Source of the DNA: Pseudonocardia sediminis
GTDB lineage: Bacteria > Actinomycetota > Actinomycetes > Mycobacteriales > Pseudonocardiaceae
Reading direction: 5' to 3'
NCBI RefSeq assembly: GCF_004217185.1
Contig: NZ_SHKL01000001.1
Span: forward strand, 2,316,001 to 2,380,000
Length of the DNA: 64,000 bases
A model generated the notes under the pieces. It ran no database searches, had not been told where the DNA came from, and saw only the letters and a program-made list of their open reading frames with translations. Below are positions 1 through 64,000 of this stretch, one piece after another. Position numbers and translations under genes: made by a program. How positions within the stretch are numbered: position 1 is the stretch's first letter; each line of letters begins with the position of its first letter.

Positions 1-117
1 CGCCCGGGCGGCGAACCGGTGCAGCTCCGCGCCGTGCGCCCGGTAGGCCGCTTCCAGATCGGACTCCCGGCGCAGGTCGGTCCGCCCGTCGAGCACGGTC
101 GGAGAACGTTCGTCCAA
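1..117 (-). CDS. ECF-type RNA polymerase sigma factor, N-terminal fragment (runs off the window)
   Basis: Reading the minus strand from a TTG at 115-117 gives 39 open codons to the window edge. The peptide contains ESDLEAAYRAHGAELHRFA, which resembles the first helix of sigma-70 region 2 in extracytoplasmic-function sigma factors. A GGGGGAG ribosome binding site lies six bases before the TTG. Only the first helix is visible, so the subgroup and target genes cannot be told. The 174 bases between this start and the next gene (118-291) hold no gene that I can support and probably contain its promoter. Confidence 0.6.
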   Translation of the reverse strand, partial: MDERSPTVLDGRTDLRRESDLEAAYRAHGAELHRFAARA

Positions 118-291
118 CCCGGTCTCCCCCTTCGTCCCGGCCGTTCCCGTGCGGGAGTGGCCGGGCGCGTGAACGGTGCATCGCCGTGGTGCTGTCCGGA
201 GCGTTGCGGTGACCATCCACTATGCCTACGTCGGGCGGGGCGGCGCCGTTCAGGACGGCACGATCTTTCTCCCGGGTGACGCCCGGGGCCG

Positions 292-1131
292 TCAGACGCG
301 CAGTGCCGCCCGGGCGGCCGCGACGGCCTGACCGGCGTAGCCGCCGCCGAACAGCACCGTGTGCACGAGCAGCGGGAACAGCTGGTGCAACGGGATCCGC
401 GCCTCCCAGCCGTCCGCGAGCGGCGAGGTCTCCCGGTACCCGTCGCGCACGGCGTCGAGGTGGGGGAGGCCGAACAGGTCGAGCATGGCGAGATCGGTCT
501 CACGGTGCCCGCCGTGCGCGGCCGGGTCGATCAGCCAGGCGTAGTGCGGGCCCCACAGGACGTTGCCCGACCACAGGTCCCCGTGCAGGCGCGCCGGCGG
601 CTCGGGCGGGCCGGCCAGCTCCGGCAGACGGGCGAAGACCTGCTCGAACACCGTCGTGTCGTCGAGGTCGCCGGCGTCGCGGGCGGCGCGGACGTAGGGC
701 TCGACCCGGTGTTCGGCGTACCACTGCGGCCAGCTCGCCGCGTCCGCGCCGTTGCGCATCCGGGTGTGCCCGATCCAGGCGAGCTCCGGTCCGCCGGGCG
801 GTGCGGCACCGAACCCGTCCGCGCCGGTGTCGTGCAGGACGGCCAGGCGCCGGCCCAGCTCGGCGGCGTGCTCCCGCGTCGGACGACCGGTCTCGACCAG
901 CGTCGTGACCAGCCACTCGTCGTCGGCGCCGAGCACGTCGGGCACCGGCGGACCGCCCGGGACGGCGATCCAGGCCAGCCCGGCCGCCTCGGCCGCGACC
1001 GACCCGGGGTCGGACGCGCCGTTCTTGAGGACCGCGACCCGCCCGTCGTCGAGCTCGAAGCGGGACGCGCCCCGCTCGCGCCGCACCCGGGCCCCGGTGA
1101 GGCGCTCGACGACCTGGGCGGGACGGCTCAC
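292..1131 (-). CDS. Fructosamine kinase family protein (FN3K/ribulosamine kinase type)
   Basis: A 279-residue protein of the fructosamine-3-kinase family, which phosphorylates sugar amines on glycated proteins or small amines in the cytosol. The N-terminal lobe carries the glycine/lysine region (DDGRVAVLKNG). The C-terminal lobe has the phosphotransferase catalytic loop HGDLWSGNVLW and the metal-binding IDPA motif, in the right order and spacing. The GTG start at 1129-1131 overlaps the stop codon of the upstream phosphatase gene by four bases (GTGA), so the two are translationally coupled. A longer reading to 1305 only runs through the phosphatase gene in another frame and was rejected. Bacterial members often prefer ribulosamines or erythrulosamines, which cannot be told from sequence. 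Confidence 0.85.
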   Translation of the reverse strand: MSRPAQVVERLTGARVRRERGASRFELDDGRVAVLKNGASDPGSVAAEAAGLAWIAVPGGPPVPDVLGADDEWLVTTLVETGRPTREHAAELGRRLAVLHDTGADGFGAAPPGGPELAWIGHTRMRNGADAASWPQWYAEHRVEPYVRAARDAGDLDDTTVFEQVFARLPELAGPPEPPARLHGDLWSGNVLWGPHYAWLIDPAAHGGHRETDLAMLDLFGLPHLDAVRDGYRETSPLADGWEARIPLHQLFPLLVHTVLFGGGYAGQAVAAARAALRV

Positions 1132-1592
1132 GCGTTGCGCTTGACGTGCTCGACCAGGCCGGGCATCGCGGCCCGGATCATGTCCAGGACCTCGGAGAAC
1201 CCGTCCGGGCCGCCGTAGTACGGATCCGGCACCTCGGCGCCGCTGCCGGCGCCCGGGTCGAACGAGCGGAGCAGGCGCACCCGCTCCGGCTCCGGTGCCG
1301 AGCACTGCAGCGACCGCAGGTGCCCCTCGTCCAGGGCGACGAGCAGGTCCGCCGACAGGATCTCGGAGTCGACCTGGCGGGCGGAGTGGGCGGTGTCGAA
1401 CCCGTGCTCGGCCAGGATCTGCGCCGAGCGCTCGTCCATCGGCGAGCCGACGTGCCAGTTCCCGGTCCCGGCGCTGGTCACGCGCACGCGGTCGGAGAGT
1501 CCGAGTGCCTCCACCTCGGCGGCCAGCACCTTCTCCGCGATCGGGGACCGACAGATGTTGCCACTACAGACGAAGGAGACATGCACGTCCAT
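1128..1592 (-). CDS. Low-molecular-weight protein-tyrosine-phosphatase family protein
   Basis: A 154-residue cysteine phosphatase with the P-loop CSGNICRS near the N-terminus (nucleophile Cys9, Arg15 of C-x5-R) and the general-acid loop DPYYGG near the C-terminus. Length is typical of the family. The start ATG at 1590-1592 places the P-loop eight residues in, as in PtpA-like proteins; in-frame extension upstream lacks family similarity. It is the first gene of a two-gene unit with the fructosamine kinase. Family members paired with FN3K homologues have been reported to hydrolyse ribulosamine-5-phosphates, so a role in protein deglycation is as likely as tyrosine signalling. Confidence 0.88.
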   Translation of the reverse strand: MDVHVSFVCSGNICRSPIAEKVLAAEVEALGLSDRVRVTSAGTGNWHVGSPMDERSAQILAEHGFDTAHSARQVDSEILSADLLVALDEGHLRSLQCSAPEPERVRLLRSFDPGAGSGAEVPDPYYGGPDGFSEVLDMIRAAMPGLVEHVKRNA

Positions 1593-1668
1593 ACCGTATG
1601 CGGGCTGTGCGGCCGGGTGCCGCACGGTCCGCCGTGACGGCCCGGTCGTGGCCGGTTCCGCCCGGTCG

Positions 1669-1674
1669 TAGGGT
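1669..1674 (+). promoter_or_regulatory. -10 element TAGGGT of the cobC-like gene; probable leaderless transcript
   Basis: TAGGGT ends six bases before the ATG at 1681, so transcription would begin at or next to the start codon. There is no ribosome binding site before that ATG. A -35 hexamer is not clear. Confidence 0.45.
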
Positions 1675-1680
1675 GGTGCG

Positions 1681-2772
1681 ATGGCGTTCGGACCTCCGTC
1701 CGGCGGAACGGCAGGACCGCCCGGGCACGACCTGCACCACCACGGCGACGTCGACGCGGCCGAGGGGCTGGTCGACTTCGCGGTCAACGTGCAGGGTGAC
1801 GGTCCGCCGCGGTGGCTGCGCGACCGGCTCGCCGCGACCCTCGACGACCTCGGCCGCTACCCCGGGGCCGCGCACGACGCGCAGGCCAGGGCCGCCGCCG
1901 GGGCCCGGCACGGACGCCCGCCGGAGCAGGTCCTGACCCTGGCCGGAAGCGCCGAGGGCTTCGCGCTGCTGCCGTGGCTGGCCCCGCGCCGCGCCGTCGT
2001 CGTGCACCCGGGGTTCACCGAGCCCGAGGCCGCGCTGCGCGACGCCGGGATCGACGTCACCCGGGTGCTCACCGACGCCCGGGAGGGCCACGCGCTCGAT
2101 CCGGCCGCCGTCCCGGCCGAGGCCGACCTGGTCGTCGTCGGGAACCCGACGAACCCGACCGGGGTGCTGCACCCCGCCGAGACGATCCGGTCGCTGGCCC
2201 GGCCCGGTCGCGTCCTGCTGGTCGACGAGGCCTTCGCCGACGCCGTCCCCGGGGAGCCGGAGTCGGTCGCGGGCGACGCGTCGCTGCCGGGGCTGCTCGT
2301 GTTCCGCTCGCTGACCAAGACCTGGGCCCTGGCCGGGCTGCGCGCCGGCTACGCCCTCGGCGACCCGGTCCTGCTCGCCCGTCTCGCCGCGCCGCGCCCG
2401 CACTGGCCGGTCTCGACGCTCGCGCTGGAGGCGATCGTGGCGTGTTGTGAGCCGGCGGCGCTGTCCGCGGCCGACCAGCGCGCCCGCGAGCTGGCCGGGC
2501 ACCGCGTCGAGCAGGCCGCCGCGCTGGCCGGGATCGAGGGCATCGAGGTGCTGCCCGGGTCGGCGCCCTACCTGCTGCTGCACCTGCCCGACGGCCGGGG
2601 CGAGGCCGTCCGGGCCCGCCTGCGCGCCGAGGGCATCGCGGTGCGCCGCTGCGACACGTTCCCCGGTCTGGGGCCCGATCACCTGCGGGTGGCGGTCCGC
2701 CCGCCGCGCACGGCCCGCGTCCTCGTCGAGGCCCTCGACACCGCGTTGCGGGATCTGGCGGTGGCCGCGTGA
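1681..2772 (+). CDS. CobC-like PLP-dependent aminotransferase/threonine-phosphate decarboxylase family
   Basis: A 363-residue fold-type I pyridoxal-phosphate enzyme. Visible motifs are [10 protein letters not shown] (substrate/PLP loop), LLVDEAFAD (PLP-pyridine Asp) and [15 protein letters not shown] with the Schiff-base lysine at about K213. It resembles actinobacterial Rv2231c/CobC-like proteins, placed between histidinol-phosphate aminotransferase and L-threonine-O-3-phosphate decarboxylase of cobalamin synthesis. Gene order with Nif3, a C4 zinc ribbon and RNase H-phosphatase downstream matches the mycobacterial neighbourhood. No other cobalamin genes are in the window, so the reaction is not certain. 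Confidence 0.82.
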
Positions 2773-2806
2773 GCGCCGACGTACTCCCTCCCGCGGAGGC
2801 GCAGTC

Positions 2807-4009
2807 ATGACCGCCCGGCTCCGCGACGTCGTCGAGGCGCTGGAGGCGGCGTACCCGCCCGGGCTCGCGCACGACTGGGACGCCGTCGGGCTGGTCTGCG
2901 GCGACCCCGACGACAAGGTCTCCCGGGTGCTCTTCGCCGTCGACCCCGTCGTCGAGACGGTCGAGGAGACGCTGACGGGGGAGTCCCAGCTGCTCGTCAC
3001 CCACCACCCGCTGCTGCTGCGCGGGGTGCACGGGGTCGGCGCGGACACCCCCAAGGGCACGCTCCTGCACCGCCTGATCCGCGGTGGCGCGGGCCTGTTC
3101 ACCGCGCACACCAACGCCGACTCGGCCGACCCCGGCGTGTCCGACGCCCTCGCCGCGGCGATCGGGGTGAGGGTCGACGGGCCGTTGCAGCCCGCTCCGG
3201 CCCCGCCGCTGGACAAGATCGTCACGTTCGTGCCGGTGGGGCCCGCGATCAGCGCGGTGCACGCGGCGCTGTCGGCGGCCGGTGCCGGGCAGGTCGGCGA
3301 CTACAGCCACTGCTCGTTCGCCACCGCCGGGACCGGGCAGTTCCTGCCGCACCCCGGCGCGAACCCGGCGATCGGCGAGGTCGGGAAGCTGGAACGGGTC
3401 GCCGAGACGCGGATCGAGATGGTGCTCCCGCGCGCCAGGCGGCGCGCCGTCGTCGAGGCGCTGCGGGCCGCGCACCCCTACGAGGAGCCCGCGTTCGACG
3501 TCCTGGAGATGGCCGAGCTGCCCTCGGCGTGCGGCCTCGGTCGGGTCGGCGAGCTGGAGCACCCGGAGTCGTTCGCGGCGTTCACCGAGCGGGTCGCGGC
3601 CGGGCTGCCGGCCACCGTCTGGGGCGTGCGCGGCGCGGGCGACCCGGACCGGGAGATCCGCCGGGTCGCGGTCTGCGGTGGAGCGGGCGACTCCGCGATG
3701 GACTCCGCGATCGCCGCCGGTGTGGACGCCTACGTCACCGCCGACCTGCGCCACCACCCGGCCTCGGAGCACGTGCTGGCCGGGACCGGCCCGGGCACGA
3801 CGACGCCGGCGCTGGTCGACGTCGCGCACTGGGCCTCGGAGTGGCCGTGGTGCGCGCAGGCCGCGGATGTCGTCGCAGGAGCACTCGGCGGTAGCGTCGA
3901 GGTCCGCGTCTCCCGGATCCGCACCGACCCGTGGACGACCGCCGCGCACCCTTCCGCCCCCACCGCCCCCACTGCGACGACGACCGCGGCCTCCCCGCCG
4001 CACGACTGA
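2807..4009 (+). CDS. Nif3-like dinuclear metal center hexameric protein (YbgI/NIF3 family)
   Basis: A 400-residue protein of the NIF3/GTP cyclohydrolase 1 type 2 family. The N-terminal half has VTHHPLLL and [19 protein letters not shown], which supply metal-ligand histidines and Asp. An internal PII/CutA-like insert (KIVTFVPVG through [10 protein letters not shown], residues about 135-230) is typical of the longer bacterial form. The C-terminal half carries [10 protein letters not shown] and [14 protein letters not shown]. The final 20 residues are a Pro/Thr/Ala-rich tail. I chose the ATG at 2807; extending further upstream only overlaps the cobC-like gene in another frame. Cellular function of the family remains poorly defined. 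Confidence 0.88.
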
Positions 4010-4031
4010 CGAGAACGAGGCAGACCCGATC

Positions 4032-4058
4032 ATGAAGACGAAGGTGGCGATCCTGTGA
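4032..4058 (+). other. Micro-ORF MKTKVAIL overlapping the start of the zinc-ribbon gene
   Basis: ATG at 4032 opens an eight-codon frame whose TGA overlaps the GTG start of the next gene as GTGA. A purine-rich GAACGAGG lies some 14 bases upstream of its ATG. It could deliver terminating ribosomes to the downstream GTG, which has no good ribosome binding site of its own. There is no evidence that the peptide itself has a role. Confidence 0.3.
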
Positions 4059-4792
4059 AGGCCGACGTCGCAGCGCAGACCCGGCTGCTGGAGCTGGCCG
4101 GGGTCGACGCCGAGATCGGGCGCCTGGACCACCAGCGGCGCACCCTGCCCGAGCACGCTGAGCTGGCCGAGGCCGAGAAGAGCGTGCAGTCCGCGAAGGA
4201 CGCCGTCGTGAAGGCCGAGACACAGGCCGGTGACCTCGACCGCGACATCCGCCGGATCGAGCGCGACGTCGAGGGTGTGCGCGCCCGCACCGAGAAGGAC
4301 CAGGCGCTGCTCGCCGGGTCCGGGATCGGCGCCAGGCAGGCCAGTGAGCTGCAGCACGAGCTCGACACCCTCGCCCGCCGTCAGGGCGTCCTGGAGGACG
4401 AGCAGCTCGACATCATGGAGCAGCGCGAGGCGGTCGGCATGGACCTGCAGCACGCCCAGCGCACCCTGGACGAGGCCGAGGGGGCCGTCGCCGCCGTCAC
4501 CGAGCGCCGCGACACCGCCGTCGCCGACCTCGACGCCGCCCGTGCCGGGCGCGACCGGGCCCGCGAGGGCCTGCTGCCGATGGTGCCCGAGGACCTGCTG
4601 GCCGACTACCAGCGCCGCCGCGAGGGCGGCAAGGTCGGCGCCGGCCTGCTGCGCGAGGCCCGCTGCGGGGCGTGCCGTCTCGAGCTGGACCGCACGTTCC
4701 TGTCCCAGGTCCGCGGCAAGCCCGCCGACGAGGTCGTGCACTGCGAGGAGTGCGGCGCGATCCTGGTGCGCACCAAGGAGTCGGGCCTGTGA
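4055..4792 (+). CDS. C4-type zinc ribbon domain protein with long coiled coil
   Basis: A 245-residue protein. Residues about 1-190 are charged heptad-rich helix (Glu/Lys/Arg/Ala/Leu), predicted to form an antiparallel coiled coil. The C-terminus carries two CxxC pairs, CGAC near residue 206 and CEEC near residue 231, forming the zinc ribbon of the family typified by Rv2229c and structurally known coiled-coil plus Zn-ribbon proteins. GTG start at 4055, overlapping the micro-ORF above. It lies between Nif3 and RNase H, a conserved actinobacterial arrangement; a nucleic-acid-related role has been proposed for the family but is not established. Confidence 0.85.
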   Translation: MKADVAAQTRLLELAGVDAEIGRLDHQRRTLPEHAELAEAEKSVQSAKDAVVKAETQAGDLDRDIRRIERDVEGVRARTEKDQALLAGSGIGARQASELQHELDTLARRQGVLEDEQLDIMEQREAVGMDLQHAQRTLDEAEGAVAAVTERRDTAVADLDAARAGRDRAREGLLPMVPEDLLADYQRRREGGKVGAGLLREARCGACRLELDRTFLSQVRGKPADEVVHCEECGAILVRTKESGL

Positions 4793-4802
4793 GGATGGCA
4801 CT

Positions 4803-6014
4803 GTGAAGCTGGTCATCGAGGCGGACGGCGGCTCGCGCGGCAACCCCGGTCCGGCCGGGTACGGCGCGGTGGTGCTCGACGCCGACGGGGAGACCGTCCT
4901 GGCCGAGGTCTTCGACGGGCTGGGTCGGGCCACGAACAACGTCGCCGAGTACAACGGACTGATCGCCGGGCTGTCCGCGGCGCTCGAGCTGGGTGCGACC
5001 GAGGTCGACGTCCGGATGGACTCCAAGCTCGTCGTCGAGCAGATGTGCGGGCGCTGGAAGGTCAAGCACCCGGCGATGCAGCCGCTCGCCGAGCGTGCCC
5101 GTGACCTGGCCTCGGACTTCGACCGCGTCGACTACGAATGGATCCCGCGGGCGCGCAACTCCCGTGCCGACGCGCTGGCGAACAAGGCGATGGACGGCGG
5201 GTCGAGCCCGACCGTGGCCTCGGCTCCACTGGGCGGCGCCTCCGAGCGCGCCGACCCGACGGGGGCCACGACCGAGGCGATCTCGCGCGCCGACGTCGTC
5301 GAGGCGGTGGCCGGGCCCGCGGTCGCGCCCACCACGGCGTCGGCCGACGTCGCGGCGACGGCGTGGACCGGCCAGGTCGGCGTGCCGACCCGGCTGATCC
5401 TGCTGCGCCACGGCCAGACCGAGCTCTCGGTGCACCGGCGCTACTCCGGGCACGGCGACCCCGAGCTGACCGAGCTGGGCCAGGCCCAGGCCGCCGCGGC
5501 CGCCCGCGCGCTGGCCGAGCGCTTCGCCGCCCAGGAGATCGAGATCGCGGCGATCCTGTCCTCGCCGCTGCGCCGGGCCCGCCAGACCGCGGCCGCGCTC
5601 GCGGAGACGACGTCGGCGGAGCTGGAGGTCCGGGACCGGCTGATCGAGACCGACTTCGGCGGCTGGGAGGGCCTCACGTTCTCCGAGGCGCGCGAGCGGG
5701 ATCCGGAGCTGCACGCGCGCTGGCTGAGCAGCTCCGACGTCGAGCCGCCCGGCGGGGAGAGCTTCACCGCGGTGGGGGAACGGGTGCTCGCGGAGAAGGA
5801 CGCGATCCTCACCGAGTTCCCCGGGCAGACCGTCGTTCTGGTCTCCCACGTGACCCCGATCAAGATGCTGCTGCGCGACGCGCTGGGTGCCGGGCCGTCC
5901 ATCCTCTACCGGCTGCACCTGGACCTGGCGTCGGTGAACGTGGCCGAGTTCTACCCGGATGGCGGAGCGTCGGTCCGGCTCGTCAACGACACGTCCTATC
6001 TCGCGGGTCTCTGA
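4803..6014 (+). CDS. Bifunctional RNase HI / histidine-phosphatase (alpha-ribazole phosphatase-like) fusion
   Basis: A 403-residue fusion. Residues 1-135 are RNase HI, with the acidic active site D8 (in DGGSRGNPG), E49 (NNVAEYNG), D73 (DSKLVVEQ) and D123 (RADALANKAMD). Residues 136-195 form a flexible Ala/Thr-rich linker. Residues 196-403 are a phosphoglycerate-mutase-type phosphatase with the RHG phosphohistidine motif at 202-204 and the second His in LVSHVTPIK. The mycobacterial homologue Rv2228c combines RNase H with CobC-type phosphatase activity, giving links to R-loop removal and cobalamin synthesis. GTG start at 4803, ten bases after the zinc-ribbon stop. Confidence 0.9.
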   Translation: MKLVIEADGGSRGNPGPAGYGAVVLDADGETVLAEVFDGLGRATNNVAEYNGLIAGLSAALELGATEVDVRMDSKLVVEQMCGRWKVKHPAMQPLAERARDLASDFDRVDYEWIPRARNSRADALANKAMDGGSSPTVASAPLGGASERADPTGATTEAISRADVVEAVAGPAVAPTTASADVAATAWTGQVGVPTRLILLRHGQTELSVHRRYSGHGDPELTELGQAQAAAAARALAERFAAQEIEIAAILSSPLRRARQTAAALAETTSAELEVRDRLIETDFGGWEGLTFSEARERDPELHARWLSSSDVEPPGGESFTAVGERVLAEKDAILTEFPGQTVVLVSHVTPIKMLLRDALGAGPSILYRLHLDLASVNVAEFYPDGGASVRLVNDTSYLAGL

Positions 6015-6030
6015 ATCGATCTTCTATTAC

Positions 6031-6059
6031 CCGTCCGGGGTCGGTGTGACTCCGGACGG
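6031..6059 (+). terminator. Hairpin downstream of the RNase H-phosphatase gene
   Basis: CCGTCCGG at 6031-6038 is complementary to CCGGACGG at 6052-6059 with a 13-base loop. It starts 17 bases after the stop codon. No T-run follows, as is usual for high-GC actinobacterial terminators. Confidence 0.4.
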
Positions 6060-6183
6060 TGGACGACCCTTGTCCGTCCGTCCCCGCACGGGCGATGATT
6101 CTCGTGCACCGTCCGGAGGGTTCCGGTCACGGAGCGTTGAGATCGGGCACAGCCGGGCGTTCGCGGGGAGCGGTGGGACAACG

Positions 6184-6357
6184 ATGTCGATCGAGCACAT
6201 CCATGACTACGGATACGACATGGCGCACGAGATGAAGACCATCGCGAGGATGCCGCAGCAGCGCCGCGGCACGTCCCGTCCGGTCATCCGGGGCCTGGCC
6301 AAGCGCGACCTGGACCCCGACACCGACTTCGGCCACGACCAGGCCCACGAGCTGTAA
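6184..6357 (+). CDS. Small unknown protein with duplicated D-x-G-x-D-x-A-H-E motif
   Basis: A 57-residue ORF, ATG at 6184, with GGGGAGC upstream. I do not recognise the family. The most striking feature is an internal repeat: residues 8-17 are DYGYDMAHEM and residues 48-57 are DFGHDQAHEL, matching D-[YF]-G-[YH]-D-x-A-H-E-[ML] at both ends of the protein. The middle is basic (RR, KR) with a PQQRRG stretch. The paired His/Asp/Glu residues would suit metal binding or a dimeric motif-binding role. It stands alone, preceded by a hairpin and followed within 19 bases by a perfect 21-bp terminator hairpin, which supports a discrete transcription unit. Confidence 0.6.
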   Translation: MSIEHIHDYGYDMAHEMKTIARMPQQRRGTSRPVIRGLAKRDLDPDTDFGHDQAHEL

Positions 6358-6375
6358 CCCCCTCACCCTTCCCAG

Positions 6376-6420
6376 CGAGCGGCACGGTCGTCGGAACCTT
6401 TCCGACGACCGTGCCGCTCG
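6376..6420. terminator. Perfect 21-bp inverted repeat, bidirectional terminator between convergent genes
   Basis: The arm 6376-6396 (CGAGCGGCACGGTCGTCGGA then A) is exactly complementary to 6400-6420, with a 3-base loop (CCT). It separates the small plus-strand gene from the convergent transporter gene that ends at 6438, so it can serve both strands. Confidence 0.85.
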
Positions 6421-6437
6421 TTCGTGTCCCGGTGCTC

Positions 6438-7748
6438 TCAGGACACCCCGGTCAGGGTGACGACGGCCCAGAGCGCGACCGTCGCGGCGGCCAGGCCGAG
6501 CGGGACCGTCAGGGCTCCGAGGGCGAGGAACGTCCCGAGCCGGGGTGGTTCCCCGCGGTCGCCGGCCACCCGTCGCCACAGCAGGGTGGCCAGTGACCCG
6601 GTGTAGGTCAGGTTCGGGCCGATGTTCACCCCGAGCAGCACCGCCAGCACGATCGCCGGGTGTGCCGTCGCGCCGACGGCGGTGAGCAGCACCAGCGTCG
6701 CGGGCAGGTTGTTCACCAGGTTCGCCAGCACCGCCGCGATCCCGGCCACCGCGAGCAGTCCGAGCAGCGACGGCGTCGAGGGCAGGAGGGCGGCCAGGCC
6801 GTCGGCGAGCCCGCGCGAGCTCACCGCCGCCACGACGACGCCCAGCGCCAGCACGAACAGGCAGAACGGCAGCGACAACGCCCGCACGATCCCGACCGGC
6901 CCGATCTCGCGGCGGACCATCACCCGCACCGCGAGCACCACCGCCCCGCCCGCCGCGACCCACGCCGGCTCCACCCCGATCGCCGACGACGCCCCGAACC
7001 CGACCAGCGTCAGCGCCAGGACGGCCAGCGCGAAGTCCGGCCGTGCGCGGATATCGTCGCCCTGGCAGTGATTTCCGCTCACGACCGGGTCGGACCCCGT
7101 GGTCGCCACCGCCCCGGGGCCGGGGCGGACGAGCGGGGAGGCGAGGTCGGTGGCGAAGAACCTCCGCATGACCACGTACTCGACCGCGATGACCACGAGC
7201 CACGGCGCCACCATCAGCCCGGCGAAGCCGAGGAACGTCAGCCCGGACGCGGAGAACGCGAGCAGGTTGGTCAGGTTCGACACCGGCAGCAGACCGGACG
7301 CGGAGTTCGACAGGTGCGCGCACGCGTAGCTGTGCGGCCGTGCCGGGAGTCGCAGACGGGCCGCGGTGAGCAAAACGACCGGCGTCAGCAGCACGACCGT
7401 CGCGTCCAGGCTGAGCACCGCGGTCGTGCCGGCGGCGGTGACGAACACCAGTCCGAGCAGCCGCTGAGAACTCCCGCGCGACGCCCCGGCCAGGCGCCCG
7501 CCGAGCCAGGAGAACACGCCCTCGACGTCGGCTAGGTGCCCGAGCAGGAGGATCGCGGCCAGGAACCCGACGGTCGGCCCGAGCTCGACGATCTCCCGCC
7601 ACGCGGCGGCGGGGGAGATCAACCCGGTGACGACGGCGATCGCGGCCGCGGGGACCGCCGTCACGGCCTCGGCGAGACCGAACGGGCGCAGCGTCGCCGC
7701 GAGGAGCACCACCACGAGCAGCCCCACGGCCGCCAGCAGGGGGATCAT
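6438..7748 (-). CDS. ArsB/NhaD/CitM-type (SLC13/IT superfamily) membrane transporter
   Basis: A 436-residue polytopic membrane protein with about 11 hydrophobic segments. The half-repeats carry the family signatures HLSNSASGLLPVSNLTN and LVNNLPATLVLL...GVNIGPNLTYTGSLATLLW, as in arsenite/citrate/Na-H antiporter permeases, so an anion or cation efflux role is likely; the substrate cannot be told. ATG at 7746-7748 overlaps the upstream TauE/SafE gene stop by four bases. A large loop after helix six (residues about 210-240) contains residues encoded by a copy of the dispersed 40-nt palindrome described below. Otherwise the gene looks intact. Confidence 0.8.
   Translation of the reverse strand: MIPLLAAVGLLVVVLLAATLRPFGLAEAVTAVPAAAIAVVTGLISPAAAWREIVELGPTVGFLAAILLLGHLADVEGVFSWLGGRLAGASRGSSQRLLGLVFVTAAGTTAVLSLDATVVLLTPVVLLTAARLRLPARPHSYACAHLSNSASGLLPVSNLTNLLAFSASGLTFLGFAGLMVAPWLVVIAVEYVVMRRFFATDLASPLVRPGPGAVATTGSDPVVSGNHCQGDDIRARPDFALAVLALTLVGFGASSAIGVEPAWVAAGGAVVLAVRVMVRREIGPVGIVRALSLPFCLFVLALGVVVAAVSSRGLADGLAALLPSTPSLLGLLAVAGIAAVLANLVNNLPATLVLLTAVGATAHPAIVLAVLLGVNIGPNLTYTGSLATLLWRRVAGDRGEPPRLGTFLALGALTVPLGLAAATVALWAVVTLTGVS
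7043..7082 (+). repeat. Dispersed palindromic repeat, copy 1 (inside the transporter gene)
   Basis: A 40-base element that begins GTGCGCGGATATCG and ends GTGATTTCCGCTCAC. It matches copies at 16744 and, inverted, at 58168, apart from a few changes in the right arm. Here it lies in frame within coding sequence and encodes residues about 223-236 of the transporter (SGNHCQGDDIRAR), in a predicted cytoplasmic loop. Confidence 0.8.
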
Positions 7749-8512
7749 TCGAAGAACAGGTAGATGCCGACCGCGAGACCCAGTACGACGACGGCCCAGC
7801 GCAGCGCCTTCTCCGGCATCCGCTGGGCGATCTTCGCCCCGAGCAGTCCGCCGACCAGGGTGGTCGGGGCGAGCAGGGCGACCGCCAGCCAGTCGACCGG
7901 AGCCCCGATCGCGAAGACGACCACCGTGACCGAGGCGACGGTCAGCGACAGGACGCCCTTGAGCGCGTTGAGCCGGCGCAGCGAGTCGTGCGCGAACAGG
8001 CTCAGCGTGGAGATCAGGATGACGCCGAGCGCGCCGCCGAAGTAGCCGCCGTAGATCGCGGCCAGGAACACCGCCGTCAGCAGCAGCGGGGTCCGGTCCC
8101 GCGCCTCGCCCCCGCCCGGGGTGCCGATCTTGCGCTTGATCCACGGCCCGACCGCCATCGTGAGGCTGGCCAGGATCACCAGGATCGGCACGATCGCGTC
8201 GAACACCTGCCCGGGCAGGATCAGCAGCAGGACCGACCCGATCCCGGACCCGAGGACCGCGACGATCGACGTCAGCAGGATCCGCCGCCCCTGCCCGGGC
8301 AGGTCCTTCCGCGCGCCGATCACGAGCCCGACGTAGCCGGGCCACTGCGCGACCGAGTTCGTGACGTTCGCCGCCAGCGGCGGGAACCCGACCGCCAGCA
8401 ACGCCGGGAACACCAGCAACGAACCGCCACCGGCGATCGCGTTGATCGCCCCGGCGAACAAGCCCGCCACGAGCAGGAACACCAGCGCCCACGGCCGCGA
8501 CGTGTCGATCAC
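7745..8512 (-). CDS. Sulfite exporter TauE/SafE family protein
   Basis: A 255-residue integral membrane protein with about eight transmembrane segments. The N-terminal GLFAGAINAIAGGGSLLVFPALLAVGFPPLAANVTNSVA and the central AAIYGGYFGGALGVIL motifs are typical of the TauE/SafE (DUF81) family, which exports sulfite, sulfoacetate or related organosulfur anions. It is the upstream gene of a two-gene unit with the ArsB/NhaD-type transporter. The substrate is not known. Confidence 0.87.
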   Translation of the reverse strand: MIDTSRPWALVFLLVAGLFAGAINAIAGGGSLLVFPALLAVGFPPLAANVTNSVAQWPGYVGLVIGARKDLPGQGRRILLTSIVAVLGSGIGSVLLLILPGQVFDAIVPILVILASLTMAVGPWIKRKIGTPGGGEARDRTPLLLTAVFLAAIYGGYFGGALGVILISTLSLFAHDSLRRLNALKGVLSLTVASVTVVVFAIGAPVDWLAVALLAPTTLVGGLLGAKIAQRMPEKALRWAVVVLGLAVGIYLFFE

Positions 8513-8985
8513 GACGGGACCCTAACCCCGCCACCCCGTTCCCCACCCGGCCCGACCGTCCGCCGCACCGCGGGTCGCCCTCCCTCGCGCGCTCGTCGTC
8601 GCTCCGCGCGTGCGCCCGCACCCGCGTGACGACGCCGGACGCGCGTTCCCGACCGACACGCACCCGACCGGCAGACGCACACGGACCGGGACGCGCATCG
8701 GACCGGTAGCCGCGCGCCGAGCCGGTGAACGCGCACTCCGCGGAGGTCGCGTCGGCCGGCTCGGTGCGCGTCCACTGATCCGGTGCGCGGCCGGCCGGCC
8801 CGGGGCCCTCCTGGGGTCAGCCCTGCGCGTGGTGGCCGTTCTCCCGCGGGCTCGGCTTCGCTCCGCGCTCGCGGCCGCGGTCGCGTCGCGACACCCGGCG
8901 CGCGGGAGGGTGGTGAGCGCGCGTCCGGGGCCGTCGGCGAGCCTCCGGCTGTTTCGGCGCGGCGCTGAGCGGACAACCCCTGCGT
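8513..8985. other. 473-base non-coding stretch with degenerate tandem units
   Basis: No reading frame here looks coding on either strand. From about 8638 to 8711 there are four imperfect units of 16-19 bases, each starting ACGC(G/A)C and containing GACCG(G/A). The rest is extremely GC-rich, with CGCGCG runs. Promoters for the divergent TauE and aldo/keto reductase genes should lie at its ends, but no clear hexamers were seen. Confidence 0.4.
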
Positions 8986-9834
8986 ATGACCCGAACCGAG
9001 ATACCCACCGTGACGCTCCCGGGCGGCGAGAAGGTCGTGGCGCTGGGCCAGGGCACGTGGGGGATGGCCGAGGATCCGGCCCGTCGCGCCGACGAGATCG
9101 CCACTCTGCGGCACGGGCTCGACCTGGGCATGACCGTGATCGACACCGCCGAGATGTACGCCGACGGCGACGCCCAGACTCTGGTCGGGGAGGCGATCGC
9201 CGGCCGTCGCGACGAGGTGTTCCTGGTCGACAAGGTCCTCCCCGGGGACGCGTCCCGGCGGGGCACGGTCGAGGCCGCAGAACGCGCTCTGCGCCGGTTG
9301 GGCACCGACCGGATCGACCTCTACCTGCTGCACTGGCGCGGCCGGCACCCGCTCGCCGACACCGTCGAGGCGTTCCGGGAGCTGCAGGACCAGGGGAAGA
9401 TCCGGCACTGGGGCGTCAGCAACCTCGACGTCGACGACCTGGACGAGCTGGTCGAGCTCGGCGCCTCCGACGGGCTCGTCACCGACCAGGTGCTCTACAA
9501 CCCGACCCGCCGCGGCCCGGAGTGGGACCTGCTGCCGTGGCTGCGCGGGCGCGGCCTGCCGATCATGGCGTACTCGCCGATCGAGCAGGGACGCCTTCTC
9601 GGCCATCCCGCACTGGCCGCGGTCGCCGCCGAGCACGACGCCACCGTCGCCCAGATCGCGCTGGCCTGGGTGCTCGACGCCGGCGACGTCCTGGCGATCC
9701 CGAAGGCGAGCAGCCTCGACCACGTCGAGGAGAACCGGGACGCGGTCGGGCTGCGGCTCACCGACGCCCAGCGGGCCGAGCTGGACCGGGCGTTCCCGCC
9801 GCCGCAGCGCAAGCAGGCCCTGGAGATCCTCTGA
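8986..9834 (+). CDS. Aldo/keto reductase (diketogulonate-reductase-like, AKR superfamily)
   Basis: A 282-residue NADPH-dependent reductase of the (beta/alpha)8 AKR fold. The catalytic tetrad is visible: D53 and Y58 (VIDTAEMYADG), K83 (VDKVLP), H116 (YLLHW). NADPH-binding segment AIPKASSLDHVEENRDAVG is present near the C-terminus. Length is standard. It stands alone before rnpB. Physiological substrate unknown. Confidence 0.9.
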   Translation: MTRTEIPTVTLPGGEKVVALGQGTWGMAEDPARRADEIATLRHGLDLGMTVIDTAEMYADGDAQTLVGEAIAGRRDEVFLVDKVLPGDASRRGTVEAAERALRRLGTDRIDLYLLHWRGRHPLADTVEAFRELQDQGKIRHWGVSNLDVDDLDELVELGASDGLVTDQVLYNPTRRGPEWDLLPWLRGRGLPIMAYSPIEQGRLLGHPALAAVAAEHDATVAQIALAWVLDAGDVLAIPKASSLDHVEENRDAVGLRLTDAQRAELDRAFPPPQRKQALEIL

Positions 9835-9849
9835 CCGGAGCGGCGTCGC

Positions 9850-9855
9850 TACACT
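9850..9855 (+). promoter_or_regulatory. -10 element of the RNase P RNA gene
   Basis: TACACT lies six bases before the inferred 5' end of rnpB at 9862. The -35 region falls in or near the end of the preceding reductase gene and is not clear. Confidence 0.5.
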
Positions 9856-9861
9856 GCGCGT

Positions 9862-10278
9862 GCGGACGAGTCGGTCGGGCGACCGCGTCGGGATCCTCGG
9901 GTCCCGTCGAGGAAAGTCCGGACTCCACAGGGCAGGGTGGTTGTCAACGGCAACCCGGGGCGACCCGCGGGACAGTGCCACAGAGAACAGACCGCCTTCG
10001 GCCTCGGGTTTTCCCGGGACCGGGGGTAAGGGTGAAACGGTGGTGTAAGAGACCACCAGCACCCCGGGTGACCGGGGTGGCTAGGTAAACCCCACCCGGA
10101 GCAAGGTCAAGAGGTCGCACGAGAGTGTGGCTGCGCAGGTGTTCGAGGGCGGCCCGCCCGAGCCTGCGGGTAGACCGCAAGAGCCTGCCGGCGACGGCAG
10201 GCCGAGATGGATGGTCGCCGAACGGAACGTCGTGAGACGTCCGGGAACAGGATCCGGCTTACAGACCGGCTCGTCCGC
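9862..10278 (+). ncRNA. rnpB: RNase P RNA (bacterial type A)
   Basis: The catalytic RNA of RNase P, which matures tRNA 5' ends. The 5' strand GCGGACGAGTCGGTC at 9862-9876 pairs with GACCGGCTCGTCCGC at 10264-10278 as helix P1. Conserved core segments are present: GAGGAAAGTCCGGACTCC near 9910, CACAGAGAACAGACCGCC near 9978, GGTAAGGGTGAAACGG near 10024, and AACGGAACGTCGTGAG near 10220. The total length of about 417 is typical of actinobacteria. Ends are taken from P1 and may be off by a few bases. Confidence 0.95.
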
Positions 10279-10290
10279 CCCGTTCCCGGG

Positions 10291-11451
10291 TCAGCGGCCG
10301 AACGCGGTGAGGCGTTCGGCCAGCAACGCGGCCGCGTCGGCGTCGACGCGACCGACGCTGATCCGCAGCATCCGGCGGTCCTCGGGCAGGAACGCCGTGC
10401 CGGGCAGCACGAGCGTGTCGTGGGTGAACAGCAGCTCGCGCACGACGTCGTCGCAGGTGCGGTCGGTGAACGGGTGCCGGACCCAGGCGAAGAACCCGCC
10501 GAGCGTCACGACCTCGAACCCGCCCGGACGCGACGCCAGCGCGTCGCCCAGCCACGCCCGTCGCTGTGCGATCTCGGCGACCCGCTCGGCTCGCCACTCC
10601 CCGGCCCGGGTCAGGCCGGCCCATGCCGCCTCCTGACCGATCCGCGGCGCGCAGATCGCGACGCAGTCCATCAGCTTGAGCACCTCACGGGTCAGCTCCG
10701 GCGTCCCGACGACCGCGCCGACGCGGTAGCCGGGAATCGCCAGCTCCTTCGAGAACGAGTGCAGGCTGATGACGGTCCGACGCCAGTCCGGGTCGGCGAA
10801 CAGGCGATGCGCGGGCGTGGTGATGTCGTCCCGGAACGAGCGGTAGGTCTCGTCGAGGATCAGCGGCAGGTCGTGGCGGCGGGCCAGGTGAGCGAAGGCC
10901 TCGATCTCCGCGGGCGGGATCGTCACGCCGCTCGGGTTGCCCGGTGTGATCAGCACGATCGCGCGGGTGCGCGGGCCGATCAGGGCCTCGGCGTCCGCGG
11001 CGCGGGGCACGAGGTCCGGGCCGGGCTCCAGGTATTTTGGCGCGACGCCGTGCATCCGCAGCCACATGTCGTGGTTGAAGTAGGAGGGCAGCGGCGTGAT
11101 CATCTCGTCGCCCGGCCCGGCGAGGGCGGTCGCGACCAGGCTGAACGCCTGGTTGCACCCCGCCGTGACGACGACGTCGGACGCGTCCACAGAACCGGCG
11201 TAGTCCCGTGTCAGTTCCTCGGCGAAGGCCTGACGCAGGGCGGGGACGCCGGGCACCGGCGCGTACGTCCCGCCGTCGGGGTCCCGGGCGACCTCCACGA
11301 CCCGCTCGACGACGGCGGGCGCGGGCGGGTAGACCGGGGCGGCCTGGGAGAGGTTCAGGACCGGCCGGTCGTCGTCGCGCAATGCGAGCAACGCCTGCGC
11401 GGCACCCATCGGGGAGTCGATGCCGCGGACGATCGTGGGGTTGAGTCGCAC
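10291..11451 (-). CDS. Aminotransferase class I/II (PLP-dependent)
   Basis: A 386-residue fold-type I aminotransferase. Motifs: AGCNQAFSLVATAL (PLP phosphate site), ITPGNPSGVTIP, LILDETYRSF (Asp that contacts the pyridine N) and SLHSFSKELAIPGYRVGA with the PLP lysine. It probably uses an aromatic or aliphatic amino acid, not determinable here. I chose the GTG at 11449-11451 (VRLNPTIVRGI), which gives the usual N-terminus; a much longer reading frame upstream is antisense to the next gene and was rejected. Confidence 0.85.
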   Translation of the reverse strand: MRLNPTIVRGIDSPMGAAQALLALRDDDRPVLNLSQAAPVYPPAPAVVERVVEVARDPDGGTYAPVPGVPALRQAFAEELTRDYAGSVDASDVVVTAGCNQAFSLVATALAGPGDEMITPLPSYFNHDMWLRMHGVAPKYLEPGPDLVPRAADAEALIGPRTRAIVLITPGNPSGVTIPPAEIEAFAHLARRHDLPLILDETYRSFRDDITTPAHRLFADPDWRRTVISLHSFSKELAIPGYRVGAVVGTPELTREVLKLMDCVAICAPRIGQEAAWAGLTRAGEWRAERVAEIAQRRAWLGDALASRPGGFEVVTLGGFFAWVRHPFTDRTCDDVVRELLFTHDTLVLPGTAFLPEDRRMLRISVGRVDADAAALLAERLTAFGR

Positions 11452-11527
11452 CTGCGCCTGCCGCCTCCCTGTCGAACGGGCGTCGACGACCGGGCGGGCT
11501 CCGCGGATCGCGCCTCGCGTCGACGGC

Positions 11528-12408
11528 ATGGAGTATCGCAGTCTCGGACGCACCGGCATGCAGGTCAGCCCGCTCCGCCTGGGGCCATGATGTTCGGCGC
11601 GTGGGGCGAGTCCGACCACGACACCTCGGTCGGGATCATCCACCACGCCCTCGACGCGGGCATCAACTTCATCGACACCGCCGACGTCTACAGCCAGGGC
11701 GAGTCGGAGACCATCGTCGGGAAGGCGCTGGCCGGCGGGCGACGCGACGACGTCGTCCTGGCCACGAAGTTCCACGCGCCGATGGACGTCGCCAAGGGGG
11801 AGCAGGGCGGGGACCCGAACCAGCGTGGTAACTCCCGCCGCTGGATCGTGACGGAGGTCGAGAACAGCCTGCGCCGGCTGCAGACCGACTGGATCGACCT
11901 CTACCAGGTGCACCGCCCCGAGCGGGACACCGACGTCGAGGAGACGCTGTCCGCCCTGACCGACCTGCAGCGCCAGGGCAAGATCCGCGCGTTCGGGTGC
12001 TCGACGTTCCCGGCGCACGAGGTCGTCGAGGCTCAGTGGGTCTCCGAGCGACGGGGCCTGGGCCGGTTCGTCGCCGAGCAGCCGCCTTACTCGCTGCTCA
12101 CCCGTGGCGTCGAGCACGACCTCCTGCCGGTCGCCGAGCGCTACGGGATGGGCGTGCTGCCGTGGAGCCCGCTGGGCGGGGGCTGGCTGACCGGTCGTTA
12201 CCGCAAGGACGCCGAGCTGCCCGTCTCGCACCGCCGGCAGTCGATGTCCACGCGCGGACGGTCCGACATGTCGCTGCCGGGCAACCAGGCCAAGCTCGAC
12301 GCCGTCGACGAGATCGTCCCGCCCGGCGTGACCATCACCCGGAACGACGAGGGGTACGTCCCGCCGGCCCTGTCCGACCCGTTCCTGCGCCGTCGCCGCA
12401 CGGCGTAG
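11528..12408 (+). pseudogene. Aldo/keto reductase pseudogene (frameshift plus internal deletion)
   Basis: The ATG at 11528 encodes a typical N-terminus (MEYRSLGRTGMQVSPLRLG) but hits TGA at 11588-11590. The family sequence AMMFGAWGESDHDTSVGIIHHALDAG continues in the +2 frame, consistent with loss of one G at the run ending at 11584 (expected LGAMM). The rest carries D and Y of FIDTADVY, K of LATKFHAP and H of QVHRPERD. A second defect lies near residue 240: NQAKLDAV is joined directly to DEIVPPGV, so about 60 residues that normally hold the last helices and the NADPH-binding loop are missing. Two independent lesions argue for a true pseudogene rather than a sequencing error. Confidence 0.8.
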
Positions 12409-12457
12409 CGGCGGCACCGACCGGCGACCGGAGGGCGCGCCGACGGCGGGCGACGGC

Positions 12458-12463
12458 CAGGAT
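12458..12463 (+). promoter_or_regulatory. -10 element CAGGAT of the SnoaL-like gene; probable leaderless transcript
   Basis: CAGGAT ends six bases before the GTG at 12470, and no ribosome binding site is present between them. Confidence 0.35.
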
Positions 12464-12469
12464 CGACCC

Positions 12470-12829
12470 GTGACCGAGTCGGATGCCGGACAGATTCTTC
12501 GACGCCACGTCGTCGCCTTCAACGCCCGTGACGTCGACGAGCTGATGGCCGGGTTCACCGAGGACCCGGTGTGGAGCACCGGGTCGGACACCGTCCACGG
12601 ACGGGACGCGCTGCGCGACCTGTTCTCCGCGGCGATGTCCGAGCTGCTCCCGACCCTGACGATCCAGGACCTCGTGGCCGACGCCGACCGCGTGGCGGCC
12701 CAGATGGTCGAGACCCTGCGCGTCGACGGCACTGAGCGGACCTACGCGATCGCCGGGTTCTACGAGCTCCAGGACGGCCGGATCCGGTCGGCGACGATCT
12801 ACCGCGAGGGCAGTGCGGACGTGTCCTGA
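12470..12829 (+). CDS. SnoaL-like / nuclear transport factor 2 family protein
   Basis: A 119-residue single-domain protein with the cone-shaped NTF2-like fold: ILRRHVVAFNARDVDELMAGFTEDPVW at the N-terminus, then VHGRDALRDLF, and a C-terminal beta-sheet ending IAGFYELQDGRIRSATIYREG. Members are small-molecule isomerases, hydrolases or binding proteins. Nothing in the sequence fixes a substrate. GTG start at 12470. Confidence 0.75.
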   Translation: MTESDAGQILRRHVVAFNARDVDELMAGFTEDPVWSTGSDTVHGRDALRDLFSAAMSELLPTLTIQDLVADADRVAAQMVETLRVDGTERTYAIAGFYELQDGRIRSATIYREGSADVS

Positions 12830-12845
12830 CGTGCCGGGGGACCGG

Positions 12846-13034
12846 TCAGCCCGCGTCGGCGCCGGTCACGTCCTCGGCGGTGATGTCGCTCGGGCGCGTG
12901 TCGCAGGCCGGGCAGACGGCGATGAAGTTCGGCCGGTCCACCTCGCCCAGGCGGATCATGGTCCGGGCCCCGCGTCGCGAGCAGCACGTGCAGGTGAAGG
13001 ACCGGACGACGGCGATGGTGTGCGGACGGTTCAT
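12846..13034 (-). CDS. Small hypothetical protein with Cys pairs (putative zinc ribbon)
   Basis: A 62-residue protein starting at ATG 13032-13034, with a strong GGGAGAG ribosome binding site five bases upstream. It contains CTCC near residue 15 and CPAC near residue 41, spaced as in a treble-clef or zinc-ribbon knuckle, and basic residues between them (SRRGAR). I do not recognise the family. Convergent with the SnoaL-like gene. Confidence 0.6.
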   Translation of the reverse strand: MNRPHTIAVVRSFTCTCCSRRGARTMIRLGEVDRPNFIAVCPACDTRPSDITAEDVTGADAG

Positions 13035-13185
13035 GATCTCTCCCTGGGGCCGGGCGTAGCCGTCCGGTCCAGGGCGTCGTTGCCGTCCGAGGACAGCGTC
13101 CGTCGAAAGTACCCCGCCCCGGGCCGTCGCACATCCTCGGCGACGCAGGTCACGGCAGGCCCGGGGCCTCGAGAAGGGAAGAAGC

Positions 13186-13530
13186 GTGCGACCCACCGAC
13201 CTGCGACAGATCGTCTACGGGGTCCTCGCCGTCGTCGGTCTGGTCGGCACCTGGTACTTCAACCTGGCCCACGGCAGCGACCTCTCCACCTACGTCCCGG
13301 ACTGGTTCACCACCGCCGCGTCCTCGTCGGCGGCGGTGGACCTGATCGTCGCGTTCGTCGCGGGTGCGGTGTTCATGGTGGCCGAGGGGCGACGGGTCGG
13401 CATGCGCCTGGCCTGGGTGTTCCCGGTGGTCGGGCTGCTGGTCGCGTTCGCGTTCGCCTTCCCGCTGTTCCTCCTGCTGCGGGAGCGGGCGCTGGATCGG
13501 GGCCGCGCGACCCCGGGCACGCCCTCGTAG
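13186..13530 (+). CDS. DUF2834 membrane protein
   Basis: A 114-residue protein with three transmembrane helices (IVYGVLAVVGLVGTWYF; AAVDLIVAFVAGAVFMVAE; LAWVFPVVGLLVAFAFAFPLFLLL) and the family's TWYFN and EGRRVGMR patterns. Function of DUF2834 is unknown. GTG start at 13186 preceded by AAGGGAAG. Confidence 0.75.
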   Translation: MRPTDLRQIVYGVLAVVGLVGTWYFNLAHGSDLSTYVPDWFTTAASSSAAVDLIVAFVAGAVFMVAEGRRVGMRLAWVFPVVGLLVAFAFAFPLFLLLRERALDRGRATPGTPS

Positions 13531-13549
13531 GACGCGCCCGGGGTGCGGG

Positions 13550-14653
13550 TCAGGCCAGCGAGCGGGCGAAGCCGGTGACGTCGCGGACGGCGTTGGCGTA
13601 GACGTCCGGCATCGCGGAGCGGAACAGGATCTCCCCGACGTGGCACAGGCCCAGGTTGACCTTCCCGACCGACGGGACGCCCGCGGCGAGGAGCTTGCGG
13701 TGGTACTGCAGACCCTCGTCGCGCAGCGGGTCGACCTCGTCGACGGAGATCACGTGCGGGGGAAGTCCCTGCAGGTCGGCGTCGGTGGCGCGGTAGGGCC
13801 AGCAGGTGGGGTCGTTCGCGTTGGCGGCACCCGGGTCGTAGACCTCGGCGAGCAGCGGGAACAGGCTGCGGTTGAGCCAGTACTGGTTGTTCTCGTGCAG
13901 CGACGGCAGTTCGGGGCGCCCCTCGGCCCAGCCGTCGCCGAGGATGTAGGGGCACTGGGCGTACACGCCGGAGATCGCGTCCAGCCAGCCCTCGCGCTTG
14001 GCCTTGATCGGCAACGCGACGGCGAGGTTGGCCCCGCCGGAGTCCCCGGTGACGACGGTGGTCCCGGTGACCCCGAGCTCGTCGCGGTGCGCGTGCACCC
14101 ACTTCAGACCGGCGGCGCAGTCGTCGATTCCGGCCGGGAACGGGTGGGGGCCGAGAACGCCGCCGCCGTTGCGGTACTGCACGCCGACGACGACCGCGCC
14201 CGCCGCGGCGAGCTCCTCGCGCCAGTTCCGGTAGATCGGGCCCTCGGTCGAGAGCATCACCATGCCGCCGCCGTGCACCTGGTAGATGCAGGGCAACGGG
14301 CCGTCGACACCGGTCGGCCGGTGGACGTGCAGCGTGATCTCGTTGCCGTCCGGGCCGTCGATCGTCCGTGCCTCGTGGCTCACGCCGTCGACGCGGGGAG
14401 CGCCGTCGGCCAGAGCGGTGAACAGACCCTCGAACCCGACCTCGACGGCCGTGGTGAACTCCAGGAGTGCCTCCCGGCCGGCGTCCGGGCCCATCGGGGC
14501 GCCGTCGGCGTGCGGGCCCAGACCCAGCGCGTTGAACACCGCCATCATCCGCGGGTCGCAGCGCGGGTCGTCGGCCATCGTCAGCGCGGGGTCGCCGAGC
14601 CGGCCCGGGGGCCGGTGCGTGACGGATGCGTCGGGGGCGGTGTCGGTGCTCAT
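13550..14653 (-). CDS. Alpha/beta hydrolase of the hormone-sensitive-lipase family
   Basis: A 367-residue esterase/lipase. It has the oxyanion-hole motif HGGG (YQVHGGGMVML), the nucleophile elbow GDSGG (VVTGDSGGANLAVAL; family consensus GDSAG), an Asp in ISVDEVDPLRDEG and a His in LGLCHVGEI. The start ATG at 14651-14653 has GGAG seven bases upstream; a GTG two codons earlier is too close to that site. Cytosolic, no signal peptide. Likely acts on short-chain esters or hydroxy-acid esters; substrate unknown. Confidence 0.85.
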   Translation of the reverse strand: MSTDTAPDASVTHRPPGRLGDPALTMADDPRCDPRMMAVFNALGLGPHADGAPMGPDAGREALLEFTTAVEVGFEGLFTALADGAPRVDGVSHEARTIDGPDGNEITLHVHRPTGVDGPLPCIYQVHGGGMVMLSTEGPIYRNWREELAAAGAVVVGVQYRNGGGVLGPHPFPAGIDDCAAGLKWVHAHRDELGVTGTTVVTGDSGGANLAVALPIKAKREGWLDAISGVYAQCPYILGDGWAEGRPELPSLHENNQYWLNRSLFPLLAEVYDPGAANANDPTCWPYRATDADLQGLPPHVISVDEVDPLRDEGLQYHRKLLAAGVPSVGKVNLGLCHVGEILFRSAMPDVYANAVRDVTGFARSLA

Positions 14654-14825
14654 GCGCACACTCCTCGTCGAGTCGTTCGCCTGTGAGGAGCCTCACCCAC
14701 CGGTGTGGCGGCGTCAACGAGCCGAACGGACGCACGGGGCGAATCGGTGTCGGGGCGTTGCGGCAGAATCGCGGCGTTGCCCGTGACGACACCGGGTGAG
14801 TGGCATCTGTGAGAGAAGGAGTGAC

Positions 14826-16736
14826 GTGAGCACCGCGACCGAGACGATCGAGTTCCAGGCCGAGTCCCGACAGCTGCTGCAGCTGATGATCCACTCGATC
14901 TACTCGAACAAGGACATCTTCCTGCGCGAGCTGATCTCCAACGCCTCCGACGCGCTGGACAAGCTCCGGCTCGAGAGCCTGCAGGACAAGGACCTGGACG
15001 TCGACACGTCCGACCTGCACCTCGAGCTGGTCATCGACAAGGAGAACCGCACCCTGACCGTGCGGGACAACGGCATCGGCATGAGCCGCGACGAGGTCGT
15101 CGACCTCATCGGCACGATCGCCAAGTCCGGCACCGCCGAGCTGCTGGCCAAGCTCAAGGAGACCGACCCGGCGGCGTCGCAGGAGCTGATCGGCCAGTTC
15201 GGCGTCGGCTTCTACTCCAGCTTCATGGTCGCCGACACGGTCACGCTGGTGACGCGCAAGGCCGGTGAGAGCGCGGGCGTGCGCTGGGAGTCCGCGGGCG
15301 AGGGCTCGTACACGATCGAGCCCGTCGACGACGCGCCGCAGGGCACCGCCGTCACGCTGGCGCTCAAGGCGGAGGACGCCGAGGACAGCCTGCACGACTA
15401 CGCGAACCCGGCCACCGTCCGTCGCATCGTCAAGAAGTACTCCGACTTCATCACCTGGCCGATCCGGATGACCCCGGAGAAGGCCGCGGCGACCGAGGAG
15501 GGCGAGGAGCCCGCGGAGCCGCAGCCGGAGACCGTCAACTCGATGAAGGCGCTCTGGGCGCGGGCCCAGAAGGACGTCACGCCCGAGGAATACAACGAGT
15601 TCTACCGGCACGTCTCGCACGACTGGCAGGAGCCGCTGGAGACGATCCGGCTCGCCGCCGAGGGCACCTTCGAGTACCAGGCGCTGCTGTTCCTGCCGCA
15701 GGTCGCACCGATGGACCTCTACATGCGCGACTCCCGCCGCGGCGTGCAGCTCTACGTCCGGCGCGTGTTCATCATGGACGACTGCGAGGCGCTGGTCCCG
15801 GAGTACCTGCGGTTCGTCAAGGGCGTCGTCGACGCCGCGGACCTCTCGCTCAACGTGTCGCGCGAGATCCTGCAGCAGGACCGTCAGATCTCGGCGATCC
15901 GCCGTCGTCTGGTCAAGAAGGTGCTGTCCACGGTCAGGACGATGATGACCGAGGAGCCGGAGAAGTACACGACGTTCTGGGACCAGTTCGGGCGCGCGGT
16001 CAAGGAAGGCCTGATCTCCGACCACGACAACCTCGACGCGATCCTGGAGATCAGCTCCTTCGCCTCCACCCACGACGCGGAGAAGCCCACGACGCTGGCG
16101 CAGTACGTCGAGCGGATGAAGGACGGCCAGGAGCACATCTACTACATGACCGGCGACTCCCGGTCGTCGATCGAGTCCTCGCCGCACATGGAGGCGTTGC
16201 GTGACCGCGGCTACGAGGTCCTGCTGCTGACCGACCCGATCGACGAGGTCTGGGTCGACCAGGTGCCCGGCTTCGACGACAAGGAGCTGCGCTCGATCGC
16301 CAAGGGCCAGGTGGACCTGGAGACCGAGGAGCAGAAGGAGAAGGCCGGTGAGCAGCGCGAGGAGTTCGCCGGGTTGCTGGACTGGATGGGCACCACGCTG
16401 GCCGACGACGTCAAGGAGGTCCGCCTGTCCTCGCGGCTGACCACCTCGGCGGCGTGCCTGGTCAACGACGAGAACGACATGAGCCCGACCCTGGAGAAGA
16501 TGTACCGGGCGATGGGCCAGGAGATGCCGACGGTCAAGCGCATCCTGGAGCTCAACCCGTCGCACCCGCTGGTCGCCGGGCTGAAGTCCAAGCAGTCGGA
16601 GACGCCGGACGACGCGGGTCTGGGCGAGACCGCGGAGCTGCTCTACGGCATGGCCCTGCTGGCCGAGGGCGGGGAGCTGTCCGACCCGTCGCGCTTCGTC
16701 TCGCTCCTGGCCGGACGGTTGGAGCGCACGCTGTAG
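14826..16736 (+). CDS. htpG: Molecular chaperone HtpG (Hsp90 family)
   Basis: A 636-residue Hsp90. The N-terminal GHKL ATPase shows ELISNASDALDKLR, DNGIGMSRDEV, GTIAKSGT and GQFGVGFYSSFMVAD. The middle domain has RVFIMDDCEALVPEYLRFVKGVVDAADLSLNVSREILQQD. The C-terminal dimerisation domain ends near LLAGRLERTL. Length matches bacterial HtpG. GTG at 14826 sits five bases after AAGGAG; an in-frame GTG ten codons upstream lacks the family N-terminus. Cytosolic. A copy of the dispersed palindrome begins seven bases after the stop codon. Confidence 0.97.
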   Translation: MSTATETIEFQAESRQLLQLMIHSIYSNKDIFLRELISNASDALDKLRLESLQDKDLDVDTSDLHLELVIDKENRTLTVRDNGIGMSRDEVVDLIGTIAKSGTAELLAKLKETDPAASQELIGQFGVGFYSSFMVADTVTLVTRKAGESAGVRWESAGEGSYTIEPVDDAPQGTAVTLALKAEDAEDSLHDYANPATVRRIVKKYSDFITWPIRMTPEKAAATEEGEEPAEPQPETVNSMKALWARAQKDVTPEEYNEFYRHVSHDWQEPLETIRLAAEGTFEYQALLFLPQVAPMDLYMRDSRRGVQLYVRRVFIMDDCEALVPEYLRFVKGVVDAADLSLNVSREILQQDRQISAIRRRLVKKVLSTVRTMMTEEPEKYTTFWDQFGRAVKEGLISDHDNLDAILEISSFASTHDAEKPTTLAQYVERMKDGQEHIYYMTGDSRSSIESSPHMEALRDRGYEVLLLTDPIDEVWVDQVPGFDDKELRSIAKGQVDLETEEQKEKAGEQREEFAGLLDWMGTTLADDVKEVRLSSRLTTSAACLVNDENDMSPTLEKMYRAMGQEMPTVKRILELNPSHPLVAGLKSKQSETPDDAGLGETAELLYGMALLAEGGELSDPSRFVSLLAGRLERTL

Positions 16737-16743
16737 GTGGGTC

Positions 16744-16783
16744 GTGCGCGGATATCGCCGCCCTGGCAGCGATATCCGCGCAC
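16744..16783 (+). repeat. Dispersed palindromic repeat, copy 2 (perfect 14-bp arms)
   Basis: GTGCGCGGATATCG at 16744-16757 and CGATATCCGCGCAC at 16770-16783 are exact reverse complements, with a 12-base centre. It begins seven bases after the htpG stop codon, so it could act as a terminator or mRNA-end stabiliser for htpG. This is the best-conserved copy in the window. Confidence 0.85.
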
Positions 16784-16929
16784 TGGCTCTTGCGCAGAAA
16801 TATGAGCGACTGAACATATGGTGGCTCGTCGGGTATGTCTGCCGTAGGTTTCTCCCGAGTCGATCACCCCGCAGGACGGGGCCGTCCCGGGTGCGTACGG
16901 GCGTGCCCGTGCAGAACTGGAGACCGCCC

Positions 16930-17961
16930 GTGCCCGGACCCCGACGTCCCGTCCGTGTCGCCGCCGCGCTGGTGGCGGCGACCGCCCTGCTGGCCGGATG
17001 CGGGGGTGCGGCGGAGGCGCCGGCACCCGCCGCGGCGGGTCTGGAGAACTGCGGCGTCGACGTCCCGCTGAGGACTCCGACGAAGATCTTCGCGGCGTTC
17101 CAGAACGGGATCGAGGCGGTCTACGCGCTCGGCGCGGGCGACCGGGTCGTCGGCGCGGCGTACCTGGACAACGTGCCGATCCCCGAGGTCACGGCGCAGT
17201 TCCGGCCGGAGCAGCAGCGGCCGGTCTACTTCCCGGAGGAGTACCCGAGCCGCGAGGAGGTGCTGCGGCTGGCGCCCGACCTCGTCGTCTCCGGGTTCAC
17301 CGGCGCGTTCACCCGCGAGGGCCTGGGCACCCGGGCCGAGCTGGCGCGGGCCGGGACCGGGACGTACCTGTTCCGGCAGTACTGCCCGAGCTCCGACGGA
17401 GCGGGGCAGACGTCACTGGCCGTCAACGACGTCTCCTTCGACGGAGTCTACGCCGACCTCACCGACCTCGGCCGGCTGCTCGGCGCGCCGGACCGTGCCC
17501 AGGCGCTGGTGGACCGGATGCGCACGAGCATCGACGGGACCCGGGCGAGGCTCGACGGCGTGACCACGCGTCCCCGGGTGGCGATGATCAACAGGCCGGG
17601 CGGTGCGGGCGAGCTGCGGGTGTTCGGCACCGGCGACATGGCCACGACGCTGATCGAGGCGGCCGGCGGCGTACAGGCCTTCCCCGAGCTCGACGGGCGG
17701 CAGCGGCGCATCTCGCTGGAGGGGCTGGTCACCGCGCGTCCGGACGTGATCGTCGTGCCGGCGTGCTGCGGTGCGGACATCGGGCCGGAGGGGGCGCGGG
17801 AGCTGATCGACGAGCTGCGCGCGAACCCGGCCCTGGCCCAGGTTCCGGCGGTACGTGACGGACGGGTCTACCCGTCGACGTTCGCCGAGGTCACCCCCGG
17901 CGTGCGCAACGCCGACGCGCTGGAGAACCTGGCCCGGCAGCTGCACCCGGAGCGGTTCTGA
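16930..17961 (+). CDS. ABC transporter substrate-binding lipoprotein, iron-siderophore/B12 type (PF01497-like)
   Basis: A 343-residue exported lipoprotein. The signal peptide VAAALVAATALLAGC ends in a lipobox (LLAGC). The mature part has two lobes joined by a long helix: KIFAAFQNGIEAVYALGAGDRVVGAAYLDN and LAPDLVVSG in the first, GVQAFPELDGRQRRISLEGLVTARPDVIVVP in the second. This matches BtuF/FhuD-type metal-chelate binding proteins. GTG at 16930 has GGAG seven bases upstream. The cognate permease and ATPase are not adjacent, so it may be an orphan binder. No IdeR/DmdR-type box was recognised upstream. Confidence 0.82.
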   Translation: MPGPRRPVRVAAALVAATALLAGCGGAAEAPAPAAAGLENCGVDVPLRTPTKIFAAFQNGIEAVYALGAGDRVVGAAYLDNVPIPEVTAQFRPEQQRPVYFPEEYPSREEVLRLAPDLVVSGFTGAFTREGLGTRAELARAGTGTYLFRQYCPSSDGAGQTSLAVNDVSFDGVYADLTDLGRLLGAPDRAQALVDRMRTSIDGTRARLDGVTTRPRVAMINRPGGAGELRVFGTGDMATTLIEAAGGVQAFPELDGRQRRISLEGLVTARPDVIVVPACCGADIGPEGARELIDELRANPALAQVPAVRDGRVYPSTFAEVTPGVRNADALENLARQLHPERF

Positions 17962-17983
17962 GTCGCCCCGGGTGCAGCACCGG

Positions 17984-19321
17984 TCAGATCTTCGTGACGT
18001 GCCCCGGGCGGTAGGTCTCCTTCGTGACCAGCACCGCGACCAGGGTGATGACGGCGGCCACGGTGATGTAGGCGGCGACGGAGAGGATCGTCCCGGTCGC
18101 GGCCAGCAGCGACGCCGCGATCAGGGGGGCGAACCCGCCGCCGACGACGGCCGCGAGCTGGTAGCCGATCGAGGCGCCGGAGTAGCGGATCTCGGCCGAG
18201 AACATCTCCGTCATGTAGGCGGCGAGCGGTCCGTAGAGCGCCCCGAGCACCAGGCCGCCGATCAGGGCGGCGGCCATCATCCCGGGGATCGTCGCCGTCT
18301 CCATCAGCAGGAAGAACGGGAAGACCGAGACGAGGGTCGCGATCGCGGCCGGGAGGACCACCTTCTTGCGGCCCAGCCTGTCCGAGAGTCCCGCGAAGAC
18401 CGGGAACGCGAACACCACGACCGCGCTGGAGATCATGATGATCGTCAGGATGGTCGTGCGTGGCACCCCGAGCGTGGGCATGTAGGACACCATGAACACG
18501 ATCTGGGTGTAGAAGTACACCTGGATGACCAGCAGGATCCCGGCCGACTTCAGGATCGGCCCCGGGTGCGTGCGGATCGCCTCGAGGATCGGGGAGCGCT
18601 TCTTCACGACCGGGCCGCTCGCCTGGGCGGCGGCCTTCTGCTCGAGCGCCTTGAACGCCGGGGTGTCCTCGAGCTTGACCTGGACCCACAGACCCAGGGC
18701 GATCACGATCACGCTGAGCAGGAACGGGATCCGCCAGCCCCACGAGGCGAACGACTCCGACGGCATCACCGCGACCAGGATCAGGAACGTCAGGTTCGAC
18801 AGGATGACCGCCAGCGTCGGCCCGATCTGGGCGAAGCTGCCGTAGAAGCCGCGACGGTGTGGTGGCGCGTTCTCGGTGACCATCAGCATCGCGCCGCCGT
18901 ACTGCCCGCCGACCGCGATGCCCTGGACGCTGCGCAGCACCACCAGCAGGATCGGCGCCAGGATGCCGACCTGGGCGTAGGTGGGCAGCGCGCCGATCAG
19001 CGCGGTCGCCGCGCCCATCATCACCATGGCGATGACCAGCAGCTTCTTGCGGCCGAGCCGGTCACCGAAGTGGCCGAACAGGATGCCGCCGACGGGCCGG
19101 AACATGAACCCGACGCCGAACGTGGCGAACGCGGCCAGCGTGCCGACGGTCGGGTCGACCTCGGGGAAGAACACCTCGTTGAACACCAGCGCGGCCGCGG
19201 TGCCGTAGATGTAGAAGTCGAACCACTCCAGGGTGCTGGCCGACAGTGCGGCCACCGCGACCCGGCGCAGCGTGGACTCCGATGCGGGGTTGTCGTCGAC
19301 TTCCGTGCCGAGGTCGGTCAT
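17984..19321 (-). CDS. MFS transporter, metabolite:H+ symporter (MHS) family
   Basis: A 445-residue 12-helix permease. It has the MHS N-terminus STLEWFDFYIYGTAAALVFNEVFFP, the loop 2-3 motif GHFGDRLGRKKLLV, the repeat DRLGRKKVVL after helix 8, and GGQYGGAMLMVTENAP in helix 5, as in shikimate, alpha-ketoglutarate and proline/betaine carriers. Substrate is not determinable. ATG at 19319-19321. Convergent with the binding lipoprotein, with only 22 bases between stops. Confidence 0.88.
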   Translation of the reverse strand: MTDLGTEVDDNPASESTLRRVAVAALSASTLEWFDFYIYGTAAALVFNEVFFPEVDPTVGTLAAFATFGVGFMFRPVGGILFGHFGDRLGRKKLLVIAMVMMGAATALIGALPTYAQVGILAPILLVVLRSVQGIAVGGQYGGAMLMVTENAPPHRRGFYGSFAQIGPTLAVILSNLTFLILVAVMPSESFASWGWRIPFLLSVIVIALGLWVQVKLEDTPAFKALEQKAAAQASGPVVKKRSPILEAIRTHPGPILKSAGILLVIQVYFYTQIVFMVSYMPTLGVPRTTILTIIMISSAVVVFAFPVFAGLSDRLGRKKVVLPAAIATLVSVFPFFLLMETATIPGMMAAALIGGLVLGALYGPLAAYMTEMFSAEIRYSGASIGYQLAAVVGGGFAPLIAASLLAATGTILSVAAYITVAAVITLVAVLVTKETYRPGHVTKI

Positions 19322-19454
19322 GGGCAGGCCTCCGTCCGGGCCGTCGCGGCTCCATTGCCACGACGGTTGCCGCAGAACGTAACCGGAATCCGTGCGCTCG
19401 AACAGCTTTCGGGTGAATGAGACGCAAGCCTTGATAACGCTCCGTCGCCCGGGC

Positions 19455-19460
19455 CAGGAT
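19455..19460 (+). promoter_or_regulatory. -10 element CAGGAT of the lipoprotein gene; probable leaderless transcript
   Basis: CAGGAT ends six bases before the ATG at 19467, the same layout as at 12458 and 59138. Confidence 0.35.
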
Positions 19461-19466
19461 GCCGAC

Positions 19467-20021
19467 ATGCCGCACCTGCGTCGTAATATCGCGTCGTCGA
19501 TCCTGCTCTGCGGTCTTCTGGCCGGGTGCGGAGCCGGAGCACCGGCGACGGCCCCACCGGAACCGGCCGCCGCGTCGTCGAGCGCCCCCGCGCTGCCCGC
19601 TCCGGGGACGGTCGCGCTGACCGGTGACCTCCGGGCGCCGGGGGAGCTGACGACGGCGTCGCTCGCCCGTCTCCCGCAGCGCACCGTGACGGTGGGCTAC
19701 CGGACGGGCAAGGGGCCCGAGAAGCGCACCGAGACCGGGGTGCTGCTGGCCGACGCGGTCCCGGCCACGGCGTTCGCCGAGGCACCGGGGAAGAACCCGG
19801 CGCTGTCCTTCGCCGTCCTCGGGGTCGGGGCCGACGGCTACACCGCGCTCGTCGCCTACGGGGAGTACTCACCGGACTTCGGCGACCGCGGCACCATGAT
19901 CGCCACCAGCGAGGACGGGAAGCCGCTGGAACGGCCGCGCCTCGTCGTCCCGGGGGACGTCAAGGGCGGCCGCTACGTCAGCGACCTCGTCGAGCTGAAG
20001 GTCGTCCGGGTCGCGCGCTGA
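19467..20021 (+). CDS. Lipoprotein with molybdopterin-oxidoreductase-like (sulfite-oxidase-fold) domain
   Basis: A 184-residue secreted lipoprotein: basic start MPHLRRN, hydrophobic core and lipobox LLAGC at about residue 21, then a Pro/Ala linker. The mature domain (GDLRAPGELTTASLARLPQRTVTVGYRTGKGPEKRTETGVLLADAV ... YTALVAYGEYSPDFGDRGTMIATSEDGKPLERPRLVVPGDVKGGRYVSDLVELKVV) follows the pattern of small stand-alone oxidoreductase molybdopterin-binding domains. The cofactor-binding Cys of true sulfite oxidases is not seen, so it may be a non-enzymatic surface protein. Confidence 0.65.
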   Translation: MPHLRRNIASSILLCGLLAGCGAGAPATAPPEPAAASSSAPALPAPGTVALTGDLRAPGELTTASLARLPQRTVTVGYRTGKGPEKRTETGVLLADAVPATAFAEAPGKNPALSFAVLGVGADGYTALVAYGEYSPDFGDRGTMIATSEDGKPLERPRLVVPGDVKGGRYVSDLVELKVVRVAR

Positions 20022-20039
20022 GGTTTCGACGGCCGAGGG

Positions 20040-21260
20040 TCACCAGGTGACGGGCAGCGCGGCCAGGCCGTAGATGAAGCTGTAGGCCCGGAACGGGACC
20101 TCCTCGGTCGTCTCGGCGCGGGCCAGCGTCGGGAACCGGCGCAGCAGGGCCGGGAACGCGGTCTCCATCTCCATCCGGGCCAGCGGCGCGCCCAGGCAGT
20201 GGTGGATGCCGTGCCCGAACGCGACGTGCCCGGCCGCGCCGCGGCGGACGTCGAGCCGGTCCGGGTCCTCGATCTGGGCACTGTCCCGGTTCGCCGCCGG
20301 CAGCGAGCAGACGACCAGCGAGCCCTCCGGGATCGCGACGCCACGGATCTCGGTGTCGGCCATCACCAGGCGCGGGACCCCGGAGTGCACGATGGACAGC
20401 CACCGCAGCAGCTCCTCCACGCTCGCCCGGGCCAGGTCCGGCTCGTCGCGGACCAGCGCCAGCTGCTCCGGGTTCTCCAGCAGGGCCAGCGTGCCCAGGC
20501 CGAGCATGTTCGACGTCGTCTCGTGCCCGGCGATCAGCAGCAGGCTCGCGATGCCGGTGAGCTCGTCGTGGGTCAGCTCGTCGCCGTGGTCGCGCACCAG
20601 CATCCCGAGGATGTCCTCGCCCGGGTCGGCCTGCGCGCCGGTGACCAGCTTCGACATGTACGCGCGGTTCTCCCGCGCGACCTCCATCCGCTCCTTCGGC
20701 TCGAGCGTCATGTCGAGCAGCCGGTTGGAGCGGGTCTGGAACTCGGCGCGGTCGGCGTAGGGCACACCGAGCAGCTCGCAGATCACCAGCGACGGGATCG
20801 GCAGCGCGAAGTCGGCGACCAGGTCGGCGGGCGGGCCGGCCGCCTCCATCGCGTCGAGGTGCGACTCGACGATCTCGTCGATGCGGGGCTGCAGGCGCCG
20901 CATCCGGGCCTGGGTGAACTCGCGGGTGAGCATCCGGCGCAGCCGCGTGTGCTCCGGCGGGTCCTGGGCGAGGAGCTGACCGGCCCGCATCCGGGCCGCC
21001 TCCTCCTCGCTCATGTGGACGGTGTCGCCGCGGCGGCGGGCGATGTCGGCGGTGTTGCCGAACGTGGCCGCGTCGCCGAGGACCTCGCGGACGTCGTCGT
21101 AGTGCGTGACGACGAAGGCGTCCAGGCCGAACGCCGCGTTCAGGTAGGGGACCTCGCCGTCCTCGCGGTAGCGCGAGATCTCCGGGTTCGGGTCGAACCG
21201 GTTGCGCTGCATGTGCAGCGGCATCACCGGGGCGTCGGGACGGGCCTGGGTGTCGGTCAT
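20040..21260 (-). CDS. Cytochrome P450
   Basis: A 406-residue soluble bacterial P450. Signatures: I-helix LLLIAGHETTSNM, K-helix ExxR (VEELLRW), heme loop FGHGIHHCLGAPLAR with the axial cysteine, and the B/C region MLTREFTQARMR. No membrane anchor. The gene lies 65 bases downstream of a TetR regulator in the same direction. No ferredoxin or ferredoxin reductase is adjacent, so redox partners must come from elsewhere. Substrate unknown; actinobacterial relatives hydroxylate terpenoids, fatty acids or polyketides. Confidence 0.93.
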   Translation of the reverse strand: MTDTQARPDAPVMPLHMQRNRFDPNPEISRYREDGEVPYLNAAFGLDAFVVTHYDDVREVLGDAATFGNTADIARRRGDTVHMSEEEAARMRAGQLLAQDPPEHTRLRRMLTREFTQARMRRLQPRIDEIVESHLDAMEAAGPPADLVADFALPIPSLVICELLGVPYADRAEFQTRSNRLLDMTLEPKERMEVARENRAYMSKLVTGAQADPGEDILGMLVRDHGDELTHDELTGIASLLLIAGHETTSNMLGLGTLALLENPEQLALVRDEPDLARASVEELLRWLSIVHSGVPRLVMADTEIRGVAIPEGSLVVCSLPAANRDSAQIEDPDRLDVRRGAAGHVAFGHGIHHCLGAPLARMEMETAFPALLRRFPTLARAETTEEVPFRAYSFIYGLAALPVTW

Positions 21261-21325
21261 CGGGACTCCTCGCGTCGCGGGCCTCGATGATCGACGGTAC
21301 CACCGAAGTGGCAGTGACCTATTGG

Positions 21326-21934
21326 TTAAGCGGAGTCCGCGGCCGGCTCCGTCACCGACCCGGCCGGGAGCCGTTCCCGTCCCGGACGCAGCCCGTCGAG
21401 GACCAGGGCCAGGTACCGGCGACGGTCGTCGCCGGCCGGGTCGCCCGCGTGCACGGTGGCCATCACCATCACCAGCACCGCGGACAGGTCGCGCACGGTC
21501 AGCTCGGGCCGCACGACCCCGGCGTCGCGGGCCCGGTCCAGCAGGCGTTCCAGGGCGCGCCCGTACCGGTGCACGGTCTCCACGTCATAGGCCGAGGTCT
21601 CCCGGGCCAGCCCGAGGATCACCTGCCGCGCGCTGATCGCGTCGATCGCCCGGGCCAGGGCGCCGGTCAGGTCGGCCCACGGGTCGTCACCGGCGGACCA
21701 GGCCGTCGGCTCGATCTCGGCGCTGAAGACGTCCTCGAACACCGCGCGGATCAGCTGCTCGCGCGTGCGGAAGCGGCGGTAGAGGGTGGCGACCCCGACC
21801 CCGGCCCGGGCCGCGATCTCCTCCAACGACGACTCCGGGCCGTCCTCCTCGAACGCCGCGGCCGCGGCGTCGAGGATCCGGCGGTGGTTGCGCGCGGCGT
21901 CGGCGCGCAGCGGCCGGGCGGCCTCGGACTCCAT
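21326..21934 (-). CDS. TetR/AcrR family transcriptional regulator
   Basis: A 202-residue repressor. Residues about 15-60 are the HTH (RRILDAAAAAFEEDGPESSLEEIAARAGVGVATLYRRFRTREQLIRAVF). The C-terminal ligand domain is all-helical with the SBP/TetR_C pattern ARAIDAISARQVILGLARETSAY. It precedes the P450 gene and is divergent from psuG, with 114 bases between starts, so it may control either. ATG at 21932-21934. Confidence 0.85.
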   Translation of the reverse strand: MESEAARPLRADAARNHRRILDAAAAAFEEDGPESSLEEIAARAGVGVATLYRRFRTREQLIRAVFEDVFSAEIEPTAWSAGDDPWADLTGALARAIDAISARQVILGLARETSAYDVETVHRYGRALERLLDRARDAGVVRPELTVRDLSAVLVMVMATVHAGDPAGDDRRRYLALVLDGLRPGRERLPAGSVTEPAADSA

Positions 21935-22048
21935 CGGCGCACCGTAACAGCGGTTCTGCCCGGTTTCCGGCGACCCGCGTGGGGCACCGGCACGGTCGTC
22001 CCCGGCGCCGGTCCCGCGTACCGTCCTGCGGGTGATCGAGAACGGACC

Positions 22049-22954
22049 GTGCCGGTGAGGATCGCGCCCGAGGTCGCCGACGCGCTGGCGGCCGGCGTCC
22101 CGGTGCTGGCGCTGGAGTCGACGATCCTGACCCACGGCCTGCCGCGCCCGCGCAACCTCGACGTCGCCCGCGACGCCGAGGCGCAGGTCCGGGCGGCGGG
22201 CGCGGTCCCGGCGACGATCGGGGTGCTCGACGGCGTCGCCCGCGTCGGGCTCTCCGGCGACGAGCTGGAGCGCCTGGCGTCGGACCCGGACGTGGTCAAG
22301 CTCAGCTCCCGCGACCTGCCGGTCGCCGCGGCCACCGGTGTCTCCGGTGGCACCACCGTGGCCGCGACGGCGCATCTGGCGCACCGGGCCGGGATCCGCG
22401 TGTTCTCCACCGGCGGTCTCGGCGGGGTGCACCGCGGCGCGTCGGGGACGTTCGACGAGTCCGCGGACCTGCCGGCGCTGGCGCGGCTGCCGATCGTCGT
22501 CGTCTCGGCCGGGGTGAAGTCGGTGCTCGACGTCCCGGCCACCCTGGAGCGGCTGGAGACGCTCGGGATCGGAGTGCTCGGCTACCGGACGCTCGCGTTC
22601 CCCGGCTTCTACGTCGCCGACTCCGGGTACCGGGTCACCCACGCCGTCGACTCGCCGGAGCAGGTCGCGCTCGCCCGCGCGGCCGCCGACGACCTCGGTC
22701 TCGACGCGGCGCTGCTGGTCGCGAACCCGGTCCCGGCCGACGAGCAGCTGCCCCCGGACGTGCACGACGACGCCCTGGCCCGGGCGACCGCGGCGCTCGT
22801 CGAACGCGGTATCGGCGGGCAGGACGCGACGCCGTTCCTGCTGGAGTTCATCCGCGACGCCACCGGCGGGGCGAGTCTGGAGGTCAACGTCGCGGTCTAC
22901 CGCAACAACGTCGCCCTCGGCGTGAAGATCGCCGCCGCGATCGCCGGCCGCTAG
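22049..22954 (+). CDS. psuG: Pseudouridine-5'-phosphate glycosidase
   Basis: A 301-residue enzyme that cleaves the C-C bond of pseudouridine 5'-phosphate to uracil and ribose 5-phosphate. Family motifs: PVLALESTILTHGLPRPRN, GVLDGVARVGLS, KLSSRDLPVAAATGVSGGTTVAAT, VFSTGGLGGVHRG and VVSAGVKSVLD with the catalytic lysine. Length is close to the E. coli protein. GTG at 22049 (VPVRIAPEV) was chosen; GTG at 22055 is an alternative. Its stop codon directly abuts the ATG of the kinase gene, forming a psuG-psuK-like operon. Confidence 0.92.
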   Translation: MPVRIAPEVADALAAGVPVLALESTILTHGLPRPRNLDVARDAEAQVRAAGAVPATIGVLDGVARVGLSGDELERLASDPDVVKLSSRDLPVAAATGVSGGTTVAATAHLAHRAGIRVFSTGGLGGVHRGASGTFDESADLPALARLPIVVVSAGVKSVLDVPATLERLETLGIGVLGYRTLAFPGFYVADSGYRVTHAVDSPEQVALARAAADDLGLDAALLVANPVPADEQLPPDVHDDALARATAALVERGIGGQDATPFLLEFIRDATGGASLEVNVAVYRNNVALGVKIAAAIAGR

Positions 22955-23830
22955 ATGCTGGCGGTGCTCGGCGACCTCGTCGAGGACGTCGTGGTCTGGC
23001 CGTCGGGCCCGATCCGCCCGCGGACCGACACCGCGTCGCGGGTGTTCCGCCGCCGCGGGGGCAGCGCCGCGAACGTCGCCGTGGCGGCCGCGCGGCACGG
23101 ACCGGTGCGGTTCCTCGGACGCGTCGGCGACGACGCCGCGGGACGTGCGCTCACCGATGCGCTGGCTGCGTGCGGCGTCGACGTCCGGGTGCAGCGGTCC
23201 GGGACCACCGGCGCGGTCGTGGTGCTGGTCGATCCGGACGGCGAACGCACGATGCTCCCCGACCGGGGCTCCGCCGCGGAGCTGACCGGCCTCGATCCGT
23301 TCTGGCTCGACGGCGTGACCCTGCTGCACCTGCCCGCGTACTCGCTGGTCGCCGAGCCGATCGGGACGGCGGCGCGGGCGGCGGCGGACACGGTGGTCCG
23401 GGGCGGCGGGAGCGTGTCGGTCGACGCGTCGTCCACCGGGGCGCTGAGCGGGTTCGGCGTCCCGCGGTTCCGCTCCCTCCTCGGGGATCTCCGGCCGTCG
23501 CACCTGCTGGCCAACCGGGACGAGTCCGACCTGCTGGGGCTCCCGGCGGGCGTCCCGCCCGGATGCACCGTCGTGGTCAAGGACGGCGCCCGTCCGGCCC
23601 GGGTCCACGTCCCCGGGGCGGCACCGGTGGACGTCGCGGTCGCGCCGGTGCCCGGGGTCCGCGACACCACCGGCGCGGGCGACGCGTTCGCCGGCGGCCA
23701 CCTCGCGGCCGTCCTGGCCGGCGCCGATCCCGTCCGGGCCTGCGCCGCAGGCCATGTCGAGGCCGCCCGTGTCCTGGGGCTTCCCGGCGCGGGCGGGTGG
23801 CGCGGGGCAGACTGCCCGGCATGGACGTGA
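22955..23830 (+). CDS. PfkB-family carbohydrate kinase, probable pseudouridine kinase
   Basis: A 291-residue ribokinase-fold kinase with the N-terminal signature GGSAANVAVAAARHG and the C-terminal catalytic signature DTTGAGDAFAGGHLAA. Direct abutment with psuG suggests it phosphorylates pseudouridine at the 5'-hydroxyl, supplying the glycosidase. Its last ten bases overlap the start of the acetyltransferase gene, so all three are probably cotranscribed. Other nucleoside or sugar substrates cannot be excluded. Confidence 0.85.
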   Translation: MLAVLGDLVEDVVVWPSGPIRPRTDTASRVFRRRGGSAANVAVAAARHGPVRFLGRVGDDAAGRALTDALAACGVDVRVQRSGTTGAVVVLVDPDGERTMLPDRGSAAELTGLDPFWLDGVTLLHLPAYSLVAEPIGTAARAAADTVVRGGGSVSVDASSTGALSGFGVPRFRSLLGDLRPSHLLANRDESDLLGLPAGVPPGCTVVVKDGARPARVHVPGAAPVDVAVAPVPGVRDTTGAGDAFAGGHLAAVLAGADPVRACAAGHVEAARVLGLPGAGGWRGADCPAWT

Positions 23831-24354
23831 CCGTCGTGCACACCGCCGATCTCGGACCGGACGGACGTGGGGAGCTCCGCGACCTGCTCGACCTCTCCTA
23901 CGCCGGGGACTTCGAGCCCGCGGACTGGGAGCACGCGCTCGGTGGAATGCACGCCCTGGCCCGCGACGACGACGGCACGCTCGTCGGGCACGCGGCGCTC
24001 GTCGCCCGGCACCTGCTGCACGGGGGCCGGGCGCTGCGGGCCGGGTACGTCGAGGCCGTCGCCGTGCACCCGGAGCACCGGCGCCGGGGGATCGCGGGAG
24101 CCGTGATGGACCCGGTGGAACGCCTGGCCCGCGGCGGGTACGACGTCGGTGCGCTCGGGTCCAGCGAGATGGCGCTGTCGTTCTACGCCGCCCGCGGCTG
24201 GCGGCTCTGGCGCGGGCCGCTGTTCGCGCTCACCCCGTCCGGGATCGTCGAGACCCCGGACGAGCGCGGCGGCATCCACGTGCTGCCGCTCGACGTCCCA
24301 CTGGACCTCGACGGTGACCTGACCTGCGACTGGCGTGACGGCGACGTGTGGTGA
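23821..24354 (+). CDS. aac(2'): Aminoglycoside 2'-N-acetyltransferase, AAC(2')-I family
   Basis: A 177-residue GNAT acetyltransferase. It shares the specific pattern of mycobacterial AAC(2')-Ic: VHTADL, AGDF...DWEHALGGMHAL, RAGYVEAVAVHPEHRRRGIAGAVMD (acetyl-CoA loop), ALGSSEMALSFYAARGW, TPDERGGIHVLPLDVPLD and the terminal CDWRDGDVW. These enzymes acetylate the 2'-amino group of gentamicin- and tobramycin-type drugs and are intrinsic chromosomal genes in mycobacteria and Providencia. The gene overlaps the end of the kinase gene by ten bases and has its own CAGACT -10-like hexamer seven bases before the ATG. Whether it confers resistance here is not known. Confidence 0.88.
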   Translation: MDVTVVHTADLGPDGRGELRDLLDLSYAGDFEPADWEHALGGMHALARDDDGTLVGHAALVARHLLHGGRALRAGYVEAVAVHPEHRRRGIAGAVMDPVERLARGGYDVGALGSSEMALSFYAARGWRLWRGPLFALTPSGIVETPDERGGIHVLPLDVPLDLDGDLTCDWRDGDVW

Positions 24355-24465
24355 TCCCTCCGTGCGAGGCCGTCCACCGGGGGTTGGTGGTCACGACCCC
24401 GGAGTGACCGGACGGGTTCACCCGCCCGTCGCCCGCCCGTCGCCCTTCGGCCATCCGGACGCACT

Positions 24466-25152
24466 GTGCTGCTCCCTGTGCGATTGGCCGTTCTCGATCT
24501 CGCCGGTACGACGATGGCCGACGACGGTCTGGTCCTCGACGCGGTCCGTACCGGGCTGCGCGCGGCCCGCGTGAGCGTCGACGGGCCGCGCTACCCGGCG
24601 CTGGACCGCCAGGCCCGCGCGACCATGGACCGCTCCACGATCACGGTGTTCGGCGAGCTGCTCGACGGCGACATGTACCGGGCCCGGCGCGCGAACGACG
24701 CGTTCGAGGAGTGTGTCTGCGAGGCGGTCCGCAACGGGCGCGTCCGCGAGATACCGGGGGCGGGCGCGGCGATGAGCGCCATCCGTGACGCCGGGCTGGC
24801 GGTGGCGCTGATCTGCGGGTTCGGCCCGTCGCTGCGGGACCGGTTGGTCGACGCGCTCGACTGGCGCGAGCGCGTCGACGTCGTGCTCTCGCCGGCCGAC
24901 GTCGCCGGCCAGGGGCTGCCCGACCCGGCCGTCGTGCACGCGGCGGCGCGGATCTGCGACGTCCCGGCCGAGCAGGTCGCCGTGGCCGGGGACTCGACCG
25001 CCGACATCGAGGGCGCCGTCCGCGCCGGGGCCGCGCTCGCCGTCGGGGTCCGCGGCGGAGCCCACTCCGAACCCCGCCTGCGCGCGGCCGGCGCCGACGC
25101 CGTCATCGACTCCGTCACCGACCTCCCCGCCCTGCTCGGCCTGCCCTCCTGA
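24466..25152 (+). CDS. HAD-family hydrolase, phosphonatase-like
   Basis: A 228-residue haloacid-dehalogenase-superfamily protein. Motif I is LDLAGTTMADDG (nucleophile Asp), typical of phosphonatase-like members; the cap follows (residues about 20-85). Motif III is near LPDPAVVHAAARICD, and motif IV is AVAGDSTADIEGAVRAGA. The basic residue expected in motif III is not obvious (QGLPDPA where KP is usual), which could weaken activity. Start GTG 24466 or, four codons later, GTG 24478. Substrate unknown; no phosphonate genes nearby. Confidence 0.75.
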   Translation: MLLPVRLAVLDLAGTTMADDGLVLDAVRTGLRAARVSVDGPRYPALDRQARATMDRSTITVFGELLDGDMYRARRANDAFEECVCEAVRNGRVREIPGAGAAMSAIRDAGLAVALICGFGPSLRDRLVDALDWRERVDVVLSPADVAGQGLPDPAVVHAAARICDVPAEQVAVAGDSTADIEGAVRAGAALAVGVRGGAHSEPRLRAAGADAVIDSVTDLPALLGLPS

Positions 25153-25168
25153 CCCGTGCACGTGGGGG

Positions 25169-26398
25169 TCAGCCCAGGTTGAAGACCTTGCGGGCGGTCT
25201 CGCCGAGGATGTTGCGCTTGGCGTGGGAGTCGAGGAACGGCAGCGACGCGATCCGGCCCGGGACGTCGAAGTCCCAGTGCGGCCAGTCCGAGGAGTACAT
25301 CAGCGTGTTCGGCGCGTCGATCGCGCGCAGCGTCGACTCCAGCAGCGCGTCGTCGGTCCACTCCATCGGCTGCGAGGTGTAGTACATCTCCCGCATGTAG
25401 TGCGACGGCGGCTTCGTCAGCAGCGGGGCGTCGGACTGGCGCATGTAGTACTCGTGGTCGAGGCGCTGCATCATGAACGGCACCCAGGCCAGGCCGGACT
25501 CGATCCAGATGGTCTTCAGGCCGGGGAAACGCTCCGGGATCCCGTTGATCACCCAGTTCGTCATGTGCGTCATGTTGCAGGTCACGAAGCTCATCGCGTG
25601 CGCCGAGAGGAACTTGTTCATCGTCGACGTCATCGTGTCGGACTGGTTCGGCCCGGCGTGGAACCCGATCGGCAGCCCGCGGTCCTCGAGCTCCCTGTAG
25701 ACCGGCATGTAGGCGTTGCGGTGCACCCCGGCGTGGCGCTGGCTGGTGACCAGGAACCCGATGACGCCCGGGTGGTCGGCGAACTCGCGGATCGTCTCCA
25801 GGCAGGCGTCCGGGTTCTCGAACGGCAGCCCGAGCATCGTCTTGATCCGCGGCTCGCGGGGCAGGACCTCGGCGGCGAACCAGCGGTTGTAGGCCTGCAG
25901 CAGCGCGGTCGCGACCTCCGGCTGCGGATGCAGCCCGGTCTCGAGCATCGGCTGCGGGAACACGACCTGGACGTCGATGCTCATCGCGTTCATCGCCCGC
26001 TGCACGAGCGTGACGTCGCGGTGCGCGCCGGACGTCGTGTCCGGGGTGTCCTCGGCCAGTGACGCCTGGTGCGGGATCCGCCCGGAGACGTCCTGCATGG
26101 TCAGGCCGGGGGAGTGGTTGTGCAGGGCCAGCCGCGCGGCGTTGGGCCAGTTGCGCATCATCTGCTCGGCGGTGTCGCGCATGACCGGCGAGTCCAGGTA
26201 GGTCAGGATCTCCGGCCAGGAGTCGAGCTCCACGTGGTGGGAGTCGACGTCGACGATGAAGTAGTCGTCGAGGCCGTAGCGCTCGGTGTCGCGACGGGCG
26301 TTGGCCAGGATCTCCCGGCTGTCCGTGCGGGTGGTGATCTCCTGCGTCGGCAGACGGCGGACCGCCGGGGGAGTCGGTGCAGGGTCGGTCGCGGTCAT
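25169..26398 (-). CDS. Amidohydrolase family protein (amidohydrolase_2 / decarboxylase type)
   Basis: A 409-residue metal-dependent TIM-barrel hydrolase. It has IVDVDSHHVELD at the first strand, AMSIDVQVVFPQP, a GFHAGPN His and a late Asp in MYSSDWPHWDFD, as in gamma-resorcylate decarboxylase/ACMSD-like amidohydrolases. ATG at 26396-26398 has GAGGAG upstream and overlaps the stop of the small upstream gene (ATGA). It is third in an operon with a Rieske protein and a small protein of unknown function, divergent from a LysR regulator, suggesting breakdown of an aromatic or heterocyclic compound. Confidence 0.85.
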   Translation of the reverse strand: MTATDPAPTPPAVRRLPTQEITTRTDSREILANARRDTERYGLDDYFIVDVDSHHVELDSWPEILTYLDSPVMRDTAEQMMRNWPNAARLALHNHSPGLTMQDVSGRIPHQASLAEDTPDTTSGAHRDVTLVQRAMNAMSIDVQVVFPQPMLETGLHPQPEVATALLQAYNRWFAAEVLPREPRIKTMLGLPFENPDACLETIREFADHPGVIGFLVTSQRHAGVHRNAYMPVYRELEDRGLPIGFHAGPNQSDTMTSTMNKFLSAHAMSFVTCNMTHMTNWVINGIPERFPGLKTIWIESGLAWVPFMMQRLDHEYYMRQSDAPLLTKPPSHYMREMYYTSQPMEWTDDALLESTLRAIDAPNTLMYSSDWPHWDFDVPGRIASLPFLDSHAKRNILGETARKVFNLG

Positions 26399-26721
26399 GA
26401 GCTGCTCCTCGAGAACCACAGTGCCAGGTCGAACGGGTTCAGGTCGTGCGCGCGCAGTGCGGCGGTGGCCAGCACGACGGCGTCGGTCGGGGTCATGTCG
26501 GTACCGGTCGGGGCCTGCGCGCCCTCCTCCGCGGCGACCGCGTAGAGACGCCCGGCGGTGGCCACCAGCGACCGTGCGGTGTCCGGGGCCAGGGCGGCGA
26601 TCGCGCCGTCGCCGAGTCCGGCGTCGACCTCGGTGGCCAGCTCGGCGACGAGCGCCTCGATCCGGCGTGCCCGCTCCGTGTGGATGCGCGCTCCGCGAGC
26701 TTCGCGCTCAGACGGTGACAC
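26395..26721 (-). CDS. Small helical protein of unknown function between Rieske and amidohydrolase genes
   Basis: A 108-residue protein, GTG at 26719-26721, overlapping the Rieske gene end by 14 bases and the amidohydrolase start by four. It is predicted mostly alpha-helical: TERARRIEALVAELATEVDAGLGDGAIAALAPDTARSLVATAGRLYAVAAEEG and DAVVLATAALRAHDLNPFDLALWFS. No catalytic motif recognised. The tight overlap on both sides implies it functions with its neighbours, perhaps as an accessory subunit. Confidence 0.65.
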   Translation of the reverse strand: MSPSEREARGARIHTERARRIEALVAELATEVDAGLGDGAIAALAPDTARSLVATAGRLYAVAAEEGAQAPTGTDMTPTDAVVLATAALRAHDLNPFDLALWFSRSSS

Positions 26722-27094
26722 GGATCCGGCCCCCGCTCTCCTCGACCGGGAACGAGCGCAGCGCGTAGTCCGGACGCCCCGGGTGACGGCCGGTCGCGAC
26801 CTCGTACTCGAACCCGTGCCACGGGCACACGACGTGCATCGAGTCCTCGTCGAACACCAGGCCCTGGCTGCGGCGCGACGCGTCGAGCTTCTCGCGCACC
26901 CGCTGCACGATCCGGCCCTGGCACGCCGGTCCGCCCTGGTGGGCGCACACGTTCTCGTAGGCGCGCAGCTCGCCGCGGAACCGGAAGATTCCCAGCGTGG
27001 TGTTCCCGATCTCCACGACCAACCGGCCGCGTTCGGGTATCTCGTCGGACCCGGCGACGTCGACGGCGCGCGGAGAGTCTGTGGTGGTGGTCAC
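26708..27094 (-). CDS. Rieske [2Fe-2S] ferredoxin-type protein with long inter-ligand insert
   Basis: A 128-residue single-domain Rieske protein. The cluster ligands are C50-A-H52 and C90-P-W-H93. The 37 residues between H52 and C90 exceed the usual 15-17 because of a charged insert (RIVQRVREKLDASRRSQGLVFDEDSM). There is no transmembrane anchor, so it is a soluble electron carrier or regulatory subunit. It is the first gene of a three-gene operon with the small unknown protein and the amidohydrolase, and is divergent from the LysR gene. No oxygenase alpha subunit is adjacent. Confidence 0.85.
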   Translation of the reverse strand: MTTTTDSPRAVDVAGSDEIPERGRLVVEIGNTTLGIFRFRGELRAYENVCAHQGGPACQGRIVQRVREKLDASRRSQGLVFDEDSMHVVCPWHGFEYEVATGRHPGRPDYALRSFPVEESGGRIRVTV

Positions 27095-27133
27095 GCGCTC
27101 CAGCGTGGGCCGCGATCATTCCCTTGTAAAGTT

Positions 27134-27146
27134 CACGTATATCGTG
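27134..27146. promoter_or_regulatory. Candidate LysR operator between Rieske operon and lysR gene
   Basis: CACG-TATAT-CGTG is an interrupted palindrome in an AT-rich island within the 76-base divergent intergenic region. Its position between the two starts fits a LysR-type binding site, which typically regulates the divergent operon and its own gene. Confidence 0.4.
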
Positions 27147-27170
27147 TTCATCGTGAGCTCGACTCATGAG

Positions 27171-28079
27171 ATGCCCGGCTTCTCGCTGCGTCAGCTGTCC
27201 TACTTCGTCGCGGTCGCCGAGGCAGGGACGTTCGCCGGTGCCGCGGTGCGGCTGCACGTCTCCGCGTCGGCGTTGTCGCTGGCCCTCGACGAGCTCGAGC
27301 GCACCCTGGGCGTCCAGCTCACGGTGCGGCGTCGCGCCCACGGCGTCCGGCTGACCGCGGCCGGTACCGACACCCTGCGCCGGGCCCGTCGCCTGCTGCG
27401 CGACGCCGGGGAGCTGGCCGCGGCGACCGACGGCGCCGGTGGCGACGTCGCGGGGACTGTCCTGCTCGGCTGCTACCCGACGCTGGCGCCGGCCGAGCTG
27501 CCCGCGCTGCTGGCCCGGTTCGCCGCCGCGCACCCGCGGGCCCGGGTGGAGTTCGCCGAGGGGCCGCAGGACGTGCTGTCCCGGCGCCTCCGCGACGGGG
27601 AGCTGGACCTGGCCCTGCTCTACGACCACGGCCTCGACCCCGGTCTGGAGCTCGCCCCGCTGTCGTCGAACACGCCGTATCTCGTGCTGCCGTCCGGGCA
27701 CCGGCTGGCCGGACGGTCGTCGGTGCACCTGCGCGAGGTCGCGGACGAGCCGATGGTGCTGTTCGACCTGCCGCCGGCCTCGGACCACCTGATGACGGTG
27801 TGCCGTGCGGCCGGGGTCTCGCCGTCGGTCGCGCACCGGACGGCCACCGTGGAACTGACGCGGTCGCTGGTCGGGGCCGGTCTGGGCTACACCGTGCTGG
27901 CCCAGCGGGCCCCCGGTACGCGGACGGCGGCGGGGGACCGCGTCGTCGAGATCGACCTGGCCGACGACCCGGCGCCACTGGGCATCGTCCTGGCCCGTTC
28001 CCGCACGGTCCAGCCCAGCGCCACCGCCCGCGCCTTCGCCCGCATCGCGACCGGTCCTGCCCGATCCCGCCCCGCCTGA
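27171..28079 (+). CDS. LysR family transcriptional regulator
   Basis: A 302-residue regulator. The N-terminal winged HTH is LRQLSYFVAVAEAGTFAGAAVRLHVSASALSLALDELERTLGVQLTVRRRAHGVRLTAAGTDTL. The effector domain (residues about 90-290) has the periplasmic-binding-protein fold: VLLGCYPTLAPAELPALLARFAAAHPRARVEF and LDLALLYDH. ATG at 27171 was chosen; GTG at 27153 would add six residues. It is divergent from the Rieske/amidohydrolase operon, which it probably activates. Confidence 0.87.
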   Translation: MPGFSLRQLSYFVAVAEAGTFAGAAVRLHVSASALSLALDELERTLGVQLTVRRRAHGVRLTAAGTDTLRRARRLLRDAGELAAATDGAGGDVAGTVLLGCYPTLAPAELPALLARFAAAHPRARVEFAEGPQDVLSRRLRDGELDLALLYDHGLDPGLELAPLSSNTPYLVLPSGHRLAGRSSVHLREVADEPMVLFDLPPASDHLMTVCRAAGVSPSVAHRTATVELTRSLVGAGLGYTVLAQRAPGTRTAAGDRVVEIDLADDPAPLGIVLARSRTVQPSATARAFARIATGPARSRPA

Positions 28080-28148
28080 TCCGTCCCGCCTGAACCCGTC
28101 AGGGGGGTTCTCCGGTTAATCGCTGGCGCTGCGGGCCCCGGACGGGGC

Positions 28149-28154
28149 TATCCT
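28149..28154 (+). promoter_or_regulatory. -10 element TATCCT upstream of the ABC-F leader ORF
   Basis: TATCCT ends nine bases before the ATG of the five-codon leader, predicting a leaderless or nearly leaderless leader ORF. A short AT-rich patch (TTAAT at 28116-28120) lies upstream of the -35 zone, reminiscent of WhiB7/WblC-dependent promoters, but this is only suggestive. Confidence 0.45.
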
Positions 28155-28163
28155 CCCCGCATC

Positions 28164-28181
28164 ATGCTGATCCGCCGCTGA
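28164..28181 (+). promoter_or_regulatory. Leader ORF MLIRR and possible attenuator of the ABC-F gene
   Basis: ATG-CTG-ATC-CGC-CGC-TGA encodes MLIRR and lies 130 bases before the ABC-F start. The bases ATCCGCCGC at 28170-28178 can pair, with one bulge, with GCGGCCGGAT at 28248-28257, just before a pyrimidine-rich, T-containing stretch. A second hairpin (GGGG near 28281 with CCCC near 28295) lies next to the ribosome binding site at 28301. A ribosome stalled on the leader would disrupt the first pairing. Short leader ORFs are a known mode of ribosome-mediated attenuation for antibiotic-resistance ABC-F genes. Confidence 0.55.
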
Positions 28182-28311
28182 GCACGCTCGCCGCGACGCC
28201 GCTCCACCGGTGTATCTCGCCCGCGAGCCTCGCCCCCACCAGCGCCCGCGGCCGGATCCTGTCGTTCTTCGCTTCCCGCCGGGGCATCGCCGAACCCCGC
28301 GGGAGGTCTCC

Positions 28312-29907
28312 TTGTCATCAGCGAACCCCACCCACGCCGTCACCGCGGCCGGGCTGAGCTTCTCCTGGCCGGACGGCACACCGGTGCTGCACGACCTCGA
28401 CGCCGCGTTCGGGCCCGGGCGGACCGGGCTCGTCGGCGCCAACGGCTGCGGCAAGTCCACGCTGCTCCGGCTCATCGCCGGGGAGCTGACGCCCGACGCG
28501 GGGACGGTCTCCGTCGCCGGGACCCCGGTGCTGCTGCGCCAGGACCTGGCGTTGCGCACCGGCGACACCGAGAGCAGCGGATGCGGAACGAGCATCAACA
28601 CGGTCGCCGACCTGCTGGGCATCACCGCGCGGCGGACCGCGCTCGCCGCGGTCGAGGGTGGCACCGCCGGTCCCGACGACTGGACGGCCCTGGCCGACGA
28701 CTGGGACGTCGAGGACCGGGCCCGCGCCCAGCTCGACAGGCTCGGCCTGCCGGCCGACCTCGACCGGACCGTCGAGACCCTCTCCGGCGGCGAGGCCGTG
28801 CTCACCGCGCTGGCCGCGCTGCTGGTCGACCCGCCGGACGTCGCCCTGCTCGACGAGCCGACCAACAACCTCGACCGCTACGCCCGGCAGCGGTTGTACG
28901 ACGCCGTCGACGCCTGGCCGGGCGTCCTGGTCCTGGTCAGCCACGACCGTGAGCTGCTCGAGCACGTCGACCGGATCGCCGAGCTCCGTGAGGGGAGGAT
29001 GCGCACCGTGGGCGGGGGCTGGAGCGAGTTCGCCCGGGTGCTGGCCGCGGAGCAGGAGGCGGCCGAGCGCGGCGTGCGGGTCGCCGAGGAGGACCTGCGA
29101 CGGGAGAAGCGCCAGCTCGTCGAGGCCCGCACGAAGCTCGCCCGCCGCGAGCGCTACGCCGCGAACGACCATGCGAACAAGCGGAGGCCGAAGATCGTCA
29201 TGAACATGCGCCGGCAGGAGGCCCAGGTCTCGGCCGGCAAGCACCGCCTCCTGCACGAGGGCAGGCTCTCCGACGCCCGCGACGCCCTGTCCGCGGCCGA
29301 GGAGCGGGTGCGTGACGACGACCGGATCCGGATCGACCTGCCCGACACCGAGGTCCCGGCCGGGCGGACGGTGCTGGAGCTGCCCGGCGACGGGCTGACG
29401 GTCCGCGGCCCGGAACGGATCGCGCTCGTCGGCCGCAACGGTTCCGGCAAGACGACCCTGCTCCGGGCGATCGCCGGTGCGCCGGACCCCGGTCGGACGG
29501 AACAGGGACCGCGCGTGGTGCGTGGACCCGTCCCGGTCGGGTACCTGCCGCAGCGTCTCGTACTCGCGCGGCCGGAGAGGTCGGTGCTCGACACCGTGCG
29601 CGCCGCGGCGCCGTCGGCCGACCCGCAGGCGGTCCGGGCCGGGTTGGCGCGCTTCCTGCTCCGCGGCGACGAGGTCGCCCGTGCGGCCGGGAGCCTGTCC
29701 GGCGGGGAACGGTTCCGCCTGCACCTGGCGTGCGTGCTGCTCGCCGACCCGGCCCCGCAGCTGCTCCTGCTCGACGAGCCGACGAACAACCTCGACCTGG
29801 ACAGCATCACCGCCCTGGTCGACGCCCTCTCGGGCTACCGCGGAGCGCTGGTCGTCGCGAGCCACGACGAGCACCTGCTCGGCGAGATCGGGGTGCACCG
29901 GACCTGA
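28312..29907 (+). CDS. ABC-F family ribosome-protection ATPase (antibiotic-resistance type)
   Basis: A 531-residue soluble protein with two ABC ATPase domains and no transmembrane part. Domain 1: Walker [10 protein letters not shown], signature LSGGE, Walker [13 protein letters not shown]. The inter-domain linker (residues about 240-345) is helical and basic ([20 protein letters not shown] ... KIVMNMRRQ), the arm that reaches the peptidyl-transferase centre. Domain 2: [31 protein letters not shown] start at 28312, five bases after GGGAGG. Resistance-type ABC-F proteins dislodge macrolides, lincosamides or pleuromutilins; the drug specificity cannot be read from sequence. Confidence 0.88.
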
Positions 29908-29956
29908 ACGGCGACCGGCGGGCGCACCCCACGGATCGCCGAGACCGGCCGTCCTG

Positions 29957-30496
29957 TCAGACGATCGGGGTGAGATCCCGGAGGGCCTTCGAACCGCGGA
30001 CGGCCGTGGTCAGGTCGGCCAGGGCCGCGCCGTGCGAGCGGGCCAGGGCCGTCGAGGTCTCGGTGAGGGTGTTGCGGTCGACGTAGCCACCGTGGTCGAA
30101 GTACAGGCCGGGGGAGAGGACCTGCACGGCGAAGAACCCGGACAGCACCGCGCGGAGCTCGTTCTGGGCGAGGAAGTGGTGCCCGCTCGCGCCGGTCAGG
30201 ACGGTCGCGGCCGCCTTGCCCTGCAGTGGTGCGGTCTTCTCGCCCCACTTGCCGCGCTCGGTGCCCTCCAGCAGGGCCTTCAGCGACGCGGTGTGCGACG
30301 CCCGGTAGACCGGGCTGCCGAACACGACGGCGTCGGCGGCCTCGATCGCGGCGACGACGTCGGCCTCGGAGGTCTGGCTCAGCTCCAGCAGCGACGTCGT
30401 GGCGCCGGTGCCCTCCAGCACCCCGGCGACGGCGGTCGCGGTGCGGCCACCGGCCTCCGGCCCGGCGACGATCCCGACGACGGTCAGCGTGCTCAT
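29957..30496 (-). CDS. NADPH-dependent FMN reductase (SsuE/MsuE-like flavodoxin fold)
   Basis: A 179-residue flavodoxin-fold reductase. It has the N-terminal loop GIVAGPEAGGRTATA, AADAVVFGSPVYRASHTASLKALLEG (FMN-binding and family signature) and ATVLTGASGHHFLAQNELRAVLSGF. It probably supplies reduced FMN to a monooxygenase. ATG at 30494-30496 overlaps the stop of the flavin-reductase gene (ATGA), so the two form an operon with two unrelated flavin enzymes. No monooxygenase is next to them. Confidence 0.85.
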   Translation of the reverse strand: MSTLTVVGIVAGPEAGGRTATAVAGVLEGTGATTSLLELSQTSEADVVAAIEAADAVVFGSPVYRASHTASLKALLEGTERGKWGEKTAPLQGKAAATVLTGASGHHFLAQNELRAVLSGFFAVQVLSPGLYFDHGGYVDRNTLTETSTALARSHGAALADLTTAVRGSKALRDLTPIV

Positions 30497-31023
30497 GCGG
30501 ACTCCTGCGTGGGGGGAGAGGTGCGTCCGTAACGGCCGCGGTGGAACAGCAACGGCAGGCGCTCGGCGTCCGCACCGAGGTCGTTCACCCGCGCCGCGAC
30601 GATCGTGTGGTCGCCGCCGTCGTACTCCTCCCAGAGCGTGCAGTCGATCCACGCGCTGACGCCCGGCAGCACCGGGGCGCCCGAGCGCGAGGGGGACCAG
30701 TCGACGCCGGCGAACTTGTCCACGCCGGAGCGGGCGAACCCGTTGCTGTGGTGCTCGTGGTCCTCGGCCAGCACGTTCACGACGAAGGTGCCGATGTCGC
30801 GGATCTTCGGCCACGTCGACGACGTCCGGCTGGGCGAGAACGACACCAGCGGCGGCTCCAGCGACAACGAGGAGAACGACTGACAGGTGAAACCGACGGG
30901 GCCGTCCGGCCCGATCGCGGTGATGACGACCACCCCGGTGGCGAACTGCCCGAGCACCTCGCGCATCGTCTGCGGGGTGACCGGGCCGAACGGGGCGTCG
31001 GTGTGCGCGGTGGAACCGGTCAT
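30493..31023 (-). CDS. Flavin reductase family protein (HpaC-like)
   Basis: A 176-residue split-barrel flavin-binding protein: MREVLGQFATGVVVITAIGPDGPVGFTCQSFSSLSLEPPLVSFSPSRTSSTWPKIRDIGTFVVNVLAEDH is the canonical flavin-reductase signature. The C-terminal WIDCTLWEEYDGGDHTIVAARVNDLG completes the domain. Such proteins reduce FMN/FAD for two-component monooxygenases, or serve as oxidoreductases themselves. First gene of the pair. Confidence 0.88.
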   Translation of the reverse strand: MTGSTAHTDAPFGPVTPQTMREVLGQFATGVVVITAIGPDGPVGFTCQSFSSLSLEPPLVSFSPSRTSSTWPKIRDIGTFVVNVLAEDHEHHSNGFARSGVDKFAGVDWSPSRSGAPVLPGVSAWIDCTLWEEYDGGDHTIVAARVNDLGADAERLPLLFHRGRYGRTSPPTQESA

Positions 31024-31232
31024 GTCCCGACCCTAGGCATCGAACGCGATACGGGCCATGGGAGATCACAGGGTGGGACGTGTCCGCCCTCTCCCGGTGA
31101 CCTGCCCGGGCGACCGGACGGCGCACGACACGCCGCCGGCGGCGCGTCGCAGCGCGGTGACCGGACCGTGATCCGGTAGGAACTCATCTGCGCAACGCGT
31201 CCCGAACTCGTGGGGAGCCCCGGGACGAGAAC

Positions 31233-31274
31233 AGGGCCGTGCGGAGTGACCCGATGGTCACCCCGCACGGCCCT
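31233..31274 (-). terminator. Hairpin terminator downstream of the sigma factor gene
   Basis: AGGGCCGTGCGG (31233-31244) pairs with CCGCACGGCCCT (31263-31274), with an inner GTGAC/GTCAC stem. It lies 27 bases beyond the sigma-factor stop on the minus strand. Confidence 0.75.
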
Positions 31275-31300
31275 GGCCCTGCGGTGGGGAGGCGCCGGCG

Positions 31301-32428
31301 TCAGCTGGCGTAGGCGCGCAGCTTGTCGGCACGCTCGCCGACCCGCAGCTTCGCCATCACCTCGCGCTCGATCTGGCGCACCCGCTCGCGGGAGAGCCCG
31401 AAGCGCTTGCCGATCTGGTCCAGCGTGCGCGGCTGCCCGTCGTCGAGACCGAAGCGCATCCGGATCACCGCCTGCTCGCGGTCCTCCAGCGTGCCCAGGA
31501 CCCGGCGCAGGTCGTCGTGCAGCAGGTGCGAGATCACCGTGTTCTCGGCGTCGGTCGCCTCGGCGTCCTCGATGAAGTCCCCGAGCGGGGCCTCCTCCTC
31601 GGAGCCGACCGGCATGTCCAGGCTCACCGGGTCACGCGCGTGGTCGAGCAGGTCGGAGATCTTGTGCTCCGGGATGCCCGACTCCTCGGCCAGCTCGGCG
31701 TCGACGGGCTCGCGGCCCAGACGCTGGTGCAGGTCGCGCTTGATCCGGGCCAGCTTGTTGACCTGCTCCACCAGGTGGACGGGGAGGCGGATCGTGCGGG
31801 CCTGGTCGGCCATCCCGCGCGTGATCGCCTGCCGGATCCACCACGTGGCGTAGGTGGAGAACTTGAAGCCCTTGGCGTAGTCGAACTTCTCGACCGCGCG
31901 GATCAGACCCAGGTTGCCCTCCTGGATCAGGTCCAGCAGCGGCATCCCGCGTCCGGTGTAGCGCTTGGCCAGCGAGACCACCAGGCGGAGGTTCGCCTCC
32001 AGCAGGTGGTTCTTGGCCCGCGCACCGTCCCGTACGACCGCACGCAGGTCGCGGCGGTAGTCGGGCTCCAGCTTCGTGCCCTCGGCGTCCGCGGTGTCCA
32101 GGCGGTGCTGCGCGAAGACGCCGGCCTCGATGCGCTTGGCCAGCTCGACCTCCTCGGCGGCGGTCAGCAGCGCGCGCTTCCCGATGCCGTTGAGGTAGAC
32201 CCGGACCAGGTCCGCGGCCGGGCTCTGGGCGTCGAGATCTTCCGCCACCGCCGCGAGCGCACCCGGTACGGTGGTCTCGAAGCCCTCCGAGTCCCCGGAC
32301 GCTGCGGCTGCGCGGCGGGAGCGTTCGGTCGTCGCCCGCGGTCCGGGGATGGCCCGGGTCGCCGCGGCCACGTCGGTGGTCGGGGTGTCGGCCTGGGTAT
32401 CGGCCGGGGCGGTCATGGTCACCGTCAT
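31301..32428 (-). CDS. Group-2 sigma-70 factor (SigB/HrdB-like primary-type)
   Basis: A 375-residue sigma factor with regions 1.2 ([29 protein letters not shown]), 2.1-2.4 ([58 protein letters not shown]), 3 ([16 protein letters not shown]) and 4.1-4.2 ([52 protein letters not shown]). Region 1.1 is short and Ala/Thr-rich, unlike the long acidic N-terminus of the actinobacterial housekeeping SigA/HrdB. So it is most likely a non-essential SigB-like factor for stationary phase or stress. It sits beside the PHA storage locus. Confidence 0.88.
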
Positions 32429-32530
32429 CTGCGTTCCTCCCCTACTCGGGCGCGAGCGGCACCAGTTGCGTGCCGTTCGCCGTGCCCTACTGAGGGGTCA
32501 ACGCCTCGGAGTCGGCGATCGTTCCCGCCT

Positions 32531-32569
32531 ACCCCCTCCGACCGGCGTCGGGCCACGGCCGGAGGGGGT
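32531..32569 (-). terminator. Hairpin terminator of the PhaC-like hydrolase gene
   Basis: ACCCCCTCCG-ACCG starting at 32531 pairs with CGGCCGGAGGGGGT ending at 32569, with one mismatch and an 11-base loop. It lies 34 bases past the stop codon at 32603. Confidence 0.7.
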
Positions 32570-32602
32570 GACGTCGGTCACGTCGAGGTGACCGGGGAAC
32601 GG

Positions 32603-33949
32603 TCAGGGCGCGGGCACCCGCGGGGTCCCGGCCGGGTCGGCCACCGCGCGCACGGTGCTGCGACGACGCCCGGACGACTTGCCGGCCGGCTTCGGGGTGG
32701 AGTGCGCGTAGACCTCCTCCATCAGCGGCGGCCAGTCCTGGCGCAGGGCGTCGCGGCCCATGAACAGGCCGAGGTGACCGCCGGTGGCCACGCGCCGGGT
32801 GATGTCGCGCTCCGGCGTGCCGACGGCGTCCGCGGCCGCGAACAGCTGCGGCGGCGGCGTGATGTGGTCGGTGGAGCCGGCCAGCAGCAGCAGCGGGCAG
32901 GTGATCTCGGCCATGTCGACCTTCCGGCCGCCGATCTCCAGGTCACCGGCGATGAGCTTGTTCTTCCAGAACAGGTTCTCCACCAGCCACAGGTAGAAGG
33001 CACCCGGGATGTCCTGGGTGTGCTTGAACCAGTCCTCGAACACGCGGTAGCGCTCGACGTGCATCGGGTCGTCGATGTTCTCCAGCAGCTGCAGCTGCCG
33101 CGAGACCTCCGACTGCGGCTGGATCGAGATGAAGTTGCTCAGCACCGCGCGGCCGGGCATGTTCCCGCCACCCATCGCGACGAGCGCCTTGTACGGCGCG
33201 AGCCCCATCGTCCCGGCCATCAGCTTCGTCGACGCCGAGATCACCGACTCGCCGGCGTGGAAGTCGATCGGGGCCCCGGCCAGCGTGAGCGTGTTCACCC
33301 GCTCCGGGTACAGCGCGGCGAAGATGGTGGCCAGCCAGCCGCCCTGGCAGTCGCCGACCACGTTCGCCTTGCCGCCCATGCGTCGGATCGAGCGGTCGAT
33401 GACGGTGAGGTAGTCCTCGATCGAGACGTTGCGGGTCGCCGACGTCGCCGGCTTCCACTCCAGCGCGTAGACCCGGGTCAGCCCGGCCGCGCGGATCATC
33501 GCCAGCTGGCTCTGCTGTGGCGAGTAGTCGATCACCGTCGACGAGTGCCCGGCCTGCGGCGGCAGCACGATCGTCGGGATGACGTCGTCGTCGCGGTGGC
33601 CGTCCTCGGTGAAGTCGCGCAGTGCCGCGAACGGCGTCGAGAGGACGACCTCGTTCTTCAGGTGCCAGGCCGGCTCGCGGCGGTCGGCCATCGTCGACCA
33701 CCACAGCAGGTTGCGACGGGCGGCGTCCGCGGGGCTGGCGATCCGCTGGATCGAGTCGATCCACGCGGTGCGGGTCGCGCGTCCGACCTCGGAGACGACC
33801 TTGCCGATGTTGCGTGCGTTGTAGGAGAGCAGGTAGCGCAGCGGGTCCGGCTGGGCCTGGGGCGTCTCCGTGGTGGTGGCCGGGGCGTCCACGGCACGGG
33901 GGCCGCGGGTGGAACCGGTACTGGGGCTCGAGCCGATCGCCGTACTCAT
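32603..33949 (-). CDS. PhaC-like alpha/beta hydrolase (PHA synthase superfamily)
   Basis: A 448-residue protein of the PHA-synthase-related alpha/beta hydrolases. The nucleophile elbow is GDCQGG with Cys201 (PHA synthase G-x-C-x-G-G box), the Asp is D361 (LLAGSTDHITPP) and the His is H392 (ATGGHLGLFMG). The N-terminal 90 residues differ from true class I synthases and may bind partners. ATG at 33947-33949 with GGAG eight bases upstream. It is divergent from phaC across a 273-base intergenic region. Whether it polymerises, transfers or hydrolyses hydroxyacyl thioesters is not clear. Confidence 0.78.
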   Translation of the reverse strand: MSTAIGSSPSTGSTRGPRAVDAPATTTETPQAQPDPLRYLLSYNARNIGKVVSEVGRATRTAWIDSIQRIASPADAARRNLLWWSTMADRREPAWHLKNEVVLSTPFAALRDFTEDGHRDDDVIPTIVLPPQAGHSSTVIDYSPQQSQLAMIRAAGLTRVYALEWKPATSATRNVSIEDYLTVIDRSIRRMGGKANVVGDCQGGWLATIFAALYPERVNTLTLAGAPIDFHAGESVISASTKLMAGTMGLAPYKALVAMGGGNMPGRAVLSNFISIQPQSEVSRQLQLLENIDDPMHVERYRVFEDWFKHTQDIPGAFYLWLVENLFWKNKLIAGDLEIGGRKVDMAEITCPLLLLAGSTDHITPPPQLFAAADAVGTPERDITRRVATGGHLGLFMGRDALRQDWPPLMEEVYAHSTPKPAGKSSGRRRSTVRAVADPAGTPRVPAP

Positions 33950-34222
33950 AGCCGTACTCCCATCGACGTTGATGCACCGGAACGACCCGGTTACCGAACG
34001 GTAAGCGCTGTTCGGTATGTCAAGCAACCTCGGTCCTACCCACGAGTAGTGCTTGCTCGACCAAGCGCAGGTGAGAGGGCTTACAGAGACCGAACTCCTT
34101 CAGACGCTGCCTACCGGCGAGTACACCGTCACGATGGGTGAACCACGCGCGGCGTGCGCCCGGACCGGGCCCCGCCGCCAGGCACGGACAACCGACCGGC
34201 CGACATCAGGAGAGTTCCGACA
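33950..34222. promoter_or_regulatory. Divergent regulatory region of phaC-like and phaC genes
   Basis: Three candidate sites are visible. TTACCGAACGGTAA at 33991-34004 is a 6-2-6 palindrome. GTATGTCAAGCAA at 34015-34027 is, on the minus strand, TTGCTTGACATAC, identical to the phasin -35 region at 36629-36641. GCTTG-CTCGAC-CAAGC at 34051-34066 is another inverted pair of the same half-site. AGGAG at 34208-34212 is the ribosome binding site for phaC. This arrangement fits control of both genes by one regulator. Confidence 0.55.
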
Positions 34223-35998
34223 GTGTCCAGCGAGCCCACCCCGACCACCCCGTCCCTCGATCCGGCCCAGGCGACCGAGACCCTGCGCCGCCAGGCCCTG
34301 AGTCTCGTCGCCGACCTGCGGGAGCTGGCCAGCCCCGCCGGCGTCGGTGCGAAGGTGGACCCGGTCGGCTTCGGCGACGCCCTCGGCGAAGCCGCGCGGG
34401 CGCTGGTCTCCAGTCCCGGCTCGGTGCTGCGCAGCGGCCTCGGCCTCGGTGTCGACTCCGCCCGAGCCGTGCTGGCCGCCGCCTCGCGCGCCGTCGGCGG
34501 CACCACGGCCGGACCGGCCTCCCTGCCGGAGAACGACAAGCGCTACGCCGACCCGGCCTGGGAGAGCAACGCCTGGTACTACCTGTGCCGCCAGGAGCAC
34601 CGTCTCGTCGCCGACCGCCTCGAGGAGCTCTCGGCCGCGGCCAAGGTCTCGCCGGTCGCGCGTCGCAAGCTCGACTTCCTCGTCAAGCAGGTCACCGAGG
34701 CGCTGGCCCCGACGAACACCATGCTGACCAACCCGGCATGGGCGAAGAAGATCGTCGAGACCGGCGGGCTGAACGTCGTGCGTGGGGCGCGCAACGCGCT
34801 GCGGGACACGGTGCAGAACCGGGGGATGCCGCGCCAGACCACGCCGGGGCAGTACGTCGTCGGCAAGGACCTGGGCATCACGCCGGGCCAGGTGGTCTAC
34901 CGGAACCGTCTGATCGAGCTCATCCAGTACGAGCCGCAGACCGAGAAGGTCCACGAGATCCCGCTGCTGATGTCGCCGCCGTGGATCAACAAGTACTACA
35001 TCATGGACCTCGCGCCGCAGAAGTCGCTGGTGGAGTGGGCCGTGCAGCACGGCCACACGGTCTTCATGATGAGCTACCGCAACCCGGACTCGTCGCTGCG
35101 CGACGTCACGATGAGCGACTACCTGCAGGAGGGCCCGCTCGCGGCGCTCGACACCGTGCAGGAGATCACCGGCGCGGAGAAGGTCAACCTCGCCGGGCTG
35201 TGCCTGGGTGGCACGCTCGCCGCCGCGACGACGGCCTGGCTCACGGCCCGCGGCGACACCCGGGTCAACTCGCTGACGCTGATGAACACGCTGCTCGACT
35301 TCACCGGCCCCGGCCAGCTCGGGGTGTTCACCGACGAGAAGACGGTGAACCGGATGGAGCGCTCCATGCGCAAGGACGGCTACCTGCCGGCCTCGAGCAT
35401 GAAGACCACGTTCGACCTGCTGCGCGCTACCGACCTGGTGTGGAACTACGTCGTCAACGACTGGATGCTCGGCGAGGACCCCAAGCCGTTCGACATGCTC
35501 AGCTGGAACGCCGACTCCACGCGGATGCCCGCGGCCATGCAGGTCGAGTACCTGCGTGACCTCTACCTGGAGAACAAGTTCTCCGAGGGCAAGCTGGAGC
35601 TGGCCGGCGAGCGGCTCGACATCTCCGACGTCCGCCAGGACGCCTACGTCATCACCGCCGAGTCCGACCACATCGCGCCGTGGAAGGGCGTCTACACCGG
35701 CGCCGCCAAGCTCGGTGGGAAGGTGCGGTTCGTGCTCTCGAACTCCGGCCACATCGCCGGCGTGGTGAACCCGCCCTCGCCCAAGTCGCGGCACTGGTTC
35801 GGCGAGGCCGAGGAGCTCCCGGCGAACGCCGAGGACTGGCGCGACGACGCCGGCGAGCACAAGGCCAGCTGGTGGGAGGACTGGTCGCCGTGGATCGAGG
35901 AGCACGCGGGCAAGAAGATCGCCCCGCCGAAGCAGCTCGGCAGCACCGCGAACCCGCCGCTCGAGCCGTCGCCGGGGCGCTACGTCCGTAACGACTAG
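34223..35998 (+). CDS. phaC: Class I poly(3-hydroxyalkanoate) synthase
   Basis: A 591-residue PHA synthase that polymerises (R)-3-hydroxyacyl-CoA on granule surfaces. It has a PhaC N-terminal domain (YADPAWESNAWYYLCRQEHRL ... FLVKQVTEALAPTNTMLTNPAW) and an alpha/beta hydrolase domain with the triad C327 (GLCLGG), D482 (ESDHIAPW) and H510 (SNSGHIAGVVNPP). GTG at 34223 is preceded by AGGAG; a longer frame from 34154 lacks a ribosome binding site. A PhaC-like gene is divergent, and regulator plus phasin genes follow. Confidence 0.93.
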   Translation: MSSEPTPTTPSLDPAQATETLRRQALSLVADLRELASPAGVGAKVDPVGFGDALGEAARALVSSPGSVLRSGLGLGVDSARAVLAAASRAVGGTTAGPASLPENDKRYADPAWESNAWYYLCRQEHRLVADRLEELSAAAKVSPVARRKLDFLVKQVTEALAPTNTMLTNPAWAKKIVETGGLNVVRGARNALRDTVQNRGMPRQTTPGQYVVGKDLGITPGQVVYRNRLIELIQYEPQTEKVHEIPLLMSPPWINKYYIMDLAPQKSLVEWAVQHGHTVFMMSYRNPDSSLRDVTMSDYLQEGPLAALDTVQEITGAEKVNLAGLCLGGTLAAATTAWLTARGDTRVNSLTLMNTLLDFTGPGQLGVFTDEKTVNRMERSMRKDGYLPASSMKTTFDLLRATDLVWNYVVNDWMLGEDPKPFDMLSWNADSTRMPAAMQVEYLRDLYLENKFSEGKLELAGERLDISDVRQDAYVITAESDHIAPWKGVYTGAAKLGGKVRFVLSNSGHIAGVVNPPSPKSRHWFGEAEELPANAEDWRDDAGEHKASWWEDWSPWIEEHAGKKIAPPKQLGSTANPPLEPSPGRYVRND

Positions 35999-36011
35999 GC
36001 CCTTCGGGCTC

Positions 36012-36050
36012 GTGCGCGGCATCGCTGCTCCGGCGGCGATACCCGCGCAC
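36012..36050 (+). repeat. Dispersed palindromic repeat, copy 4 (diverged)
   Basis: 39 bases, beginning GTGCGCGGCATCGCTGC and ending GGCGATACCCGCGCAC, 13 bases after the phaC stop. It keeps the outer GTGCGCGG/CCGCGCAC arms and most of the inner arms but has a one-base deletion and changed centre compared with copies 1-3. Confidence 0.6.
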
Positions 36051-36146
36051 GAGGGACCACCTGTCCGGCACGGACTTGCCCGGGGCAGGACAATGCGGCT
36101 CCATGAGCACTCGCACGCGTGTCCGGTCGATCTCGGGCCGCCGGTC

Positions 36147-36611
36147 ATGAGCACGTCGACCCGCAACGGCGCGGGCCCCGGCGGCGGCACCGAGGACGAG
36201 CCGCCGCGGGGTGGTGCGCGCGGGGCGGCCGAGCAGGCCTGGAACGCCCAGGTCAACGCGCTGGGCGGGTTCATCCGCGCGCAGCGGCAGATGGCCAAGC
36301 TGTCGCTGCGCGAGATGGCCGCGATGACGAGCGTGTCGAACGCCTACCTGAGCCAGGTCGAGCGGGGGCTGCACCAGCCGTCGCTGAAGGTCCTGCGGTC
36401 GATCGCGGACGCCCTGCACCTCAACACCGACCAGATGTTGAGGCAGGCGGGCTGGTCCACCGCCGACGACGAGTCCGAGGAAGACGTGGAGCCGGCCACC
36501 TCGTCGTCCGCTGTGGACACCGAAGCCGTGATCCGTGCCGATCCGCGACTGTCCGAGGAGCAGCGGACCGCGTTGATCGGGGTGTACCGCAGCTTCGTCG
36601 ACCGTGCGTGA
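36147..36611 (+). CDS. XRE-family helix-turn-helix regulator, probable PHA/phasin regulator
   Basis: A 154-residue protein: disordered Gly/Pro-rich N-terminus (residues 1-30), then an XRE HTH at about 36-97 (ALGGFIRAQRQMAKLSLREMAAMTSVSNAYLSQVERGLHQPSLKVLRSIADALHLNTDQML), then an acidic linker and a short helical tail (SEEQRTALIGVYRSFVDRA). It lies between phaC and the phasin gene, immediately before the phasin promoter, which suggests it senses granules or 3-hydroxyacyl ligands and controls phasin expression. ATG 36147 was chosen because upstream codons run through the palindromic repeat; GTG 36120 is possible. Confidence 0.82.
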   Translation: MSTSTRNGAGPGGGTEDEPPRGGARGAAEQAWNAQVNALGGFIRAQRQMAKLSLREMAAMTSVSNAYLSQVERGLHQPSLKVLRSIADALHLNTDQMLRQAGWSTADDESEEDVEPATSSSAVDTEAVIRADPRLSEEQRTALIGVYRSFVDRA

Positions 36612-36623
36612 GGCGGCCCACCG

Positions 36624-36675
36624 GCCGCTTGCTTGACATACTTATCAGTCGTGCGTAGTTTTTCAGTCAAGCGGC
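36624..36675 (+). promoter_or_regulatory. Phasin promoter with flanking inverted operator half-sites
   Basis: -35 TTGACA at 36633-36638, a 17-base spacer and -10 TAGTTT at 36656-36661 form a near-consensus promoter. GCCGCTTG (36624-36631) with CAAGCGGC (36668-36675), and GCTTGAC (36631-36637) with GTCAAGC (36666-36672), are inverted repeats that bracket it, as expected for a repressor site. The segment TTGCTTGACATAC (36629-36641) recurs exactly upstream of the PhaC-like gene. Confidence 0.7.
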
Positions 36676-36721
36676 GCGGACCACCGTCCGTCGCCGGGAG
36701 ACTTCCGAAAGGGGATGGCCG

Positions 36722-37111
36722 ATGACCGCCTCCACCGACCAGTTCGTCGACATCGCCAAGCGTTCGCAGGAGGCCGTGACGGACTCGCTGCGCACCTGGA
36801 CCGAGACCGTGCAGGGCTTCGCCGGCCAGTTCACCGGCGGCACCCGCCCGCAGCTGCCCGACACCACCGTCGCCGTGGACCGCGTGTTCGACTTCGCCGA
36901 GCAGATGCTCGCGCAGCAGCGTGAGCTGACCAAGACGGTCGTCGGCGCGAGCCGGAACGCCGTCGAGACCATGACCGAGCAGGCCGCGAAGGCCGCCGAG
37001 TCGGTCACCGAGCACGTCTCGCACGCCGCCGGGACCGCCGACCAGGCGACGAAGGACGCGGCCGAGAAGGCCGCCGGCGCCGCCCGCTCCACCCGTGCGG
37101 CGAGCAAGTAG
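36722..37111 (+). CDS. Phasin family protein (PHA granule-associated)
   Basis: A 129-residue amphipathic helical protein: FVDIAKRSQEAVTDSLRTWTETVQGFAGQF then VDRVFDFAEQMLAQQRELTKTVVGASRNAVETMTEQ, followed by an Ala/Lys-rich PhaF-like tail (AAEKAAGAARSTRAASK) that could touch nucleic acid. Phasins coat PHA granules and limit their size. AAAGGGGA upstream of ATG 36722 is a good ribosome binding site. Located two genes after phaC with its own strong promoter. Confidence 0.85.
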   Translation: MTASTDQFVDIAKRSQEAVTDSLRTWTETVQGFAGQFTGGTRPQLPDTTVAVDRVFDFAEQMLAQQRELTKTVVGASRNAVETMTEQAAKAAESVTEHVSHAAGTADQATKDAAEKAAGAARSTRAASK

Positions 37112-37129
37112 GAACGCACCGCACCACCC

Positions 37130-37166
37130 ACGGCCCCGTCCGGACACCACGTCCGGCCGGGGCCGT
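37130..37166 (+). terminator. Hairpin terminator after the phasin gene
   Basis: ACGGCCCCGTCCGGAC (37130-37145) pairs with GTCCGGCCGGGGCCGT (37151-37166) with a single mismatch and a 5-base loop, 18 bases after the stop codon. It separates phasin from the convergent dtd gene. Confidence 0.8.
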
Positions 37167-37201
37167 CGTCGTGTCGCGGGCGACCTCGACCCGCCTCGGC
37201 G

Positions 37202-37666
37202 TCAGGTCGACGGGACCTCGACCAGGACGGTGAACGGGCCGTCGTTGACCGACTCGACGGCCATCATCGCGCCGAACTCGCCGGTGCCCACGGTCGCGCC
37301 ACGCCCGCGCAGCCCGGCCACCACCGCGTCGACGACGGGTGCCGCGGCCTCCGGGCGTGCGGCGGCGGACCACGACGGGCGGCGTCCCTTGCGGGTGTCG
37401 CCGTAGAGCGTGAACTGGCTGACGACCAGCAGCGGGTCACCGGTCTCGGCGCAGGAACGCTCGTCGCGCAGCAGCCGCAGCTCGTGGAGCTTGCGCGCCA
37501 TCGTGTCGACGCGGCGCGCGGTCTCCGCCGGGTCGGTGACGTCGTCGGCGTGCACGCCGAGCAGGACCAGGAGCCCGGCGCCGATCTCGCCGGCCACCTC
37601 CGACGTGCCGTCGGTGCGTTCCACGGTCACCGACGCGCGGCGGACGCGCGCGACCACCGCTCTCAT
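37202..37666 (-). CDS. dtd: D-aminoacyl-tRNA deacylase
   Basis: A 154-residue DTD that hydrolyses D-aminoacyl-tRNA and Gly-tRNA(Ala). Hallmarks: [15 protein letters not shown] start, the [17 protein letters not shown] motif and the NDGPFT (Gly-Pro-x-Thr) motif near the C-terminus. Length is standard. Its ATG overlaps the stop of the upstream methyltransferase gene (ATGA). Confidence 0.95.
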
Positions 37667-39204
37667 CCGACGGGACCCGCTGCGGCCGCCCAGCCGTCGA
37701 CGGGGAGCAGGAGACCGTGCCGGATCAGCTCGCGCACGGCCGGGAGCATAGCGGTGACCAGCGCGTTCTCCGGGAGGTCGTGGGCGAACGAGATCAGCGC
37801 GACCAGCTCGGAGAGCGGCAGGTCCCCGCGGCATCCGGCGAGCAGGGACGCCGCGACGTCGTCCACGTCGTGCTCCCAGGACGGCGTGCCCCAGCGCCGC
37901 ACGGTCGTCTGGATGGCCGCCCAGCCGTCGACGTCCGGGTCGTTCGCCACCGACGCCCGCTCCAGCAGCGCCTCGGGGGCCAGGCGCAGGCGCGTGCCCA
38001 GCAGGTCGTCGTCGCCGGGGTTGTCGCGCAGCCAGGCGGTGCGGTCGAGCCAGCCGGCCATCTCCGCGCCGAGGCCGTCGGTCAGCTCGCCGGGCAGGTC
38101 CTCGACGACGACGGTCGGCGTCAGGCCGGGACGGTCGTGGCGGCGCAGCAGAAGGAACCCGAAGCCGACGCCCTCGACGTCCTCCGACTCCATCCAGTCC
38201 AGCCACGCCGTCGCCTGCGCACGGGCCTCGGGGGAGGAGGGGACGAGTCCGGCGTCGCGCTGCCAGGTCCCGACGTGCATGGCCGGGTCGACGGTCTCGC
38301 GCTGCAGGATCCACGCGTCGCAGCCGGGCGGGACCCAGGCGCGCACCCGGTCCGGCCAGTCCTGGCCGCGCACGTGTAACCACGACCCGAGCATCTGCGC
38401 GATGCCGCCCGGGTTGAGCAGGTCCGGCAGGTCGGCGAGCAGGGCGGCGAGCGCGGTGTCGCCGGCCTGGCCGGAGTCGCGGTAAACGTAGTCGACGCGT
38501 GCGGGGCCGGGCACGAACGGTGGGTTCGACACGATCTGGTCGAACCGCTCTCCGGCGACGGGGGAGAACCACGGTCCCTCGCGCAGGTCCACCTCGACGC
38601 CCGAGATCAAGCACGACATCCGGGCCAGCGCCAGCGCACGCGGCGCCAGGTCGGTCGCGACGACGTGCCGTGCGTACCGGGAGGCGTGCAGCGCCTGCAC
38701 CCCGCAGCCGGTGCCGAGGTCGAGCACCGAGCCCGTCGGGCGCCGCACCATCGCCGCGGCCAGGCTCAGCGACGCCCCGCCGACGCCGGTGACGTGGTCG
38801 CGGTCCTGCCGTGCGGCCGGGGTGTCGAGGTCGGAGACGACCCACCAGTCCGCGCCCGGACCGTCCTCCCCGTCGGACTCGCCGTAGGGGCGGATGTCCA
38901 GGGCGGCGCGGACGCCGTCCGGGGTGCGGGTCAGCAGGCCACCGTCGACGAGCGGGCCGAGGTCGCCGAGCGCGGCCTCCACCGCCGTCTCCGGCTCGGT
39001 GCTCTCGAGCAGCAGCAGGCGCACGAGCGTGCCCAGCTCACCGCCGTCGCGGGTGGCCCGGGCCGCGGGCTCGGGCTCGCCGCGGGTCAGGGCGTCGTGG
39101 GCGGAGCCGCCGAGCAGCGCCCGGACGCCGTCGGGGGTGTAGCCGGTCTCGCGGAAGCGGTCGCGCAGCGCGGACGCGTGTGCGGGTGACAGGTGGGGGA
39201 GCAC
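37663..39204 (-). CDS. Class I SAM-dependent methyltransferase (HemK/PrmC-like, NPPF motif)
   Basis: A 513-residue protein. Residues about 1-110 are a helical N-terminal domain. The methyltransferase core is at about 140-300: motif [20 protein letters not shown], acidic [13 protein letters not shown], and the catalytic [23 protein letters not shown] as in N-methyltransferases acting on Gln or adenine. The C-terminal 200 residues are family-specific. It is translationally coupled to dtd. Likely modifies a translation-related macromolecule; target unknown. GTG at 39202-39204. Confidence 0.82.
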
Positions 39205-39240
39205 CGGTCCATTCTCGCGGCACCCGGATCCGGGCCGCCG

Positions 39241-39810
39241 TCAGGGAGCGCGCAGGAGGCCGTTCATGGTGTCGATCTGGGCCTGCTGGACCGCGATCAC
39301 GTTCTGGGCCGAGTTCCGGGCCCCGCGCTGGACACCGGCGTCGAGCTCGGTCCGGGCCATCGCCACGGCGCCCTCGTGGTGCGTGATCATCGCCTGGAGC
39401 CAGAGCCGGTCGAACGCCGCGCCGCGGGTGTCGCGCAGCCGGGCCAGTGTGTCCGGCGAGGCCATGCCCGCCATGCCCGCGCTCATCGTGGATCCCGCCG
39501 GTTCGAGGTTCCAGCTCCTCAGCTGCCCGCGGAGCTGGTCGATCTCGACGCCCTGCTGCCGGTCGATCAGTGCGGCGACGTCGCGGACGGCCGGGGTCGC
39601 GGTCCGGGCCGGGACGAGGTCGGCCAGCTCCACCCCCTGCGCGTGGTGGCCGATCATGTCCCGGACGTACGTCACGTCGGCGTCGTTGTGGGCGTTGACC
39701 TGCGCCAGGACCTCGGCCGCCGCCGTGGGGTCGCCGGCCGGCGGTGCGGCGGGGGCGCCACAGCCCGAGAGCAGGACGAGGGCCAGTCCCGCGGCGATCA
39801 TGCGTCGCAT
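39241..39810 (-). CDS. DUF305 family lipoprotein
   Basis: A 189-residue exported lipoprotein: RRMIAAGLALVLLSGC signal with lipobox LSGC, then a ferritin-like four-helix DUF305 domain with two copies of the hallmark M-I-x-H-H (YVRDMIGHHAQGVELADL and LQAMITHHEGAVAMA). DUF305 proteins are extracytoplasmic, often linked to copper or other metals; function unknown. ATG at 39808-39810 has GGAGG upstream, so a longer start at 39852 was rejected. Confidence 0.87.
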   Translation of the reverse strand: MRRMIAAGLALVLLSGCGAPAAPPAGDPTAAAEVLAQVNAHNDADVTYVRDMIGHHAQGVELADLVPARTATPAVRDVAALIDRQQGVEIDQLRGQLRSWNLEPAGSTMSAGMAGMASPDTLARLRDTRGAAFDRLWLQAMITHHEGAVAMARTELDAGVQRGARNSAQNVIAVQQAQIDTMNGLLRAP

Positions 39811-39935
39811 CACCGGCCTCCTCGACGTCCGCGCACCGTGAGACGCGGGCACCGGCCCGACGCTACCGGGGCCGGCTCACATCCGGCGTTGCCCTCTCGA
39901 CCCTCGTCCCGGCGTGACCGGCGCGTGTCGTGTCG

Positions 39936-40661
39936 TCAGCTGTCGGTGAACTGCGTCGAGACCTTCTCGAACACGAAGTCCTCGGGCAGGTCGTTGTAGA
40001 ACAGCTCGGGTTCGGTGCGTTCGGTGTGCAACCGCCAGTAGGCGTCGGCGATCACGTCGGGCTCCGAGCCGGGCCGGCCCTGGCCGATGAAGGCGGCGAT
40101 GCTGACGTGCGCGGCGTACACCCCGCGGGCGGCGACGGACGCGTTCAGGCCGAGCACGAGGTTGCGCAGCCCCGCCGTGGCCACGTTGTAGTTCGCCACA
40201 CCGGGGATGACCATCGGTCCGGCTCCGGAGCCCGCCGAGACCAGGATCGTGCCCGATCCCCGCTCCAGCATCCCCGGCAGCACCTGCCCGATGGCGGTCA
40301 CTCCGCCGTAGAGGGTCATCTCGATCTCGGGGACGATCGACTCCACGGTCAACACCGACGCGTCGACCGCCGGCCGCTCGGCGAAGTCCGACGCCGTGGG
40401 GCCGGGTGAGAACTCGAGGACGTCGATCGAGCCGAAGTGCTCCTCGGCGGCGGCCAGTGCCGCCCGGAGGCCCGCACGGTCGGTCACGTCGGCCGGGAAC
40501 GCCGCCGCGGACACCCCGGACGTGCCGAGCTCGGCGGCCATGTCGGCGAGCCGCTCCCGGTCTCTGGCGACGAGGGCGACGTCATAGCCTTCGCGGGCGA
40601 ACCGCCACGCGATCGCCCGTCCCAGCTGTGGTCCCGCTCCGACGACGGCGATCGTGCTCAT
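39936..40661 (-). CDS. Short-chain dehydrogenase/reductase family protein lacking the catalytic Lys
   Basis: A 241-residue Rossmann-fold SDR: N-terminal cofactor motif VVGAGPQLGRAIAWRFAREG (variant of TGxxxGxG), PADVTD, and EFSPGP in place of NNAG. The active-site region is LVSAGSGAGPMVIPGVANYNVATAG: Tyr158 is present but position +4 is Thr162 where classical SDRs have Lys. It may be a divergent or non-catalytic SDR. ATG 40659-40661; the longer frame to 40724 has no recognisable extra domain. Confidence 0.8.
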   Translation of the reverse strand: MSTIAVVGAGPQLGRAIAWRFAREGYDVALVARDRERLADMAAELGTSGVSAAAFPADVTDRAGLRAALAAAEEHFGSIDVLEFSPGPTASDFAERPAVDASVLTVESIVPEIEMTLYGGVTAIGQVLPGMLERGSGTILVSAGSGAGPMVIPGVANYNVATAGLRNLVLGLNASVAARGVYAAHVSIAAFIGQGRPGSEPDVIADAYWRLHTERTEPELFYNDLPEDFVFEKVSTQFTDS

Positions 40662-40926
40662 CTGCCCTCTTCCCGTTGGACGGTTCGCTGCCTCCGGCAG
40701 GAGACAGCAGGCCCCGAAGACCATGATCGAATCATGTGGAGCCCAGGGCGGGTCGAGGAGTGCGGCACGCCGGTGCCGACGACGAACTCGACGGTCTCGT
40801 GCGCAGCGATCGCCTCGGATGTCGGCGCGGGGGCATCACCGTGAACCCCCACGCCCGGGTACCCACACGATCACGCCGCCCGGCCCACCTCCTGCCGGTT
40901 CACGAGCGCGTCGGTTCGTACCGCCG
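40662..40926. other. 265-base intergenic region, no gene recognised
   Basis: It separates the SDR gene from the end of the DUF222/HNH gene. An open frame on the minus strand (40658-40852) overlaps the SDR start and shows no family similarity. No hairpin of note was seen. Confidence 0.3.
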
Positions 40927-42827
40927 TCAGAACGGCGGGGGAGCGTCCTGATCGACGTCGGTGGAGGGCGGACCGGTCGGCTCGGCCACGGTCGGCGTCG
41001 GCGGCCCGCCGTCCGGTAGTCCGTCGGTTGTCGGTCTATCGGTGAAGGGCCGGTAGTCGCAGGGCTCGGTGGTGTGTCGGCGGCCGGTGGGGCTGATCCA
41101 GGTCAGTGACCGGTCGGGGTGGGCGATGACCTGCCAGCCGGGTGCGTCCTTGAGCTGGTGGTGGTGTTGGCAGTAGCCGTAGAGGTTGTGTTCGGCGGTG
41201 GGGCCGTGTTGGGCGGTCCATTCTTGGTGGTGGTCGAGGTCCCGGATGCGGCGTCCACAGTGGGGTCCGCGGCAGATCTGGTCGCGGGCCAGGACGTGAT
41301 CACGTAGTCCGGCCGACGGGGTGTAGGTGGTGCGGCCCAGATCGAGCAGGGTGCCCGAGAGCGGGTCGGTGATCAGGCGTTTCCAGAGTCCGTCCGCGGC
41401 CAGGGCTCGTGCGGCGTCGGCGTCGATCGGGCCGTGACCGACGAGTTCGGCGGGTCCGTCGCTGCCGAGTAGGAGGGTGTCGAGGCCGACTACGACGTGA
41501 ATCAGTGGTGTGCGCACGGTGGCGTTCAGGTCGGGGCGTCGGGTGAGGGCTTGGGCTACGGCGTTGGCAAGTGTTGCGGGGTCGACCTGTGGTCCGGCCG
41601 GTGGTCGGTCGGCGGTCGGGTCGGCGGGTGGGTCGTGCCGCGACGGGGTCGCGGGCCGGTCAGCGGGATCGGCGGGATCGGCTCCGGGTTCGGGACGTGT
41701 GTCGGCGCCGCTGGAGCCGACACCGGCCTCCGGGTCGTGGGTGTCGTCCTGGTGGCCGGTCATTGCGCCACCGCCGGTGGCACCGCCACTACCGGTGCCA
41801 CCGCCACCGCCGGTGCAGCCTTCGTCGGTTCCGCTGTCGCCACCGGCACCACCACCGCCACCGCCGCCGTCGTCGCCGGTGCCGCTGTCGTTCTCGGTGG
41901 TGAGGATGTCGGTGACCGCGGTGTCGACGTCGGCGAGGTCGGTGACGGTGAGCCGGCCCTGCAGGACCTGCATGGCCAGGTCGAAACGGCGCTGGTCGAG
42001 GGTGCGCGGATCCTCGGGGCCCAGAGCGCGGGCGAGGCGGTCAGCCATCTGCCATGCCGCTTCGATCTGCTCGGCGGAGCCGTAGAACCACAGCGACGCC
42101 ATACCCTCGTCGAGGGACCGGATCGACACCCGTCGTTCGGTGTTCGCGGTCGTGTGGCGGCGGTACTCCCCGTCGGGGTCGATCTTCGCGATCGCGCGGC
42201 GGATCCGGTCGCGGAGTTGGCGCAGGGTCGCATCGGAGGCCTTGGGCAGGACCGCGGCTTCGACCTCGCGGGCTTTGTCGTCGGGTAGGACGGCGGTGGC
42301 GCGGGCGATGGCGTCGGCGCGGCGTTCGTCGATGCGGCCCTGTTCGAGGGCGGAGAGGGTGTCGGACAGGACGTGGGTGAACCGTCGGGCGCGGGCGATC
42401 TCCGAGGAGGCTTCGAGGCGCGGGATGCTCAGGGTGAGTCCGACCTCGTCGGGTAGCCACCGCTGCACCGGGGCGAGGCCGAGGACGGGGTCCGCTCCGG
42501 GTGGGGCGGCGGTGGTGCCGGCGGGGTGGCGGTCGGCGAAGGTCGCGAGCATTCGCGTCCGGAGTCCGGCTGCCCATCGCAGGATGGCGTCGGTGCCTGC
42601 ACGACGTCGAGGACCTCGCCGTCGGAGAGGAGCTCGGGCACGGATCCGGCGGACTGGCATTGCAACGCCAGCCGCGCCCCCGGTATCTGTTCGAGGTCGA
42701 CCACCGCGGTGGCGGGGTCGTCGTCGAGGGTTTCGTTCTCGGGGCACAGGTCGCCGCAGAGCCAGGCGGGGATGCCGTGCGGACACGGGTCCTCGACCGT
42801 GGGGGGATCCTCGACGACTGCGAACAT
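40927..42827 (-). pseudogene. DUF222/HNH endonuclease-family gene with an N-terminal frameshift
   Basis: The N-terminus begins at ATG 42825-42827 (MFAVVEDPPTVEDPCPHGIPAWLCG) and runs to GEVLDVVQA. From about 42596 the family sequence continues in another frame (TDAILRWAAGLRTRMLATFADRH), consistent with a single G lost on the minus strand. The remaining 540 codons contain the helical DUF222 domain, a Gly/Ser/Asp-rich low-complexity segment around 41770-41900 and the HNH motif CRGPHCGRRIRDLDHHQEWTAQHGPTAEHNLYGYCQHHHQLKD. If translation started at an internal Met near 42552, the protein would lack its first 90 residues. DUF222/HNH proteins are multicopy in actinobacteria, of uncertain function. 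Confidence 0.75.
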
Positions 42828-43051
42828 ACGTTCGATAATACCGCACTGTGCTGGGCAGATCTAGGCGATCCGGCAGGAAATCGAGCCGTCTGTGGGGCGG
42901 TTGCCGGCTCAGCGGAGAGCGACACGGATCCGAGCGGTGCACCTCATCCGTCCCGCACCACGTCCGAGACGATCACGCCGCACCCCGGCACGGCCCGGCC
43001 TGCCGGGACGGTCCGTGCTCTCCTCGATCACCTTGCGCGTACTGGACGAAT

Positions 43052-43086
43052 GGACCGTTCGTGCGTCGGGTCTGTACGAACGGTCC
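43052..43086. repeat. 11-bp perfect inverted repeat
   Basis: GGACCGTTCGT (43052-43062) and ACGAACGGTCC (43076-43086), 13-base loop. It could be an operator or terminator between the minisatellite and the DUF222 gene. Confidence 0.6.
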
Positions 43087-43172
43087 GTTCGATCGAGCTG
43101 GAGCCGAGGGGCCGCGGCCCCATGGTGCGGGCCGCCGCCCCGTGGCGCCGCGCACTGCGTGCGGGGCGCCTG

Positions 43173-43276
43173 TTGTGCGGGGCGCGGGACTCGGCCCGTG
43201 ATGCGGGGCGCGGGACATGGCCCGTTGTGCGGGGCGCGGGACACGGCCCGTGATGCGGGGCGCTGGACACGGCCCG
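43173..43276. repeat. Tandem repeat, four 26-nt units in two alternating types
   Basis: Units at 43173, 43199, 43225 and 43251 share GTGCGGGGCGCGGGAC-like cores ending GGCCCG. Units 1 and 3 start TTGTGC, units 2 and 4 start TGATGC, so the array is better seen as two 52-nt dimers. A degenerate fifth unit begins at 43277. There are no spacers, so it is not a CRISPR. Confidence 0.85.
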
Positions 43277-43308
43277 CGATGAGGGGCCACGAGAAGGACC
43301 GCCCGACC

Positions 43309-43593
43309 TCAGAACGGGATGAGCGGCACGACGACCACGCGCAGGACCAGGATGATCAGGAAGACGACCACGACCGAGAGGTCGAGGCCGACGTTGCCCA
43401 TCCGCACCGTCCCCATCACCCGGCGGACCGGGGCCACGACGGGTTCGGTGAGGGTGTGCGTGACGCGCCGCGCGGTGACCAGCGCGGTGCCGCCGCGACC
43501 GGACCCCAGGACCTCGATCCAGTCGACGACCACGCGGGCGATCAGGACGAACTGGAACAGCACCAGCAGCAGGCCGAGCAGGGAAGCGACCAT
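43309..43593 (-). CDS. YggT family membrane protein
   Basis: A 94-residue protein with two transmembrane helices (VASLLGLLLVLFQFVLIARVVVDWI; LDLSVVVVFLIILVLRVVVVPLI) flanking the conserved loop THTLTEPVVAPVRRVMGTVRMGNVGLD. YggT/YlmG proteins are linked to division and membrane organisation; here it is separate from a visible ftsZ/sepF cluster. Confidence 0.88.
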   Translation of the reverse strand: MVASLLGLLLVLFQFVLIARVVVDWIEVLGSGRGGTALVTARRVTHTLTEPVVAPVRRVMGTVRMGNVGLDLSVVVVFLIILVLRVVVVPLIPF

Positions 43594-43663
43594 GATCGGG
43601 TTCCTCTCCGTTTCGTCAGATACTGCCCTCCTGAGCTGAGCGGAAGGTGAGAGGAGGCTGTGC

Positions 43664-43669
43664 CATCCT
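43664..43669 (+). promoter_or_regulatory. -10 element CATCCT of the HhH-GPD gene; probable leaderless transcript
   Basis: CATCCT ends seven bases before the ATG at 43677. A GAGGAGG sequence upstream is 20 bases away, too far to serve that ATG. Confidence 0.35.
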
Positions 43670-43676
43670 GTTCACC

Positions 43677-44258
43677 ATGACCAGCCTGTGCATCGCCCAG
43701 GACCCCGATGCCGACGCCCTGCTCGAGCGCGAGCCCCTGGCGTTGCTGCTCGGGATGCTGCTCGACCAGCAGATCCAGATGGAGATCGCGTTCAAGGGCC
43801 CGCAGAAGCTCTACGAGCGCCTCGGCGGCCTGGACGTCCGGGTGATCGCCGACTACGACCCCGACGAGTTCGCGACGCTGGCCACCACGCCGCCGGCGAT
43901 CCATCGCTACGGCGGGTCGATGGCCAAGCGCGTCCAGGCGCTGTGCCAGTACCTCGTCGAGGAGTACGACGGCGACGTCGAGGCGATCTGGACCCGCGAC
44001 AAGCCGACCGGCGCCGAGGTGCTCAAGCGGCTCAAGGCCCTGCCCGGCTACGGCGAGCAGAAGGCGAAGATCTTCCTGGCCCTGCTGGGCAAGCAGCGCG
44101 ACGTCAAGCCCTACGGCTGGCGCAAGGCGGCGGGGGACTACGGCAAGGAGAACACCCGGCTCTCGGCCGCGGACGTCGTCGACGCGACGTCGTTGATCGA
44201 GGTCCGCAACACCAAGAAGGCCAAGAAGGCGGAGGCGAAGGCCGCCTCCTCCGGCTAG
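43677..44258 (+). CDS. HhH-GPD-type base excision repair family protein
   Basis: A 193-residue protein of an actinobacterial HhH-GPD family. The helix-hairpin-helix is LKRLKALPGYGEQKAKIFLALLGKQ, and the N-terminal part (LALLLGMLLDQQIQMEIAFKGPQKLYERLGG) matches the glycosylase fold. The catalytic Asp of classical glycosylases is not obvious after the hairpin, and there is no iron-sulfur cluster. The tail is Lys/Ala-rich. Substrate unknown. Confidence 0.8.
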   Translation: MTSLCIAQDPDADALLEREPLALLLGMLLDQQIQMEIAFKGPQKLYERLGGLDVRVIADYDPDEFATLATTPPAIHRYGGSMAKRVQALCQYLVEEYDGDVEAIWTRDKPTGAEVLKRLKALPGYGEQKAKIFLALLGKQRDVKPYGWRKAAGDYGKENTRLSAADVVDATSLIEVRNTKKAKKAEAKAASSG

Positions 44259-44275
44259 ATCCCGCACGACAGGGC

Positions 44276-44281
44276 TAGCAT
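44276..44281 (+). promoter_or_regulatory. -10 element TAGCAT of the arsR-type gene; probable leaderless transcript
   Basis: TAGCAT ends seven bases before the GTG at 44289, with no ribosome binding site between. Confidence 0.45.
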
Positions 44282-44288
44282 CGGTGTC

Positions 44289-44696
44289 GTGCACAAGGTC
44301 CCGGAGGCCCTCAGTGGGGCGCGCGTCATCGACCCGGACCAGGTCTGCGACGCCGTCGCGGTGCTGTCCGACGTCGACAAGGTCGCCCACGCCGCGACGA
44401 TCCTCGACGTGCTGGGGGAGGCCAACCGGCTCTCCATCCTGCTCTCGCTGCAGCACGCCGGGGACCTGTGCGTCTCCGACCTGGCCGTCGCCGTCGGGAT
44501 GAGCGACAGCGCCGTCTCGCACGCGCTGCGGCTCCTGCGCGCGCACGGCATGGTCACCGCGCACCGCGAGGGCCGTCTCGTGCGCTACCGCGTGGCGGGC
44601 GGGCTCGGGCAGCGGCTGCTGGAGGTCGTCTCCGCCGAGGCGGTGTCCGCGGGCTCGCTGCACGTGCACGGGCACGACGACGCCCCCGACGCGTGA
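44289..44696 (+). CDS. ArsR/SmtB family metal-sensing repressor (KmtR/CmtR-like)
   Basis: A 135-residue winged-helix repressor: ATILDVLGEANRLSILLSLQHAGDLCVSDLAVAVGMSDSAVSHALRLLRAHGMVTAHREGRLVRYRV. Metal ligands are suggested by DLCVSDLA (Cys in the HTH) and the C-terminal LHVHGHDD, a His-rich tail as in nickel/cobalt sensors. A cation exporter is not adjacent; AMP nucleosidase follows at 72 bases. GTG start at 44289. Confidence 0.83.
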   Translation: MHKVPEALSGARVIDPDQVCDAVAVLSDVDKVAHAATILDVLGEANRLSILLSLQHAGDLCVSDLAVAVGMSDSAVSHALRLLRAHGMVTAHREGRLVRYRVAGGLGQRLLEVVSAEAVSAGSLHVHGHDDAPDA

Positions 44697-44768
44697 CCGC
44701 CGACGTGCTTGACCTCGTGAAGGCGGCGTCGTGACCGCCCGCGTGTCCTCTCCCGCGCCGGTGGCGTC

Positions 44769-45986
44769 ATGACCGAGCAGCGACTCGTCGGCCCGGCGGG
44801 CGGCTCGGTCGTCGAGCAGGCCCCGGGGACCTTGACCGGGGGTGACGTCGACGAGGCCGTGGCGCGCCTGCTCGACGGGCTCGACGCCGTCTACGCCGAC
44901 GGCTGGTACCCCGCTGTCGACGTGCTGCGGCCCTGGTCACGGCACAACCCGCGGATCAGCGGCGAGTTCGCCCGGCCGTGCGCTGTCCGCCGCTACCTGC
45001 AGCGCGAGCTCGTGGCCCTGATCCGGGCCGGGGCGACGGTCACCGTCCGCGCGTCGCGTCCCGCGGTCGCGTTCGACGACCCGGACTTCTTCGCCGCCCT
45101 CGACGAGGACCGCTTCGACCTGCGGGTGAAGAAACTGTTCCTGTTCGGCCCGGAGCGGATGGCGCTCTCGCTGGACCGGCTCTCGCACTACACCGGCACG
45201 CCCGCCGAGTCGTTCGAGCGGCACGTGCTGTTCACCAACTACGCGATGCACGTCGAGTCGTTCCGGGAGCGCTTCCCGGACGCCGACGGCCCGGACCGCG
45301 ACGGCGTGCAGATGCCGGCGTGGCACCACCGGCGCCCCGACGGCGACGGCGTGAGCCTGGTCAACATCGGCGTCGGACCGGCGAACGCGAAGACGGTCAC
45401 CGACCACCTGGCCGTCCTGCGGCCGGACACGATGATCATGATCGGGCACTGCGGGGGCCTGCGGAACCGCCAGGAGCTGGGCGACTTCGTGCTCGCCACC
45501 GCCTACCAGCGCGCCGACCACGTGCTCGACGAGGTGCTGCCCGCCGACGTCCCGGTGATCCCGAACCACCGCCTCAACACCTACCTGCTCGACGCGCTGG
45601 AGCAGAGCGGGTCGAGCTACCGGCTCGGCGTCGTGCACACCACCGACAACCGCAACTGGGAGCTCAACCAGACGAGGACGCTGGCGCGGATGGAGGCCTC
45701 GCGCAGCGTCGCGGTGGACATGGAGTCGGCGACGATCGCAGCCAACGGCTTCCGGTACCGGATCCCGAACGCGACCCTGCTGTGCGTGTCGGACAAGCCG
45801 TTGCACGCGGCACCGAAGCTGGCCGGCGGGGCTCGGGACTTCTACGAGGCCAGCAAGCGCCGTCACCTCGGGATCGCGCTGGAGGCGCTGGACCGGGTGC
45901 GCCGCGAGCACCCGGGCGGGCTACCGGGGCACGACCTCCGCTCGTCCGACGAGCCGTTGCTCGGTGCCACGCCCGATTCGCCCTGA
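44769..45986 (+). CDS. amn: AMP nucleosidase
   Basis: A 405-residue enzyme hydrolysing AMP to adenine and ribose 5-phosphate. It has the AMP-nucleosidase N-terminal domain (GWYPAVDVLRPWSRHNPRISGEFARPCAVRRYLQREL) and a C-terminal PNP/MTAN-type catalytic domain (VSLVNIGVGPANAKTVTDHLAVLRPDTMIMIGHCGGLRN; VAVDMESATIAANGFRYRIPNATLLCVSDKPLH). It is shorter than the 484-residue E. coli protein. ATG at 44769 is 72 bases after the ArsR gene. Confidence 0.9.
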   Translation: MTEQRLVGPAGGSVVEQAPGTLTGGDVDEAVARLLDGLDAVYADGWYPAVDVLRPWSRHNPRISGEFARPCAVRRYLQRELVALIRAGATVTVRASRPAVAFDDPDFFAALDEDRFDLRVKKLFLFGPERMALSLDRLSHYTGTPAESFERHVLFTNYAMHVESFRERFPDADGPDRDGVQMPAWHHRRPDGDGVSLVNIGVGPANAKTVTDHLAVLRPDTMIMIGHCGGLRNRQELGDFVLATAYQRADHVLDEVLPADVPVIPNHRLNTYLLDALEQSGSSYRLGVVHTTDNRNWELNQTRTLARMEASRSVAVDMESATIAANGFRYRIPNATLLCVSDKPLHAAPKLAGGARDFYEASKRRHLGIALEALDRVRREHPGGLPGHDLRSSDEPLLGATPDSP

Positions 45987-46037
45987 GCGCATCGCCTCCG
46001 GGTCCCAGGTCGGGGCGCGCCTCCGGTCCCGGGATGA

Positions 46038-46043
46038 CACGAT
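46038..46043 (+). promoter_or_regulatory. -10-like element CACGAT of the DUF3099 gene
   Basis: CACGAT ends six bases before the GTG at 46050, the same spacing as other predicted leaderless starts here. Confidence 0.3.
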
Positions 46044-46049
46044 GGATCC

Positions 46050-46364
46050 GTGACCGACCCACGGCGAGAGCCGGACCCCGTTCTGATCACGGACGCGCCG
46101 ATGTCCTACGAAGAGGAACTGGCGGTCCGCAAGCGGCGGTACAAGGTCATGATGGGGATGCGCATCCCCTGCATGATCCTGGCCGTGGTCTTCTACCAGA
46201 TCCCGTGGGTGGCGGTCACCCTGTTGATCATCTCGATCCCGCTGCCGTGGATCGCCGTGCTCATCGCGAACGACCGTCTGCCGCGCAAGTCGGAGAAGGT
46301 CAACCGCTACCGCGGCGAGCACAAGGAGCTCGAGGCGAAAGAGCACCCGGTCATCGAGAGCTGA
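46050..46364 (+). CDS. DUF3099 membrane protein
   Basis: A 104-residue actinobacterial protein with the family N-terminus EPDPVLITDAPMSYEEELAVRKRRYKVMMGMRI, two hydrophobic helices (PCMILAVVFYQIPWVAVTLLIISIPLPWIAVLIAN) and a basic C-terminal tail. Function unknown. Confidence 0.85.
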   Translation: MTDPRREPDPVLITDAPMSYEEELAVRKRRYKVMMGMRIPCMILAVVFYQIPWVAVTLLIISIPLPWIAVLIANDRLPRKSEKVNRYRGEHKELEAKEHPVIES

Positions 46365-46386
46365 GACTCCCCGGAACCGCACGTCA

Positions 46387-46418
46387 CGGGCCCGGCCGGT
46401 ACCCACCGGCCGGGCCCG
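46387..46418 (+). terminator. Perfect 14-bp hairpin terminator after the DUF3099 gene
   Basis: CGGGCCCGGCCGGT (46387-46400) and ACCGGCCGGGCCCG (46405-46418) with a 4-base loop, 22 bases after the stop codon. Confidence 0.8.
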
Positions 46419-46452
46419 CGGCATGTCCGGCGCCCGCACCGGTCCGATGGGG

Positions 46453-46458
46453 CATCAT
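46453..46458 (+). promoter_or_regulatory. -10-like element CATCAT of the DUF3039 gene
   Basis: CATCAT ends six bases before the ATG at 46465; probable leaderless transcript. Confidence 0.3.
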
Positions 46459-46464
46459 GGGGAC

Positions 46465-46716
46465 ATGTCCACCCAGACGCTGCCCGAGGTCCTCACCCGG
46501 CCGGAGGAGACCGAGAGCACCGGCGACGACACGCCGAAGATGTTCCACTACGTCCAGAAGTCCAAGATCGCCGAGAGCGCGGTCCTGGGCAACATGGTGG
46601 TGGCGCTGTGCGGCGAGACGTTCCCGGTCACCAAGTCCCCGAAGCCCGGCTCCCCGGTCTGCCCGGAGTGCAAGGAGATCTTCGAGGGCCTGCCCAAGGA
46701 ACCGCCGGGCGAGTGA
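46465..46716 (+). CDS. DUF3039 small zinc-binding protein
   Basis: An 83-residue actinobacterial protein: KMFHYVQKSKIAESAVLGNMVVALCGETFPVTKSPKPGSPVCPECKEIFEGLP. One Cys and the CPEC pair plus a His form a probable zinc site. Function unknown. It is often found near helicase genes of the DEAD/DEAH class in actinobacteria; here a helicase lies 4.2 kb away. Confidence 0.88.
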   Translation: MSTQTLPEVLTRPEETESTGDDTPKMFHYVQKSKIAESAVLGNMVVALCGETFPVTKSPKPGSPVCPECKEIFEGLPKEPPGE

Positions 46717-46734
46717 GCACCCGGCCCGGCGCCG

Positions 46735-47232
46735 TCAGCCGCGGTGCCGGGCGAGGATGACGAGCGCGACGGCGCCGTCCGGGTTCCCGGGCGACGCCGG
46801 GAGTTCCTGCTCGCGCACGAAGCCCTCGCTCGCGTAGAGGGCGAGGGCCCTCGTGTTGCCCGGCTTGACGTCGAGCCACACCCGTCCGGCCATGGCGAAC
46901 GCCCGGTCGACGGCCGCCCGCAGCGCCGCCCGGCCCAGACCGCGGCCCCGGTGCTCCGGCGCGACCACGATCCGTCGCAGCTCGACGCCGTACTCGGTCC
47001 CGCGCGGGGCGGCCAGCACGACGAACCCGGCGACGACGCCCCCGCCCACCGCACCTCTGTCCACGACGACCAGGTGCTCCCGGTCCGGGTCCTCGAGCGC
47101 GCCCGCGTGCCAGTGCCGCGAGGACTCGCCGAGCCACACGGCCGTGTCCGGCGCCGTCTCGATCTCCAGCACCCGGTCCAGGTCGCCGGCCCCGGTGCGG
47201 CGCAGGACCACCTCCGGGACCGGGCCGGTCAT
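46735..47232 (-). CDS. GNAT family N-acetyltransferase
   Basis: A 165-residue acetyltransferase with the acetyl-CoA motif LRRIVVAPEHRGRGLGRAALRAAVDRAF (R-x-x-G-x-G) and the downstream NTRALALYASEGFV motif. Substrate unknown. ATG at 47230-47232 overlaps the stop of the upstream hydrolase gene, making a translationally coupled pair with the depolymerase-like gene. Confidence 0.85.
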   Translation of the reverse strand: MTGPVPEVVLRRTGAGDLDRVLEIETAPDTAVWLGESSRHWHAGALEDPDREHLVVVDRGAVGGGVVAGFVVLAAPRGTEYGVELRRIVVAPEHRGRGLGRAALRAAVDRAFAMAGRVWLDVKPGNTRALALYASEGFVREQELPASPGNPDGAVALVILARHRG

Positions 47233-48077
47233 CCGGTCAGGAAGCCGTCGATGATCGGGGCGAAGCGCTCCGGGGAGACCAGCAGCTCCAGGTGACCGCC
47301 GCGGTAGGTCTCCAGCCGGGAGTCGCGGATGCCGCGCGACAGCAGCTTCGCGTTGCCGTTCGGGACGATCGGGTCGTCGTCGCCGGCCAGGATCAGCGTG
47401 GGCGCGCGGATCGAGCCGAGCAGCGGCAGGCTCGTCCAGCCGTAGAGCGCGAGCAGCTGGTAGTAGTAGCCGCGCATCGGCCCGCGGCGCGCTCCGGAGC
47501 CCAGTACCTGCGAGGCCAGCTCCGGGTGCTCGCGCATGGTGCCGCCGTAGATCGTGGACGCGACGGCGTCGACGTAGCCGGGGTCCTGGTGCCGGCGCGG
47601 CGTCGACATCGCGCTCATCACCCGCGGCGAGGCCGGGATCATCAGCGCACCGGTGCCGGTCGCGGCCAGCACCAGACGGCGCAGCCGGCGTCGGCGGGAC
47701 AGGGCGAACTGCTGGGCGAGCATGCCGCCCCAGGAGAACCCCATGACGTCGACCTCGCGCACACCCAGCCGGGTCAGGACCTGGCCGAGGCGGTGCGCCA
47801 TCCACGTCAGGTGGTAGGGCAGCGACGGCATCGCCGAGCCGCCGATCCCCGGCGGGTCGAAGCGGATCACGTCCAGGTTCGCCGGCAGCTCGTGGACCAG
47901 GGGGTCCAGGACGTCGGTCGCCGCCCCGATGCCGTTGCAGATCAGCAGCGGCGTGCGGCGCGGCCCGGGCCCGGACGCCGGCCGGACGACGACACGCAGG
48001 CTGCGCCCGCCCACCACGACGTCGTGCTTCTCGACGTGGCGGGGCGCGGCGGGTCGGTGCTCGAGCGGAGAAGCCAT
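47229..48077 (-). CDS. PhaZ-like intracellular poly(3-hydroxyalkanoate) depolymerase / alpha-beta hydrolase
   Basis: A 282-residue alpha/beta hydrolase that closely follows Pseudomonas medium-chain PHA depolymerase PhaZ in order and wording of blocks: TPLLICNGIGA, RFDPPGIGGSAMPSLPYHL, VMGFSWGGMLAQQFALS (Ser nucleophile), LVLAATGTGALMIPASPRV, STIYGGTMREHPELA, LYGWTSLPLLGSIRAPTLILAGDDDPIVP (Asp) and YRGGHLELL (His). It would mobilise storage polymer. It lies 141 bases downstream of the inactive PhaC paralogue. A TACCCT -10-like element (48086-48091, minus strand) sits eight bases before its ATG. Confidence 0.83.
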   Translation of the reverse strand: MASPLEHRPAAPRHVEKHDVVVGGRSLRVVVRPASGPGPRRTPLLICNGIGAATDVLDPLVHELPANLDVIRFDPPGIGGSAMPSLPYHLTWMAHRLGQVLTRLGVREVDVMGFSWGGMLAQQFALSRRRRLRRLVLAATGTGALMIPASPRVMSAMSTPRRHQDPGYVDAVASTIYGGTMREHPELASQVLGSGARRGPMRGYYYQLLALYGWTSLPLLGSIRAPTLILAGDDDPIVPNGNAKLLSRGIRDSRLETYRGGHLELLVSPERFAPIIDGFLTG

Positions 48078-48218
48078 CGAGGAGGAGGGTAGGTCGCGAT
48101 CCGCGGCGGGGACAGCGGGGGCGATCGGAGATCCGCCGGAGACGTCGCGGTGGCGGCGTGGTGACCAGCGGCGCGGACGCGTGCACGTGCATCCGCCCAC
48201 ATTCGGACGGGGCGTCGC

Positions 48219-49904
48219 TCAGCGGGTCAGGTACGTCCCGGGGGCCGGGAACAGGGGGTGCAGCCGTCGTCCGCCGAGCTCCGGAGGCGCGTCGCGCAGG
48301 GTGCCGGATCGGGCGCCCAGCCATTCGGTGAGGTCGTCCCACCAGGAGCCGGGCCGCTCGCGGCTGCGCTCGAGCCAGTCGTCCGGCCCGGAGTACGCGC
48401 CGGTGGTGACCGGCTCGGTGCCGACCCGGAAGGACGCCGCGGACGCGCGGTCCGGCGGGACGAGCAGTGCGCCCGCCTGGTCACCGCCGGCCAGCACCAT
48501 CCGGCAGGGGCCGCCGAGCAGCTCCGCGGTGCGGTAGCCGGCCGTCCAGCGCTGCACCGGGTCGTCCGCGGCGGCGACGAGGTAGGCGTCGCGGGTCAGC
48601 AGGCGCGGCTCGACCGGCGTGCCCAGGACCGTCGTGCCCGGGTGGTCGGCGTCGGCGGAGGCGAGCGCGACGAGGTCGGCGTGCAGAGCCGCGGGCATCC
48701 GCAGCAGGTCCGCCGACCAGTGTTGCAGCGCCCCACGCGCGGACTCCGAGATCTGGCCGTGGGCGCAGGCGGGGGTGACCTCGTAGGGCCGGACCTGCTC
48801 GCCGCCGTTGCGCCAGGTCCAGGAACGGGCCGCGACCGGGCCCTCCAGCACGCCGTCGCGGGCGGCGAGGTCGGTGGCGGCGCGGGTCGCTCCCGGGTCG
48901 AGCCGGAAACCGGGCAGCGCCGCGGACTGGTCGAGCACCGTGGCCAGGTACACCGACGCGGCGATCCGGTCGTCGGACCCGATCGCGGTCAGGTGCGACT
49001 GCACGGCCGCGGCGAGCAGACCTCCGGTGCGGACGCCGAGCAGCGCGATCCGCGGACGCCGGGTGATCCGGGTGCAGGCGTCGACGGCGTCGAGCACGGC
49101 CGCGACGTAGGCGTCGAGGTCGCGCCCACGCTCGGCCGGGCCGGGGTCGGGCCAGGACAGCGCGAACACCTGGTGCCGCGACCTGACCAGGTGCTCGACG
49201 AGCGAGTGCCGCGGCGCGAGGTCGGCCAGGTAGTAGCGGTGCACGAGCGGTGGGACGACGAGGACGGCCACGTCGTGCACCTGATCGGTCTGCGGCAGGT
49301 ACTGCAGCAGCTCGCACATCGGCGTGCGCAGCACGACCGCGCCCGGGGTGGCGGCGATGTCGCGGCCGGGGACGGGGCCGGCGACGTCGTGGCGCCGGGT
49401 GCCGGTGTCGAACGGGGTGGACGGCCCGGCCGGGTCCGGTGGGGTGAACACCGGAGCGTCGACGGCCGGTGGCGGCGCCGGGGCGGGTGCCTCCGCCGGA
49501 CGGGCCGGGCAGATCAGGTCCGAGACGATCGTGAGGATCTCCCGCATGCGGGCCTCGTCGTCGGCGCCCAGGCCCGGGGTGCAGGCTCCCGCGCCGTCGT
49601 CCCGTGCGGTGGCGTCGTCGAGCAGCCCGGCGAGCGCTCCGGCGGTGACCAGGTAGGTCTGCATCGCCCGGCGCCGCATCGGGTCGGTGAGCCAGCCCGG
49701 TTCGGCGAACCGCTCGTCGGCGCGGTGCGGGGCGACCGTCGACGTGCCGAGCCCGACGGCCCCGAGGTCGGCCACCAGGCCGGCGCCGCGGCGGAGCACC
49801 GACAGCGGGCGCCCGGCCATGCTCACGGCGAGCCGTGCCGTGGCGCGCGGGGCGAGGAGGCGGCGCAGGCCACCCGTCGAGCCCGTGTCGTCCCGCCCGC
49901 TCAT
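48219..49904 (-). CDS. PhaC-family paralogue with degenerate active site (probable pseudo-enzyme)
   Basis: A 561-residue protein aligned with PHA synthases: CELLQYLPQTDQVHDVAVLVVPPLVHRYYLADLAPRHSLVEHLV and FALSWPDP match the phaC gene at 34223. The nucleophile box is GVRTGG, so Arg292 replaces the catalytic Cys. The His region reads LAGGDQAGALLVPP, so Gln476 replaces the catalytic His; the Asp (about D448) is kept. A Pro/Ala-rich insert (residues 132-165) separates the N-terminal region. The reading frame is open over its full length. It may bind granules or regulate the true synthase. Divergent from a methyltransferase gene, upstream of phaZ. Confidence 0.85.
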   Translation of the reverse strand: MSGRDDTGSTGGLRRLLAPRATARLAVSMAGRPLSVLRRGAGLVADLGAVGLGTSTVAPHRADERFAEPGWLTDPMRRRAMQTYLVTAGALAGLLDDATARDDGAGACTPGLGADDEARMREILTIVSDLICPARPAEAPAPAPPPAVDAPVFTPPDPAGPSTPFDTGTRRHDVAGPVPGRDIAATPGAVVLRTPMCELLQYLPQTDQVHDVAVLVVPPLVHRYYLADLAPRHSLVEHLVRSRHQVFALSWPDPGPAERGRDLDAYVAAVLDAVDACTRITRRPRIALLGVRTGGLLAAAVQSHLTAIGSDDRIAASVYLATVLDQSAALPGFRLDPGATRAATDLAARDGVLEGPVAARSWTWRNGGEQVRPYEVTPACAHGQISESARGALQHWSADLLRMPAALHADLVALASADADHPGTTVLGTPVEPRLLTRDAYLVAAADDPVQRWTAGYRTAELLGGPCRMVLAGGDQAGALLVPPDRASAASFRVGTEPVTTGAYSGPDDWLERSRERPGSWWDDLTEWLGARSGTLRDAPPELGGRRLHPLFPAPGTYLTR

Positions 49905-50106
49905 CGACGATCCCTCCCGTGGAGGGTCATCCCGCCCACGTCCCCACCCTGCCCGTCGCCGCGACCACCCGCGACCGGTCCATCTTCCCTCCCCGGTCGC
50001 GACGGGCGCCGTTCACCCCGCGGCCCGCGCGCGGTCAGCCGGGTCGGACATCGTGGCGGCGACGTGACCTCGCCGGACACCCCGGCGACCCGGCGAGAGG
50101 TGGATC

Positions 50107-50760
50107 ATGGCGACCAGGACCGACCGCGGTGGCGGCACGGCGGAGCGGGCGCGGTTCCTCGGCGAGTTCCTGCGCGACCCGGCCCGCACGGCGGCCCCGG
50201 CGCCGAGCTCGCGGGCACTGGCCGAGGTCGTCTGCGCGCCGGTGCCGGGCACCGGGGACCCGGTCGTCGTCGAGCTCGGGCCGGGGACGGGGGCGTTCAG
50301 CGACCTCGTGCAGGAGCGCCTGGGCGGGCGCGGGCACCACCTGGCCGTCGAGCTGAACCCGCGGCTGGCCGGGATGCTGCGCCGCCGTCACCCCGCGATC
50401 GACGTGGCGGTCGCCGGGGCCGCGGAGCTGCCGGCCCTGCTGGCGCAGCGGGGACTGGGCGGTGCGGACGTGGTGGTCTCCGGACTGCCGTGGGCGGCCT
50501 ACCCGACCACCGGCCCCCGCCTGACCGACCTGATCGCCGGGTCGCTGCGCCCGGACGGTGCCTTCACCCAGTTCACCTACGTCTGGTCGCGGTGGGCGCC
50601 GCCGGCCCGCCGTCAGCACCGCTGGCTGCACGACGCGTTCGAGGAGGTCGTGGCGAGCCGGACGATCTGGCCCAACCTGCCCCCGGCCCTGGTCTACCTG
50701 GCACGACGCCCCCAGGCGGTGGGCCACGACCGGCGGGCGCCGGGCGCGCGGCTACCCTGA
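50107..50760 (+). CDS. SAM-dependent methyltransferase, PmtA/KsgA-like
   Basis: A 217-residue class I methyltransferase: FLGEFLRDPARTAAPAPSSRALAE then motif I PVVVELGPGTGAFSDLVQERL, LAVELNPRLAGMLRRRHP and VVSGLPWAAYP (NLPY-like). This pattern matches phospholipid N-methyltransferases (PmtA type) and rRNA adenine dimethylases. FTQFTYVWSRWAPPARR near the C-terminus favours the phospholipid type. ATG 50107 has GAGAGG nine bases upstream. Confidence 0.75.
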   Translation: MATRTDRGGGTAERARFLGEFLRDPARTAAPAPSSRALAEVVCAPVPGTGDPVVVELGPGTGAFSDLVQERLGGRGHHLAVELNPRLAGMLRRRHPAIDVAVAGAAELPALLAQRGLGGADVVVSGLPWAAYPTTGPRLTDLIAGSLRPDGAFTQFTYVWSRWAPPARRQHRWLHDAFEEVVASRTIWPNLPPALVYLARRPQAVGHDRRAPGARLP

Positions 50761-50910
50761 TCGACGCCCCGGAAGCCGGTTCGCCGGTCCACTCGGCGGG
50801 GCGGGGTGGAAGTCGATCTCCACCCGCCCGGCAGCGTCGCCGGGACGTACGGTTCCTCCCCGCGCAGGCGTTCGGACGGGGCGGAAGAGACCGCGGACCA
50901 GGGGAGACGT

Positions 50911-52641
50911 GTGTCGCAGGCCCAACTCGCCTCGCCGGAGACCCGGCCGCTGCGCGCGTGGCAGCGCAGTGCGCTGGCGCGCTATCTGGCCACGCAGCCG
51001 AAGGACTTCCTGGCGGTCGCGACGCCCGGCGCCGGCAAGACGACGTTCGCGCTGCGGGTGGCCGGTGAGCTGCTCGCGGACCGGACGATCGACGCGGTCA
51101 CGGTCGTCACGCCGACCGAGCACCTGAAGTACCAGTGGGCCGAGTCGGCCACCTACGCCGGGATCGCGATCGACCCGGAGTTCCGCAACTCCGCGGGCGG
51201 CACGTCGAGCGACTACCACGGCATCGCCGTCACCTACGCCGGTGTCGCGGCGCACCCGATGCTGCACCGGGCCCGGTCGGAGAACCGCCGGATGCTCGTC
51301 ATCCTCGACGAGATCCACCACGCCGGCGACGCCCGGTCCTGGGGCGAGGCGGTGTCCGAGGCGTTCGACCCGGCCGTCCGGCGCCTGGCGCTGACCGGGA
51401 CCCCGTTCCGCTCCGACGACAACCCGATCCCGTTCGTCGAGTACGTCCCCGACGCCGAGGGCGCGCCGCGCAGCCGTGCCGACCACCAGTACGGCTACGC
51501 CGAGGCGCTCGCCGACAACGTGGTCCGGCCCGTGGTCTTCCTCGCCTACTCCGGCACGTCGAACTGGCGCACCAGCGCGGGCGAGGAGATCTCGGCGCGC
51601 CTCGGCGAGCCGATGACGAAGGAGCAGACCGGCATGGCCTGGCGCACCGCGCTGGACCCGGCCGGGGAGTGGATGCCCGCGGTGCTCGCCGCCGCGGACC
51701 GTCGCCTGCAGAGCCACCGCGACGGCGGCATGCCCGACGCCGGCGGGCTGGTGATCGCCTCCGACCAGGCGGCGGCGAGGTCGTACGCGGCGATCCTGCG
51801 CACCGTCACCGGCGTAATGCCCACGGTCGTGCTCTCCGACGAGGCCGGCTCCTCGGACCGGATCGCGGACTTCTCCCGCTCGGAGGAGCGCTGGATGGTC
51901 GCGGTCCGGATGGTCTCCGAGGGCGTCGACGTGCCGCGGCTGGCCGTCGGGGTCTATGCGACGTCGGCGTCCACGCCGCTCTACTTCGCCCAGGCCATCG
52001 GCCGGTTCGTGCGGTCGCGGCGGCCCGGCGAGACGGCGTCGGTGTTCGTGCCCAGCGTGCCGGTGCTGCTCGCGCTGGCCAGCGAGCTGGAGGCGCAGCG
52101 CGACCACGTCCTCGGCAAGCCGCACAAGGCCGAGGAGGTGTGGAACGACGAGGAGCTCAACGACGCGAACAAACAGAAGGACGAGCCCGGCGAGCAGGAG
52201 AAGGCGTTCACCTCGCTCGGTGCCGACGCCGAGCTCGACCAGCTGATCTACGAGGGCACGTCGTTCTCCGCCGACGAGGAGGACTACCTCGGACTGCCCG
52301 GCCTGCTCGAGCCCGACCAGGTGCGCACGCTGCTGTCCAAGCGCCAGCAGGACTGGATCGCCAAGGGCTCACCGCGCACCGGCGCCCAGGCCCGCGCCAC
52401 CCCGGCCACCGAGCCGACCCCGCCGCCGCCCGCCGAACGCGCCCCGCAGAGCACCCGGGAGCGGTTGCAGACCCTGCGCAAGGAGCTCAACACCCTCGTC
52501 GCGCTGCACAACCACAAGACGAACAAGCCGCACGGCGTGATCCACAACGAGCTGCGCCGGCACTGCGGTGGTCCGCCGACCGCCATGGCCAACATGGACC
52601 AGTTGGAGGAACGGATCGCCACCCTTCGGTCCTGGCGCTGA
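50911..52641 (+). CDS. SF2 DEAD/DEAH-box helicase
   Basis: A 576-residue superfamily-2 helicase: Q-like LRAWQRSAL, Walker A ATPGAGKTT (K43), motif Ia VVTPTEHLKYQW, DEAH-variant LDEIHHAGD, motif III LTGTPFRSD, motif V SEGVDVPRL and motif VI QAIGRFVRSRR. The C-terminal 150 residues are acidic then Pro/Ala-rich, ending in a helical domain (RLQTLRKELNTLVALHNHKTNKPHGVIHNELRR) found in an actinobacterial helicase family. GTG at 50911 follows GGGGAGA. Probably acts in repair or RNA metabolism. Confidence 0.88.
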   Translation: MSQAQLASPETRPLRAWQRSALARYLATQPKDFLAVATPGAGKTTFALRVAGELLADRTIDAVTVVTPTEHLKYQWAESATYAGIAIDPEFRNSAGGTSSDYHGIAVTYAGVAAHPMLHRARSENRRMLVILDEIHHAGDARSWGEAVSEAFDPAVRRLALTGTPFRSDDNPIPFVEYVPDAEGAPRSRADHQYGYAEALADNVVRPVVFLAYSGTSNWRTSAGEEISARLGEPMTKEQTGMAWRTALDPAGEWMPAVLAAADRRLQSHRDGGMPDAGGLVIASDQAAARSYAAILRTVTGVMPTVVLSDEAGSSDRIADFSRSEERWMVAVRMVSEGVDVPRLAVGVYATSASTPLYFAQAIGRFVRSRRPGETASVFVPSVPVLLALASELEAQRDHVLGKPHKAEEVWNDEELNDANKQKDEPGEQEKAFTSLGADAELDQLIYEGTSFSADEEDYLGLPGLLEPDQVRTLLSKRQQDWIAKGSPRTGAQARATPATEPTPPPPAERAPQSTRERLQTLRKELNTLVALHNHKTNKPHGVIHNELRRHCGGPPTAMANMDQLEERIATLRSWR

Positions 52642-52669
52642 CGTCACCGGAACGGGTGGACGCCGTCGA

Positions 52670-53692
52670 TCACGACGGATCGGTGCGTGGCGCACTGGTC
52701 GTTCCGGGTGGTTCGTGAGCCACGTCCCATCCACTCGATCGGTCCTGCGCCGAACGGCTCTCGGTGACGCTGCGTGACGAACCGGGCCCGGACGGCGGTT
52801 CGTCTCCGTCACGCGAGCGGAGCGTCACGGCGACGATGACGGCGGCGATCCCGACCGCCTCCAGCAGCCCCGGACGCTGTCCGAGGCCGATCAGTCCGAC
52901 CAGCGTCGCGGTGGCCGGCAACAGCGCCAGGAGGACCGCGAAACGGGCCTGCCCGACCCGTCGCAGCACGACCTGGTCGAGCACGTAGGGCACGACCGAG
53001 GACAGCACGCCCAGGCCGACCGCGAGCAGCAGGATCCCCGGCTCGGCCAGCGCCACCAGGCCGTCCCGCGTGCCGGCCTCGGGCCCGCCGCCGCTCCCGG
53101 CGGTCAGCAGCAGCGGGGAGAGCACGACGGCCGCCGCGGCGAACCCGACGGCCAGGTCGTCGATGCCGTTCCCGCCGCGCGCGACCCGCTTGCCGAGCAC
53201 GATGTAGAGCGCCCACATCGCCGCCGCGGCGAGCGCCCACGCCACCCCCGACGGGCTGCCCGACCAGCGCACATCGGCGATGAGCAGCACCCCGGCGGCG
53301 GCCAGGACGACCGCCGCGACGTCGCGCGGCCGCCGCGAGGCCAGCGCCGCCACCGCGACCGGGCCGCAGAACTCGATCGCCACCGCGGTGCCGAGCGGGA
53401 GACGGGCGATCGCCTCGTAGTAGGCGACGTTCATCAGCGCCGTGGCCAGGCCGAACGCGGCCGAGCGCAGCAGGCGCCGGGGTGCCCACGCGGCCCGTCC
53501 GGGGCGTCGCCAGGCCAGCAGCACCAGCGCCGCGCCGATCAGCCGCAGCTCGGCGACCGCGGATGGGGCGAGCCGGTCGAACAGGCCGACGGCCAGCGCC
53601 GCGCCGACGTACATCGACGTCCCGCCGAGCAGGAACAGCACCGGAGCGGGGATGCGATCGGCGATCGAGGGTGATCCCGGTGTGTGCCCCAT
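52670..53692 (-). CDS. EamA/RhtA-type DMT superfamily transporter
   Basis: A 340-residue protein with ten transmembrane segments in two EamA repeats. Repeat 1 includes MNVAYYEAIARLPLGTAVAIEFCGPVAVA; repeat 2 starts WALAAAAMWALYIVLGKRVA and includes PYVLDQVVLRRVGQARFAVLLALLPATATLVGLIGLGQ. This is close to threonine/homoserine exporter RhtA. The C-terminal 45 residues are charged and disordered. ATG at 53690-53692. Convergent with the helicase, 28 bases between stops. Confidence 0.88.
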   Translation of the reverse strand: MGHTPGSPSIADRIPAPVLFLLGGTSMYVGAALAVGLFDRLAPSAVAELRLIGAALVLLAWRRPGRAAWAPRRLLRSAAFGLATALMNVAYYEAIARLPLGTAVAIEFCGPVAVAALASRRPRDVAAVVLAAAGVLLIADVRWSGSPSGVAWALAAAAMWALYIVLGKRVARGGNGIDDLAVGFAAAAVVLSPLLLTAGSGGGPEAGTRDGLVALAEPGILLLAVGLGVLSSVVPYVLDQVVLRRVGQARFAVLLALLPATATLVGLIGLGQRPGLLEAVGIAAVIVAVTLRSRDGDEPPSGPGSSRSVTESRSAQDRSSGWDVAHEPPGTTSAPRTDPS

Positions 53693-53987
53693 GGTTGCTG
53701 ACCGTAGTCGCGACACGCCGAGTTAACAGGCCTGAGGTTGCACGGGTGACCACCCGCCCCGCATGATTCATCCGTAGTCAACTTCATACGAATCCGGTCA
53801 CCGCGGGTACATCGCGACGTCACCGCATCGACGCTTGGAGATCAAACGTGATGCGTGTCGCGACTCGCCCCGGGAACACGTGCAGGGGCTCGAAGCGTCT
53901 GTAAGAGTGTGGACGACACGCGAGAGCGGTCGTCACAGTGATGCGGCACCGGGGGCGGCCCCGGAGCCGAGACGGAGGGAGACCGCT
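53693..53987. promoter_or_regulatory. Divergent intergenic region EamA / DUF7455
   Basis: About 295 bases with no gene. It contains the palindrome CGGGTGACCACCCG (53743-53756) and an AT-richer segment around 53760-53800. The DUF7455 ribosome binding site GGAGGGAG precedes the ATG at 53988. No confident -10/-35 pair was identified. Confidence 0.35.
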
Positions 53988-54176
53988 ATGCAGCCAGAAA
54001 CGCTGACCCGGCCCGAGTTGACTCTCGCCGACCGCTGCGACCGCTGCGGTGCGGCGGCCAAGGTCCGAGCTGTCCTTCCCTCCGGTGGGGAGCTTCTGTT
54101 CTGTGGCCACCACGGCCGCGCCCACGCAGAGAAGCTGCGTGAGTCCGGCGTGGAGGTGCAGCAGGGCGGCGAGTGA
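53988..54176 (+). CDS. DUF7455 small zinc-finger-like protein
   Basis: A 62-residue actinobacterial protein: LTLADRCDRCGAAAKVRAVLPSGGELLFCGHHGRAHAEKLRESG. CDRC and CGHH form a probable zinc site. Similar to the mycobacterial small protein encoded near sigB/dtxR (Rv2708c-like). Function unknown. GGAGGGAG upstream and a perfect hairpin downstream indicate a well-expressed single-gene unit. Confidence 0.85.
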   Translation: MQPETLTRPELTLADRCDRCGAAAKVRAVLPSGGELLFCGHHGRAHAEKLRESGVEVQQGGE

Positions 54177-54202
54177 CACGCCGACTCAGACTTTGCTAGA
54201 CG

Positions 54203-54235
54203 AACGGGCGGGAACCTGCGGGTTCCCGCCCGTTT
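54203..54235 (+). terminator. Perfect 14-bp hairpin terminator after the DUF7455 gene
   Basis: AACGGGCGGGAACC (54203-54216) and GGTTCCCGCCCGTT (54221-54234), 4-base loop, followed by T. It also faces the end of the convergent GAF gene. Confidence 0.85.
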
Positions 54236-54261
54236 CGCGTGTCCGGTCCCGCGGTGCGGGA

Positions 54262-55107
54262 TCAGTCCTCGTCGCGGCGGTGCCGCGGCCGGCGCAGCGG
54301 GCCCTGCGGCGGGGCGCCGGGCGGGGGCATCCGGACCTCGGCGCGCGGCGCCGGGACCGTCAGCCCCGGGATCCGCTGCGTGGGCGCCTGCGGCGACGGG
54401 ATGTGCCGAGCCTCCCCGTGAGGTGAGGGGATCCGGGGGATCGCCGTCGTGTGCGGCTCGGCGTCGTCGGTCGGTGGCGCGGGGTGCTCGGCCTGTACGG
54501 GCGGTGACGCCGCGGCCGGGGGCTCCTCGGCCCGGGCCGTCACGAGCGACTCCAGCCGGGCCAGCTCGCGGACGTCGGCCAGACGGGCGGCCAGCATCGT
54601 CACGACCGGCCGCAGCAGCGTCGCCAGGTTCTCGTCGAGGACCGCGTCGGCGCGGCCCAGCAGCTGCAGCCCGCCCGCCGTGCGTCCGGCGATCGGGACG
54701 GGGACGACGAGCGAGCGCACCAGCCCGCAGTCGGCCGCGGCGGCGGCGAGCTCGGGCGGACCGTTGCGGGTCAGGTCGGGGGTGACGAGCGTGCGGTCGC
54801 CGCGGACGGCGGCCGGGACCGGGCCGTTCCCGGCGCGCCGCTGGATCAGGGCCATCCGGTCGGCGGCGGTGTCGGAGGTGAAGATCCGCTGCTCGTCGGG
54901 GTCACGGGGGTCGGCCGGGTCGTCGAGCATCAGGACCGCACCGGAGACGCCGGCCGCGGGCGGCAGCGCCACGCACACCCCGGACAGCATGGCCGCGACG
55001 TCGACGTGGGCCACCGAGGTGGCCCCGAGCTGCAGGGCGATCCGGATCAGGGCACCCGACGGATCTCCTCGCCCGAGCGATCCCGAGGTCATCAGCGATG
55101 CCGCCAT
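54262..55107 (-). CDS. GAF domain-containing protein
   Basis: A 281-residue soluble protein. Residues about 20-180 form a GAF-like sensor domain (ALQLGATSVAHVDVAAMLSGVCVALPPAAGVSGAVLMLDD ... GPPELAAAAADCGLVRSLVVPVPIAGRTAGGLQLLGRADAVLDENLATLLRPVVTMLAARLADVREL). No ANTAR or kinase output domain follows; the last 90 residues are Pro-rich and basic, predicted disordered. ATG at 55105-55107 with GGAAGGA upstream. It may be a ligand-binding regulator; partner unknown. Confidence 0.75.
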   Translation of the reverse strand: MAASLMTSGSLGRGDPSGALIRIALQLGATSVAHVDVAAMLSGVCVALPPAAGVSGAVLMLDDPADPRDPDEQRIFTSDTAADRMALIQRRAGNGPVPAAVRGDRTLVTPDLTRNGPPELAAAAADCGLVRSLVVPVPIAGRTAGGLQLLGRADAVLDENLATLLRPVVTMLAARLADVRELARLESLVTARAEEPPAAASPPVQAEHPAPPTDDAEPHTTAIPRIPSPHGEARHIPSPQAPTQRIPGLTVPAPRAEVRMPPPGAPPQGPLRRPRHRRDED

Positions 55108-55312
55108 CGTCGTCCTTCCCACCGGCCCGAGACGGGCCGGCCCTTGACGCACAGCCCATCACCGAGCGTCGTCGCGTTGCGGCGGACGATAACGAACTCG
55201 CCGGTTCGACCGCACAGCGGCTAGGCCGAACGTGGCAGAGGGCCCCGGCCCATGATCACGCCCGGCGATCGGGACGGGCGCGTCCTCGCTGGCCGGGGTG
55301 CCGGGGGCGACG

Positions 55313-55318
55313 TAGGGT
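55313..55318 (+). promoter_or_regulatory. -10 element TAGGGT of the thiamine transporter operon
   Basis: TAGGGT lies about ten bases before the first riboswitch helix, consistent with initiation near 55325. Confidence 0.4.
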
Positions 55319-55327
55319 CGGTGTCGT

Positions 55328-55417
55328 ACCGCGGGAGCCCACGTACCGAGGCTGAGAGGGCGGCAGGCGGCCGTCGACCGTTCGAACCTGATCCGGGTCA
55401 CACCGGCGTAGGGAGGC
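55328..55417 (+). promoter_or_regulatory. TPP riboswitch (THI element)
   Basis: Conserved THI-box blocks are present in order: GCGGGAGCCC at 55331-55340, GGCTGAGAGGG at 55350-55360, GACCGTTCGAACCTGATCCG at 55376-55395 and CACCGGCGTAGGGA at 55401-55414. It ends just before the GTG at 55422, so it likely works by hiding the ribosome binding site GGGAGG (55411-55416) when TPP is bound. Confidence 0.95.
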
Positions 55418-55421
55418 CGAC

Positions 55422-56489
55422 GTGCGTCGTCACCTGTTCTCAGCCCGTTCCTCGCGTTCCACCGTGATGGTGGCGGTGCTGGGTGCGCTGTCCCTCGTCC
55501 TCGCCGGGTGCGGGGCGTCCTCGGGGTCCGGCGGCGGGGCCGGCGGTTCCGGGGACCCGGCCACGATCCGGGTCGCGCTCGACTGGACCCCGAACACGAA
55601 CCACACCGGGCTCTTCGTGGCACAGCAGATGGGCTGGTTCCGCGACGCGGGCCTGAACGTCGAGCTGCTGCCCTACAACCAGACGTCGCCGGACACGCTC
55701 GTCGGGTCGGGCGCGGCCGAGTTCGGCGTCAGCTTCCAGGACTCCTTCACCTACTCCAAGGGCTCCGGGGCGGACATCACCTCGGTGATGGCGGTGCTGC
55801 AGCACTGGGCCACCGAGGTCGCGGTGAAGGCCGACCGGGCCGACATCACCTCCCCGAAGGACCTCGACGGCAAGACCTACGCCGGGTTCGGCGGGCCGGG
55901 CGAGCAGGAGAAGATGCGCGCGATCATCCGGGGCGCGGGGGGACGTGGGGACTTCTCCACCGTCACGCTCGGCACGTCGGCCTACGAGGCGCTCTACGCC
56001 GGGCAGGCCGACTTCACCGAGCCGTTCGTGGCGTGGGAGGGGATCGAGGCCCAGCTGCGCGGCGAGCCGCTCAAGACCTTCGCCTACACCGACTACGGCT
56101 TCCCGGACGCCTACAACGTCCTGCTCATGGGCAACTCCACGTGGCTGCGTGACCACCCCGACCAGGCCCGGAGGTTCGTCCAGGCCGCCCAGCGCGGCTA
56201 TAAGCTCGGCGCCGACGACCCGGCGAAGGGCGCGCAGCTGCTGAAGGACGCCAACCCGGGCGCGTTCACCGAGCCCGCTCTCGTCGACCGCAGCCAGCAG
56301 ATGCTCGCCGAGCGGTACCTGAAGGACGCGCAGGGGAGGGTCGGTCCGCAGACGCTCGCGCAGTGGGCCGGGTTCTCCGGGTTCGTCTACGACTCCGGCT
56401 CCGTCGTCGGCCAGGACGGCGCGCCGGTCACCACGCGGCCGGACTTCTCCACCTGGTTCACCAACGACTACCTGACCCCGGCGGCCTGA
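55422..56489 (+). CDS. ABC transporter substrate-binding lipoprotein for thiamine precursor (ThiY/NMT1-like)
   Basis: A 355-residue lipoprotein: signal VMVAVLGALSLVLAGC with lipobox, Gly/Ser linker, then an NMT1/THI5-like domain (TIRVALDWTPNTNHTGLFVAQQMGWFRDAGLNVELLPYNQTSPDTLVGSGAAEFGVSFQDSFTYSK). This family binds hydroxymethylpyrimidine or N-formyl-aminomethylpyrimidine. Direct control by the TPP riboswitch supports a thiamine-precursor role. GTG start at 55422, five bases after the riboswitch. Confidence 0.9.
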   Translation: MRRHLFSARSSRSTVMVAVLGALSLVLAGCGASSGSGGGAGGSGDPATIRVALDWTPNTNHTGLFVAQQMGWFRDAGLNVELLPYNQTSPDTLVGSGAAEFGVSFQDSFTYSKGSGADITSVMAVLQHWATEVAVKADRADITSPKDLDGKTYAGFGGPGEQEKMRAIIRGAGGRGDFSTVTLGTSAYEALYAGQADFTEPFVAWEGIEAQLRGEPLKTFAYTDYGFPDAYNVLLMGNSTWLRDHPDQARRFVQAAQRGYKLGADDPAKGAQLLKDANPGAFTEPALVDRSQQMLAERYLKDAQGRVGPQTLAQWAGFSGFVYDSGSVVGQDGAPVTTRPDFSTWFTNDYLTPAA

Positions 56490-56491
56490 CC

Positions 56492-57421
56492 GTGTCCCGA
56501 GGAGGCTCGCCCCCGGAAGCGACGTCCCGCGACACCTCGCTGGGCGACGCCCGGGGTCCCGAGGGGATCCTCGGGGACGCTCCGCGGCGCGAAGGGACCC
56601 CCCGGGACACCGTGGTGGTGGCGCCGGGGTCGGGTCGCGGGGGCTCGGTGGGAGCGGCGTCGGTGCTCGGGCGGGTGGTGCCGGCGGCGGTGATCGTGCT
56701 CGCGCTGCTGGTGGTGTGGCAGGTGGCCGTCACCGTGCTGGGGACGCAGCCGCAGGTCCTGCCGTCGCCGCTGCGGGTGCTGGAGCAGGGATGGGCGTTC
56801 CGCGACGCGCTGTGGACGAACACGGTGCCGACCGTGCAGGTCACCGCCGTCGGGTTCGCGGTGTCGCTGGCGGTGGCGTGGACGCTGGCGGTCGTCGTCG
56901 ACTTCTCGCCGTGGCTGCGCCGGGCCCTGGTGCCGCTGCTGGTGGCGTCGCAGACGTTGCCGATCATCGCGATCGCACCGTTGTTGATCATCTGGTTCGG
57001 GTTCGGGCTGCTGCCCAAGGTGCTGGTGATCGCGCTGGTGACGTTCTTCCCGATCGCGGTCGGGCTGATCGAGGGGTTCGCCGCCACCGACCGGGACGCG
57101 ACGTCGTTGCTGCGCAGCATGGGCGCGAGCCGCTGGCAGCAGTTCCGCTACGTGCGGCTGCCCGGGGCGATGCCGTCGTTCTTCACGGCGCTGCGGATCG
57201 GGATCACCTACGCCGTCACCGGTGCGATCTTCGCCGAGTACGTGGGTGCGAGGTCCGGGCTGGGGATCTTCATGCAGCTGCAGAAGAACTCGTTCCGCAC
57301 CGACCTCGTCCTGGCCGCGGTGCTCGTGACGGCCCTGTTGTCGGTCGCGTTGTTCGGCCTGACCTACCTCGTGCAACGGGTGCTCGTGCCCTGGTACCGC
57401 CCGGACCGGGGCACCTCGTGA
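56492..57421 (+). CDS. ABC transporter permease, thiamine precursor (ThiX-like)
   Basis: A 309-residue inner-membrane permease of the BPD_transp_1 family. The first 55 residues are a hydrophilic Gly/Arg/Asp-rich extension that is unusual for the family. Six helices follow, with the ATPase-coupling EAA loop LLRSMGASRWQQFRYVRLPGAMPSFFTALRIG. GTG at 56492 is two bases after the lipoprotein stop. A start at a later GTG (for example near 56613) would give a more typical N-terminus. Confidence 0.87.
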   Translation: MSRGGSPPEATSRDTSLGDARGPEGILGDAPRREGTPRDTVVVAPGSGRGGSVGAASVLGRVVPAAVIVLALLVVWQVAVTVLGTQPQVLPSPLRVLEQGWAFRDALWTNTVPTVQVTAVGFAVSLAVAWTLAVVVDFSPWLRRALVPLLVASQTLPIIAIAPLLIIWFGFGLLPKVLVIALVTFFPIAVGLIEGFAATDRDATSLLRSMGASRWQQFRYVRLPGAMPSFFTALRIGITYAVTGAIFAEYVGARSGLGIFMQLQKNSFRTDLVLAAVLVTALLSVALFGLTYLVQRVLVPWYRPDRGTS

Positions 57422-58164
57422 CGGCGGCGAAGGTCGGCGTCTCCGGGCTGTCGGTCTCCTTCGGCGACCTCGCGGTGCTCGACGACGTCTCGCTCGCCGT
57501 CGCGCCGGGGGAGTTCGTGTCGGTGATCGGGCCGTCCGGCAGCGGCAAGTCCACGCTGTTCAACGCCCTGGCGGGGCTCGTCGAGCCCGACCGCGGGCAG
57601 GTGACCGTCGACGGCCGGCCCGCCGGTGACACGACGTTCGGCTACATGCCGCAGAAGGACCTGCTGTTCCCGTGGCGCACGGTGCTCGACAACACCACGC
57701 TCGGCCTCGAGGTCGCGGGCACGCCACGACGGGAGGCGCGGGAGCGGGCGCGTCCGCTGTTCGCACCGTTCGGCCTGGCCGGGTTCGAGGGGGCCCGGCC
57801 GGCCGAGCTGTCCGGGGGCATGCGCCAGCGTGCCGCGCTGCTGCGCACCGTCGTCGCGGGGCGGGAGGTGCTGCTGCTCGACGAGCCGTTCGGCGCGCTC
57901 GACGCGCTCACCCGGACCGGGATGCAGGAGTGGCTGGAGGGCGTTCGCGCCCGCTACGGCTGGACCGCGCTGCTGATCACCCACGACGTCCGGGAGGCCG
58001 TGTTCCTCTCGGACCGGGTCCTCGTGCTCTCCCCGCGCCCGGGCCGGATCGTGGCCGAGGTGACGATCGACCTGCCCCGCCCCCGCGACGCCGCGGTGAT
58101 CACCGACCCCCGCTTCGCCGCCGCCGAGGCGGAGCTCCTGGCCACCCTGCGAGCCCCCACCTGA
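57418..58164 (+). CDS. ABC transporter ATP-binding protein, thiamine precursor (ThiZ-like)
   Basis: A 248-residue ATPase: Walker A GPSGSGKST, Q-loop MPQKDLLFPWRT, signature LSGGMRQRAALLR, Walker B VLLLDEPFGALD and H-loop LLITHDVREAV. The GTG start overlaps the permease stop (GTGA). It completes the riboswitch-controlled three-gene transporter. A copy of the dispersed palindrome starts four bases after the stop. Confidence 0.9.
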   Translation: MTAAKVGVSGLSVSFGDLAVLDDVSLAVAPGEFVSVIGPSGSGKSTLFNALAGLVEPDRGQVTVDGRPAGDTTFGYMPQKDLLFPWRTVLDNTTLGLEVAGTPRREARERARPLFAPFGLAGFEGARPAELSGGMRQRAALLRTVVAGREVLLLDEPFGALDALTRTGMQEWLEGVRARYGWTALLITHDVREAVFLSDRVLVLSPRPGRIVAEVTIDLPRPRDAAVITDPRFAAAEAELLATLRAPT

Positions 58165-58167
58165 CCC

Positions 58168-58207
58168 GTGCGCGGAAAACGCTGCCATGGCGACGATATC
58201 CGCGCAC
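58168..58207 (-). repeat. Dispersed palindromic repeat, copy 3 (inverted orientation)
   Basis: 40 bases: plus strand begins GTGCGCGGAAAACG and ends CGATATCCGCGCAC. Reverse-complemented it matches copy 1 and copy 2 at nearly every base, with the central block CGCCATGGCAG. It starts three bases after the transporter ATPase stop codon. Confidence 0.85.
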
Positions 58208-58295
58208 GACCGGTGGGTCTCGCTGCTCCTCGGGAGCTCGACAGCGGACTCGTGAACCACGACGAGCGCTGGACGCACGTCGTGACGCACGAGTG

Positions 58296-58964
58296 TCAGC
58301 GGAGCAGGGGCGCCAGGTCGGGGAGCGCGGTGACGGTGTGGTCCGGCGGGGTGAGGTGGGTCGGGTAGGTGGCGCCGTCGCGGTTGACGAACGCGGTGCG
58401 CAGGCCGGCCCGGTGCGCGCCGTGCAGGTCCCAGGGGTGCACCGCGACCATCACCATCTCCTCCGGCGACGTCCCGCAGACCCGCGCCGCGTAGGTGTAG
58501 GCGGCGGTCGCGGGCTTCCAGATCCCGGCGTCGTCGACCGACAGGACGTGCTCGACCTCGTCGCGAAGACCGGCGTCGCCGAGCAGCTTCTCGGCCACCG
58601 GCACCCCGCCGTTGCTCAGGGTGATCAGGCGCAGCCCGGCCCGGCGCAGGGTGCGGATGCCGTCGGCGACGTCCGGATGCAGCGGGAGTCCGAGGAACCC
58701 GTCCAGGACGTGGGTGGCGGCGTCGTCGGGCGAGCGGTCGATCGGGTGGCCGCGCAGCACCGCCTTCGCGGTCTCCCGGCCGATCTCGGCGAACGTGCGG
58801 GAGTCCCCGGACGCGGCCAGGCCGATGCCCTCGCGCAGGGTCGCGGCGAACCACAGCGGGCCCAGCGACTCCGGGGCGCCCAGGTCGGAGAAGCGCCGCG
58901 CCATCGGCGTCATGTCCGAGAGCGTCTCGTTGACGTCGAACACGACGGTGGTCACGTCGGCCAT
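58296..58964 (-). CDS. Haloacid dehalogenase type II / HAD-family hydrolase
   Basis: A 222-residue HAD protein: motif I VVFDVNETLSD (nucleophile Asp), cap region with WFAATLREGIGLAASGD, motif II ITLSNGG, motif III WKPATAAYTYAA and motif IV MVAVHPWDLHGAHRAGLRTAFVNR. This matches type II haloacid dehalogenase-like HADs, which include both true L-2-haloacid dehalogenases and phosphatases. ATG at 58962-58964. Confidence 0.85.
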   Translation of the reverse strand: MADVTTVVFDVNETLSDMTPMARRFSDLGAPESLGPLWFAATLREGIGLAASGDSRTFAEIGRETAKAVLRGHPIDRSPDDAATHVLDGFLGLPLHPDVADGIRTLRRAGLRLITLSNGGVPVAEKLLGDAGLRDEVEHVLSVDDAGIWKPATAAYTYAARVCGTSPEEMVMVAVHPWDLHGAHRAGLRTAFVNRDGATYPTHLTPPDHTVTALPDLAPLLR

Positions 58965-59137
58965 CGGTACCTCCCGGGGTCGGTGGTGCTGCGGGAGCGA
59001 CGCTATCGGTGATCACCCCGACTCCGCGGCCCGAGTCCGCGAACCCGTACCGCCGCGCACACCGGCCCGTCCGGCGGGCAGGACGGCCGTGAGACCGGGT
59101 CCGTGCCGCGGCGAGGGGAACTGTCAGGGGGCGAACC

Positions 59138-59143
59138 TAGACT
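59138..59143 (+). promoter_or_regulatory. -10 element TAGACT of the DNA polymerase gene; probable leaderless transcript
   Basis: TAGACT ends six bases before the GTG at 59150; no ribosome binding site lies between. Confidence 0.45.
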
Positions 59144-59149
59144 CGCGGC

Positions 59150-60877
59150 GTGGGGACGGGACCGGACGCGACGCCGCGGGTTGCGCTCGACCCCGGCTCC
59201 GACGGCGCCCCGATCCGGGTCCGGCGGCTCGCCGAGGACGGTGCGCCCCTGGGGGAGGCCGAGGCCCTGCCCGGCCCGGACGCGGTCGTCGCGCTGGAAC
59301 GCGAGCTGTCGCCCCGCTGGGTACTGGCGCGGTCCCGCTCCTACCGCCGCCTGCTCGACGCCGGGGTCCCGCTCGGCCGCGCGCACGACGTCGAGCTGAC
59401 CGAGGGGCTGCTGGTCGGCGCGGACGGCGGGTTCGGCGAGCCGCACGGCCTCGCCGCCGCGGTGGCCCGCCTGGACGGGAGGCGGCCCCGGCCGGACCCG
59501 TCACCGGTGGACGACGGCCCGCCCGGCCTGTTCGACCCCGGCCTGTTCGATGCCGGCCCGCTCGCCCCGGGGCCGGCGGGCGCGGGCCCGGACTCCGCGG
59601 CCTCGTCCGGCGCCGGGGTGTTCGGGAACGGCTCACGCTCCGAGGAGCTGGCCGACGTCGTCGCCGTGCACGCCGCCCAGCAGCGGCGGCTCGCGGCCGG
59701 TCCGGCGGGGATGCGGATGCTGGTCGCGGCCGAGTCGACCGGGGCGCTGGTCGCGGAGGAGATGCGCCGCGACGGCCTGCCCTGGCGCGCCGACGTGCAC
59801 GACCGGCTGCTCACCGACGTCCTCGGCCCGCGCCCGGTGCTCGGCGGGCGGCCGCCGCGCCTGGCCGGGCTGGCCCGGGAGATCACCGACGCGTTCGGCG
59901 GGCGGGCGGTGAACCCGGACTCCCCGGCCGACCTGCTGCGTGCGTTCGCCCGGGCCGGGTACGAGCTGCGCACCACCCGCGCGTGGGAGATCCGCAAGGT
60001 CGACCACCCGGCGGTCGCGCCGTTGCTGGCCTACAAGGAGCTGGCCCGGCTGCACGCCGCGCACGGCTGGTCGTGGCTCGACACCTGGGTGCGCGGGAAC
60101 CGGTTCCACCCCGAGTACGTCGTCGGCGGCGTGGTGTCCGGGCGGTGGGCCACCCGCGGCGGCGGCGCGCTGCAGATCCCGCGGGCGGTGCGGGCGGCCG
60201 TGCGCGCGGATCCGGGGTGGCGGCTGGTCGTCGCCGACGCCGCGCAGCTCGAGCCCCGCGTGCTGGCCGCGATGGCCCGCGAGCCGGCCCTGGCCCCGGA
60301 CGTCGACGACCTGTACTCCGCGCTCGCCGCGGCCGAGTTCGGCGGCGACCGCGCGAAGGCCAAGCTGGGCCTGCTCGGGGCGATGTACGGGCAGACCTCG
60401 GGTGGCGCGGCACCGGCGCTGGCGACGCTGCGGCGCCGGTTCCCGTCGGCGATGGCTTTGCTGGAGGACGCGGCGCGGGCGGGGGAGGAGGGACGCCTCG
60501 TCCGGTCGCACCTCGGCCGGACCTGCCCACCGGCGCGTCCCGGCGACGAGGCGGACGTCCCGGCCCGCGCCCGCGGCCGGTTCACCCGCAACTTCGTCGT
60601 CCAGGCCACGGCTGCGGAATGGGCGCTCGTGCTGCTCGCCGAGCTCCGACATGCGTTGCGCCGCAAGCAGAGCCCGGCACAGCTGGTGTTCTTCCAGCAC
60701 GACGAGGTGCTGCTGCACGTCCCCGCCGAGGTGGCCGACGACGCCGCCGAGACCGTGCACGCCGCCGCGGCGACGGCCGGTCGGCGGCTCTTCGGCGACA
60801 CCCCGGTGCGGTTCCCGATGCAGGCCCGCGTGGTGTCCGGCTACGACGAGAAGGACGCCGTCCCGGCCGCTCCCTGA
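59150..60877 (+). CDS. Family-A DNA polymerase-like protein (actinobacterial bifunctional 3'-5' exonuclease/DNA polymerase)
   Basis: A 575-residue protein. The C-terminal half has family-A polymerase motifs: motif A VVADAAQLEPRVLAAMA (Asp at about 362), motif B DRAKAKLGLLGAMYGQTSGG and motif C FFQHDEVLLHVP (HDE at about 516). The N-terminal half is divergent and contains a Gly/Pro/Ala insert (residues about 120-165); exonuclease acidic residues are not clear. There is no 5'-nuclease domain, so it is not the main Pol I. Motif A differs from the usual DYSQIELR. Likely a repair or lesion-handling polymerase. Confidence 0.85.
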   Translation: MGTGPDATPRVALDPGSDGAPIRVRRLAEDGAPLGEAEALPGPDAVVALERELSPRWVLARSRSYRRLLDAGVPLGRAHDVELTEGLLVGADGGFGEPHGLAAAVARLDGRRPRPDPSPVDDGPPGLFDPGLFDAGPLAPGPAGAGPDSAASSGAGVFGNGSRSEELADVVAVHAAQQRRLAAGPAGMRMLVAAESTGALVAEEMRRDGLPWRADVHDRLLTDVLGPRPVLGGRPPRLAGLAREITDAFGGRAVNPDSPADLLRAFARAGYELRTTRAWEIRKVDHPAVAPLLAYKELARLHAAHGWSWLDTWVRGNRFHPEYVVGGVVSGRWATRGGGALQIPRAVRAAVRADPGWRLVVADAAQLEPRVLAAMAREPALAPDVDDLYSALAAAEFGGDRAKAKLGLLGAMYGQTSGGAAPALATLRRRFPSAMALLEDAARAGEEGRLVRSHLGRTCPPARPGDEADVPARARGRFTRNFVVQATAAEWALVLLAELRHALRRKQSPAQLVFFQHDEVLLHVPAEVADDAAETVHAAAATAGRRLFGDTPVRFPMQARVVSGYDEKDAVPAAP

Positions 60878-60989
60878 GGCGGTGTCGAGAACGGTCGCGG
60901 AATCGAACCGGGAACAACAAACATCGGTCTCCGTGACCGAATTGTGATGATCGACATCGAGGTTGATCGATCCAGCAGCCTTCTGAAGG

Positions 60990-61009
60990 ACGTATGTCAC
61001 GCCATACGT
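60990..61009. promoter_or_regulatory. Candidate operator upstream of the sugar ABC operon
   Basis: ACGTATG-TCACGC-CATACGT is a perfect 7-6-7 inverted repeat, 86 bases before the binding-protein ATG. A direct repeat GATCCACAG occurs at 61052-61060 and 61066-61074. A LacI-, GntR- or ROK-type sugar regulator is a likely ligand-responsive partner. Confidence 0.5.
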
Positions 61010-61094
61010 TGTCGCTCGCAACATTCACGCGTCCGGTGAGTCTGCCGGTGCGATCCACAGCGACAGATCCACAGTGACGTGGAGGGGACATCCG

Positions 61095-62222
61095 ATGCGA
61101 ACGCGGAGAGCGGTAGTGCGCGCCGGGATGGCGGCGAGCCTGGGCATGGTGCTCGCGCTGTCGGCCTGCGGGCAGAACAGTGCCGGCGGCGGGGAGCAGG
61201 CCGGCGGGTCCGGCCAGGCGGCGGGCGGGATCAAGGTCGGCGTGATCCTTCCCGAGACCGACACCTCGGCCCGCTGGGAGGGCTTCGACAAGCCCATGCT
61301 GGACAAGGCGATGCGGGCACAGGGGCTCGACCCGGACATCCAGAACGCCCAGGGCGACGAGCAGAAGTTCTCCACCCTGGCCGACGGCATGATCTCCAGC
61401 GGCGTCAAGGCGCTGGTCATCGCCTCGATCAGCGGTGACGGCGGCAGCTCGGTGGCGGCGAAGGCCAAGGCCCAGGGCATCCCGGTGATCGACTACGACC
61501 GGCTCAACCTCGGCGGCACGAGCGACTACTACGTCTCGTTCGACAACGAGAAGGTCGGCGCGCTGCAGGGGCAGGGCCTCGTGCAGGGCGTCGGGAACAA
61601 GCCGGGCGCGCAGATCATCCAGATCGAGGGCGCGCCGACCGACAACAACGCCACGCTCTACACCAACGGGCAGCTCTCGGTGCTGCAGCCCAAGTACGAC
61701 TCGGGCGCCTACAAGCTGGTGCAGAACCAGGCGATCGACAAGTGGGACAACCAGGTCGCCGGCACCACGTTCGAGCAGATCCTCACCGGCAACGGCGGCA
61801 AGGTCGACGGCGTCGCGGTCGCCAACGACGGGATGGCGGGCTCCGTCGTCACCGTCCTGACCAAGTACGGCCTCAACGGCAAGGTGCCGGTCACCGGCCA
61901 GGACGCGACCGCGGACGGCCTCGCGGCCATCCTGCGCGGCGACATGTACATGACGGTGTTCAAGCCCATCCAGGAGGAGGCCGACGCCGCGGCGAAGCTC
62001 GCCGGAGCCCTCGCCAAGGGCGACACCGCCGGGGCCGATGCGGTCGCGACCCAGACCGTCGACGACCCGAAGGGCAACCGCAAGGTCAAGTCGGTCCTGC
62101 TGCAGCCGCAGCTGATCACCAAGGACAACGTGAAGACGGTGACCGACGCCGGCTACATCAAGGCCTCGGAGATCTGCACCGGCGCCAACGCCGCGACCTG
62201 CGGTCAGCTCGGCATCAAGTGA
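61095..62222 (+). CDS. Sugar ABC transporter substrate-binding lipoprotein (XylF-like)
   Basis: A 375-residue lipoprotein: signal AVVRAGMAASLGMVLALSAC with lipobox LSAC, then a periplasmic-binding-protein type I fold: KVGVILPETDTSARWEGFDKPMLDKAMRAQGLDPDIQNAQGDEQKF, IPVIDYDRLNLGGTSDYYVSFDNEKVG and GKVPVTGQDATADGLAAILRGDMYMTVFKP. The DYDRL and SFDNEKVG patterns match D-xylose binding protein XylF. GGAGGGGA upstream of ATG 61095. Confidence 0.9.
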   Translation: MRTRRAVVRAGMAASLGMVLALSACGQNSAGGGEQAGGSGQAAGGIKVGVILPETDTSARWEGFDKPMLDKAMRAQGLDPDIQNAQGDEQKFSTLADGMISSGVKALVIASISGDGGSSVAAKAKAQGIPVIDYDRLNLGGTSDYYVSFDNEKVGALQGQGLVQGVGNKPGAQIIQIEGAPTDNNATLYTNGQLSVLQPKYDSGAYKLVQNQAIDKWDNQVAGTTFEQILTGNGGKVDGVAVANDGMAGSVVTVLTKYGLNGKVPVTGQDATADGLAAILRGDMYMTVFKPIQEEADAAAKLAGALAKGDTAGADAVATQTVDDPKGNRKVKSVLLQPQLITKDNVKTVTDAGYIKASEICTGANAATCGQLGIK

Positions 62223-62293
62223 ACCCCGGTGCGCGGCGGCCGGTCCCTTCGGTATCGGGCCGACCGCCGCGCACCGTGACCGGCGGGAGCCCC

Positions 62294-63067
62294 ATGTCCG
62301 AACCGATCCTGTCCCTGCGCAAGATCACCAAGAGCTTCGGCGCCGTGCAGGTCCTGCACGACGTGGACCTGACCGTGCGCGCGGGCGAGGTCACCGCGCT
62401 CGTCGGCGACAACGGCGCCGGCAAGTCGACGCTGGTCAAGTGCGTCGCCGGCATCCACCCCATCGACGGCGGGGAGATCGCCTTCGAGGGGGAGCCGGTC
62501 GCGCTGAACAGCCCGGCCGACGCCGCGCGGCTGGGCATCGAGGTCGTCTACCAGGATCTCGCGCTGGCCGACAACCTCGACATCGTGCAGAACATGTTCC
62601 TCGGCCGCGAGCGCGGACGGCCGTGGATGCTCGACGAGTCGGACATGGAGCAGGCCGCGCGGCGCACCCTCGCGTCGCTGTCGGTACGCACCGTGACGTC
62701 GGTGCGGGCCCCGGTCGCGTCGCTGTCGGGAGGTCAGCGACAGACCGTGGCCATCGCGAAGGCGGTGCTGTGGGACTCGCGGGTCGTGCTGCTGGACGAG
62801 CCGACCGCGGCGCTGGGCGTGGCCCAGACCCGGCAGGTGCTCGACCTGGTGCGCCGCCTCGCCGAGCAGGGCCTGGCCGTCGTGCTGATCAGCCACAACA
62901 TGTCCGACGTGTTCGAGGTGTCGGACCGGATCGCCACGCTCTACCTGGGCCGGATGGTGGCCGAGGTGCCGACCCGCGACGTCACCCACGGCCAGGTCGT
63001 CGAGCTGATCACCGCGGGGCGTTCCGGCGACCTCGGCCTGGCCCGGCCCGAGTCGGCGGGGGTCTAG
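62294..63067 (+). CDS. Sugar ABC transporter ATP-binding protein (single-domain XylG/FrcA-like)
   Basis: A 257-residue ATPase: Walker A GDNGAGKST, Q-loop VYQDLALADNLD, signature LSGGQRQTVAIAK, Walker B VVLLDEPTAALG and H-loop LISHNMSDVF. It has one ATPase domain, unlike the usual two-domain XylG/RbsA, so it must dimerise, as in FrcA-type systems. ATG 62294, 71 bases after the binding-protein gene. Confidence 0.9.
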   Translation: MSEPILSLRKITKSFGAVQVLHDVDLTVRAGEVTALVGDNGAGKSTLVKCVAGIHPIDGGEIAFEGEPVALNSPADAARLGIEVVYQDLALADNLDIVQNMFLGRERGRPWMLDESDMEQAARRTLASLSVRTVTSVRAPVASLSGGQRQTVAIAKAVLWDSRVVLLDEPTAALGVAQTRQVLDLVRRLAEQGLAVVLISHNMSDVFEVSDRIATLYLGRMVAEVPTRDVTHGQVVELITAGRSGDLGLARPESAGV

Positions 63068-63127
63068 ATGGCCCGCCACCTCGGTTCCGACCGGAACGCC
63101 ACGACCGCATCCACCGAAGGAGAGACC

Positions 63128-64000
63128 GTGACCGAGCGTCGACCCGCCGGGACGGCTCCGGCCCGGCCCGACCACGAGCCGCAGCCCCCGGCTCCCGGGG
63201 GTGCCCCCACCAGCGCGGCGGAACGGGCGAACCCCGGCAACCGCGCCGCCGACTTCGGCATCGACACCACCGCGCGCACGACCGGCGAGGCGGTCCGCGG
63301 CTACCTGCGCGGCCTGCGCTCCGGCGAGCTCGGGTCGCTGCCCGCGCTGCTCGGCCTGGCGGCGCTGTTCGTGCTGTTCACGGTCCTGGACTCGGGCGGC
63401 ACGTTCCCCAGCCTGCTGAACCTGGCGAACCTCCTCCAGCAGGGTGCCGGCCCGACCATCATCGCGATGGGCCTGGTGTTCGTCCTGCTCACCGGCGAGA
63501 TCGACCTGGCCGCGGGCACCGCGTCCGGGCTGGCCGCCGCGCTGATGGCGCTGCATCTGACCAGCGGCGGGAACATGCTGGGTGCGACCGGCTCGGTCGT
63601 GTTCGTCATCCTGGTCGTCGTGATGCTCGTCGCGGCGGGGCTCGCGGCGCTGGTCCGGGTGTGGGCCGGCGCCGTCGTCAGCGTGCTCACCGCCGTGGTG
63701 CTGGTGGTCGGCGTCCCGGCGAACCCCTGGCTGGAGATGCTGCTCGCGGTCGGCGTCGGCGTGGTGATCGGCTGCCTGACCGGGTTCCTGGTCGCGCGGG
63801 TCGGGATGCCCTCGTTCGTCGTCACCCTGGCCCTGTTCATCACCTGGCAGGGCGTGATCCTGCAGCTGATCGGCGACGGCGGCACGCTCGCCCTGCGCGA
63901 CCCGGTGATCAACGCCGTGGCCAACGGCAACCTGTCCACGCTCGGTTCGTGGGCCCTGTTCGTCCTGGCGGCGGGCGGGTACGCGGCGGTGCTGCTGCTC
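63128..64000 (+). CDS. Sugar ABC transporter permease (XylH-like), incomplete at window end
   Basis: At least 291 residues, cut by the window. About 70 hydrophilic residues precede the helices. The membrane part shows SLLNLANLLQQGAGPTIIAMGLVFVLLTGEIDLAAGTASGLAAALMA (family GEIDLSVG motif) and VVIGCLTGFLVARVGMPSFVVTLALFITWQGVILQL. GTG at 63128 with AAGGAG at 63117-63122 is the best start; ATG 63068, right after the ATPase stop, is an alternative that adds 20 residues. Confidence 0.88.
   Translation, partial: MTERRPAGTAPARPDHEPQPPAPGGAPTSAAERANPGNRAADFGIDTTARTTGEAVRGYLRGLRSGELGSLPALLGLAALFVLFTVLDSGGTFPSLLNLANLLQQGAGPTIIAMGLVFVLLTGEIDLAAGTASGLAAALMALHLTSGGNMLGATGSVVFVILVVVMLVAAGLAALVRVWAGAVVSVLTAVVLVVGVPANPWLEMLLAVGVGVVIGCLTGFLVARVGMPSFVVTLALFITWQGVILQLIGDGGTLALRDPVINAVANGNLSTLGSWALFVLAAGGYAAVLLL

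What the first reader, a model, noticed from the sequence alone, without database searches (positions are those of the whole stretch)
48219..49904. PHA synthase paralogue that lost catalytic Cys and His but kept a full open frame
The nucleophile box is GVRTGG (Arg292 for Cys) and the histidine position is Gln476, while the Asp and the fold-wide blocks (PPLVHRYYLADLAP, LRxH-SLVEHL) are kept. A clean 561-codon frame argues against decay. It sits upstream of a PhaZ-like depolymerase, so it may be a granule-bound regulator, a decoy subunit of the active synthase 13 kb away, or a hydroxyacyl-CoA sensor.
Basis: partly seen in the sequence, partly recalled or inferred. Interest (0 to 1): 0.7.

Follow-up and report, generated by a model that had tools for sequence, protein, structure and literature searches.

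The report
Conserved pseudo-synthase beside PHA depolymerase
A gene descended from a bacterial bioplastic (PHA) synthase has lost its catalytic cysteine and histidine yet is preserved by natural selection across the genus Pseudonocardia, so a dead enzyme appears to have been kept for a different, still untested job.

Summary
Observation confirmed, on the minus strand. The 561-aa protein is a full-length PhaC homologue and AlphaFold gives a PhaC fold (Z 47.9 to 5xav/6k3c). The elbow is GVRTGG (Arg292 for Cys), Asp448 is kept, His is Gln476. It is neither a recent mutation nor a sequencing error. In 50 Pseudonocardia genomes an orthologue sits beside the same helicase gene: 11 keep Cys-Asp-His, 39 lack Cys (R, G, S, A, W or H). 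All 50 paralogues sampled elsewhere keep the triad, and every neighbouring PhaZ keeps Ser-Asp-His (31/31). A tree of neighbouring genes rejects a single Cys-less clade (AU p = 1e-7), so at least two losses are likely, although the PhaC tree alone allows one. Cys-less copies are under strong purifying selection (omega 0.05-0.12). In the Arg clade the alpha/beta core is as constrained as in intact enzymes (0.038 against 0.041), while N-domain, LID and tail are relaxed (0.148 against 0.062). In four near-complete genomes a Cys-less copy is the only class I/II PhaC, which argues against a general "decoy subunit" role. Best reading: a genus-specific pseudo-synthase whose former active-site core is kept, probably to bind a hydroxyacyl ligand. 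Selection evidence is strong; function is inferred.

The parts
48219..49904 (-). pseudo-PHA-synthase gene (561 aa), catalytic Cys and His lost
   Evidence: AF2 mean pLDDT 84.8, Z 47.9 to PhaC 6k3c/5xav
49029..49031 (-). codon 292, CGC (Arg) at the nucleophile-elbow Cys position (GVRTGG)
48561..48563 (-). codon 448, Asp aligned with catalytic Asp (kept)
48477..48479 (-). codon 476, Gln at the catalytic His position
49512..49874 (-). helical N-terminal domain (residues 11-131), retained but relaxed
48915..49379 (-). alpha/beta core A+B (residues 176-330) with the elbow, strongest constraint in the Arg clade
   Evidence: omega 0.036/0.031
48600..48914 (-). CAP/LID region (residues 331-435); the LID part (331-386) relaxed, aC helix residues W396/D399 invariant
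48405..48599 (-). core C (residues 436-500) with the former Asp and His loops, strongly constrained
   Evidence: omega 0.033
47229..48200 (-). PhaZ-like depolymerase gene, same strand, next downstream (18 bp by the longest ORF; the true start is probably further in), triad intact
50107..50760 (+). divergent OlsG/PmtA-like methyltransferase gene found only in Arg-clade genomes
50806..52641 (+). helicase gene that anchors the synteny of the orthologues
34142..35995 (+). catalytically intact class I PhaC about 12 kb away

Best explanation
A lineage-specific pseudoenzyme. An ancestral phaC-phaZ pair (intact in other actinobacteria and in 11 Pseudonocardia species) lost the synthase's nucleophile in most Pseudonocardia species while the gene stayed under purifying selection. 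SHOWN: synteny, triad loss in 39/50, intact triads in 50/50 paralogues and in 31/31 PhaZ neighbours, omega much below 1, and core constraint equal to that of active enzymes in the Arg clade. INFERRED: it cannot polymerise by the PhaC Cys-thioester mechanism; the rebuilt former active site (R292, D448, D475, Q/R476, H222) still binds a hydroxyacyl-CoA or an alkanoate chain end; and ligand binding regulates PHA turnover, in this lineage most likely together with the neighbouring active PhaZ. This is the logic by which the receptor GID1 arose from hormone-sensitive lipases.
For: Triad states across 50 syntenic orthologues and 50 paralogues (Fisher p 8e-18). 52 non-Pseudonocardia relatives all keep the Cys. 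dN/dS 0.05-0.12 within Cys-less pairs, LRT over 100 in every pair. Arg-clade core 0.038 against rest 0.148, LRT 124; intact 0.041/0.062. Coordinated, clade-fixed pocket changes: N222H, C292R, S293T, H449P, G475D, A478G; N222 corresponds to PhaC_Cs Asn220, the only polar residue facing its Site B water cluster (PMC5509742). PhaZ triad intact 31/31. PhaC fold predicted with high confidence for ours and for the only PhaC of P. kunmingensis.
Against: No ligand, partner, expression or phenotype data. The core of any folded protein is more constrained than its periphery, so the omega contrast does not prove ligand binding. The replacement residue differs between clades, so no single pocket chemistry is shared. 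PhaZ is not directly beside the gene in 20 of the 39 Cys-less cases (in G002 it lies about 5 kb away). Some copies look decayed: frameshifts in G076/G079 (and G030, possibly an assembly error), large deletions or divergence in G014, G017, G023, G069, G073.
Confidence: 0.4

Rival explanations
1. Decoy or regulatory subunit: it forms heterodimers with the active class I PhaC (34142-35995) and tunes its activity, as proposed for Bradyrhizobium PhaC2.
For: Active PhaC in the same genome; precedent hypothesis in B. diazoefficiens (PMC10888616) and inactive granule-binding PhaC2 of R. eutropha (PMC3556143).
Against: Four near-complete genomes carry the Cys-less gene as their only PF07167 protein and no TIGR02240 PhaZ. 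The LID/CAP and N-domain used for PhaC dimers (PMC5509742) are the relaxed or deleted parts. It is most similar to the phaC-phaZ type, not to the class I PhaC1 (31% identity).
Confidence: 0.2
2. Granule-surface scaffold that positions or controls the neighbouring depolymerase PhaZ by protein contact, without using the pocket.
For: Adjacent same-strand gene pair with the PhaZ triad intact in all 31 neighbours; inactive R. eutropha PhaC2 can bind granules (PMC3556143).
Against: 20 of 39 Cys-less copies lack PhaZ directly beside them. The most constrained part is the former active-site core, not the N-domain or tail.
Confidence: 0.2
3. A new enzyme: the rebuilt site catalyses a Cys-independent reaction on a hydroxyacyl substrate.
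For: Clade-fixed new pocket residues with the Asp retained in 32/39; core constraint equal to that of active enzymes.
Against: The elbow residue differs between clades, including Gly and Ala, which cannot act as a nucleophile; the His is also lost in most.
Confidence: 0.1
4. Slow pseudogenisation of a redundant phaC, with open frames surviving because of the very high GC.
For: Frameshifts or deletions in several genomes, faster protein evolution and rising GC1/GC2 in Cys-less copies, long antisense open frames.
Against: Omega 0.05-0.12 in pairs that diverged after the loss, LRT 101-342; region-specific constraint. True only for individual lineages.
Confidence: 0.07

Closest known systems
Class I/II PHA synthase PhaC (Chromobacterium 5xav/6k3c, C. 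necator 5t6o, A. caviae 9knj; TIGR01838/TIGR01839)
   Same: Full-length homology, alpha/beta hydrolase core, CAP with aC helix W396/D399, helical N-domain, catalytic Asp
   Different: Nucleophile Cys is Arg, general-base His is Gln; scores far under the subfamily cut-offs; the pocket's Asn is His
phaC-phaZ pairs of actinobacteria (Geodermatophilus, Nocardia, Nocardioides, Rhodococcus; also two other loci of this genome)
   Same: Closest relatives, same PhaZ neighbour
   Different: All of those relatives keep the catalytic Cys
Catalytically inactive PhaC2 of Ralstonia eutropha and PhaC2 of Bradyrhizobium diazoefficiens
   Same: PhaC paralogues without (detected) activity beside an active PhaC; the R. 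eutropha protein can bind granules (PMC3556143); heterodimer regulation hypothesised for the other (PMC10888616)
   Different: No genus-wide syntenic loss of the catalytic Cys is described in the passages read, and their triads were not compared here; the Pseudonocardia protein also exists without any active PhaC in some genomes
Non-catalytic alpha/beta hydrolase receptors and adhesion proteins (GID1, neuroligins)
   Same: Superfamily precedent for losing the triad and keeping the fold for ligand or protein binding (PMC3531792, PMC5943944)
   Different: Different families and organisms; GID1 kept its Ser and Asp and lost the His

Membership tests
PHA synthase (class I/II PhaC), as a protein family | Homology over the PhaC N-region and catalytic domain, with PhaC fold | tested here: met
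PHA synthase (class I/II PhaC), as an enzyme | Nucleophilic Cys in GxCxGG | tested here: not met
   GVRTGG
PHA synthase (class I/II PhaC), as an enzyme | Catalytic His | tested here: not met
   Q476
PHA synthase (class I/II PhaC), as an enzyme | Catalytic Asp | tested here: met
   D448
PHA synthase (class I/II PhaC), as an enzyme | Polymerisation of hydroxyacyl-CoA | not testable with these tools
   needs biochemistry
NCBIfam TIGR01838/TIGR01839 subfamilies | Score over the curated cut-off | tested here: not met
   210.5 against 622.65 and 262.5 against 855.4 bits; the intact PhaC1 of the window also misses its cut-off, narrowly (597.5)
Pseudoenzyme (conserved catalytically incompetent homologue) | Catalytic residues lost while the protein is kept by purifying selection | tested here: met
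Pseudoenzyme (conserved catalytically incompetent homologue) | Demonstrated lack of activity and a non-catalytic function | not testable with these tools
   needs experiment
Decoy/heterodimer subunit of an active PhaC | An active PhaC partner always present in the same genome | tested here: not met
   absent in G004, G011, G034, G064; present in the window's own genome

The most novel reading that the evidence does not exclude
A bacterial GID1-like case: PHA synthases in one genus repeatedly converted into non-catalytic hydroxyacyl receptors that keep a rebuilt pocket and, in some lineages, outlive the PHA synthase itself.
Probability: 0.25. Interest if true: 0.8.

Novelty: new variant of a known kind. 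Interest (0 to 1): 0.58.

Why it matters
PHA synthase paralogues without activity have been noted in single species, and their role has stayed unclear. Here a whole genus offers intact and dead orthologues at one syntenic locus, with an unchanged depolymerase partner, so the question 'what does a dead PhaC do?' becomes directly testable. It also warns annotation pipelines that such genes, if labelled PHA synthases, should not be counted as PHA-forming capacity; in four near-complete genomes the only class I/II 'PhaC' lacks its nucleophile.

Tried and rejected
Recent mutation or sequencing error: rejected, 39 genomes lack the Cys and 12 have Arg at the same codon. Alternative Cys in the elbow or misalignment: rejected by the PhaC alignments. 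'Clean frame' as proof of function: rejected as weak at this GC content, replaced by dN/dS. A single origin of Cys loss: the PhaC gene tree allows one change, but the neighbouring-gene tree rejects a single Cys-less clade (dlnL 175, AU p 1e-7); long branches in the PhaC tree, or horizontal replacement, could explain the conflict, so 'at least two losses' is likely, not proven. A hidden class III PhaC replacing PhaC in the PhaC-less genomes: the class III-like relative there has a Ser elbow (GWSLAG/GWSIAG/GWSIGG) and low scores. Literature searches for a described triad-less PhaC family found none in the open library, which does not exclude subscription papers.

Full report
Observation. The frame lies on the minus strand of 48219-49904 and starts at an ATG with a good ribosome-binding sequence. 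It is a PhaC homologue: PhaC_N 2e-22, TIGR01839 5e-78 and TIGR01838 4e-62, solved PhaCs at 1e-44 to 1e-47. AlphaFold gives mean pLDDT 84.8 and the closest solved structures are PhaCs, Z 46-48 over about 360 residues, against Z below 25 for any other family. In the alignments R292 replaces the nucleophile Cys, D448 keeps the Asp, and Q476 replaces the His.

Where it comes from. The window's genome holds four phaC-like genes: this one, an intact class I PhaC at 34142-35995, and two intact phaC genes elsewhere, each followed by a PhaZ. Searching the genus (62 genomes) and the family and fetching about 20 kb around each place shows that an orthologue lies beside the same helicase gene in the 50 genomes used for analysis (two of them, G065 and G078, were placed by sequence because their contigs end there). 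Eleven keep Cys-Asp-His. Thirty-nine lack Cys: 16 Gly, 12 Arg, 7 Ser, 2 Ala, 1 Trp, 1 His. The Asp is kept in 32 of the 39. All 50 paralogues sampled at other loci keep C-D-H (Fisher p 8e-18), and 52 relatives in Geodermatophilus, Blastococcus, Nocardia, Nocardioides, Rhodococcus and others all keep the Cys. The ancestral arrangement is therefore an intact phaC-phaZ pair. Named species with the Arg type include P. endophytica, P. ammonioxydans and P. parietis; with the Ser/Ala type P. autotrophica, P. halophobica, P. terrae and P. kujensis; with the Gly type P. kunmingensis and P. humida; intact P. hydrocarbonoxydans, P. acidicola, P. bannensis and P. oceani.

How often. On the PhaC tree, built without the triad columns, the Cys state can be explained by one change. 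On a tree of eleven neighbouring genes (3317 columns) a single Cys-less clade is rejected (AU p 1e-7): intact G013/G033 and intact G005- and G075-type genomes separate an Arg/Ser/(G017) group from a Gly group. Two or more independent losses is the likelier reading; replacement by transfer, or long-branch attraction in the PhaC tree, remain possible causes of the conflict.

Selection. Pairwise maximum-likelihood codon models on close pairs that diverged after the loss give omega 0.05-0.12 (LRT against 1 from 101 to 342), 0.060 for the window gene against its nearest relative, next to 0.03-0.10 for intact orthologues and 0.015-0.047 for the helicase. GC3 stays at 0.91-0.99 with GC2 near 0.6. By region, the Arg clade has omega 0.038 in the alpha/beta core (176-330, 436-500) and 0.148 in the N-domain, linker, LID and tail (LRT 124), whereas intact orthologues have 0.041 and 0.062. 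So the part around the former active site is kept as strictly as in working enzymes and the rest is relaxed. The Gly group is relaxed throughout (0.077/0.128). Pocket positions have shifted together in the Arg clade and are nearly fixed there: H222, R292, T293, P449, D475, A477, G478. Asn220 of the Chromobacterium enzyme, the equivalent of H222, is the one polar residue facing a water cluster in the pocket, and its Trp392 and Asp395, equivalents of the invariant W396 and D399, hold the aC helix in place (PMC5509742).

Context. The next gene on the same strand is a PhaZ-like depolymerase. In all 31 genomes where this PhaZ lies near the locus it keeps Ser-Asp-His, so catalytic decay is confined to the synthase half. 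The PhaZ neighbour is present in all 11 intact cases and in about half of the Cys-less ones. A divergently transcribed OlsG/PmtA-like methyltransferase is found in every Arg-clade genome with flanking sequence and in no other. In G004 (P. kunmingensis), G011, G034 (one contig) and G064, all 97-99% complete, the Cys-less gene is the only PF07167 protein, no TIGR02240 PhaZ is found, and the class III-like relative has a Ser elbow; the P. kunmingensis protein still has a confident PhaC fold (pLDDT 89.4). Pairs of these genomes still show omega about 0.11.

Reading. A protein without the nucleophile cannot form the acyl-thioester intermediate of PHA synthesis (established mechanism of PhaC), so it is most likely not a synthase. 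Purifying selection says it does something. Constraint focused on the former active-site core favours ligand binding over a pure scaffold, the absence of any active class I/II PhaC in some carriers argues against a universal decoy subunit, and the intact PhaZ neighbour makes PHA turnover the likeliest process in the window's lineage. GID1, thought to have arisen from lipases by loss of the His with the pocket reused for a hormone (PMC3531792), and neuroligins (PMC5943944) are superfamily precedents. Inactive PhaC2 of R. eutropha (granule-binding, function unknown, PMC3556143) and PhaC2 of B. diazoefficiens (heterodimer hypothesis, PMC10888616) are the nearest known paralogues.

Limits. No expression, binding or phenotype data exist here. 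Different clades may do different things or be on the way to loss: frameshifts (G076, G079, perhaps G030) and large deletions or strong divergence (G014, G017, G023, G069, G073, G074, G077) occur. dS reaches 1-2 in some pairs, so omega values are approximate, but the closer pairs (dS 0.3-0.6) agree.

Noticed in passing
window 50107-50760 (+): OlsG/PmtA-like lipid N-methyltransferase, divergent from the pseudo-synthase; present in all Arg-clade genomes with flank and in none of the other orthologous loci.
   Followed up: partly
window 32603-34027 (-): PhaC/PhaZ-like alpha/beta hydrolase with a Cys elbow (GDCQGG; TIGR01836 1.5e-38, TIGR01849 3e-22), divergent from the intact phaC at 34142; probably an intracellular PHB depolymerase.
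   Followed up: partly
L116 (G079) 13933-15139; L113 (G076) 12237-13711: Orthologues with an apparent frameshift, in G079 right at the nucleophile elbow; decay or assembly error.
   Followed up: no
L045, L046, L111, L114 (G017, G023, G074, G077): Orthologues that have lost most of the CAP region and the former catalytic loops while PhaZ stays intact and the shortened gene keeps low dN/dS.
   Followed up: partly
L220 1755-2726 (window's genome, about 6 kb before the window) and homologues in L219, L221-L223: Conserved class III PhaC-like protein with a Ser elbow (GWSLAG/GWSIGG, or AWSLGG in the window's genome), function unclear.
   Followed up: partly
window 48258-51068 (+): 936-aa antisense open frame across the gene: shows how little an open frame means at this GC content.
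   Followed up: yes
window 59150-60877 (+): Bifunctional 3'-5' exonuclease/DNA polymerase (NF011538), ordinary.
   Followed up: no
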